A stretch of 32,369 nt of DNA. It comes from Sideroxydans sp. GTDB taxonomy: Bacteria > Pseudomonadota > Gammaproteobacteria > Burkholderiales > Gallionellaceae. Positions within the stretch are counted from its first letter, which is position 1. Every line of letters begins with the position of its first letter. The DNA is taken from contig JABFSI010000099.1 of assembly GCA_013140695.1 (NCBI GenBank), positions 1-32,369 on the forward strand, in the 5' to 3' direction. The notes under the pieces are model-generated. The model saw only the letters and a list, made by a program, of their open reading frames with translations. It did not search any database and was not told where the DNA came from. The position numbers and the translations under genes were made by a program. This document shows positions 1-32,369 of the stretch, one piece after another.

Positions 1-203
1 ATCTGACCCGACTCCAACCACTGCGCCACCTGCGCCTTGTTGTCCTTAGATATTTGGAACGCAACATCTACCAAATCAAGTGTTTCCTCCACCACGACTG
101 TCGCACCGCGCGCGAAATAAGGTTGCAGCTCGCGCCAACCAATCTGCGCGGTCTCCATGTTCACTTGAGCGCGGTCAATGTCATCAAGAGTAGGTTGTTT
201 CAT
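1..203 (-). CDS. DUF2288 family protein (C-terminus cut by window edge)
   Basis: The minus-strand frame opens with ATG at 203 and runs off the window start, giving about 67 residues. The segment (IGWRELQPYFARG, then LDLVDVAFQIS and AQWLESG) matches the small DUF2288 family of beta- and gammaproteobacteria, whose function is unknown. It is soluble, with no signal peptide or membrane segment. Its ATG overlaps the TGA of the upstream carbonic-anhydrase-like gene (ATGA), so the two are probably translationally coupled. The family call is from remembered consensus. Confidence 0.75.
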   Translation of the reverse strand, partial: MKQPTLDDIDRAQVNMETAQIGWRELQPYFARGATVVVEETLDLVDVAFQISKDNKAQVAQWLESGQ

Positions 204-739
204 GCGGGCGAACCTTTCAGATAATTGTCTTTGTTGCGAATGTAATGCTCGGCCGAGTAGCGCAGGTACTTCATCTCGTCTTCTGTTAGCGCACGCACCA
301 ACTTGGCGGGGCGGCCCATGTAAAGCATGCCGCTCTCCAACGTCTTACCCGGCGAGATGAGACTGCCCGCACCGATCATCACACGGTCAGGGATCACCAC
401 ATCGTCCATGATGATGGAACCCATACCGATGAGACAGTCGTTACCGATACGGCACCCATGCAAGATCACCGAATGCCCCACCGTCACATAGTCGCCGATG
501 ATGAGTGGCGAACCCTCCGGCTTGTCCGCCGTCTTGTGTGAGACATGGCACATCGTCAAGTCTTGGATGTTAGAGCCGCGCCCGACCTCGATGCGGTTCA
601 CATCACCGCGCAACACCGTGTTGCACCAGACGGAACTGTCATCACCCAACTTCACATCGCCGATGACTTGGCAGGAAGGGTGCAGATAGACGCGGTCGCC
701 TAGGGTGGGGGAGGTGTTGAGATAGTTGGATAGGGGCAT
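200..739 (-). CDS. Gamma carbonic anhydrase family protein (YrdA-like hexapeptide-repeat protein)
   Basis: This 179-residue protein is built from left-handed beta-helix hexapeptide repeats (for example VIGDVKLGDDSSVWCNTVLRG, then IGDYVTVGHSVILHGCRIGN). The candidate metal-ligand histidines of the gamma-class fold are visible in MCHVSH and in VGHSVILHG. Family members bind zinc or another metal and form trimers; many YrdA-type members have no proven carbonic anhydrase activity. A short C-terminal helical tail follows the repeats. It is the first gene of a pair with the DUF2288 gene, overlapping it by 4 bp. The family is clear; the enzymatic activity is not shown by sequence. Confidence 0.9.
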   Translation of the reverse strand: MPLSNYLNTSPTLGDRVYLHPSCQVIGDVKLGDDSSVWCNTVLRGDVNRIEVGRGSNIQDLTMCHVSHKTADKPEGSPLIIGDYVTVGHSVILHGCRIGNDCLIGMGSIIMDDVVIPDRVMIGAGSLISPGKTLESGMLYMGRPAKLVRALTEDEMKYLRYSAEHYIRNKDNYLKGSPA

Positions 740-795
740 GGTTGCGCTACGAGCAAAATAGAGATTGATTATTGATGTAGCGATTTTAACGCGAG

Positions 796-1200
796 TCAGT
801 CGAATCGTTTTCTGACAATTCTGCCGAGCCAGTTAGAGCGCAACCAGGCAAGAATCAAAGCAAGTACAACGGGAACGATAAATAAAATTAGGCTAACCAC
901 TGCGCCCAGACCAATCCACGCTCTCGCTTCAGAGTCTCCCAGCACATAAGTCGCTAGGTTTAATCCCAGATATGCACACATCAAAAAGAGCAGGCCAATG
1001 CGCAGGCAAAAAAACCAAACGATGGCCAATGCAGGGAGGGCAAGCAACAGTTGGTTGAGTAACATGCCGAGACCCGAATCGTATGGTTCAAAGTGACCCG
1101 AGATAAACCACGGCAATAGCCAACTTAACGCGCCCAGCAATGCTCCGCCAAGGATCACCCACACTAGCGTAAGTACCCGCAAGGGTTTAGCGGCGCGCAT
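796..1200 (-). CDS. Small integral membrane protein of unknown function (fourth gene of a four-gene membrane operon)
   Basis: The 134-residue product has three or four hydrophobic stretches: around residues 10-32, 47-68, 68-90 and 98-118. It ends in a basic tail (LRSNWLGRIVRKRFD), which suggests a cytoplasmic C-terminus. I do not recognise a family. Its ATG lies 14 bp inside the end of the upstream gene, so it is very likely co-translated. It is the last of four consecutive small membrane proteins on the minus strand. It is accepted as real because of the overlapping gene chain and the clean hydrophobic pattern. Confidence 0.65.
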   Translation of the reverse strand: MRAAKPLRVLTLVWVILGGALLGALSWLLPWFISGHFEPYDSGLGMLLNQLLLALPALAIVWFFCLRIGLLFLMCAYLGLNLATYVLGDSEARAWIGLGAVVSLILFIVPVVLALILAWLRSNWLGRIVRKRFD

Positions 1201-1561
1201 TAGGCGTCAACCATAAAGCAACGGGCGCCAGAATCGCGCCGACAACGCCTTGCAGGATAGGTGTCATCATCACCGCAATCGCGCCTTGCGCATCGGGATG
1301 CCAGTAGATGACATCCAACAGAAAAAGAATTCCACCTACAGAAATAAGCATGGCCAGCGCCCCCCAATATGGCGAGGTGAGTTCAGACTTTTGCACAAAG
1401 AATAGTGCCACCCCCATCGCCACATACGGCGTGTTCAGCCAAGCGGCTAAAAACAGGAAAGCGTTGAAGCTACTAGGCTTGAGGGCGAGAGTGAAATAGA
1501 GCGTGGCACACAGGGCAATCGTCATCAGCAGATAGGCGAAGCGGTTCATCAGTTTCATCAC
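1187..1561 (-). CDS. Small integral membrane protein of unknown function (third gene of the membrane operon)
   Basis: About 123-124 residues with four predicted membrane segments (near residues 8-25, 34-54, 67-84 and 95-117). The frame can start with GTG at 1561 or with the next codon, ATG at 1558; the GTG overlaps the TGA of the preceding gene in a GTGA arrangement. The short N-terminus (MKLMNRFAYLLMTIALC) could also be read as a signal anchor. No conserved motif or family was recognised. Gene overlaps on both sides argue for one transcript with its neighbours. Confidence 0.65.
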   Translation of the reverse strand: MMKLMNRFAYLLMTIALCATLYFTLALKPSSFNAFLFLAAWLNTPYVAMGVALFFVQKSELTSPYWGALAMLISVGGILFLLDVIYWHPDAQGAIAVMMTPILQGVVGAILAPVALWLTPNARR

Positions 1562-2010
1562 GCCGATTTCGACTCGCTAGGTAAAATCTGTGAAAGAGAA
1601 ATACGCCACAACATCCAACCCCCCGCTAGTGCAGCGGCTAAAACAGCGCGCCAAATGCTCGGCACTAACATCAGCACATAAATTGAACACGCGAAGCCAA
1701 GCGAGTAAGCAATCAAAGCGATTTTCTTGCGGTGATAAGGCGCCATGAGTACGGGTAGCAATACCACCAGTGCACCGACTACAGCGCCGCCGATAATGAC
1801 AGCTAGCTCCTCCATGACAGACGACCAAGGCGCTGTGCACATTCCAGAAACAAGATAGCGTGCTGGGCATAACGCTTCGTTCGCTTTGTAAATAAGCAAC
1901 GCGACGATCAGCCCTGCATACCATCCGACAAGGGCGGAGGGTACGACTAATACCCACCGCACCACACTGAATGCGCGCACGTTGAAAGGTGATGAAGTTG
2001 GCGCGCTCAC
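1558..2010 (-). CDS. Small integral membrane protein of unknown function (second gene of the membrane operon)
   Basis: The open frame extends upstream to 2109, but the likely start is the GTG at 2010. That GTG overlaps the TGA of the upstream gene as GTGA, and the residues upstream of it look like non-coding overlap. This gives about 150 residues with hydrophobic stretches near residues 17-37, 62-85, 93-113 and 117-136, and a loop containing two cysteines (ALCPARYLVSGMC). No family was recognised. No strong Shine-Dalgarno precedes the GTG, so expression probably depends on coupling to the gene before it. Confidence 0.6.
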   Translation of the reverse strand: MSAPTSSPFNVRAFSVVRWVLVVPSALVGWYAGLIVALLIYKANEALCPARYLVSGMCTAPWSSVMEELAVIIGGAVVGALVVLLPVLMAPYHRKKIALIAYSLGFACSIYVLMLVPSIWRAVLAAALAGGWMLWRISLSQILPSESKSA

Positions 2011-2294
2011 TTTTGTTGGCGCGAGGCTTTCAAATATGCCGTCAGCGCCATGCCCGAAATGATGGCCAACAGAGGGTAGAACAACAAAAGATCGACACGG
2101 ATATTGCACTCACCCGTACATAAAATGCGCAGCTTCATCGCCTGCTCATAAGCGAAATAGGCAAACCAAGCCAGCGCGGCGAACAGTGGCGCGAGACGTT
2201 TGCAGGCAACATAAAAATACGCAAACAAAATGGCAGGCAATAACGCCAAGAATGGCCACATGATAAAAAGTCCCAAGATGATGCCGATGTCCAT
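2007..2294 (-). CDS. Small integral membrane protein of unknown function (first gene of the membrane operon)
   Basis: A 95-residue protein with three membrane stretches (about residues 3-28, 34-50 and 68-87). A loop carries a pair of cysteines (LRILCTGECNIR), similar in position to the Cys pair of the next gene. A good Shine-Dalgarno (AGAGG, 7 bases from the ATG) precedes it, which supports the start and its place as first gene. No family was recognised. The four genes 2294-796 overlap by 4 to 14 bp, so they are probably made and function together. Confidence 0.65.
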   Translation of the reverse strand: MDIGIILGLFIMWPFLALLPAILFAYFYVACKRLAPLFAALAWFAYFAYEQAMKLRILCTGECNIRVDLLLFYPLLAIISGMALTAYLKASRQQK

Positions 2295-2339
2295 GAGTTT
2301 GCCTCTTGATGAATAAAATGCCCTGTTGCACTGGGTTAT

Positions 2340-2873
2340 CTATGATTTCCTACATGATCTACGTTTTACATCATCATCTGTCGCAATAGCTAGTTGAAGA
2401 AAATCTATCTCAGGCATTTCTGCGAATTCCTCTGTGAAAGGCATATACAGGCGAATAAGCCAGCCATCATTTGATTTGCGAGCTGCATAAGGATGTAACA
2501 ACTCGCCATCTTGACGCAACCTATCAAGTCGCAAAAGCGGCTTATTGGGATACCGCTCGGTAGCATCATTAGGAAAGCCCTCATCCAACGTTTTCTTTAC
2601 AACTTCATGCGGGAATCCTGGATGACCAGAGTGATCTGACTCATAGATGGCATGTTCAATATCTTCCTCAAAATTGCGAGAACAGCTAGCAAAATCATAT
2701 TCATCAAAAACAATCTCGGCGACCGCATAAGGTGGGCCGTTGTACCAACTCGCATCACGGCCATCTTCTAACTGAATCGCTGTAATGGTGCGCGATCCAA
2801 CATCGGTGCAACGCCAAACGAATCCAGCAGACCCGAAGAATTCAAGGCCAATGTAAAAATCAGCGTGCTTCAT
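2340..2873 (-). CDS. Hypothetical soluble protein
   Basis: A 177-residue acidic protein without signal peptide or membrane segments. The N-terminal half has beta-rich, aromatic character (YIGLEFFGSAGFVWRCTDVG), followed by a motif-like GPPYAVAEIVFDEYDF. I recognise no family and assign no function. It lies 42 bp downstream of the DUF2442 gene and the ParE-like module on the same strand, in what looks like an accessory patch. No clear Shine-Dalgarno is visible before the ATG. Confidence 0.6.
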   Translation of the reverse strand: MKHADFYIGLEFFGSAGFVWRCTDVGSRTITAIQLEDGRDASWYNGPPYAVAEIVFDEYDFASCSRNFEEDIEHAIYESDHSGHPGFPHEVVKKTLDEGFPNDATERYPNKPLLRLDRLRQDGELLHPYAARKSNDGWLIRLYMPFTEEFAEMPEIDFLQLAIATDDDVKRRSCRKS

Positions 2874-2915
2874 TTGGAATAACGGCTTTCATCGCAAGAT
2901 TTTTCACTTCATCCA

Positions 2916-3224
2916 CTAATGGGAGTCTGAGCCATTAATTCTATAGTCTGCCAATGTCTCAGCAGCTTTCAACTTCAGCGCGCCAGATTCGGCGGATTGC
3001 AACCCTGCCAGCAAAGTCTCAGGCGCAATGTCCTGTTCATTCGGCCAAGTGACAGCGCCAAACTGAATGCCGACCTGATTGAAATAATGCTCATTCTTCA
3101 ATTCACGGAAAACGCCAAAATCCAGATAAGGCTTCATGTCAAAGACTCCCTTGCGACCATCCTCTACCTCGACGTAGAGGCGGTAGTCTGGCAAAGGCTT
3201 AATGATCTTCACATCCCAATACAT
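2916..3224 (-). CDS. DUF2442 domain-containing protein
   Basis: The chosen ATG at 3224 has a GAGG Shine-Dalgarno directly upstream (TGAGGTCGCC then ATG); the open frame extends further, to 3266, but without support. The 102-residue product contains a typical DUF2442 core: a beta-rich start (VKIIKPLPDYRLYVEVEDG), FDMKPYLDFGVFREL, and a FNQVGIQFGAVTWPNEQDI segment. Members of this family are small, often lie next to toxin-antitoxin or DUF4160 genes, and have no established biochemical role. It sits 51 bp downstream of the ParE-like toxin. Confidence 0.8.
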   Translation of the reverse strand: MYWDVKIIKPLPDYRLYVEVEDGRKGVFDMKPYLDFGVFRELKNEHYFNQVGIQFGAVTWPNEQDIAPETLLAGLQSAESGALKLKAAETLADYRINGSDSH

Positions 3225-3275
3225 GGCGACCTCACAGTGGATCAATCTTATAGGAATTCTCGCCACTGACTTTTC

Positions 3276-3572
3276 TTAATGTTTGCGGTTACGCCAATAT
3301 CCGGGGCGGCGACTGTCATGCGCGATAGCCAAAATTTCAGCTTGCTCACCCCGAATTCGGTAAATCAAACCATAGCGAAAATGCTGCAAGTGGCAACGAC
3401 GAAAATGCTTGCCTAGTGGATGCCATGCCAATGGCTGGCTGCGTATGCGTGCCAATGCTTCATCAACATCAGCGGTAAAACGAAATCCCAAACCAAATTG
3501 CTGTTGTTGAAAGTACTCAAATGCAGCCTCTAATTCCTCGCTAGCAGCGATGGAGAAAAAGACGCGCATCAC
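3276..3572 (-). CDS. ParE/RelE-superfamily toxin of a type II toxin-antitoxin pair
   Basis: A 98-residue protein with the RelE/ParE plasmid-stabilisation fold: N-terminal FFSIAASEELEAAFEYFQQQ helix pair, then FTADVDEALARIRSQPLAWHPLG, then the strand-rich end HFRYGLIYRIRGEQAEILAIAHDSRRPGYW. The last segment is typical of ParE-like proteins. ParE members poison gyrase and RelE members cleave mRNA at the ribosome; sequence alone does not decide which applies here. Its start overlaps the end of the antitoxin gene by 4 bp (ATGA). Confidence 0.88.
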   Translation of the reverse strand: MMRVFFSIAASEELEAAFEYFQQQQFGLGFRFTADVDEALARIRSQPLAWHPLGKHFRRCHLQHFRYGLIYRIRGEQAEILAIAHDSRRPGYWRNRKH

Positions 3573-3787
3573 TGGCGATATTTCATCATCACATCATCGG
3601 CATCCAGCAACGCCATTGCGCCGCTGTCTATCGCCGCAGCCCGTTGTTCACACTCGGCAATCCAAGCTTGCTCAACCCCTGGGTCGCTGGGGCTGACCAG
3701 CCCAAACAACGCATCCAACAAAGCCAGCTTGTCCTGCTCCGGCAATCCTTTGGCCTGCTGAACTAAAGTATCGACGATTGCGCTCAT
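3569..3787 (-). CDS. Addiction-module antitoxin (TIGR02574-type small helical protein)
   Basis: A 72-residue acidic protein. The N-terminus (IVDTLVQQAKGLPEQDKLALLDALFG) matches the helical N-terminal segment of the 'putative addiction module component' family, and the C-terminal tail is the expected toxin-binding region. A GAGG Shine-Dalgarno lies upstream of the ATG. It precedes and overlaps the ParE-like toxin gene, the usual antitoxin-first order, and probably represses its own promoter with the toxin. I did not identify an operator upstream. Confidence 0.85.
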   Translation of the reverse strand: MSAIVDTLVQQAKGLPEQDKLALLDALFGLVSPSDPGVEQAWIAECEQRAAAIDSGAMALLDADDVMMKYRQ

Positions 3788-3815
3788 GGTGATTCCTCAA
3801 GAAATGATTGGGGAA

Positions 3816-3862
3816 ATCTTACGACAAAGTATCGTGGTCTGTCCCCGATTGTTTTGACCCAT
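3816..3862. repeat. Possible dispersed repeat fragment containing the GGGGACAGACCACG motif
   Basis: The short intergenic stretch upstream of the addiction-module antitoxin holds, on the minus strand, AATCGGGGACAGACCACG followed by AT-rich sequence. From memory, near-identical strings recur in many proteobacterial genomes, often close to IS200-like (Y1) transposases. Only one copy is seen here, so calling it a repeat rests on that recollection alone. It may instead belong to the promoter of the toxin-antitoxin operon. Confidence 0.3.
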
Positions 3863-3866
3863 TTAG

Positions 3867-4493
3867 CTACTCTGTGCACCATTGGCTCTCGCAAGGAATG
3901 CCGTTAGATTGACCGCCGTCCATTTTGACACCTGGGCAATTTGTTAAGAAAAATGTTGCCTCTGCGCAAGAGGTCATTTGTGAACAATATATTCGGCCAT
4001 CGCATCTGAAACTAATTGAAGTAACGGGGGATACTTTTTCAATCACTGGTTGAGTAACTACATCATTGTCATTCGTTTGAATTGTCAAAGAAGAAGGGCT
4101 ATTTTCAAGCTGAACTTGACTTGGGTTTGTCGAATCAATTGTGATGTCGTTAGTATTTTGAAAAAATTTACCATATCCATAAATTGCAAGCACAACTAAA
4201 AATACAGGAATCAAACGACTCACTAAATTCTGCTTTTTGTAGGAACGCTCTGGCTTGTAATGTGAGTGAGGCAGATTCTTGCTACGAGAAGAGTAAGAAA
4301 TTGCCATTGCTCTCTTCTTGCCAGATTGGTCAATTTCAATGTTGAACGAAACAAATTCACCAAGTTTTGGGCGTTCACCACTAGCTGGGAAAGCGGAAAT
4401 GTGAGCGAAAATTTCTTGCCCTCCATTTGTGGGCAAGATGAACCCAAAGCCACGATCATCATTCCATTTTGTGAGCTTGCCTTCAATTTTCAT
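3867..4493 (-). CDS. Cold-shock-domain membrane protein with C-terminal Cys-rich Excalibur-like domain
   Basis: A 208-residue protein with three parts. Residues 1-68 are a cold-shock domain with the RNP1-type motif DRGFGFI and a degenerate RNP2-like IFAHIS, expected to bind single-stranded nucleic acid. Residues about 91-108 form one membrane segment (LIPVFLVVLAIYGYG). After a Ser/Asn/Gln-rich linker, residues 160-208 hold a Cys-rich module (CDGRIYCSQMTSC, then NCPGVKMDGG and GIPCESQWC) like the small Excalibur-type domains, which are proposed to bind calcium. The topology implied is nucleic-acid domain inside, Cys-rich domain in the periplasm. A GGAG Shine-Dalgarno supports the start. Confidence 0.82.
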   Translation of the reverse strand: MKIEGKLTKWNDDRGFGFILPTNGGQEIFAHISAFPASGERPKLGEFVSFNIEIDQSGKKRAMAISYSSRSKNLPHSHYKPERSYKKQNLVSRLIPVFLVVLAIYGYGKFFQNTNDITIDSTNPSQVQLENSPSSLTIQTNDNDVVTQPVIEKVSPVTSISFRCDGRIYCSQMTSCAEATFFLTNCPGVKMDGGQSNGIPCESQWCTE

Positions 4494-4538
4494 TTGGTAG
4501 CTCCATAATTATTCTGAGGGCTAAAAAGGTTTTATCCA

Positions 4539-5570
4539 TCAAGAGAACTTCCACTTCATTCTTTCCCCCGCCCTTAATGGCACGAGCTGATGCTCGCCAA
4601 ACCCCACCGATGCAGGAACTTGCCACTCTTCTCTGCGTAGCGTGACCTTGTCGGTGTTACGCGGCAGGCCGTAGTAGTCCGCACCGTAGAAGCTGGCGAA
4701 GGCTTCGAGTTTATCCAGCGCACCCGCCGCCTCGAACGCTTCGGCATACAACTCGATGGCGTTGTGTGCGGAGTAGCAACCGGCGCAGCCGCAGGCGTTC
4801 TCTTTGGTGTGTTGCGCGTGTGGAGCGCTGTCGGTACCGAGGAAGAATTTCTTGTTGCCGCTGGTGGCGGCATTCACCAAGGCTTCGCGGTGTGTCTCGC
4901 GTTTCAGGATCGGCAGACAGTAGAAGTGCGGGCGAATGCCGCCGACTAACATGGCGTTGCGGTTGTAGAGCAGGTGTTGCGGGGTGAGCGTGGCGGCGAT
5001 GGTGTCGGGCGCTTCGGTCACGAATTGCGCGGCATCTTTGGTGGTGATGTGTTCGAACACCACGCGCAGGTTCGGTAGGTCTTTTAGCAACGGTTGCATC
5101 ACACGTTCGATGAACACCGCTTCGCGGTCGAAGATGTCGATGTCGGCGTTCGTCACTTCGCCATGCACTAGGAAAGGCATGCCGCAGCGCTGCATCTCTT
5201 CCAGTGCAGCGTAGGTCTTGCGCAGGTCAGTCACGCCCGCATCGGAGTTGGTGGTGGCACCCGCTGGGTACAGCTTCACCGCATGCACCACGCCACTCGC
5301 TTTGGCCTTGCGTATCTCTTCCGCGCTGGTGTTGTCGGTGAGGTACAGCGTCATCAGCGGTTCGAACTTCATGCCTGCGGGCAATGCTTTCAAGATGCGC
5401 TCGCGGTAAGCCACAGCCTGTTCGGTGGTGGTGACGGGTGGGCGCAGATTGGGCATGACGATGGCGCGGGCGAATTGGCGCGCGGTGTCGGGCAATACAG
5501 ATGCCATCAAGTCGCCATCTCGCAGATGCAGATGCCAGTCGTCGGGGCGGGTGAGGGTGAGTTGTTGCAT
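4539..5570 (-). CDS. pyrC: Dihydroorotase
   Basis: This 343-residue, E. coli-like (type II) dihydroorotase cyclises N-carbamoyl-L-aspartate to dihydroorotate in de novo pyrimidine synthesis. The binuclear zinc ligands are visible: HLHLRDGD near the N-terminus, the lysine of [12 protein letters not shown] that is carboxylated in the family, [18 protein letters not shown], and the catalytic aspartate in GTDSAPH. The length is normal for the family. It is a single gene on the minus strand, separated from the acrB 3' end by a palindromic repeat. It probably carries its own promoter, which I could not define. Confidence 0.96.
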
Positions 5571-5640
5571 GAAAATGATTCCGGCTCAATGGATGAGCCG
5601 GAATTGTAACGCTATTGAGAAGCTATCAATTTGTTCAGTT

Positions 5641-5711
5641 TCGTCATTCCCGCGAAGGCGGGAATCTAGTTCAAAGAATTAACTGGGTTCCCGCCTTCGC
5701 GGGAACGACGG
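5641..5711. repeat. Palindromic dispersed repeat, type A, full inverted pair
   Basis: Two arms of about 30 bases (5641-5670 and 5681-5711) form an imperfect inverted repeat. Each arm contains the self-complementary core TTCCCGCGAAGGCGGGAA and ends toward CTAGTT or CCAGTT. The same core recurs at 14938, 17605 and 26296. It resembles the dRS3-type repeats of Neisseria and the REP-like elements of other betaproteobacteria. It lies directly after the acrB stop and upstream of pyrC, where the hairpin could end acrB transcription or protect the message. Confidence 0.9.
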
Positions 5712-5712
5712 T

Positions 5713-8700
5713 TTAGTCGTCTTCATACTCACCCTCTTTACGCGCATGTCCGGGGAAGAATCGGCGCACCACCACGAAGAACACGGGGACGAGGAACACC
5801 GCCAGCACGGTGGCAGCCAACATGCCGCCCATCACACCGGTGCCGATGGCGTGGCGGCTTTGCGCACCTGCACCCGTAGAGAAAGCCAAGGGTGACACGC
5901 CCGCGATGAAGGCGATGGAGGTCATCAGGATAGGACGGAAACGTAGGCGACACGCTTCGACGGTGGCGGCGATGAGTTCCATGCCCTCGTCTTGCAACTT
6001 ACGCGCGAACTCGATGATCAGGATGGCGTTCTTCGCCGACAAGCCGATGATGGCGATGAGGCCGACCTTGAAGTAGATGTCGTTAGGCAGACCGCGTAGG
6101 TTCACCGCCAAGATCGCACCGAAGATGCCGAGCGGCACCACCAGCATCACCGCGAACGGGATAGACCAGCTCTCGTACAACGCTGCCAAACACAGGAACA
6201 CCACGAACAGCGAGATGGCGAACAGCAAGGGAGCTTGCGCGCCGGACATCAACTCTTCACGCGAAGTGGCCGACCATTCGTAGCCGAAACCGGGTGGTAG
6301 TTTCTGGGCGATGTCGGCCATCGCCGCCATCGCTTCGCCCGTGCTGCGACCCGGTGCCGCCGCGCCCGAGATCTTCATCGAAGGGATGCCGTTGTAACGG
6401 TCCAGCTTGGGCGAGCCGACAGTCCAACGTGCGGTCGCCAATTCCGAAAGCGGCACCATGCCTCCCTTGTTGTTGCGCACGGTGACCTTGAGGATGTCTT
6501 CCGGTGTACGGCGTGAATCGGCCTCGGCTTGCATCTGCACGCGCAAGATGCGCCCTTGGCGCACGAAGTCGTTGATGTAGGCCACGCCCAACAGCGATTG
6601 CAAGGTCTCGTTCAGGTCGGCAGAGGAGACGCCCAAAGCTTCCGCTTTGAGGCGGTCGACATCGAGCAACAGTTGCGGGCCCGCTTCTTGTCCTTCGGGG
6701 CGCACACCTGCCAAGGCGGGATTCTGCGCTGCCATACCTAGCATCATGTTGCGCGCTTCTAGCAATTTCTCGCGCCCTTGTCCGCTACGGTCTTGCAAGC
6801 GGAAATCGAAACCGCCCGTGGCGGAAAGTTCGGGGATGGAAGGCGGGTTGATGGCGAAGATCATCGCTTGTTTGATGCGCGACAATTCCTTGTTCGCTTT
6901 GCGCACCAAGGAAGGCGCGCTGCTTTCAGGGGCGAGGCGTTCTTCCCATCCTTTCAGGCGCACGAAAGCGATACCCGCATTCTGTCCGCGACCGAAGAAG
7001 GAGAATCCAGCGACGGCAACGACGTGCTCCACCTCGGGCATCTTGAGGTAATGCTGCTCGACTTGCTCCAATACTTCCATGGTGCGTTCCTGCGTCGCAC
7101 CCGCAGGCAGTTGGATGACGTTGATGAAATAACCTTGGTCTTCTTCCGGCAGGAAACTGCCCGGCAACTTGGTGAACAGCCAGCCCATCGCAACCACGAT
7201 GACCGCGTAGATCACCAGATAACGCGCGGTCTTGCGCACCATCGCGCCGACCCCTTTGGCGTAGCGCTGGGTCACGCGTTCAAAGAACAAGCCGAAGGGG
7301 CCGTGCGGTTTCGCGTCGTCCTTCTTTAAGATGGAGGCGCACAGTGCGGGGGTGAGCGTCACCGCCATCAAAGCGGAGAAGCCCATGGTCAACAGCAAGG
7401 TCACGGCGAACTGACGATAGATCGCACCCGTAGAGCCGCCGAACAGCGACATCGGGATGAACACCGCCGACAACACTAGTGTGATAGCGATGATGGCACC
7501 GATGATCTGATCCATCGCCTTGCGTGTGGCATCGCGCGGCGAGAGGCCTTCCGTCGCCATGATGCGTTCCACGTTCTCCACCACCACGATGGCATCGTCC
7601 ACCACGATACCGATGGCGAGCACCATCGCGAACAGCGTCAGCACGTTGATGGAATAACCCAATACGTACAACCCGACCAATGCGCCGACCAGTGCAACGG
7701 GAATGACGATGGTTGGAATGATGGTGGCGCGGATGTTGCCGAGGAACACATACATCACCAGCACGACCAGCAGCAACGCTTCAGCCAAACTCTTCAACAC
7801 TTCCTTGATGGAGATGTCGATGAATTGTGAGGTGTCATACGGCACTAGCCACTGCACACCCTTGGGCAGCGTCTTCTCCAATTCGCCCATGCGCGCCTTC
7901 ACGGCGGCGACGGTCTCAAGCGCGTTCGCGCCGGGCGCTAAACGGATGGCGATATTGGCCGAAGGCTGTCCATCAAGGCGCGATTGGCGACCGTAATCTT
8001 GCGCACCCAGTTCGACCCGGGCGACATCTTTCACGCGCAAGTTAGAGCCATCTGGGTTGGTGCGGATGATGACATTGCCGAACTCTTCGGTCGTCGCCAA
8101 GCGGCTGCGGGTGACGATCACCGCGTTCATTTCTTGTCCGGGTGCGGCGGGCAATTGTCCCAACTCACCCATCGCTAATTGCGTGTTTTGACCACGCACT
8201 GCTTTCGATACATCGGCGGGAGATAAACCATACGCTTGCAAGCGATCTGGCTTTAACCACAGGCGCATCGAATATTCGGTGCCGAACAACAAAGCCTCGC
8301 CCACACCTGGCACGCGCTTGATGTTGTCCAGCACGCCGGAGCTGACGATGCTGCCCAGCCCCACGCTGTCGTAAGTCTTGTCGGGTGAGATGAGCACCAC
8401 GAACATGACGTAGTTGCGCGCCGATTTATTGGTATTGATGCCGAGGCGGCGTACCTCTTCCGGCAAACGCGCTTCGACCCGTTTCACGCGGTTTTGCGCT
8501 TCCACCGCGGCAAGGTCGAGGTTGGTGCCTGTTTCGTAGGTCAGCGTGATGCTGCCGCTACCCAGCTCGGAGGCCGACTCCATATAGAGCAGGTTCTCCA
8601 CACCATTCAATTCTTGTTCGATGAGCGCGATGGCGGTCTCTTCGATGACCTGTGCCGAAGCACCCGGATAGGTGATGGAGACGGACAGTGCAGGCGGCGC

Positions 8701-8817
8701 GACAGGCGGGTATTGCGTCACAGGCAAGCCGCGCAAAGCGAGTACACCCGCCATCAAGATGATGATGGCAATGACCCACGCGAAGATGGGGCGATCAATG
8801 AAGAATTTAGCGAACAT
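5713..8817 (-). CDS. acrB: RND multidrug efflux transporter, HAE1 family inner-membrane permease
   Basis: At 1034 residues this has the normal length of AcrB/MexB-type pumps. It is a proton-driven trimer in the inner membrane that exports hydrophobic drugs through an outer-membrane duct. The proton relay is intact: D407 and D408 in IVVDDAIVVVENVER, and the TM10 lysine in GLSAKNAILIIEFARK. The signature N-terminus (FAKFFIDRPIFAWVIAIII) and the twofold repeat of porter and membrane domains are present. It is downstream of the periplasmic adaptor gene, separated by a palindromic repeat. No outer-membrane TolC-type gene is in the window. The symbol is used in the family sense; the substrate range is unknown. 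Confidence 0.96.
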   Translation of the reverse strand: MFAKFFIDRPIFAWVIAIIILMAGVLALRGLPVTQYPPVAPPALSVSITYPGASAQVIEETAIALIEQELNGVENLLYMESASELGSGSITLTYETGTNLDLAAVEAQNRVKRVEARLPEEVRRLGINTNKSARNYVMFVVLISPDKTYDSVGLGSIVSSGVLDNIKRVPGVGEALLFGTEYSMRLWLKPDRLQAYGLSPADVSKAVRGQNTQLAMGELGQLPAAPGQEMNAVIVTRSRLATTEEFGNVIIRTNPDGSNLRVKDVARVELGAQDYGRQSRLDGQPSANIAIRLAPGANALETVAAVKARMGELEKTLPKGVQWLVPYDTSQFIDISIKEVLKSLAEALLLVVLVMYVFLGNIRATIIPTIVIPVALVGALVGLYVLGYSINVLTLFAMVLAIGIVVDDAIVVVENVERIMATEGLSPRDATRKAMDQIIGAIIAITLVLSAVFIPMSLFGGSTGAIYRQFAVTLLLTMGFSALMAVTLTPALCASILKKDDAKPHGPFGLFFERVTQRYAKGVGAMVRKTARYLVIYAVIVVAMGWLFTKLPGSFLPEEDQGYFINVIQLPAGATQERTMEVLEQVEQHYLKMPEVEHVVAVAGFSFFGRGQNAGIAFVRLKGWEERLAPESSAPSLVRKANKELSRIKQAMIFAINPPSIPELSATGGFDFRLQDRSGQGREKLLEARNMMLGMAAQNPALAGVRPEGQEAGPQLLLDVDRLKAEALGVSSADLNETLQSLLGVAYINDFVRQGRILRVQMQAEADSRRTPEDILKVTVRNNKGGMVPLSELATARWTVGSPKLDRYNGIPSMKISGAAAPGRSTGEAMAAMADIAQKLPPGFGYEWSATSREELMSGAQAPLLFAISLFVVFLCLAALYESWSIPFAVMLVVPLGIFGAILAVNLRGLPNDIYFKVGLIAIIGLSAKNAILIIEFARKLQDEGMELIAATVEACRLRFRPILMTSIAFIAGVSPLAFSTGAGAQSRHAIGTGVMGGMLAATVLAVFLVPVFFVVVRRFFPGHARKEGEYEDD

Positions 8818-8867
8818 GTTTTACCTTTGAAAAACCATCATCCGCAAATCATGCAGATTGAAACATC

Positions 8868-8974
8868 TCGTTCCTTCCCCCATGCAGGGGGAAGGCTAGG
8901 ATGGGGGTAGAGTCGTGGAGCTTGAACGTTTCTACCCCCTCCCTAACCCTCCCCCTGCATGGGGGAGGGAATGA
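8868..8974. repeat. Palindromic dispersed repeat, type B, between acrA and acrB
   Basis: Two 44-base arms (8868-8911 and 8931-8974) match in inverted orientation at 38 of 44 positions, counted by eye. Each arm contains the palindrome CCCCCATGCAGGGGG and ends in GGGGGTAGA. It fills most of the 165 bp between the acrA stop and the acrB start. Transcribed, it would fold into a long GC-rich hairpin inside the operon mRNA. Its sequence differs from the other repeat types here. Confidence 0.88.
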
Positions 8975-8982
8975 TCCGAGAA

Positions 8983-10113
8983 TTACTTAACGTTAGATAG
9001 TTGCTTGTCCAGCTTCATCGTCTCGACCAGTGGCACTGCTTTCACCACTGTGCCGGGTCGTGCCTTCTGCAAACCATTCACGATGACCTGTTCTCCACCT
9101 TTGAGTCCGTTGAGGATGACGAAATCGGTCGAGGCCATGCCACCCGTTTTGATCGGTTGCGGATTGGCTTTGCCGTCCGCACCTACCACCATCACGAACT
9201 GACCGGAGGTGTTGGATTGCACCGCGCGTTGTGGCACGCGGATGACGTTCTCAGCGATGGCCTGAGGGAAGCGGATGCGCACGAACATGCCGGGCAACAG
9301 GTCGCGTTTCGCATTGGGGAACTCGGCGCGGAGCGACACCGACCCCGTGGAAGGATCGACGGCCAGATCGCTGAAAGAGAGTTTTCCGGGCTTTGAATAG
9401 AGGCTGCCGTCTTCCAACAGCAATTCCACTTTGGCGGTGTCCACACGCTTCAATAGTCCTGTGGCTACAGCACGACGCAAGCGTGATAATTCATCACTGG
9501 ATTGTGTGAAATTCACATAGACAGAATCGAGTTGCTCGATGGTGGCGAGCAGTGTCGCGCTACTCTTACTGACCAATGCGCCCTCAGTGACTTGTGCGCG
9601 ACCGATGTACCCAGAAAGGGGGGCGGGCACATTGGCGTGAGCTAAGTCCTCTTCCGCTTTGACGAGCGTAGCCGCCGCCTGCTTAGACTTGTTCTGCGCG
9701 ATGTCGAGGTCTTGCTGGCTGACGCCATTGATTTCGCGCAGTTGTTTCAGGCGTTCAACCGTCTCTTTGGCCAGCGCGGCATCCGCTCTAGCGGCGTCGG
9801 CGGTGGCTTGGTAACTGCGTGAGTCGATGCGGAACAGTCTTGAGTTGGCTTTCACCTGGCTGCCTTCTTTGAACAAGCGTGCTTCCACGACGCCATCCAC
9901 GCGGGCGCGTACCTGTGCGGTGCGGAAAGCCTGTACTCGCCCTGGTAGGTCTTGCGTGAACGTAGCATCGCCCGCAGCCACGGTGATGACTTCGACTTCG
10001 GGTGGCGGGGGTGCAGAAGCAGCCGGTGCGGCGGCTGTCGCGGCAGGCTTGTCGCCCGCACCGCATGCGCTCAACAGCGCCAGCAAAGAAAGTGTGATGA
10101 ATCTATTCAGCAT
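8983..10113 (-). CDS. acrA: RND efflux periplasmic adaptor lipoprotein
   Basis: A 376-residue membrane fusion protein of the AcrA/MexA type. The N-terminus is a lipoprotein signal (MLNRFITLSLLALLSAC, with Cys17 as lipid site), followed by an Ala/Pro-rich linker. Next come the lipoyl half-motif region (VRARVDGVVEARLFKEGSQVK), a coiled-coil hairpin around residues 100-160, the second lipoyl half (PAPLSGYIGRAQVTEGALV) and the beta-barrel and membrane-proximal domains (FPNAKRDLLPGMFVRIRFP). It joins the permease encoded downstream to an outer-membrane channel. No TetR-type repressor gene is adjacent, unlike many acrAB loci. Confidence 0.95.
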   Translation of the reverse strand: MLNRFITLSLLALLSACGAGDKPAATAAAPAASAPPPPEVEVITVAAGDATFTQDLPGRVQAFRTAQVRARVDGVVEARLFKEGSQVKANSRLFRIDSRSYQATADAARADAALAKETVERLKQLREINGVSQQDLDIAQNKSKQAAATLVKAEEDLAHANVPAPLSGYIGRAQVTEGALVSKSSATLLATIEQLDSVYVNFTQSSDELSRLRRAVATGLLKRVDTAKVELLLEDGSLYSKPGKLSFSDLAVDPSTGSVSLRAEFPNAKRDLLPGMFVRIRFPQAIAENVIRVPQRAVQSNTSGQFVMVVGADGKANPQPIKTGGMASTDFVILNGLKGGEQVIVNGLQKARPGTVVKAVPLVETMKLDKQLSNVK

Positions 10114-10189
10114 GATGTCTTTGAACCTTTTAGACGTTCGATGTTAGAGGCGCAGTTTAGCAAACGAAAGCGGAATAAAAACCGCTCAC

Positions 10190-11050
10190 TCATTGTTGTT
10201 TGAGGGCGAGCGCCCGTTCGTACAACTCATTCTTGTTACCCCCAGTGATCTTCACCGCGAGTTGCACCGCTTGTTTGAGCGGCAGTTCTTCCAACAGCAG
10301 TGACAGTGTCTTCTCGGTCTCCACATCCAATCCTTCATTGGGCGTAGCCGCAGAGACCAACACCACAAACTCGCCGCGCAGGTTGTTGGGGTCGCTGTTG
10401 AGCCAATCTAAGGCAACGCCCAGTTTGCAGCGATGGATGCTCTCGAACAGTTTGGTGATTTCGCGCGCGAACACGATCTCGCGCTCATCGCCGAACACGG
10501 TTTGTAGGTCGGCAGTACATTCGAGGATGCGGTGCGGCGCTTCGTAAAATGCCAAGTTGTAAGGGTGTTCAATGAGGGCTTGAAGCGCGTTGCAACGTGC
10601 CGATGATTTGTTGGGTAGGAATCCATAAAACAAAAAATGCGGCGAGGCTAGGCCGGATGCGCAAAGTGCCGTCACCACCGCGCTTGCGCCGGGGATAGGG
10701 ATGATGCGGAAGCCCGCATTACGCACCGCTTCTACCAACACCGCACCGGGATCGCTCACGGCGGGCGTGCCCGCATCGGTGACCAATGACACAATTTGAC
10801 CTTGCTGCAAAAGCGCGATGATTTTGTCGGCTGCACCGCGTTCATTGTGCTGATGCAGTGCCAACAGGCGTGCATCGCTGATGCCGTGGTGTTGCAGCAA
10901 GTGCTTGGTATTGCGTGTGTCTTCGGCGGCGATGGTGTCGGATGCGCCGAGTACGGTGAGGGCACGCAAAGTGATGTCGCTTAAGTTTCCTATCGGGGTG
11001 GCGACTACATATAATGCGCACTCCAATTTTTGATCGGTCTTGATATGCAA
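10190..11050 (-). CDS. rsmI: 16S rRNA (cytidine1402-2'-O)-methyltransferase
   Basis: A 286-residue tetrapyrrole-methylase-fold enzyme that 2'-O-methylates C1402 of 16S rRNA. Seen are ALYVVATPIGNLSDITLRAL at the start, IAAEDTRNTKHLLQHHGI, SLVTDAGTPAVSDPG and PIPGASAVVTALCASGL, all hallmarks of RsmI. No ATG exists at the family start: the choices are TTG at 11050, with an AGAGG Shine-Dalgarno 7 bases upstream, or TTG at 11026 without one. I prefer 11050, which makes the gene overlap the divergent lpoA start. The arrangement next to lpoA-yraN is conserved across proteobacteria. Confidence 0.93.
   Translation of the reverse strand: MHIKTDQKLECALYVVATPIGNLSDITLRALTVLGASDTIAAEDTRNTKHLLQHHGISDARLLALHQHNERGAADKIIALLQQGQIVSLVTDAGTPAVSDPGAVLVEAVRNAGFRIIPIPGASAVVTALCASGLASPHFLFYGFLPNKSSARCNALQALIEHPYNLAFYEAPHRILECTADLQTVFGDEREIVFAREITKLFESIHRCKLGVALDWLNSDPNNLRGEFVVLVSAATPNEGLDVETEKTLSLLLEELPLKQAVQLAVKITGGNKNELYERALALKQQ
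11010..11015 (+). promoter_or_regulatory. Possible -10 element (TATAAT) for lpoA
   Basis: A perfect TATAAT sits about 30 bases upstream of the lpoA ATG, inside the divergent rsmI coding region. The -35 position at 17 bp spacing (TTCCTA) is poor. If it is used, the leader would be only about 23 bases. This is a weak call based on one hexamer. Confidence 0.3.
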
Positions 11051-12292
11051 AAGGTTGCCTCTGAATCGAAATGGTTGCGTGGGTTTTTAGTCGCCGCACT
11101 ATACGTGAGCGTATATGGCTGCGCCACCCCGCCGCCAGTGACTGCGCCATCGGCGGTGAGCGCCGCACCTGGGGTGACGCAACCTGCTCTCCCCGTGCCC
11201 GTTACGCCCGTGGCGACGACAAGCGCGGTGGCCGAGCCCGCCGTTATTGTTCCTATCGCACCGGTTGCTACCCCTGTTATCCCCGCTATACCTGTCGCGA
11301 ATGTTGAGCCAAGCGCGCCGCACATTGCGCTGATTTTGCCGCTCAAGTCGGCGGCCTTTGCTAAGTCAGCCACTGCGCTGCAACAAGGATTTTTAGCCGC
11401 TGCTGGTTTGGAAGCCAATGGATTGCCTGTGCGTGTGTATCCCTGTAATGACGAAAAAGCCGAGGTGACAGCGGTGTATGCGCAAGCGATTAAGGCGGGC
11501 GCGGTAGCAGTAGCAGGGCCACTCACCCGCAATGGTGTGGCGGCGCTGGCGGCGAATCCTGATTTGGACGTGCCCACTTTGGCTCTAAATCAAATGGATA
11601 TGGCACGCACCGATCAGCTGTATTTTTTTGGTCTGCCCGTTGAAGTAGAGGCGCGGCAGATGGCGCAATGGGCAGCAAAAGCAGGTTTGTTGAGCGCGAC
11701 CATTGTGCGCACGGACACGGCATTATCAAAACGCCTCGCGCAAGCGTTCACCGATAGCTGGCTTAAATCAGGCGGTGTGGTGATAGCAGAAAAAATTTAT
11801 GCGGGCGATGCGACATCACTACGTTTGATTCCTACCGATGCGGGCAACATGGTGTTCCTCGCTGCCGAGGCAGACAAAGCGCGTTTGTTGCGCCCCTACA
11901 TCAGCAATTTGCTGCCTATTTTTGCGACGTCACAAGTGTTCAGCGGCAATACCAACAACTTGGTGAATTACGATTTGGCGGAAGTGCGCTTTACCGATAT
12001 GCCGTGGCTGTTGCAGCCCGATCACCCTGCGGTGATGATTTATCCGCATGCCACACCAGCGCTAACGCAAGACATGGAACGCCTGTATGCATTGGGCATT
12101 GATGCCTATCGCGTATTGATGATTTTGTATGAACATCAAAGCGCTAATGATTTGCCGCTGGATGGCGTGACAGGCAAGGTGCAATTGAATGGACGTACGT
12201 TGGAGCGTAGTGGCACGCTGGCGGTGATTCGCCAAGGGCAGGGCGTGGCATGGGAAAGTCGCCCACCCATTTTAGGTAGCAAGCCGCAGTAA
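11045..12292 (+). CDS. lpoA: Penicillin-binding protein activator LpoA / LppC family lipoprotein
   Basis: A 415-residue outer-membrane lipoprotein of the LppC/YraM family, which stimulates PBP1A-type peptidoglycan synthases. The signal peptide ends in a lipobox (SVYGC, Cys26). An Ala/Pro/Val-rich linker of about 60 residues follows, and then a periplasmic-binding-protein-like domain beginning HIALILPLKSAAFAKSA. It is shorter than E. coli LpoA because it lacks the separate N-terminal TPR-like domain, as is usual outside gammaproteobacteria. yraN follows in a TAATG overlap. The order rsmI / lpoA-yraN-diaA-dolP matches E. coli. Confidence 0.88.
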   Translation: MQKVASESKWLRGFLVAALYVSVYGCATPPPVTAPSAVSAAPGVTQPALPVPVTPVATTSAVAEPAVIVPIAPVATPVIPAIPVANVEPSAPHIALILPLKSAAFAKSATALQQGFLAAAGLEANGLPVRVYPCNDEKAEVTAVYAQAIKAGAVAVAGPLTRNGVAALAANPDLDVPTLALNQMDMARTDQLYFFGLPVEVEARQMAQWAAKAGLLSATIVRTDTALSKRLAQAFTDSWLKSGGVVIAEKIYAGDATSLRLIPTDAGNMVFLAAEADKARLLRPYISNLLPIFATSQVFSGNTNNLVNYDLAEVRFTDMPWLLQPDHPAVMIYPHATPALTQDMERLYALGIDAYRVLMILYEHQSANDLPLDGVTGKVQLNGRTLERSGTLAVIRQGQGVAWESRPPILGSKPQ

Positions 12293-12636
12293 TGAATGCA
12301 GGCGCGCAGGCAGAGCAAACGGCAGCGCGCTATTTGCAACAACACGGGCTGAAATTGGTGCAAGCCAATTACCGCAGCCGCTTCGGTGAGATTGATCTCA
12401 TCTTGCAAGACGGGGGCACGCTGGTATTCGCCGAAGTGCGTATGCGCCGCCGCACTGATTTTGGTGGCGCAGCCGCAAGCATTGATGCACACAAGCAAGC
12501 CAAACTCGTTCGCACCGCGCAACTTTATCTCGCCACCCTGCCTAGTTTGCCCCCCTGTCGTTTTGATGCCGTGTTGTTGCTTTCACCTGAAGGCAAAGAA
12601 GGCATCGAGTGGGTCAAGAATGCGTTTGAGGTTTAA
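12292..12636 (+). CDS. yraN: YraN family protein (UPF0102, predicted endonuclease fold)
   Basis: A 114-residue protein with the UPF0102 core: AEQTAARYLQQHGLKLVQANYRSRFGEIDLILQDG, then LVFAEVRMRR. The D in GEIDLI and the E of FAEVRMR correspond to the PD-(D/E)XK-like metal site of the family; the usual lysine of EVK is replaced by Arg here. No function is firmly established. Its ATG overlaps the lpoA stop by one base (TAATG), so it is translationally coupled. Confidence 0.93.
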   Translation: MNAGAQAEQTAARYLQQHGLKLVQANYRSRFGEIDLILQDGGTLVFAEVRMRRRTDFGGAAASIDAHKQAKLVRTAQLYLATLPSLPPCRFDAVLLLSPEGKEGIEWVKNAFEV

Positions 12637-14096
<1,460 letters not shown>

Positions 14097-14097
14097 C

Positions 14098-14586
14098 GTG
14101 AACTATCCCACTCCCAGTCTTGAAAACAAGATCGCCACAGCTGCGGACCTCGCAGCCAAGGTCGCTGCCTTGCCGCGTCCGCTGGTGTTCACCAACGGAT
14201 GTTTCGATGTGTTGCATCGCGGTCACGTCACTTACTTGGCACAAGCGCGCGCACTTGGCGCATCCCTTATCGTCGGCGTGAATAGCGATGCTTCGGTGAA
14301 GCGCCAAGGCAAAGGTGACGACCGCCCCATCAATCAACAAGACGACCGCATGGCGGTGTTGGCTGCGCTGGAATCGGTTAGCTTGGTGGTGTTGTTCGAT
14401 GAAGACACACCGCTCAACCTCGTTCTTGCATGCCATCCCGACAAGTTGGTGAAGGGCGGCGATTGGAAGCCGGAGAACATCGTGGGAAGCCGCGAAGTGC
14501 AAGGCTGGGGCGGATCGGTACACAGCATCCCGTTCTTGCACGAACGCTCCACCACCGCGTTATTGAAGAAGATACGCTCGCTATGA
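14098..14586 (+). CDS. rfaE2: D-glycero-beta-D-manno-heptose 1-phosphate adenylyltransferase
   Basis: A nucleotidyltransferase of about 162 residues, equal to the C-terminal half of HldE, which activates heptose 1-phosphate with ATP for LPS inner-core synthesis. Seen are TNGCFDVLHRGHVTYLAQAR (HxGH-type site), VGVNSDASVKRQGKGDDRP and a C-terminal STTALLKKI. The likely start is GTG at 14098, just after the dolP TAG at 14094-14096; an in-frame upstream start at 14074 would overlap dolP. The kinase half of HldE is not in the window, so the two activities are encoded separately, as is common in betaproteobacteria. Confidence 0.93.
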   Translation: MNYPTPSLENKIATAADLAAKVAALPRPLVFTNGCFDVLHRGHVTYLAQARALGASLIVGVNSDASVKRQGKGDDRPINQQDDRMAVLAALESVSLVVLFDEDTPLNLVLACHPDKLVKGGDWKPENIVGSREVQGWGGSVHSIPFLHERSTTALLKKIRSL

Positions 14587-14933
14587 CCCCGACCGACATC
14601 ATCCTGCACCAGAAGTCCAAGGTGCTCGAAGTCGCATTCGATAACGAGTCGCGATACAAACTGCCCGCAGAATTCCTGCGCGTGTTCTCACCTTCTGCCG
14701 AGGTGCGCGGCCATGGCAAAGGACAAGAGACCCTGCAGGTCGGCAAACGCGATGTCGGCATCACCAGCATCGAACCCGTCGGGCAATACGCGCTCAAGAT
14801 CAGCTTCGATGATGGGCATGACACTGGGCTGTACTCGTGGGACTACCTGCACGAGCTAGGACAATTTCAAGATGCCAAGTGGCATGACTACCTGGGCAAG
14901 TTAGAAGCAGCGGGCAAGAGTCGCGATAAATAA
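14583..14933 (+). CDS. DUF971 family protein (gamma-butyrobetaine hydroxylase-like N-terminal domain)
   Basis: A 116-residue protein consisting of one DUF971 domain: LEVAFDNESRYKLPAEFLRV, GHGKGQETLQVGKRDVGI, and ALKISFDDGHDTGLYSWDYL. This domain is found alone in many proteobacteria and fused to eukaryotic butyrobetaine hydroxylases; the standalone protein has no settled role. Its ATG overlaps the rfaE2 stop (ATGA). In beta- and gammaproteobacteria it often lies directly before ubiE, as here, so a link to ubiquinone or Fe-S metabolism has been suspected; that link is inference. Confidence 0.9.
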   Translation: MTPTDIILHQKSKVLEVAFDNESRYKLPAEFLRVFSPSAEVRGHGKGQETLQVGKRDVGITSIEPVGQYALKISFDDGHDTGLYSWDYLHELGQFQDAKWHDYLGKLEAAGKSRDK

Positions 14934-14937
14934 ATAC

Positions 14938-15059
14938 CGTCACACCAGCGAAGGCCGGTGTCCAGCAAGTTAAAAAATCCGCATAGCGGACAAAACCGTA
15001 GCTGTCTCGCGTTGCGAGGATGATTTGATGACTGGATTCCGGCCTTCGCCGGAATGACG
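14938..15059. repeat. Palindromic dispersed repeat, type A variant, long-loop inverted pair
   Basis: Outer arms at 14938-14965 and 15032-15059 are imperfect inverted repeats around the core GCGAAGGCCGG, with flanks CGTCA and CCAG. They are variants of the element at 5641 with CCGG in place of CCCG. The 66-base interior contains a small hairpin, TCCGCATAGCGGA. It occupies nearly the whole DUF971-ubiE gap and ends 19 bases before the ubiE start. Confidence 0.85.
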
Positions 15060-15077
15060 AAAACAAGGAGCCGCACC

Positions 15078-15809
15078 ATGAGCAAGACCCACTTCGGATT
15101 CCAAACCGTAGACGAAACAGAGAAGGCCAAAAAGGTCGCGGGCGTGTTCACCTCCGTTGCCAGTAAATACGACATCATGAACGACCTCATGTCGGTCGGC
15201 CTGCATCGTGTGTGGAAACCGTTCGCGGTGGGTCTGGCGAACGTACACGAAGGCCAGCGCGTGTTGGATGTGGCGGGTGGCTCAGGCGATCTGTCCAAGC
15301 TGTTCCTGAAGAAGGTCGGTAGTCGTGGTCAGGTCATTCTCACTGACATCAATAACGCCATGCTGCGCGTCGGTCGCGACCGTATGATCGACAACGGCAC
15401 GCCAACGCCCACCGCACAATGCGACGCCGAGCACCTGCCATTCCCCGACAACTATTTCGATGTCGTCAGCATCGCCTTCGGCCTGCGCAACGTCACCCAT
15501 AAAGAGGCCGCGCTGCGCGAGATGAAGCGCGTACTCAAACCCGGCGGCCGCGTCATCGTGCTGGAATTCTCCAAGGTCGCCAAACCGCTGGAGAAGATGT
15601 ACGACCTGTACTCCTTCAAGCTACTCCCCAAGATGGGCGAACTCATCGCCAATGATGCCGACAGCTACCGCTACCTCGCCGAATCCATCCGCATGCATCC
15701 GGGACAGGAAGAATTGAAACAGATGATGGTGGATGCAGGGTTGGAGCGCGTCGAGTACTTCAACATGACGGGTGGGGTAGTGGCGGTGCATCGGGGATAT
15801 AAGCTGTAA
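15078..15809 (+). CDS. ubiE: Bifunctional demethylmenaquinone / 2-methoxy-6-polyprenyl-benzoquinol C-methyltransferase
   Basis: A 243-residue SAM-dependent methyltransferase acting on quinone precursors. Motif I is [15 protein letters not shown]. The UbiE signatures [17 protein letters not shown] and [24 protein letters not shown], and the C-terminal [17 protein letters not shown], are all visible. The start at 15078 has an AAGGAG Shine-Dalgarno; the frame is open upstream to 15054, but that part lies in the repeat. It follows the DUF971 gene on the same strand. Confidence 0.97.
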
Positions 15810-15840
15810 TTTTGTTCGGATATTTCATTTGGAGATGTGC

Positions 15841-16281
15841 ATGAGGGAACTGAAATCCGAAATTCAAATTGCCGCACCAATCGACCAAGTTTGGCAGGTG
15901 CTCACTGGCTTTGATCATTGGAAAGATTGGAATCCGATGGTCAATTCCGCCAGTGGAAGCGCCACGCTGGGTTCCAAGGTGGATATCATCATGCGCGGGC
16001 CGAATGGCAACGACGCAATGAAATATCAAGCAGTCGTTCTTGAAGCTAATTCGCAAAAGAGTTTCCGTTGGAGAGCAACGATGATGAGTGGCTTAATTTT
16101 CACTAATGACCGCGTGTTTGAGCTGAGAGAAGAAAATGGCGGAACGATGCTTATTAATAAAGAAGAATTTAGTGGATTGATGGTGCCATTATTTTGGAAC
16201 AAGATGAGTTTGTTTGTAGTTCCAATGCTTGAAGAAATGAATAAGGCGCTGAAAAACAAATTGGAAGACCAGCAAGCGTAG
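15841..16281 (+). CDS. SRPBCC (START-like) domain protein
   Basis: A 146-residue protein of the Bet v1/START-like hydrophobic-ligand fold. It opens with the usual IQIAAPIDQVWQVLTGFDHWKDWNPMV and continues with LGSKVDIIMRGPNG and a C-terminal amphipathic helix (FVVPMLEEMNKALKNKLE). GGAG is placed six bases before the ATG at 15841, so this start is preferred over the in-frame ATG at 15835. The ligand is unknown. The stop codon lies within the left arm of a palindromic repeat (16278-16358). Confidence 0.85.
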   Translation: MRELKSEIQIAAPIDQVWQVLTGFDHWKDWNPMVNSASGSATLGSKVDIIMRGPNGNDAMKYQAVVLEANSQKSFRWRATMMSGLIFTNDRVFELREENGGTMLINKEEFSGLMVPLFWNKMSLFVVPMLEEMNKALKNKLEDQQA

Positions 16282-16358
16282 GGCGCAATAACCAACGGGC
16301 ATTGCGCCGGATTTTTCAATAAATTCTGGTGCAATGCGCTGCGCTTATTGCACCCTAC
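16278..16358. repeat. Palindromic dispersed repeat, type D
   Basis: Arms of 31 bases at 16278-16308 and 16328-16358 are imperfect inverted repeats, with ends GTAGGG(C/T)GCAATAA and GCATTGC(G/A)CC. From memory the GTAGGGTGCAATAAGC string is a recurrent dispersed repeat in several proteobacteria. The left arm contains the TAG stop of the SRPBCC gene, and the right arm ends 13 bases before the higBA -35 box. It may act as a transcription barrier between the two units. Confidence 0.85.
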
Positions 16359-16371
16359 AATCCCATCTCAC

Positions 16372-16399
16372 TTGACATATTAACGAACCTCGTTAATAT
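16372..16399 (+). promoter_or_regulatory. higBA promoter with embedded palindromic operator
   Basis: A perfect -35 (TTGACA, 16372-16377) is followed after 16 bases by TAATAT (16394-16399). The spacer and -10 are covered by a 9-bp perfect inverted repeat, TATTAACGA-ACC-TCGTTAATA (16378-16398). This is the expected layout for autorepression by the HigA antitoxin. The predicted transcription start falls at about 16406, which is the A of the higB ATG, so the mRNA may be leaderless. Confidence 0.8.
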
Positions 16400-16405
16400 G
16401 CGTCC

Positions 16406-16684
16406 ATGATCAAGTCGTTCAAATGCGCCGATACGGAATCACTGTTCAATGGCAAGCGTGTAAAGCGCTTCGTGAATTTTGAGCGCGCCGCTTTACGCAA
16501 GCTGGAGCAACTTGATCTGGCACAAATCATCGACGATATGCGCGCTCCGCCGGGAAACCGTTTGGAAGCTTTGAAAGGCGACCGTGCAGGTCAATGGAGT
16601 GTGCGTATCAACGACCAGTGGCGTGTTTGTTTTCGCTTTAAGAATGGCGAAGCGCTGGACGTGGAGATTGTGGATTACCACTAG
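16406..16684 (+). CDS. higB: HigB-type toxin (RelE/ParE superfamily)
   Basis: A 92-residue toxin. The N-terminus MIKSFKCADTESLFNGKRVKRF, and the later LEALKGDRAGQWSVRINDQWRVCFRF and VEIVDYH, are typical of HigB, a ribosome-dependent mRNA interferase. The ATG is fixed by the family N-terminus and by the absence of earlier usable starts. The toxin gene precedes the antitoxin gene, the usual higBA order. No Shine-Dalgarno is seen, in keeping with the predicted leaderless transcript. Confidence 0.93.
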   Translation: MIKSFKCADTESLFNGKRVKRFVNFERAALRKLEQLDLAQIIDDMRAPPGNRLEALKGDRAGQWSVRINDQWRVCFRFKNGEALDVEIVDYH

Positions 16685-16698
16685 AAGGAACCGACATC

Positions 16699-16998
16699 AT
16701 GCGTACGATTGCCCCTGTATCCCCCGGCGAAATGCTGGACGAAGAATTCCTGAAACCATTGGGAATGACCAAGTATCGCCTTGCGAAAGAGATCGGCGTT
16801 CCACCACAACGCATCGGCGACATCATCTCAGGCAAGCGTGGCATCACGGCGGATACTGACTTGCGTCTGTGCCGATTCTTCAGCTTGTCCGATGGCTGGT
16901 GGCTACGCCTACAAGCTAAATACGATACCGAGATGGCGAAGGATGCTTTGTCGGATGTGTTGAAGAACATCCAGCCTTGGGACCGTCTGGCTGCATAA
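16699..16998 (+). CDS. higA: HigA-type antitoxin, XRE-family DNA-binding protein
   Basis: A 99-residue HigA protein: [44 protein letters not shown] covers the helix-turn-helix, followed by [21 protein letters not shown], which is characteristic of the family. It neutralises HigB and, with it, binds the operator of the pair; the palindrome at 16378-16398 is the probable site. The ATG follows the higB stop by 14 bases, with AAGGA upstream. Confidence 0.94.
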
Positions 16999-17038
16999 GG
17001 CGAATAAATTTTCACTGACTTTAATCTTAGGAAGCCCA

Positions 17039-17380
17039 ATGTCCGATTTACCAAAATGCCCCAAATGCGATTCCCCTTTCACATACGAAGACGGTGACAA
17101 CTATGTCTGTCCTGAGTGTGGCTGGGAGTGGAGCAAGACAGCGACCGCTGAAGCGGGTGAGCAAGCTAAGGTGTTCAAAGATGCTTTCGGCAATGTGCTG
17201 GTCGATGGGGATACGGTCACGGTCATCAAGGACTTGAAGATCAAAGGTTCGTCTTCTGTTGTGAAGGTGGGCACTAAGGTGAAGAACATCCGCTTGGTGG
17301 ATGGCGATCACGACATCGACTGCAAGATCGACGGTATCGGCGCGATGCAGTTGAAGACCGAGTTCGTGAAGAAGGCCTAA
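17039..17380 (+). CDS. PhnA-like zinc-ribbon protein (YjdM family)
   Basis: A 113-residue protein with an N-terminal zinc ribbon ([23 protein letters not shown]) and a C-terminal PhnA domain ([47 protein letters not shown]). The E. coli homologue was named for the phosphonate region but has no proven role in phosphonate breakdown; the name phosphonoacetate hydrolase is not warranted. GGAAG lies just upstream of the ATG. It follows higBA on the same strand after a 40-bp gap. Confidence 0.92.
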
Positions 17381-17389
17381 GGATTACAC

Positions 17390-17584
17390 ATGAGCGGTTG
17401 GGGTTGTCCGCATGAGGTGGATGAGAAGTGCCAGAAGGTACTGAACAAGCCATGCGACATCGGCATGAAGGGGTGCGTTCTTGCAGGACGTTTTAACTTC
17501 GCCGACCCGAGCAAGAATCGCCCGAAGAAGAAACCGCTCGATGAAAGCTCTACACCCGTTCAGACTTCTGAAAAAGATGAATGA
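17390..17584 (+). CDS. Small conserved cysteine-containing protein of unknown function
   Basis: A 64-residue protein. The first 37 residues have four regularly placed cysteines (GWGCPHEVDEKCQKVLNKPCDIGMKGCVLAGRF), suggestive of a small metal site, and the rest is a charged, probably disordered tail. I recall similar short proteins in betaproteobacteria but no named function. AAGGA sits six bases before the ATG. It begins 9 bp after the PhnA-like gene and overlaps the next gene by 8 bp, so the three may share a transcript. Confidence 0.75.
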   Translation: MSGWGCPHEVDEKCQKVLNKPCDIGMKGCVLAGRFNFADPSKNRPKKKPLDESSTPVQTSEKDE

Positions 17585-18494
17585 GTTCGTGAATTGTCTC
17601 TGTTGTCATTCCCGCGAAAGCGGGAATCTAGTTAATGAAAAGCGCTGGATTCCCGCTTTCGCGGGAATGACGGTAGTTTTTGCATTGTTGTGGGTATCTC
17701 AATCGGCCATCGCCGCAGAAATCGCTTTACCGCGCCCCGATCACATCGTCATCGTAGTGGAAGAGAATCGGGGCTATTCCAAGATCATCGGGAATGCTGA
17801 TGCGCCCTACATCAACGCGCTCGCGCAACGCGGTGTGTTGTTCACTAATTCGTATGGCGTTACCCATCCCAGTCAGCCCAACTATCTAGCCTTGTTCTCC
17901 GGCACGACGCGTGGCATCAGCAGCAATGCGTGCCCGTTGGAATTGAAGGGTGAGAATCTGGGCGGGGCGCTCATCGAGAAGGGTTTGAGCTTCGTCAGCT
18001 ATTCAGAGTCTTTGCCCGAGGCGGGCTACGAAGGGTGTCGCTACGGTGCGTACATGCGCAAACACAATCCAGCGGCGAATTGGAAAGAGCTGGCCGCGTT
18101 CAATCAACCGTTCACCGCGTTCCCGCAGGATTTCTCGCAACTCCCAACGGTATCTCTGGTCGTGCCCGATCAGCGTAACGATATGCACGACGGCAGCATT
18201 GAAGAAGGAGATGCATGGCTGAAACAAAACATCGAGGCTTATTCGCAGTGGGCGATGACCCATAACAGTCTGCTCATCGTGACGTTCGACGAAGATGATG
18301 GCCGCGAAGGGAATCGTATCGCGACGATGTTCGTGGGTGAGATGGTAAAACCCGGAAAATCAGCACAGCGCATCAACCACTACACGCTTCTGCGCACGCT
18401 TTCTGAGATGTATGGTCTGCCCGTCTTGGGTGAGAGCAAGGATCAGCAGCCCATCATGGGGGTGTGGAAGAGGGCGGGTAAGAAGCGTAACTAG
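17577..18494 (+). CDS. Secreted phosphoesterase (PF04185-like, acid phosphatase type) with a repeat in its signal region
   Basis: The mature part resembles the alkaline-phosphatase-fold phosphoesterases of the SapM/phospholipase C group: HIVIVVEENRGYSKIIGN at the start, THPSQPNYLALFSGT (predicted nucleophile region), PDQRNDMHDG and TFDEDDGREGN (metal ligands), and a C-terminal HYTLLRTLSEMYGLP. The hydrophobic stretch TVVFALLWVSQSAIAA with cleavage after AIAA looks like the end of a signal peptide. The start is uncertain: ATG at 17577, overlapping the previous gene, reads through a palindromic repeat (17605-17671), while ATG at 17667 lies at the end of the repeat. The frame stays open through the repeat and gives an unusual N-region, CHSRESGNL..IPAFAG. 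Confidence 0.82.
   Translation: MNEFVNCLCCHSRESGNLVNEKRWIPAFAGMTVVFALLWVSQSAIAAEIALPRPDHIVIVVEENRGYSKIIGNADAPYINALAQRGVLFTNSYGVTHPSQPNYLALFSGTTRGISSNACPLELKGENLGGALIEKGLSFVSYSESLPEAGYEGCRYGAYMRKHNPAANWKELAAFNQPFTAFPQDFSQLPTVSLVVPDQRNDMHDGSIEEGDAWLKQNIEAYSQWAMTHNSLLIVTFDEDDGREGNRIATMFVGEMVKPGKSAQRINHYTLLRTLSEMYGLPVLGESKDQQPIMGVWKRAGKKRN
17605..17671. repeat. Palindromic dispersed repeat, type A, inside the phosphoesterase reading frame
   Basis: Arms 17605-17631 and 17645-17671 match in inverted orientation at 26 of 27 positions, around the core TTCCCGCGAAAGCGGGAA, with a 13-base loop. It is the same family as 5641-5711. It lies within the 5' part of the phosphoesterase gene and contributes about 22 residues to the longest frame. 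Confidence 0.93.
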
Positions 18495-18516
18495 GAGGGG
18501 ACTTATCGTCCCCCTC
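18495..18516. terminator. Possible terminator hairpin between convergent genes
   Basis: GAGGGGAC-TTATC-GTCCCCCTC forms a GC-rich stem, with one bulged C, directly after the phosphoesterase stop and before the convergent DUF4124 stop. No uridine run follows on the plus strand, so intrinsic termination would be weak. Confidence 0.4.
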
Positions 18517-18536
18517 TGACGGGTTTTGTGCGGTTG

Positions 18537-19025
18537 TTACTTGAGGTTCGCGATTTCCGATTTCAGCGCTTTGATATTGCTTTCATGCGCCTTCAATTCA
18601 TCTTCAGCTTCACTCACTTCAGCGTCATGTTTAGCCACATTACGGTAGGTTTGGCCGTTTGCGCCGGTGAAAGTTTGGGGCGAGTCTTGCGCCACTTGCA
18701 ATTTTTCTTGAGCAGCTTTGAGCGCTTGTTGCTCGGTTGCCAATTCATCTTCCAAAATTTTGCGGCGGGTATCGTCGCGACGCGATTGTGTTTCTCCATC
18801 CACTTTAGGGAAGTCAGCATTCGTCGTGCGTGAACTTGATTTGGGCGGGACTTTTTGTGCTTGCATGGTGGGCAGTGGCGCAAGTTCTAGTTTCTGTCCG
18901 CCTTTAACGGGTGCACTGGAATAGGTGACGCGTCCTTCTTTATCCACACGTTTATAAATTTCTGCTTGAGCCAATCCAGACATAGTCAGGGTGCTTACCA
19001 GTGTCGTCAGAATAAATCGTTTCAT
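18537..19025 (-). CDS. DUF4124 domain-containing periplasmic protein with C-terminal coiled coil
   Basis: A 162-residue exported protein. The start ATG at 19025 has GAGGACACCCC upstream; the frame is open to 19082, but the family start fits 19025. It has a signal peptide (KRFILTTLVSTLTMSGLAQA, cut before EIYK), a DUF4124 segment (IYKRVDKEGRVTYSSAPVKGGQKLEL) and a long charged helical region with heptad-like spacing (residues 85-162) that probably forms a coiled coil. DUF4124 proteins are common in beta- and gammaproteobacteria and have no assigned function. It appears to be a single-gene unit downstream of the glnA terminator. Confidence 0.85.
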   Translation of the reverse strand: MKRFILTTLVSTLTMSGLAQAEIYKRVDKEGRVTYSSAPVKGGQKLELAPLPTMQAQKVPPKSSSRTTNADFPKVDGETQSRRDDTRRKILEDELATEQQALKAAQEKLQVAQDSPQTFTGANGQTYRNVAKHDAEVSEAEDELKAHESNIKALKSEIANLK

Positions 19026-19136
19026 GGGGTGTCCTCTAGCAATAATGGGTCGAAGTATAGGGGATGGTCTAGGTGGTGACAATGCGGCAAGGCAACAGCG
19101 TGTGGTGTGTCAAGAAGTTGACCTGCGCACCGCACA

Positions 19137-19171
19137 AATAAAAACGGAGCCACGCAGGCTCCGTTTTTATT
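19137..19171 (-). terminator. Rho-independent terminator of glnA
   Basis: A perfect 15-bp stem (AATAAAAACGGAGCC, loop ACGCA, then its complement) lies 15 bp past the glnA stop. On the minus strand GGAGCC and GGCTCC pair and are followed by a U-rich run (CGTTTTTATT). The A-run on the other side would let it work in both directions. Confidence 0.92.
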
Positions 19172-19185
19172 ACTTGCGTTGAAGC

Positions 19186-20601
19186 TTACAAGCTGTAGTA
19201 CATCTCAAACTCAACGGGGTGAGTTGTCATGCGAATGCGATTCACTTCTTCCATCTTCAGATCGATGTAAGCATCCAAGAAGTCGTTAGAGAACACACCG
19301 CCGCGTGTCAAGAACTCACGGTCTTTGTCCAATGCAGCCAGTGCTTCGTCCAAAGATGCGCAGACGGTTGGAATCTTCGCATCTTCTTCGGGTGGCAAGT
19401 CGTACAGGTTCTTGTCTGCTGGATCGCCAGGGTGAATCTTGTTCTGGATACCATCCAAGCCCGCCATCATCAGTGCGGAGAAGCACAAGTATGGGTTAGC
19501 AGAAGGATCGGGGAAGCGTGTTTCGATACGGCGCGCTTTGTCGCTTGCAACGTGAGGAATACGAATCGAAGCAGAACGGTTCTTTGCAGAGTAAGCCAAT
19601 TTCACAGGCGCTTCGTAGTGAGGCACGAGGCGTTTGTAAGAGTTGGTGCCTGGGTTGGTAATCGCGTTCAAAGCCTTGGCGTGCTTGATAATACCGCCGA
19701 TGTAGAACAACGCCATTTCAGACAGACCTGCGTAGCCATTGCCTGCGAACAGATTCTTGCCGTCTTTCCAGATGGATTGGTGAACGTGCATGCCAGAACC
19801 GTTGTCGCCAACGATTGGCTTAGGCATGAAGGTCGCTGTCTTGCCATATTGGTGAGCGACGTTTTGGATCACGTACTTCATGGTTTGAGTCCAGTCAGCA
19901 CGTTTTACCAGTGTGCTGAACTTCGTTCCCAATTCGCATTGACCTGCTGTCGCCACTTCGTGGTGATGCACTTCAACAGGAATGCCGATCTCTTCCAACA
20001 GCAAACACATTTGCGCGCGCATGTCGTTCAAGCTATCGACTGGAGGCACAGGGAAGTAACCCCCCTTTACCATTGGACGGTGGCCGGTGTTACCGCCATC
20101 GTATTTTTCGCCAGTAGACCAAGCAGCTTCTTCCGAATTGATTTTTACAGAGCAACCTGACATGTCAATCTTCCACTCAACGGAGTCGAAGATGAAAAAT
20201 TCTGGCTCTGGGCCGAAGAATGCCGTGTCACCCACACCAGAGGACTTCAGATAAGCCTCGGCACGTTTAGCGATAGAGCGTGGATCACGGTCATAACCCT
20301 TGCCATCGGTTGGCTCGATAACGTCGCAAGACATCACCAGTGTTGGCTCGTCAAAGAAAGGGTCAACATAAGCAGAATCAGGATCCGGCATCAACAACAT
20401 GTCGGAGGCTTGAATGCCTTTCCAACCTGCGATGGAGGAACCGTCGAAGGCGTGGCCTTCTTCGAATTTGTCTGCATCAACGTGGGAGACAGGCACGCCA
20501 ACGTGCTGTTCTTTACCGCGTGTATCCGTGAAGCGCAGATCAACAAATTTAATACCTTGTTCTTTAATTAGCTTCAGAACGTCAGCTGCTGTTTTGGCCA
20601 T
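19186..20601 (-). CDS. glnA: Type I glutamine synthetase
   Basis: A 471-residue class I-beta glutamine synthetase, which condenses glutamate and ammonia with ATP. Seen are [21 protein letters not shown], the ATP/metal signature [36 protein letters not shown] and NRSASIRIP. The adenylylation tyrosine is Tyr400 in NLYDLPPEE, so control by GlnE is expected. The start at 20601 ([12 protein letters not shown]) has GGGAG upstream; the longer open frame up to 20775 lies in the promoter and is not coding. A sigma-54 promoter and NtrC-like sites lie upstream. No ntrBC genes follow within the window; a terminator closes the unit. Confidence 0.98.
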
Positions 20602-20675
20602 ACTCAATCTCCCAATTAAAAAATTAAACGATGCTATTTTTTGAAACGAACTTAATGGTGTGACTCGCTCTGAAC

Positions 20676-20691
20676 AGCAGAAACTGTGCCA
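20676..20691 (-). promoter_or_regulatory. Sigma-54 (RpoN) promoter of glnA
   Basis: On the minus strand TGGCAC-AGTTT-CTGCT gives the invariant GG and GC pair with the correct 10-base spacing (GG at 20690-20689, GC at 20678-20677). Only the first T of the consensus TTGC is replaced, by C. The predicted start is near 20665, leaving a leader of about 64 bases before the glnA ATG. This fits nitrogen-limitation control known for glnA in proteobacteria. Confidence 0.85.
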
Positions 20692-20786
20692 CCACCCTGA
20701 AACTTGCAAGACGCGCATTGTGCCATATTTGAGCAGGGGCGGGACACCCAAAGCGCGCCCTTGGATGGGGCGCACAAATGGGCTGG

Positions 20787-20816
20787 CGCACTAGTTTGGT
20801 GCAGATAGTTGGTGCA
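20787..20816 (-). promoter_or_regulatory. NtrC-like binding sites upstream of glnA
   Basis: At 20787-20803 the minus strand reads TGCACCAAACTAGTGCG, matching the NtrC dyad TGCACCA-N3-TGGTGCA at 12 of its 14 arm positions. A second, weaker dyad at 20800-20816 reads TGCACCAACTATCTGCA, with a perfect left half. They lie about 130 and 143 bases upstream of the predicted sigma-54 start, the usual enhancer distance. The first overlaps the stop codon of the CDF transporter gene. Confidence 0.7.
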
Positions 20817-21972
20817 GCGAGATGCTCCGGAAATAGGGGTCGTCGACCACAATAGCGGTACATTTCTGCGCCAGCCCAACAAACGTGGCGTTGTCTAGCA
20901 AGAGCAATTCTGCATCGACCTTGCCATTCAGATAATGCAGCACGATCCGTGTGGACGGGGGCAGTGGGTGTCCCAAGCGCTCATTCAAATGCGCTAACAG
21001 CAAATGGCGTTGCGGCAGATGGGCATTGGGTCTCGCGTGCGCATCATCCTCGGGGTCGATATGCACCATTACATCCATTACATGATGCGCCTTCAATACC
21101 GCGCCGCGCGCCGCTTCGGCAATGTAGTGGCCTTCCGAAACGCTTATCTTGGGGTCAACCATGATGTGTGCGTCGACCAGCGCGTTATCGGCCATTTTGC
21201 GTGTACGCAAATCGTGCAGGCCAATCACGCCGGGCACGGCTTTTAAGGTGTTGCGAATCGCCCGCACCTCTTCTTCATCCAGTCCTGTGTCGACTAATTC
21301 CATCAATGCTTCACGCGCAAACTGGATGCCCATGTAAGCAATCATCACGCCCACTACAGCGGCGGCGACAAGGTCAAGAAAGGTGTAACCCAACAAATTG
21401 CCGATGATGCCGACGACGACAACCAAGGAAGAAGCCGCATCCGAACGAGCATGCCACGCATTGGCAATCAACATTTGCGAGCGCACACGTTGCGCGATGG
21501 CCAGCATGTAACGGAACATGCCTTCCTTCGCGGCGAGGGCGAACAACGCCACCCATAAAGTGAAGGGATGCACGGCTTGCACTTGTTCGGGATGTTGCAA
21601 GCGCATGCCTGCCGCGATGAGTAAGCCCACGCCGAGCGCAGCTAAACTTGCGCCGAGGATGAGCGAAGCAGCGGTCTCGATACGTGCGTGACCGTAAGGA
21701 TGGTTCGCATCTGCGTGTTTGTTGCCGTGGCGATTGGCAAATAGCACCAACACATCAGACAGCAAGTCGGCAAGCGAATGCAGGCCGTCGGCCATCAAGG
21801 ATTGTGATTTACCGAAGAATCCCGCCAGCACTTGCACGATGGTCAAAATCAGGTTGATGAAAATGCTGACCCAAGTGCTTTTGCGTGCGGCAGCAAAACG
21901 CGCGGGATGGGTGGGTTCAAACGCGGCAGACTTGCCGTGTGAATGATTGTGTGAGTGGGCGTGATTAGTCAT
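20791..21972 (-). CDS. Cation diffusion facilitator (CDF) family metal transporter
   Basis: A 393-residue CDF transporter, expected to export divalent metal (Zn, Fe, Mn or Co) by proton exchange. It has a His-rich N-terminus (HAHSHNHSHG), six membrane segments, the TM2 site HSLAD in MADGLHSLADLLSDV and the TM5 site HARSD in NAWHARSDAASS. The cytoplasmic C-terminal domain includes VPGVIGLHDLRTRKMADNALVDAHIMVD and extends about 80 residues past the usual CDF end. The Zn-site pattern H-D/H-D favours zinc but does not exclude others. It is the fourth gene of the operon, 10 bp after the diguanylate cyclase. Confidence 0.93.
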   Translation of the reverse strand: MTNHAHSHNHSHGKSAAFEPTHPARFAAARKSTWVSIFINLILTIVQVLAGFFGKSQSLMADGLHSLADLLSDVLVLFANRHGNKHADANHPYGHARIETAASLILGASLAALGVGLLIAAGMRLQHPEQVQAVHPFTLWVALFALAAKEGMFRYMLAIAQRVRSQMLIANAWHARSDAASSLVVVVGIIGNLLGYTFLDLVAAAVVGVMIAYMGIQFAREALMELVDTGLDEEEVRAIRNTLKAVPGVIGLHDLRTRKMADNALVDAHIMVDPKISVSEGHYIAEAARGAVLKAHHVMDVMVHIDPEDDAHARPNAHLPQRHLLLAHLNERLGHPLPPSTRIVLHYLNGKVDAELLLLDNATFVGLAQKCTAIVVDDPYFRSISLHQLSAPN

Positions 21973-21982
21973 GGCGTCGTCA

Positions 21983-23206
21983 TTAAAGTTGGAACAGCTG
22001 TACGTTATTACGCCCCGCGCCTTTTGCGGCATACATGGCGATATCGGCATTTTTACTTAAGGTTTCGGCATCTTCGCCGTGTTGAGGATAGAGCGCAACA
22101 CCGATACTAGAACCGATGTTTAAGGTGTGCGTGCCGATACTAAAAGGTTGCGCCAACGCATGCAAAATTTTGTGAGCAATATCGCTGGCTTCTTGTACGT
22201 TATGCAGGGAATGCAGAATAACGACGAACTCATCGCCGCCCACGCGCGCCACGGTATCCGATTTGCGCATCGCGCCTAGCAAACGTTCAGCAACAGCCTT
22301 AAGCAAAGCATCGCCCACATCGTGACCTAAAGTGTCGTTTACGGGTTTGAATTTATCTAAGTCGAGGTAAATCAGCGCGCACTGCTGATGACTGCGCTTT
22401 GCTTGTAACAACATTTGTGTCAGTCGGTCATTCAATAAGGCGCGATTAGGCAAGCCAGTGAGGGTGTCGTGATGCGCCATATTTTCATACAGCACTTTGA
22501 GCATTTCAATTTCATTCCTTTGCGCGCGTTCATAGACCAGCACAGATTCAATTTCAGTAAGTAAGGCATTGCTGATATGAGTGAGCCGCACAATCTCTTT
22601 TGTACCATAGGCAGTGGGTGGCGCAAGACGTGCCGCACTGCCAGGTTGCGTGTCTTCCAGTTGTTGCGTGAGTGTTTCGATAGGGCGCACGACGAAGCGC
22701 GATACGGCGAGCCAAATTACAAAGTTAGGCAGTAAGAGCAGGATGACGAGCGTGAGCGCGAGTTGCGCTGATTCACGATAGGAGCGTGCCTTCACTACCG
22801 AAATATCAATGCGCGTTTCTAAATGTCCGATGACCTCTTCTCCATCAAATGGAGAATACAAAGTGTGAATCACGGATTCAGGGCAATTCGAAGTGTCTGC
22901 GTATTTGGTAGTGTTGGCATGTAATTTGTCATCGTTGTAAAGCATTGCGCCGCATACCGCTTCATCCAGCATTAACCCTTGAATGACATCGTTGGCAACT
23001 TCATTATTGCCAGTGAATACCGCAATGGCTGCCGAGTATTCCACCGCCTGCATCATGCGATTGATTTGCGCCGTGTTTTCTTTAACGTTGTTATGGTACG
23101 CAACAAAAAAAATGAGCAGCAAGGCGACACCGCCGATGACGATGGAACTTCCCGTGACTATCCAAAACAGGCGAGACTGAAGCGAGGGGTGATGATTGAA
23201 GTTCAT
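21983..23206 (-). CDS. Membrane-bound diguanylate cyclase with periplasmic sensor, HAMP-like and GGDEF domains
   Basis: A 407-residue protein with membrane segments at about 12-36 and 147-170 enclosing a periplasmic domain of about 110 residues (CHASE8-like in length and position, with Cys85 and Cys108). A HAMP-like stretch (RFVVRPIETLTQQLED), a short coiled coil and a C-terminal GGDEF domain follow. The active-site GGDEF is intact at 323-327 and the inhibitory I-site RKSD lies five residues before it, so c-di-GMP synthesis with product feedback is expected. No EAL domain follows. Its ATG overlaps the stop of the PstS-like gene (ATGA), pointing to the periplasmic protein as a likely partner. 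Confidence 0.93.
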   Translation of the reverse strand: MNFNHHPSLQSRLFWIVTGSSIVIGGVALLLIFFVAYHNNVKENTAQINRMMQAVEYSAAIAVFTGNNEVANDVIQGLMLDEAVCGAMLYNDDKLHANTTKYADTSNCPESVIHTLYSPFDGEEVIGHLETRIDISVVKARSYRESAQLALTLVILLLLPNFVIWLAVSRFVVRPIETLTQQLEDTQPGSAARLAPPTAYGTKEIVRLTHISNALLTEIESVLVYERAQRNEIEMLKVLYENMAHHDTLTGLPNRALLNDRLTQMLLQAKRSHQQCALIYLDLDKFKPVNDTLGHDVGDALLKAVAERLLGAMRKSDTVARVGGDEFVVILHSLHNVQEASDIAHKILHALAQPFSIGTHTLNIGSSIGVALYPQHGEDAETLSKNADIAMYAAKGAGRNNVQLFQL

Positions 23207-23619
23207 TCGAGATTTAAGACGACCTCAACATCGTCGTTGATATTTGCTGCATCCACAAATCCTAAGGTATCCGCGTTGCGTTTTATGCTTTGTAGTACGG
23301 CCGCTTGATCCACTAAACGATGGGGTGCATTGGCTTGCCCTGAAAATGAAAGTCGCGCCCAGTAAGCATTAATTTGGGCAAGGCTTTTGCCCGTGAGCGC
23401 CCAGTAAAAACGTTCGCGTAGTTTTGGGTCGCCTTGATAATCCAGCACCAATAAATCAGGATGCTTACGCAATTCGGTGCCACGTCCCATATAAATATCG
23501 GCCACTTGTTTGCGCGTGAGCGAGTCGATAGCGTTGTCTTTATGTACCACCACAGCAATGCTGGCCGCATAAGCGGGGGGCAGAGATAATATGAGCAACA
23601 AATAGAGTGCGATGCGCAT
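23203..23619 (-). CDS. Small PstS-like periplasmic substrate-binding protein
   Basis: A 138-residue exported protein with a signal peptide (RIALYLLLILSLPPAYA, cut before ASIA). The body looks like one lobe of a phosphate-binding-protein fold: VVVHKDNAIDSLTRKQVADIYMGRG, then RERFYWALTGKSLAQINAYWARLSFSG and VLQSIKRNADTLGFVDAANI. Proteins of this short type are usually annotated as phosphate ABC transporter substrate-binding proteins but lack transporter partners and tend to sit beside signalling genes. No permease or ATPase gene is present. The ATG at 23619 lies 2 bp after the barrel gene stop, and its end overlaps the diguanylate cyclase start. Confidence 0.85.
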   Translation of the reverse strand: MRIALYLLLILSLPPAYAASIAVVVHKDNAIDSLTRKQVADIYMGRGTELRKHPDLLVLDYQGDPKLRERFYWALTGKSLAQINAYWARLSFSGQANAPHRLVDQAAVLQSIKRNADTLGFVDAANINDDVEVVLNLE

Positions 23620-23621
23620 AC

Positions 23622-24815
23622 TTAAAACACTCTGTCGTAGGCGAGAGAAAGTAAGGACACATCGCCAAATTTGGGTTGCCAATGGATGCCGCCTAAATCG
23701 TGCTGTGAATCAAACTGTGCTTTAAGGTCGCTGTTGGCGGTTAAGAAGCGACGCACCGTCAGCGCGCGATTGAGGTGATGCTCTTGACCTTGTGGATCGC
23801 CGCCTGCTGCTGTATTGGCTTTGCCAATGTATTCGGAAATTCCCACGCTGAATTCCCAGTCATCCATGCGATGAGTGATGCCGATGCGGTCGGCGAAGTC
23901 GTTAAAAGTTGCCCCAGGACGGTCGATGTAGAGCAATTCGCCGAGCAGTACCCAGCTTTCAAAATCGAAATTTAAGGCGCTGGTGTAAATCCGCTGTTGG
24001 GTGATTTGCCCTAATAAAAATGGGTCAGTGGCGGCTTGTAAAGTTTGTGTGAGGGGATTGATGACGCCATTGCGCGCCACGCGTGAAGTGTCGGACTGAA
24101 TGTAAGCCATGCGCGCTTCAAACCAACTTTGGTGCAAGGTTATGTTGCCACCTACAAGGTGATTCCACTGCACATTGGTTTTGGAAACCTCACCGTTGTA
24201 AATCGCCCAATAGCCGCTGTTCGTGACGTGTTCCTTGCCCGCCAGCAGATTCGTTACCACATCCCATTCACCCAATTGTGCAACATGTTGCACACTTATG
24301 CCGTTGTAATTCACCGCCTCCCAGCCGTACAGCTGTGGGGGCAGATGCGTCCAAGGCAATGCGAAACCCACGTCTTGCACATCCGAGTAATAAAACAAGG
24401 GGATGCGTTTGCGTCCCACATGCAAGGTGAGTGAATCGCTGACAGGATAAGAAGCGAACAATAGTTCTAACGTGGCATGTGGACTGTCTATGTCACGCAA
24501 AATAACTTGCGTGGTGATGGCGAAGCGCGAGTCAGTGTGGGTGATCGTGCCTTGCAAACCTAATTTGGTGCTGGGGGCAATTTGCACGTAGCCCGCGCCG
24601 CTGTGATACACATCTTCTTGTGCAAAATCAGGAACAAAGCACGGACATTGTTTGCCAGAAATGAAACCGGGCGTGCCGCTTACAATATGACCCGCCCCTA
24701 TTGTGGCGAAGCCCGAGCCCGTGAAGGCGAAGCCGTCCTGCGCAGATTCAGCTTGCACTACAAGCGGAGTGAGGCAAACCGCCAAGTACAAAGAAGAGCG
24801 TAAAAATTTGATCAC
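23622..24815 (-). CDS. Outer-membrane porin-like beta-barrel protein
   Basis: A 397-residue protein with a signal peptide (IKFLRSSLYLAVCLTPLVVQA, cut before ESAQ) and alternating-residue strands throughout, ending in an aromatic residue (SLLSLAYDRVF), the terminal Phe expected of a BAM substrate. The likely start is GTG at 24815, five bases after AGAGG; an in-frame upstream start at 24887 has no support. It has a Cys pair near the mature N-terminus (KQCPCF). I read it as a porin-like channel of unknown cargo. It is the first gene of the four-gene operon, facing away from the rhodanese gene. Confidence 0.8.
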   Translation of the reverse strand: MIKFLRSSLYLAVCLTPLVVQAESAQDGFAFTGSGFATIGAGHIVSGTPGFISGKQCPCFVPDFAQEDVYHSGAGYVQIAPSTKLGLQGTITHTDSRFAITTQVILRDIDSPHATLELLFASYPVSDSLTLHVGRKRIPLFYYSDVQDVGFALPWTHLPPQLYGWEAVNYNGISVQHVAQLGEWDVVTNLLAGKEHVTNSGYWAIYNGEVSKTNVQWNHLVGGNITLHQSWFEARMAYIQSDTSRVARNGVINPLTQTLQAATDPFLLGQITQQRIYTSALNFDFESWVLLGELLYIDRPGATFNDFADRIGITHRMDDWEFSVGISEYIGKANTAAGGDPQGQEHHLNRALTVRRFLTANSDLKAQFDSQHDLGGIHWQPKFGDVSLLSLAYDRVF

Positions 24816-24912
24816 CAATGCCTCTGGATAAATTCGATGAAGTTGAAAGCGCGCGTATTCTACTGGATAGAAAATTATTTCATTCAATTGTTACATTTTA
24901 GATTCTCTTTTT

Positions 24913-24918
24913 TTGACA
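24913..24918 (+). promoter_or_regulatory. Possible -35 element upstream of the rhodanese gene
   Basis: A perfect TTGACA follows a T-run about 53 bases before the rhodanese ATG. The -10 at 17-base spacing (AATTCT) matches the consensus poorly, so this is a weak promoter call. Confidence 0.3.
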
Positions 24919-24970
24919 ATGTTGGGATACCATCCAATTCTCAAATGACCAATATGACAGCGAGAAAATC

Positions 24971-25423
24971 ATGGGCAAAATCACCGAAATAATGAACAAA
25001 GCACAGCAGCGCGCCAAAGAATCCAACTTGCCTTACAAAGGAGCGCTGTTGCCCAGCGAAGCAAATAACCTGCTGCAATTAGCCCCAGGCGCCAAGGTGG
25101 TCGACGTGCGCACGCGTGCAGAAATTGATTGGGTGGGGCGTGTGCCTAGCGCAGTTGAAATTGAATGGATGACTTACCCAGGCATGAAGGCTAATCCCAA
25201 CTTCATGGTTTCATTGGAGCAGCAAGTGGATAAAGAAGCGCTGGTGATGTTTTTGTGCCGCAGCGGGCAGCGCTCACATGCCGCCGCTCTTGCTGCCACA
25301 CAAGCCGGCTACCTTGATTGCTACAACATCCTTGAAGGTTTTGAGGGCGACAAAAACAGTGCTAATCAGCGCAATGTGAGCAATGGTTGGCGCAAAGCAG
25401 GGCTGCCGTGGCAGCAAAGTTAA
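24971..25423 (+). CDS. Rhodanese-like domain protein
   Basis: A 150-residue cytoplasmic protein with one rhodanese domain. KVVDVRTRAEIDWVGRVPSAVEIEW is followed by the active-site loop CRSGQRSHAAA, with the catalytic Cys, and by YLDCYNILEGFEGDKN. The GDKN and NGWRKAGLPWQQ ending are typical of the single-domain rhodaneses of betaproteobacteria. The predicted activity is transfer of a sulfane sulfur; the physiological acceptor is unknown. It stands alone between a divergent operon and a terminator shared with uppP. Confidence 0.93.
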   Translation: MGKITEIMNKAQQRAKESNLPYKGALLPSEANNLLQLAPGAKVVDVRTRAEIDWVGRVPSAVEIEWMTYPGMKANPNFMVSLEQQVDKEALVMFLCRSGQRSHAAALAATQAGYLDCYNILEGFEGDKNSANQRNVSNGWRKAGLPWQQS

Positions 25424-25441
25424 GTCCTTATGCACCTGCAC

Positions 25442-25467
25442 AAAAGCCCGCAACAGCGGGCTTTTTT
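25442..25467. terminator. Bidirectional rho-independent terminator between rhodanese gene and uppP
   Basis: AAAAGCCCGC-AACA-GCGGGCTTTT forms a perfect 10-bp stem with a T-run continuing on the plus strand and an A-run on the other side. It lies 19 bp after the rhodanese stop, and the T-run overlaps the TAA stop of convergent uppP, so it can end both transcripts. Confidence 0.93.
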
Positions 25468-26290
25468 ATGCGGCCGACCAGCTCACCATTCCTGTGTAGG
25501 CGGTGAGTAACACGATCACACCGAACACGATGCGATACCACGCGAACACCACGAAAGTGTGATTGGAGATGAAGCGGATGAAGGTCTTCACTGCCCACAT
25601 CGCGGCGATGAACGAAGTCACGAAACCCACGGCGAACACAGGCAGGTCGGAGGCGTGCAGGAGCGACCAGTTCTTGTACAGATCGTAAGCTGTCGCGGCG
25701 AACATCGTCGGGATGGCAAGGAAGAACGAGAACTCGGCCGCTGTCTTGCGCGACATCCCAAATATCAAACCACCCATGATGGTGGCACCCGAGCGTGAGG
25801 TGCCGGGGATCATCGCCAGCGCCTGCGCGAAACCCACCTTGAGCGCATCCTGCCAACGCATCTCATCTACCGAATTGATGGTTGGGTGGTAAGCGCGACG
25901 TTCCACATACAAGATGATGAAACCACCTACGATCAGCGCCGTGGCGACGGTGATCGGGTTGAACAACAGCGCTTTGATGGTGGAGTGGAACATCAAACCA
26001 AGCACTGCCGCAGGTAAGAAGCCAATGAACAGTAGCGTAGCGAAACGTTGCGAAGGGGCATCGCTAGGCAATCCCACTACCATCTTGGTGAGTCGCTCAC
26101 GATAGTCCCAGCACACTGCAAGGATTGCCGCGAGTTGGATGACGATCTTGAAGACTTTGCTCGTCTCGTCGTTGTAACCCATCAAGTCACCCAAGATGAT
26201 GAGGTGGCCAGTAGAAGAGATGGGCAAGAATTCGGTCAGGCCTTCGACCACGCCAAGAATGGCGGCTTTGAGTAACAGGATGATGTCCAT
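25466..26290 (-). CDS. uppP: Undecaprenyl-diphosphatase (BacA family)
   Basis: A 274-residue polytopic inner-membrane enzyme that dephosphorylates undecaprenyl diphosphate, recycling the lipid carrier of cell-wall synthesis; overproduction gives bacitracin resistance. The two family signatures are present: [20 protein letters not shown] near the N-terminus and [16 protein letters not shown] in the middle, carrying the catalytic Glu, Ser and Arg. Length and hydrophobic profile are normal. It is the last gene of a minus-strand run and lies just after a type A half-repeat. Confidence 0.97.
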
Positions 26291-26295
26291 GAGTT

Positions 26296-26323
26296 CGTCA
26301 TTCCCGCGTAGGCGGGAATCCAG
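26296..26323. repeat. Palindromic dispersed repeat, type A, single arm
   Basis: A single arm with the core TTCCCGCGTAGGCGGGAA, flanked by CGTCA and CCAG, matches one half of the elements at 5641 and 17605. On the minus strand it encodes the last codons (TGFPPTRE) and the TGA stop of the DUF1289 gene. It lies 6 bp upstream of the uppP ATG. Confidence 0.9.
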
Positions 26324-26519
26324 TAGTTTTTAAAATTGCGATACGTTGGTTCACTGCACAGCGTTCAGCATCATTCATTTCTACCCAACGCGTGATCTCT
26401 TCGAAGGTGCGATGACAGCTGCGGCACACGTCGTCACCCAACACGGTCGTGCAATGACCGCTACAAGGGGAATCGGAGGTGACCTCGGACGAAGGGAGCA
26501 AAGAATGACTGCGTGACAT
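26298..26519 (-). CDS. DUF1289 family small cysteine-rich protein
   Basis: A 73-residue protein whose core [45 protein letters not shown] is a full DUF1289 domain, with four cysteines and a histidine likely to bind a metal. Function unknown. The ATG at 26519 is 7 bp after the YkgJ stop; the open frame upstream to 26768 overlaps YkgJ and is not real. The C-terminal TGFPPTRE and the stop codon come from the type A repeat arm, so the original stop has probably been lost or moved. Confidence 0.88.
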
Positions 26520-26526
26520 GGTGAGA

Positions 26527-26787
26527 TTATACAGACGGCCGCGTGGCAAGCTCCAAGCTTGATAACCACTGCATTGCCTGTTCACGTGATTCGCCGCACA
26601 TCTCGGCTGAAGGCCGCAGACCGCCACAGAAGGCGGGGCGCTCGGGTTTGCCGAATACCTTGCAGCGCAGTTCATCATCAAGCTGTACACACGGCACTCC
26701 GGCAGGTTTGCCCAGCGGCATGCCGGGCAGGGGAGAAGTGATGGAAGGTGCGATGCAACATGCACCACACCCGCTACGACAGTTCAA
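26527..26787 (-). CDS. YkgJ family cysteine-cluster protein
   Basis: An 86-residue protein with the YkgJ pattern: [20 protein letters not shown], then [17 protein letters not shown] and [15 protein letters not shown]. The conserved cysteines probably hold a zinc or iron-sulfur centre; the role is unknown. The family start corresponds to TTG at 26787, which overlaps the stop of the large restriction-modification gene as TTGA. No ATG is available, and translation probably depends on coupling. Confidence 0.9.
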
Positions 26788-29700
26788 ACTTGCACCACCG
26801 TGGTGAAATCACCTGCTGCCACAGCGTTCATGTAGGCGAGGATTAAGTCTTTGGTGAGATAGCGATCGTGCGCCTTGATGTCCTGCTCGCGCACGATGGG
26901 GAAGGTGTCGAGGATGTAGGCCGCATCGTCGCGGTTGATGCCGTAGAGGTTGAAGAACAACGCATCCAGCCGCGCGAGGCGATGGCGGCGGTCTTCTTCG
27001 TTCCACTTGAACGGTGCGCCGTCGTAGCCCAAGTCGCGAGCGAAAGGCGCGAGGTCGTGCGCGGTATAGGAGAGACGTAGCACTTCGTTACGCACGAAGT
27101 CGGCGATTTTGGTTTTGCCCAGGGTTTGTTCGAATTGTTCGGGGCGGATTGCCGGCATTTGTTCAAGAATAAACCAACTTAAATTTTGTCCCTGTACCTT
27201 CTGGCGCAGCAAATAATCGAATACGAAAGAGCAGAGATTTGCCAACAACAATGGGACTGACATTGCGCTATCGCTATTTTCTTGTGGCACGAGCATAGAC
27301 ATGCTGTGCCCAACACCAACCTTTGGCAATATTGCAGCAATCATTGTTCGAACATTGGTGGGTGAGGAAACTGACTTAAACGATATGCCCCATTGGCCTG
27401 ACCAAGTTTTATTAACTTCGGTGGTCTCAGTCCAGTACTGCGGAGATGGATAAAAATTCGCATCTTCATGTTGTGCCACAGTGTTGCTTTCTTGCTGTGC
27501 GGGGCGATGTAGATTGTCGGCGTTGATCACCACGCTGGCGGCGCGATGATCGTACATCTGCACCATCTTACCTTCATACAGAGGCACTGCTTTCGTTTCA
27601 CCCTTCTTCCATTGGTTCATACCGACCGGATACCAGCCTTCTTTTTCCAGTTCGTCGCGCCGTTTGAATAGGGCGGAATCGTTGGTCATATGGAACATGG
27701 TGCAATAGCGCACTGGCCAAACTTTTTGCATCTGCGTTCGTGCTGAGCTTTTCGAAGCACGCCCTTCGACATGCTCAGGGCGAACGGTATGCAAAACCAG
27801 CACAGGCTGTCTGCGGTAAATCGCGGTAGTGATGTCGGCGTCACGTTTTGTTCTGAAGATTGGAGCCGAGCCAGTGTTGGGATTCACGGCAGAAAAATCC
27901 TGTGCGGTGAGCGTGAGGATATGTTCCGGATCGGCTGTCTCTTCCAGCGTGTGTAGATAAAAGGCGCAGCGTGCTGCCTCTACCGTACGTTCTGCGCCGC
28001 CGAACATTAGTGCACTGAATTTGAAGCGGCTGTCCACATCGGGAAACAAGCCTTTTCGGTTTTCAAAATCGTAAAGCGCGGCAAGCCGTCCCGTAGTGGA
28101 AATGCTGCGGAAAAATTCCGCCGCGCCTTTGTCTGCCGCGATACCGGAAGGACACAGCAAGCCGACAGAGCCGCGCGGATGAATCAACGACTGCGCGCGT
28201 TCGACAAACAGCGAATACAGGTTAGTGTCGCCGCCGGACAGCAGCGGGTAGTCGCCGCATTCGCGTGCCACGCGGCTGCCCGCTTCGGCAGCAGCTTGTG
28301 CGGCAAGGTATTCCTGCCAAAGTAGGTCGTTGCTAGCTTCAAGCTGTGCGATGAGTTTTTTTCGGTCAGCAGCACGTGTCGCTTTGGCGATTTCCGGTTT
28401 GCGCTCCGCAAACCATTCGACTTGTTGCAATTTCATTACGTCCCACGGCGGGTTGCCAATGATGGCATCAAAGCCACCTTGTCCGTTTTGCCAGACAGTG
28501 GGAAAGGCTAATTCCCAATGCAGGAAATGTTCCTGTGTTGCGCGACGCAGTGCGTCTTGTACCGTGGCGTGGGTTTGCCGCTCGTTTTCGGTGGGCAGTT
28601 TGCCTTTGCGCTCGGCAAAAAACTTCACCGATTCCAGCAGGGTGTCGCCGTATTCGTTAGCCAGCAAATCTGCCCATGTGCGGTCATATTCTTTTTTGCG
28701 ATCCTTGCCCGCCCAAAGCCGGGCTTGTAGGAAATCCAGCGTGCGCCACAGTGGGCGCAAGCCGTCAGTTGCAGTATCCATCATGGCCTTGGAATGATGC
28801 GCCTCGGCAATGTCGATGTCGGTGAGATTGCCGATAGCAAGCATCAGGTCGCGTGCGGATTGTAAGCGCTGTAAATCATCCTGATAGATCAAGCTGCCCT
28901 GCTGATTAAGTACTTCCCTGACTTGGCTGACCTTGCCGCCAAACAGCGAATCGCCGCAATGCAGGTGATGGTCGAGGAAGGAAAGTGGTGCGCCGACGGT
29001 GAAGGTGTGCAACCACAATGCAACTTTGGCGAGTTCCACCGCCATCAGGTTTTTGTCCACGCCATGCACCACGCGCTTGAGGATCATGCGGCGCACGACG
29101 TGGCGATCATCCAGTTGTGCTTCGGTTACCGACCAGCGGTTTTTATGTGCAGCGGTAAGGATGCGGTTGCGTATGTCGGCAATGCGCGCAACGAGGGGTG
29201 AGCCCCATGGGTTGCTGGCGTCCTTCGCCCATGCTTGGGCGGCAACTTCAAGCTCTGCCTCGGCAATGGTTTCGAGTATTTCGTCGGCGAGGTAGTCCAC
29301 TAAGGATACAAGGAAGTGGCCGCTACCCATCGCCGGGTCGCAAACCTTGAGGTCGAGGATGGTGGATGCCGGGTCAAGGCTGTCGAGCAGTTTCCAATCA
29401 TCCGGCTTGAGTTCGTGCTTGCGTTGCCAAAGCTCAATCTGGTTGTGGAACGCGGCCTTGCGTTCGGCGATCAAGGGGCCAACCGTTTCACGGATGATGA
29501 GTTTTACCAGCCCGTCGTGGGTGTAATAACTGCCGCTGGTCTTGCGCGCAAAGCTGGCAGGACGAGCAACGATTTTGTTGTCCTCAACAGTCAGGCTGTA
29601 TTCGAGCAGGCGTTCGTAGATACCGCCCAAGTGTTGCACGGAAAGGTCACGGTAGTTAATCCATGCTCTGAGAATATCGGGGCGACGTGCGAGGTCGTCG

Positions 29701-30893
29701 AACAAGGGAGCAAAACGTGCGTCCGGCACACGCGAACGCGTAAGCAACGGTGCGCGGCTCTCTTCGAATAAACCTCCGTTGTAGGCGGGCATGCCAATAG
29801 AAGCGTCACCCTTGGCGATGATTTGGAACAGGTCATTAAGATGCTGCCAGTAGCGCGTGGCAGTGTCGCTCAATGTGTCATTCGCATCGCGGCGCTTGGC
29901 GATGTCCTCACGTATTTTGCGCAAGGCATAATCGTCATAGCGCTCATCGCGTACCGGTAGCAAGTTACGATCTTCGGCATACAAGATGAATAGCAGACGG
30001 TAAAGCAGGATCAGTGTGGCTTCGCGCAGTTCTGCGAGATAAGCGGGAGAATCCAGTTTTGCATCCGGGTCCCCAGCCGCCAGTGCGTCGGCCAGTTGTG
30101 GAAAGATGGTGGTGAATACACGCCCCCCCAAATCTTGCGAGACTTTTTCTTCGTACAGCCTAGCTTCGTTGAAGGCGTATTCGTGAAAGCTGCGATTTTC
30201 TTTGTCCCATGTTTGGCGCAAAAAAGCACCACGGTGAAATAGGCAAAAAAATAATTTGATACCGTGACGCGCTTCCACGCTGAACAGGTTTTGTGCAATA
30301 CCGGGAACGCCCAGCAAAGCAGCTAAATCAAGTTCAAAGAATTCTTCGGAACGGGAGCGCGCACCTTGCCAGTAAAGTCGCCAGACCGCGCCGTTGGTGA
30401 GAATGCCCCAGCGCACAGCGCGCTCTGAGGCGACCTCGACGCTTGAGAGGTAGCGCAGTATCTGGTTAGAGGGTGTGCCAGGATCAAGGCGGCTGGTGGC
30501 ATCACCACGATCCAGCGGGCGCATCCATTTCTTGGCCTCGATGATGGCGATGCCGTGACGGTAACGCAGGTCTTCGCGTTTTTCCGCACGCGCGGCTTGC
30601 TTCGCCGATTCATCTGGAAACAGTAAGAAATCGGGCACGTCGTCACGACGTTTGCTGGAGGCATTGTTTTGTCTCAAGGACAAGTCGCGCCAACCCAGCA
30701 AACTGAGTACTTTTTCAATGACTTCGCTTTCGGTGTCGGCTTCGCCCAGCTTGCTGTCTGCAGCGAGGGGCGCATAGATATTTTTCAGGTCGGCGATAAA
30801 AGTGTCGAGTGATGCTTCGGGTAGCGCTTCCCAAACAGGAGTCGTCTTGATGCCATCAAGTAAAAAGTCTTGCGAAAAAAGTTTGCCGTCCAT
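26784..30893 (-). CDS. Single-chain restriction-modification protein (Eco57I-like, type IIG) with N-terminal nuclease and N6-adenine methylase domains
   Basis: A 1369-residue protein. Residues 80-125 carry a PD-(D/E)XK-like site (PDFLLF at 87-92, IIEAKKW with E119 and K121). A helical linker leads to the methylase: [12 protein letters not shown] (motif X-like, about 455), DPAMGSGHF (motif I, 519-527) and NPPWD (motif IV, 814-818), the gamma-type N6-adenine arrangement with a large insert. The C-terminal 500 residues should hold target recognition. There is no helicase domain, which argues against type ISP, and no BREX or DISARM partner genes are nearby. A 50-bp palindromic repeat lies in frame at about residues 1037-1052. 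It starts 14 bp after the toxin gene and overlaps ykgJ. Confidence 0.88.
27736..27785. repeat. Palindromic dispersed repeat, type E, inside the restriction-modification gene
   Basis: Two abutting 25-base arms (27736-27760 and 27761-27785) form an imperfect inverted repeat with ends GTTCG and CGAAC and the internal string CTGAGC(T/A)T(T/G)TCGAAG. From memory this CCTTCGACA-GCTCAGG type repeat is widespread in proteobacteria and usually intergenic. Here it is translated as [17 protein letters not shown] without breaking the frame. Confidence 0.88.
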
Positions 30894-30907
30894 GGAAAAG
30901 TGAGGAG

Positions 30908-31348
30908 TTAGAGTTTGACGGAGGAAATTGTGCCCGCGAGTGTAACGGCAAACATAGCGGGGGGTTTGGCGTTTTGAATCTTGCGCAACAGCTTGGGATA
31001 AAGTCTGACCACAAGCTCGGCGGTATCTGAAGCAGATGCTTGTCCTGATGTTAAGACGATCGCCACCACACGATTTTCTTTAAAGGCGCGAAGTTCATTC
31101 GGTTTGCGGCGAATGTTCTTGTCGCGTGTTAGTACAAGCCATCCCTTTTTTCCAACAGCAGGAAGCCATTCTTCATCGGGGCTGTTTGGTTCGAAGTGTT
31201 CGTGATGTGGTGTAAAGGCAATGTTGGCAGCGGTGAGCGCATCACCAAGCCGGTTGCTCCATGCACACCGGTCTATGAACAACAGAGGGGTGTCAGGCGG
31301 CGAGGCGCTGTTCGAAGCGGAGCGCTTCTTCGATTTCTTTTTCGTCAA
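30908..31348 (-). CDS. VapC45-like (PIN-like / DUF5615-type) toxin
   Basis: A protein of up to 146 residues. The core LLFIDRCAWSNRLGDALTAANIAFTPHHEHF, then DEEWLPAVGKKGWLVLTRDKNIRRKPNELRAF, has the acidic residues and the TRDK-type strand of the short PIN-like nuclease family, so it is predicted to cleave RNA. The start is uncertain: TTG at 31348 has AAGGA eight bases upstream but overlaps the antitoxin by 56 bp and adds a Lys/Ser-rich leader, whereas TTG at 31282 would begin almost at the family N-terminus without a Shine-Dalgarno. It lies downstream of the DUF433 antitoxin and 14 bp before the restriction-modification gene. Confidence 0.8.
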   Translation of the reverse strand: MTKKKSKKRSASNSASPPDTPLLFIDRCAWSNRLGDALTAANIAFTPHHEHFEPNSPDEEWLPAVGKKGWLVLTRDKNIRRKPNELRAFKENRVVAIVLTSGQASASDTAELVVRLYPKLLRKIQNAKPPAMFAVTLAGTISSVKL

Positions 31349-32006
31349 CGCCGTAGTCCTTTGCCATTTCTTCTAGCGAGTCACCTCCACGGAAGCGGTC
31401 AACAATCACTTCGGTAGGAATCGCTGCATGTGCAAGCACAGGACGACCGAACGATAGCCGTGGATCAATAACTATGGACTTGGGCTGCGTTGAACTTGAA
31501 GCTGACGTGCGGCTGAAGGGGAATAGACGTATTGGTGCGCCTTGGTTGTCGCGTTCTATGCGGGCAAGCGCTTGTTCAAAATCGCCGCGTAACGCTTCTT
31601 GTCCTTCGCGAGAAACGTTAAGCAATTCGGAAGCGTGTTCCACAAAAAGGTCAATGCCATTTGTATGAAACTGCCTATTGATAAGCGGTCGCTCGACACT
31701 CAGCTGAGCGTGCAGATATTCCATGCTGTCACGGACCTTGGGTAAGGATATCTTGTGGTGTCGCCGAATGACCGAGAGTACGTGCAATTCACAAAGATTG
31801 GCGAATGATAGTAGCTTGCCTCGAACTTCCGCAGGGCGAATAACAGGTTTAAATAGTTTCTTTGAGCCTGACGCTGAAAGGTATTTCTGCCCAAAACACC
31901 AAGACTTAACCGTAGCTACGGGCAAGTTAAGAATGCGAGCGGCTTCGCTCACGGGGTATGCGGGAGTGTCGAAAACTGCAACTCTCTTTTCTATTAATTT
32001 AGCCAT
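31293..32006 (-). CDS. DUF433-domain antitoxin with N-terminal MerR-like helix-turn-helix (VapB45-like)
   Basis: A 237-residue protein with two ends of clear type. Residues 15-40 (AYPVSEAARILNLPVATVKSWCFG) are a MerR-like or excisionase-like helix-turn-helix, and residues 175-235 (IVIDPRLSFGRPVLAHAAIPTEVIVDRFRGGDSLEEMAKDYGV) are a DUF433 domain, the usual antitoxin partner of PIN-like DUF5615 toxins. The middle 130 residues are of unknown fold. It is first in the cassette, in keeping with autoregulation by the DNA-binding domain. I found no clear operator in the 40 bp between it and thiC. Confidence 0.83.
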   Translation of the reverse strand: MAKLIEKRVAVFDTPAYPVSEAARILNLPVATVKSWCFGQKYLSASGSKKLFKPVIRPAEVRGKLLSFANLCELHVLSVIRRHHKISLPKVRDSMEYLHAQLSVERPLINRQFHTNGIDLFVEHASELLNVSREGQEALRGDFEQALARIERDNQGAPIRLFPFSRTSASSSTQPKSIVIDPRLSFGRPVLAHAAIPTEVIVDRFRGGDSLEEMAKDYGVDEKEIEEALRFEQRLAA

Positions 32007-32047
32007 GGTTGGATGATAACCCGTAAGGTGATTCTAGCAAAACTGCC

Positions 32048-32369
<322 letters not shown>

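Follow-up and report, generated by a model that had tools for sequence, protein, structure and literature searches.

An apparently portable three-gene cassette of a porin-like barrel, a lone PstS-type lobe and a diguanylate cyclase: a candidate YfiBNR-like envelope switch beside a CDF exporter

Do four genes packed on the minus strand of a Sideroxydans sp. contig form a single system, and what could a small relative of a phosphate-binding protein be doing beside a cyclase? The whole stretch analysed, hereafter the window, is 32,369 nucleotides long. The four genes code, in order of reading, for an outer-membrane, porin-like barrel (23622..24815, minus strand; GTG start; 397 aa), a small secreted protein (23203..23619, minus strand; 138 aa), a diguanylate cyclase (21983..23206, minus strand; 407 aa) and a CDF cation exporter (20791..21972, minus strand; 393 aa). 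After rechecking of the coordinates, the order and the spacing given in the original prediction were found to be exact (2 bp between barrel and small gene, a 4-bp overlap between small gene and cyclase, 10 bp between cyclase and CDF gene). The unit itself is smaller than the four genes first proposed: it is a cassette of three that opens with the barrel gene, and same-genus genomes in which the CDF gene stands free of the cassette place the exporter outside it. A rhodanese-like gene (24971..25423, plus strand; Pfam Rhodanese, 8.7e-10) forms one border of the insertion site, and glnA (19186-20601, minus strand; Gln-synt_C, 4.9e-141) lies beyond the CDF gene, on the side opposite to the rhodanese. 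A scan for promoters and terminators was uninformative (2 promoter-like sites for 4.8 expected and 8 terminator-like sites for 6.2 expected).

The small protein is an isolated second lobe of a PstS-type protein. Its AF2 model (pLDDT 92.6) was aligned with residues 107-235 of 4gd5 (VIA Z 13.5) and with residues 77-209 of 1pbp, in both cases with the second lobe only, and the profile of the small family matched PstS in the PDB at 6e-13. The fold and the sequence of the second lobe are thus common to this protein and to PstS (PBP_like_2, TIGR02136), whereas the two lobes and the hinge of PstS are reduced here to 138 residues from which lobe 1 is absent. The window copy gave no Pfam match at E<=1 and only a partial match to the NCBIfam PstS model TIGR02136 (4.5e-5, far below cut-off); PBP_like_2 was detected in 24 of 59 homologues, and two other proteins of the window genome exceed the cut-off of that model. 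In E. coli PstS, the lobe-2 phosphate ligands are R135, S139, G140 and T141. In the columns set by the PDB profile alignment, the window protein carries Y61, P65, K66 and L67, respectively, and across the small family the arginine is found in 5/151 sequences, the serine in 97/130 and the threonine in 8/150, while the glycine does not rank among the six most frequent residues at its position. The serine is therefore usual in the family but absent from the window copy; the arginine, glycine and threonine of PstS are rarely kept. The neighbours in the window are the barrel, the cyclase, the CDF exporter, glutamine synthetase, the rhodanese and BacA/UppP, with no pstCAB among them. With lobe 1 missing and most lobe-2 ligands replaced, binding of phosphate in the manner of PstS is disfavoured, and the ligand capture that had been foreseen for this protein, in the style of a closing flytrap, is doubtful.

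The cyclase is built as a membrane helix, a CHASE8-like periplasmic PAS domain, a second membrane helix, a linker and a GGDEF domain (PF00990, 5.3e-52) with an intact signature (GGDEF at residues 323-327, RxxD at residues 314-317). Its best NCBIfam match is DgcN/YfiN, over the full length but at 207.9 bits for a cut-off of 325. The sensor domain (22748..23113, minus strand; residues 32-153) has a single-Cache/PAS-like fold (AF2 pLDDT 93.8), for which the best structural match was a LapD orthologue (4u64, VIA Z 11.6), with a weak fold match to the LuxQ domain 3c30 (Z 7.4); no periplasmic structure of YfiR or YfiN was among the structure matches listed, which says nothing either way. The Pfam CHASE8 model (PF17152) did not match the window domain and, with a limit of E<=1, recognized 10/59 homologues, the strongest of them at 0.022. 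In profile-profile comparison, the sensor family matched a CHASE8 profile with a probability of 96.8% (E 2.2e-10), the four controls staying at or below 0.3%. This profile was composed of 29 CHASE8 domains and DgcN (of the 30 loci returned, the partial match L374 was left out, and the row of L372 starts with masked letters). It was used instead of E. coli DgcN alone, against which the signal was too weak (1.2%); the periplasmic part of DgcN, taken as query for YfiN homologues, reached only 2/274 genomes and was set aside. Judged by its profile, the periplasmic domain of the cyclase is a diverged relative of the YfiN CHASE8 domain. It contains a hydrophobic AIAVF stretch ending in an aromatic residue (23015..23029, minus strand; residues 60-64), about where YfiN has AAVVF, the aromatic being one residue out of register. 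Excerpts of PMC3375315 describe AAVVF as the YfiR-docking stretch of YfiN, and by analogy AIAVF could be a putative docking stretch.

The window barrel had no Pfam match at E<=1 and the barrel profile retrieved no relative from the PDB. Among 32 aligned homologues, Porin_4 was found in 8 (best 9e-10), OMP_b-brl in 3 and five further families in one each, and OmpA in none. The length of 397 residues recurs in loci L067, L068 and L069.

The association of these genes was followed in three samples: a phylum-wide set, a set of relatives and a set of genome contigs. The first consists of 100 regions picked by score among the matches listed, genomes already sampled being left out; six regions are without a counted small gene (L244, L253, L270, L296, L299 and L328) and three contain two, giving n=97. 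Gene runs and ORF starts were defined by a simple method of our own, and a gene was called signalling when it encoded GGDEF, EAL, HATPase, MCP or REC (runs counted by REC alone are L038, L093 and L164, none of them in the phylum set). In the phylum set, 93/97 small genes had a barrel, 68/97 a signalling domain and 53/97 GGDEF or MCP no more than three genes away in their same-strand run. The linkage of small protein and cyclase, the lack of which was to have counted against the original prediction, is conserved, and, judged by gene densities, the association of barrel, small gene and signalling gene is far above chance. The signalling domain is missing from the other 29 runs, although for 16 of them the same three-gene limit takes one in once genes of either strand are admitted; because of these 29 runs, the barrel and small protein may have another primary role. 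Where the signalling gene directly follows the small gene, the gap is 10 bp or less in 17/23 cases of the phylum set, 23/31 of the relatives and 60/62 of the genome contigs, the overlaps in these counts being exaggerated since each ORF start is the first possible codon. Close relatives were kept in all counts. The sets are not disjoint (L067 and L096 are one contig, and further genome-contigs loci come from genomes already present among the relatives), and the overlap of L039 and L092 makes two G144 small genes count double among the relatives. At least 122 strong matches to the small gene were present in at least 64 of the 398 phylum genomes sampled; a count of 113/398 is an overestimate because its weak matches include likely full-length PstS (frames of ~280 residues). 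No natural fusion of small protein and sensor was labelled among the runs listed, the long ORFs that contain the small domain (e.g. L039, L040, L048, L064) being taken as upstream frame extensions.

The partners differ in their sensors. In the phylum set, a CHASE8-like domain was detected in 10/14 GGDEF partners and 8/12 kinases, versus 0/18 MCP and 0/21 GGDEF-EAL partners; in the relatives, it was found in 6/12 GGDEF-EAL proteins, 1/16 kinases and 0/8 MCP. The genome-contigs set gave 58/60 GGDEF partners, a count that is partly so by construction, because most of the material for sensor model A4 came from this set and the motifs scanned for were those of copies with a CHASE8-type sensor; the phylum set is largely independent of that model. 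Altogether the barrel and small protein are joined to at least three sizes of periplasmic sensor, namely the CHASE8-like PAS of ~115 residues, an MCP domain of ~150-170 and a dCache of ~250-270. The outputs joined to them are of four kinds (cyclase, GGDEF-EAL protein, hybrid kinase and chemoreceptor). The adjacency of the pair to MCPs, GGDEF-EAL proteins and kinases devoid of the CHASE8-like domain is an observation that speaks against the switch proposed below.

We consider it rather probable that barrel, small protein and cyclase constitute a trans-envelope c-di-GMP switch that resembles YfiBNR except for the exchange of two parts. Standing in for YfiR, the small protein would bind the CHASE8-like periplasmic PAS of the cyclase and set its activity, and by analogy with YfiR it may be a brake. 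The porin-like barrel, in the place of YfiB, would admit a small solute or hold the adaptor and would thereby alter the amount of adaptor reaching the cyclase; the second membrane helix, followed by the linker, would relay the change to the GGDEF domain. The physical contacts, the direction of control, the signal and the part played by the barrel are inferred. The cassette looks like a portable sensing kit of wide occurrence, in effect a known envelope alarm realized a second time with other parts. On a larger scale, the chances seem to us evenly balanced that the barrel and the one-lobe protein form a general portable input unit of the Gram-negative envelope, serving at least three sensor types and four outputs, and a second independent invention of an adaptor of the YfiR type, made from a single binding-protein lobe; if so, databases carry this unit under the name of a phosphate transporter component.

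The same pairing could also be read as an aid to solute uptake, in which the small protein binds, as a half-site or a dimer, a solute admitted by the barrel, and the cyclase serves as a read-out of uptake or simply shares its expression. No pair is more constant than barrel and small gene, the runs without signalling domain point the same way (even if more than half of them have one nearby on either strand), one plasmid copy carries the small gene with a barrel-sized gene of unknown product and no annotated signalling gene near, and the fold descends from PstS. Against this, one lobe and most of the phosphate ligands of the other are gone and a signalling gene adjoins most copies, so that we regard this explanation as unlikely. 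We find it improbable that the small protein is instead a periplasmic plug or chaperone serving barrel quality control, the linked sensors reporting the state of the barrel or of the envelope. The constancy of the barrel as partner and the variety of sensor sizes would suit a general reporter of barrel state, but contact with the sensor is favoured by the short gap where a sensor gene comes next and by the separation from YfiR loci, described below, and a PstS lobe is not known to act as a chaperone.

The fourth gene belongs to the site and not to the cassette. The exporter is an authentic CDF protein (Pfam Cation_efflux 3e-44, with ZT_dimer also present; TIGR01297 above cut-off), and its orthologue occurs in 32/34 same-genus genomes, its own included. 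Of the 30 same-genus CDF loci examined, 28 lack the cassette, and the CDF gene abuts the rhodanese gene in all but one of these (27/28); among the 30, barrel, small gene and cyclase stand between CDF and rhodanese only in the window and in the sister genome G010. Genome G011 contains a cassette-free CDF site (L182) and, elsewhere, the cassette (L068). Conversely, CDF-like ORFs (E<=1e-5) were found in the 246 small-gene loci only in the window, G010 (present twice in the set) and L093; a close CDF orthologue adjoins the small gene only in the window and G010, the gene of L093 being a distant member of the family (1.7e-15) ~3 kb downstream of the small gene. Upstream of the barrel, the window carries GTATCCCAACA (24921..24931, minus strand), with the core TATCCCAAC, and G010 has TATCCCATC at this site. 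The same core directly precedes the CDF start codon in the six cassette-free relatives listed; being of nine bases only, this resemblance between the barrel upstream region and the cassette-free CDF starts is suggestive at most. The CDF gene is a captured old neighbour, a bystander beside which the cassette landed. As the insertion took place just upstream of it, at 10 bp in the window and 12 bp in G010, it is probably co-transcribed with the cassette. Membership of the exporter in the system was ruled out by the same-genus synteny and by the search of all 246 small-gene loci, and a matched metal export is without basis for a gene so common in the genus and so rarely next to the cassette. The four-part scheme of the original prediction (solute entry, capture, c-di-GMP control and matched CDF metal export) is, despite the short gaps and the distant gene of L093, largely refuted and most improbable.

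Among the open-licence PubMed Central papers listed, none describes a one-lobe protein of PstS type accompanied by barrel and cyclase; subscription papers and preprints lie outside this search. Database records name the small proteins phosphate ABC transporter substrate-binding proteins. The present analysis proposes a function for the many small proteins so named and, for numerous c-di-GMP enzymes, kinases and chemoreceptors of unknown input, a partner that can be put to the test.

The likeness to YfiBNR noted in the original prediction goes deeper than was proposed there, in the CHASE8-related sensor and in the one-lobe fold of YfiR, with the CDF exporter taking no part in it. No homology of the small protein to YfiR was found: the small family gave 0.3% against a 30-row YfiR profile (L397 left out of the 30 YfiR loci), i.e. 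no sequence relation, and 0.7% against E. coli YfiR alone, and DUF4154 (PF13689) is absent from the window genome at E<=0.01. YfiR lies within 3 kb of 65 of 73 Pfam CHASE8 matches and is absent from the other 8, and 13/78 YfiR matches have no CHASE8 within 3 kb. Among the small-gene matches listed, none lies within 5 kb of these 73 CHASE8 matches, a result that is partly definitional because sensors beside small genes score below the Pfam model. The small genes of this survey were drawn from 398 genomes but its CHASE8 and YfiR matches from 249, which made nearness testable for only part of the 122 listed small genes, 20 of which lie in 11 genomes with YfiR. The YfiR profile, run against the 246 small-gene loci to close this gap, detected 0 ORFs; in 60 CHASE8/YfiR loci, half of them fetched by YfiR itself, the small profile had 0 matches and the YfiR profile 59/60, and sensor model A4 also matched 2/60. 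In at least 11 genomes both genes are present at separate places. This adaptor and YfiR thus keep to different loci with related sensors. On two occasions, it seems, CHASE8-type sensors have recruited one-lobe binding-protein adaptors, from families with no detectable sequence relation; therefore docking of a partner, rather than direct binding of a solute, may be the job of this domain.

Besides PstS, two known systems come closest to the cassette. Like YfiBNR (DgcN-YfiR-YfiB) of E. coli and Pseudomonas, it consists of three genes, for a protein of the outer membrane, a small soluble one of the periplasm and a cyclase whose PAS is CHASE8-like. The adaptor is a single lobe in both, YfiR being reported in PMC4655355 to fold like a single ABC binding-protein lobe; passages of PMC3375315 propose its docking on the YfiN PAS and report output domains that vary across the Yfi family, as they do in the cassette family. 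The parts differ: the adaptor is DUF4154 in YfiBNR and a PstS second lobe here, the outer-membrane component a Pal/OmpA-like peptidoglycan-binding lipoprotein there and a porin-like barrel here, and the sensor CHASE8 there and, in the window, a diverged relative unseen by the Pfam model.

In LuxP-LuxQ and comparable pairs, a soluble protein of periplasmic binding-protein fold likewise informs a membrane sensor, as is proposed for the cassette. LuxP is complete and two-lobed, whereas the cassette would operate with one lobe and an outer-membrane barrel.

Four genes follow each other on the minus strand of the window: an outer-membrane barrel of 397 residues (24815-23622), a small secreted protein of 138 residues (23619-23203), a diguanylate cyclase of 407 residues (23206-21983) and a CDF exporter of 393 residues (21972-20791). 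The intergenic gaps are 2 bp, -4 bp and 10 bp, and both the gene content and the tight spacing agree with the original prediction. The only Pfam matches among the four genes are the GGDEF domain of the cyclase and the CDF domain of the exporter. The top NCBIfam match of the cyclase is DgcN/YfiN, with a score under the family cut-off, and its GGDEF and RxxD motifs are both intact. The small gene is in single copy in the window genome, an assembly of 2.5 Mb in 145 contigs, and its closest counterpart among the named records of the species-wide scan belongs to a Sideroxydans MAG (78% identity), so that the organism probably belongs to the Gallionellaceae. The window also carries an Eco57I-type restriction-modification methylase of 1369 residues (26784-30893), an AcrB-family pump (5713-8817) with an HlyD-type adaptor (8983-10113), both on the minus strand, and, some 3.5 kb away from where the cyclase gene ends, a phosphoesterase-family protein (17481-18494; PF04185, 4.8e-41).

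The AlphaFold2 model of the small protein, built from 59 aligned sequences (pLDDT 92.6, pTM 0.83), gave PstS structures as top Foldseek matches. With VIA-align, the model was superposed on residues 107-235 of 4gd5 (Z 13.5, rmsd 2.3, 107 residues) and on residues 77-209 of E. coli PstS 1pbp (Z 8.8), the match being confined to the second lobe. Furthermore, the family profile retrieved PstS from the PDB at 6e-13. As judged from the predicted fold and the profile match, the small protein is one lobe, the second, of PstS and, since lobe 1 is missing, ordinary flytrap closure on phosphate would be impossible within one chain. Residues R135, S139, G140 and T141 of E. coli PstS are the four phosphate ligands of lobe 2. 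Among the homologues, the arginine is found in 5/151, the serine in 97/130 and the threonine in 8/150, the glycine does not rank among the six most frequent residues at its position, and the window protein has Y, P, K and L at these positions. The family signature is composed of W87 (148/150), F92 (146/150), G94 (150/150) and P99 (146/150), a candidate interaction face. PLSDB records annotate the small protein as 'phosphate ABC transporter substrate-binding protein'; in one of them its neighbour is a 'porin', and in another it is an EAL protein.

Linkage was counted within three genes of a same-strand run in three sets: 149 genomes related to the window genome (48 with a match), a pattern-based species-wide scan of one genome each of 84,980 species (best 80 of 187 relatives) and an even phylum sample of 398 genomes (100 regions read). 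A barrel was present near the small gene in 56/68, 78/80 and 93/97 cases, respectively, and a signalling domain in 50/68, 69/80 and 68/97. The linkage of small protein and cyclase is conserved. The 97 phylum runs contained GGDEF (37), EAL (25), MCP (17), HATPase (16) and REC (16) domains, in overlapping classes; 53 had GGDEF or MCP and 29 small genes had no signalling domain in their run. Seven genomes carried 13 to 64 GGDEF and 6 to 38 MCP domains each, and six random neighbours, at one gene per kb, would include a GGDEF gene in less than a tenth of cases. On a FastTree tree of the small proteins, 169 rows of which carried an output-class label, the class changed at least 21 times, a figure that error in the short alignment may inflate, versus a mean of 79.8 (minimum 73) in 50 shuffles. 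The signalling partners are therefore inherited, yet have been swapped. The cassette theme is widespread.

Several variants were observed. Eight loci of one genus of the window's family (L055-L060, L062 and L063) share a longer cluster, a two-component version of the theme, in the order histidine kinase, GGDEF response regulator, an unassigned gene (about 362 residues; in two pieces in L062), barrel and small gene. At loci L079, L080, L083 and L088 of same-genus relatives, the gene that follows barrel and small gene encodes a hybrid histidine kinase. It is about 910 residues long, about 150 of them in the periplasmic span, and has the domains HisKA-HATPase-REC-REC-Hpt in L079. At locus L043 (4992-5415), a GGDEF-EAL protein is preceded by a small gene broken into two overlapping frames of 88 and 104 residues, possibly a frameshift or a pseudogene, and genome G317 has an additional partial copy. 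On Alteromonas macleodii plasmid pKD01 (L336), the small gene is followed by a barrel-sized gene of unknown product and adjoins a type IV CRISPR (csf) cluster; no annotated signalling gene is near.

Counting the window genome itself, 32 of 34 same-genus genomes have a CDF orthologue (1e-60 or better), and any small-gene homologue was found in 10 same-genus relatives among the matches listed. The cassette adjoins CDF at 2 of 30 CDF loci, in the window and in its sister genome G010. In the cassette-free loci, named by Pfam, a rhodanese gene directly adjoins CDF in 27/28 and glutamine synthetase lies on its far side in 28/28; in the remaining locus (L200), no rhodanese match was present within the flank. 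Genome G011 has a CDF site without the cassette (L182) and a cassette elsewhere (L068). The most parsimonious reading is that the three-gene cassette inserted between the rhodanese and CDF genes in an ancestor shared by the window genome and G010. The nine bases TATCCCAAC directly precede the CDF start codon in six cassette-free relatives. In the window they lie some 105 bases before the start codon of the barrel gene, and G010 differs from them there by one mismatch (TATCCCATC). This placement, suggestive only, is what would be expected had the cassette separated the CDF gene from its leader. CDF-like ORFs among the 246 small-gene loci were restricted to the window, G010 (twice among the loci) and L093. 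In the latter (940-5417), a barrel-small pair is followed on the same strand by a distant CDF-family gene (1.7e-15, about 3 kb downstream of the small gene) and a HisKA gene. Because CDF sites of same-genus relatives mostly have no cassette (28/30 loci), the exporter is a neighbour outside the cassette, and the four-part metal circuit with CDF export is not sustained.

The predicted structure of the window sensor, the periplasmic domain of the cyclase (pLDDT 93.8), has two helices and four strands, followed by a closing helix, and its best structural matches are the LapD orthologue CdgS9 (Z 11.6), WalK (10.1), DcuS (9.2) and CitA (8.4). At E<=1, Pfam CHASE8 matched 10/59 sensor homologues weakly and did not match the window domain. 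Compared with a profile combining E. coli DgcN with 29 CHASE8 domains of the phylum, the sensor family reached 96.8% (E 2.2e-10, 117 columns), and the four controls (sensor versus small family, CHASE8 versus small family, sensor versus barrel family, sensor versus reversed CHASE8) at most 0.3%. By profile similarity, the window sensor is related to CHASE8. YfiR is proposed to dock on this domain of YfiN at the stretch AAVVF (PMC3375315); the window cyclase reads AIAVF (residues 60-64) near the corresponding helix end, shifted by one residue.

CHASE8-like domains were detected in 10/14 GGDEF, 8/12 kinase, 0/18 MCP and 0/21 GGDEF-EAL partners of the phylum set, in 6/7 GGDEF, 6/12 GGDEF-EAL, 1/16 kinase and 0/8 MCP partners of the relatives, and, partly by construction, in 58/60 GGDEF, 6/6 GGDEF-EAL and 4/4 kinase partners of the species-wide scan. 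In the phylum set, the periplasmic span measures 150-170 residues in MCP partners and 250-279 residues in 16/21 GGDEF-EAL partners; all three of the latter examined match dCache_3. Therefore, either the small protein serves several sensor types or the barrel is its primary partner.

A YfiR gene lies within 3 kb of 65 of 73 Pfam CHASE8 matches, and CHASE8 within 3 kb of 65 of 78 YfiR matches. No small gene was found within 5 kb of the 73 CHASE8 matches, and no YfiR or CHASE8 within 5 kb of 122 small genes among the matches listed; at least 11 genomes carry small and YfiR genes apart. As these samples differ in size, the loci themselves were searched by profile: YfiR matched none of the 246 small-gene loci (ORFs) and 59 of 60 CHASE8/YfiR loci, and the small protein none of these 60. 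That the two adaptors pair separately is the strongest evidence for the small protein filling the YfiR slot, a reading that gains weight from YfiR itself being reported (PMC4655355) to resemble a single lobe of an ABC-type binding protein. Profile comparison detected no relation between small protein and YfiR (0.3%), so that two lobes of no detectable sequence relation would do the same job. The original interpretation is supported in part: in its YfiBNR-like logic, but not in its metal export.

In the proposed mechanism, the small protein, as adaptor, would occupy the PAS domain of the cyclase and set its activity. A barrel signal, either a passing solute or a barrel state recruiting the adaptor, would alter this occupancy, and the second transmembrane helix would relay the change to the GGDEF domain. 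The adaptor may act as a brake, the sign being assumed by analogy with YfiR. Searches of the open-licence PubMed Central literature listed no paper describing such a cassette. According to a 2022 review on c-di-GMP sensing (PMC8846402), SBP_bac_3 was the only PBP-clan family studied in c-di-GMP networks, and a term search of this review found neither YfiR nor PstS nor porin. The Yfi core is modular, its outputs being kinase, GGDEF-EAL and MCP (PMC3375315), and the cassette shares this modularity with a different adaptor. YfiR, reported to resemble one lobe of a binding protein (PMC4655355), and the small protein are alike in this respect, whereas the small protein differs from YfiR in being a PstS lobe of no detectable sequence relation to it.
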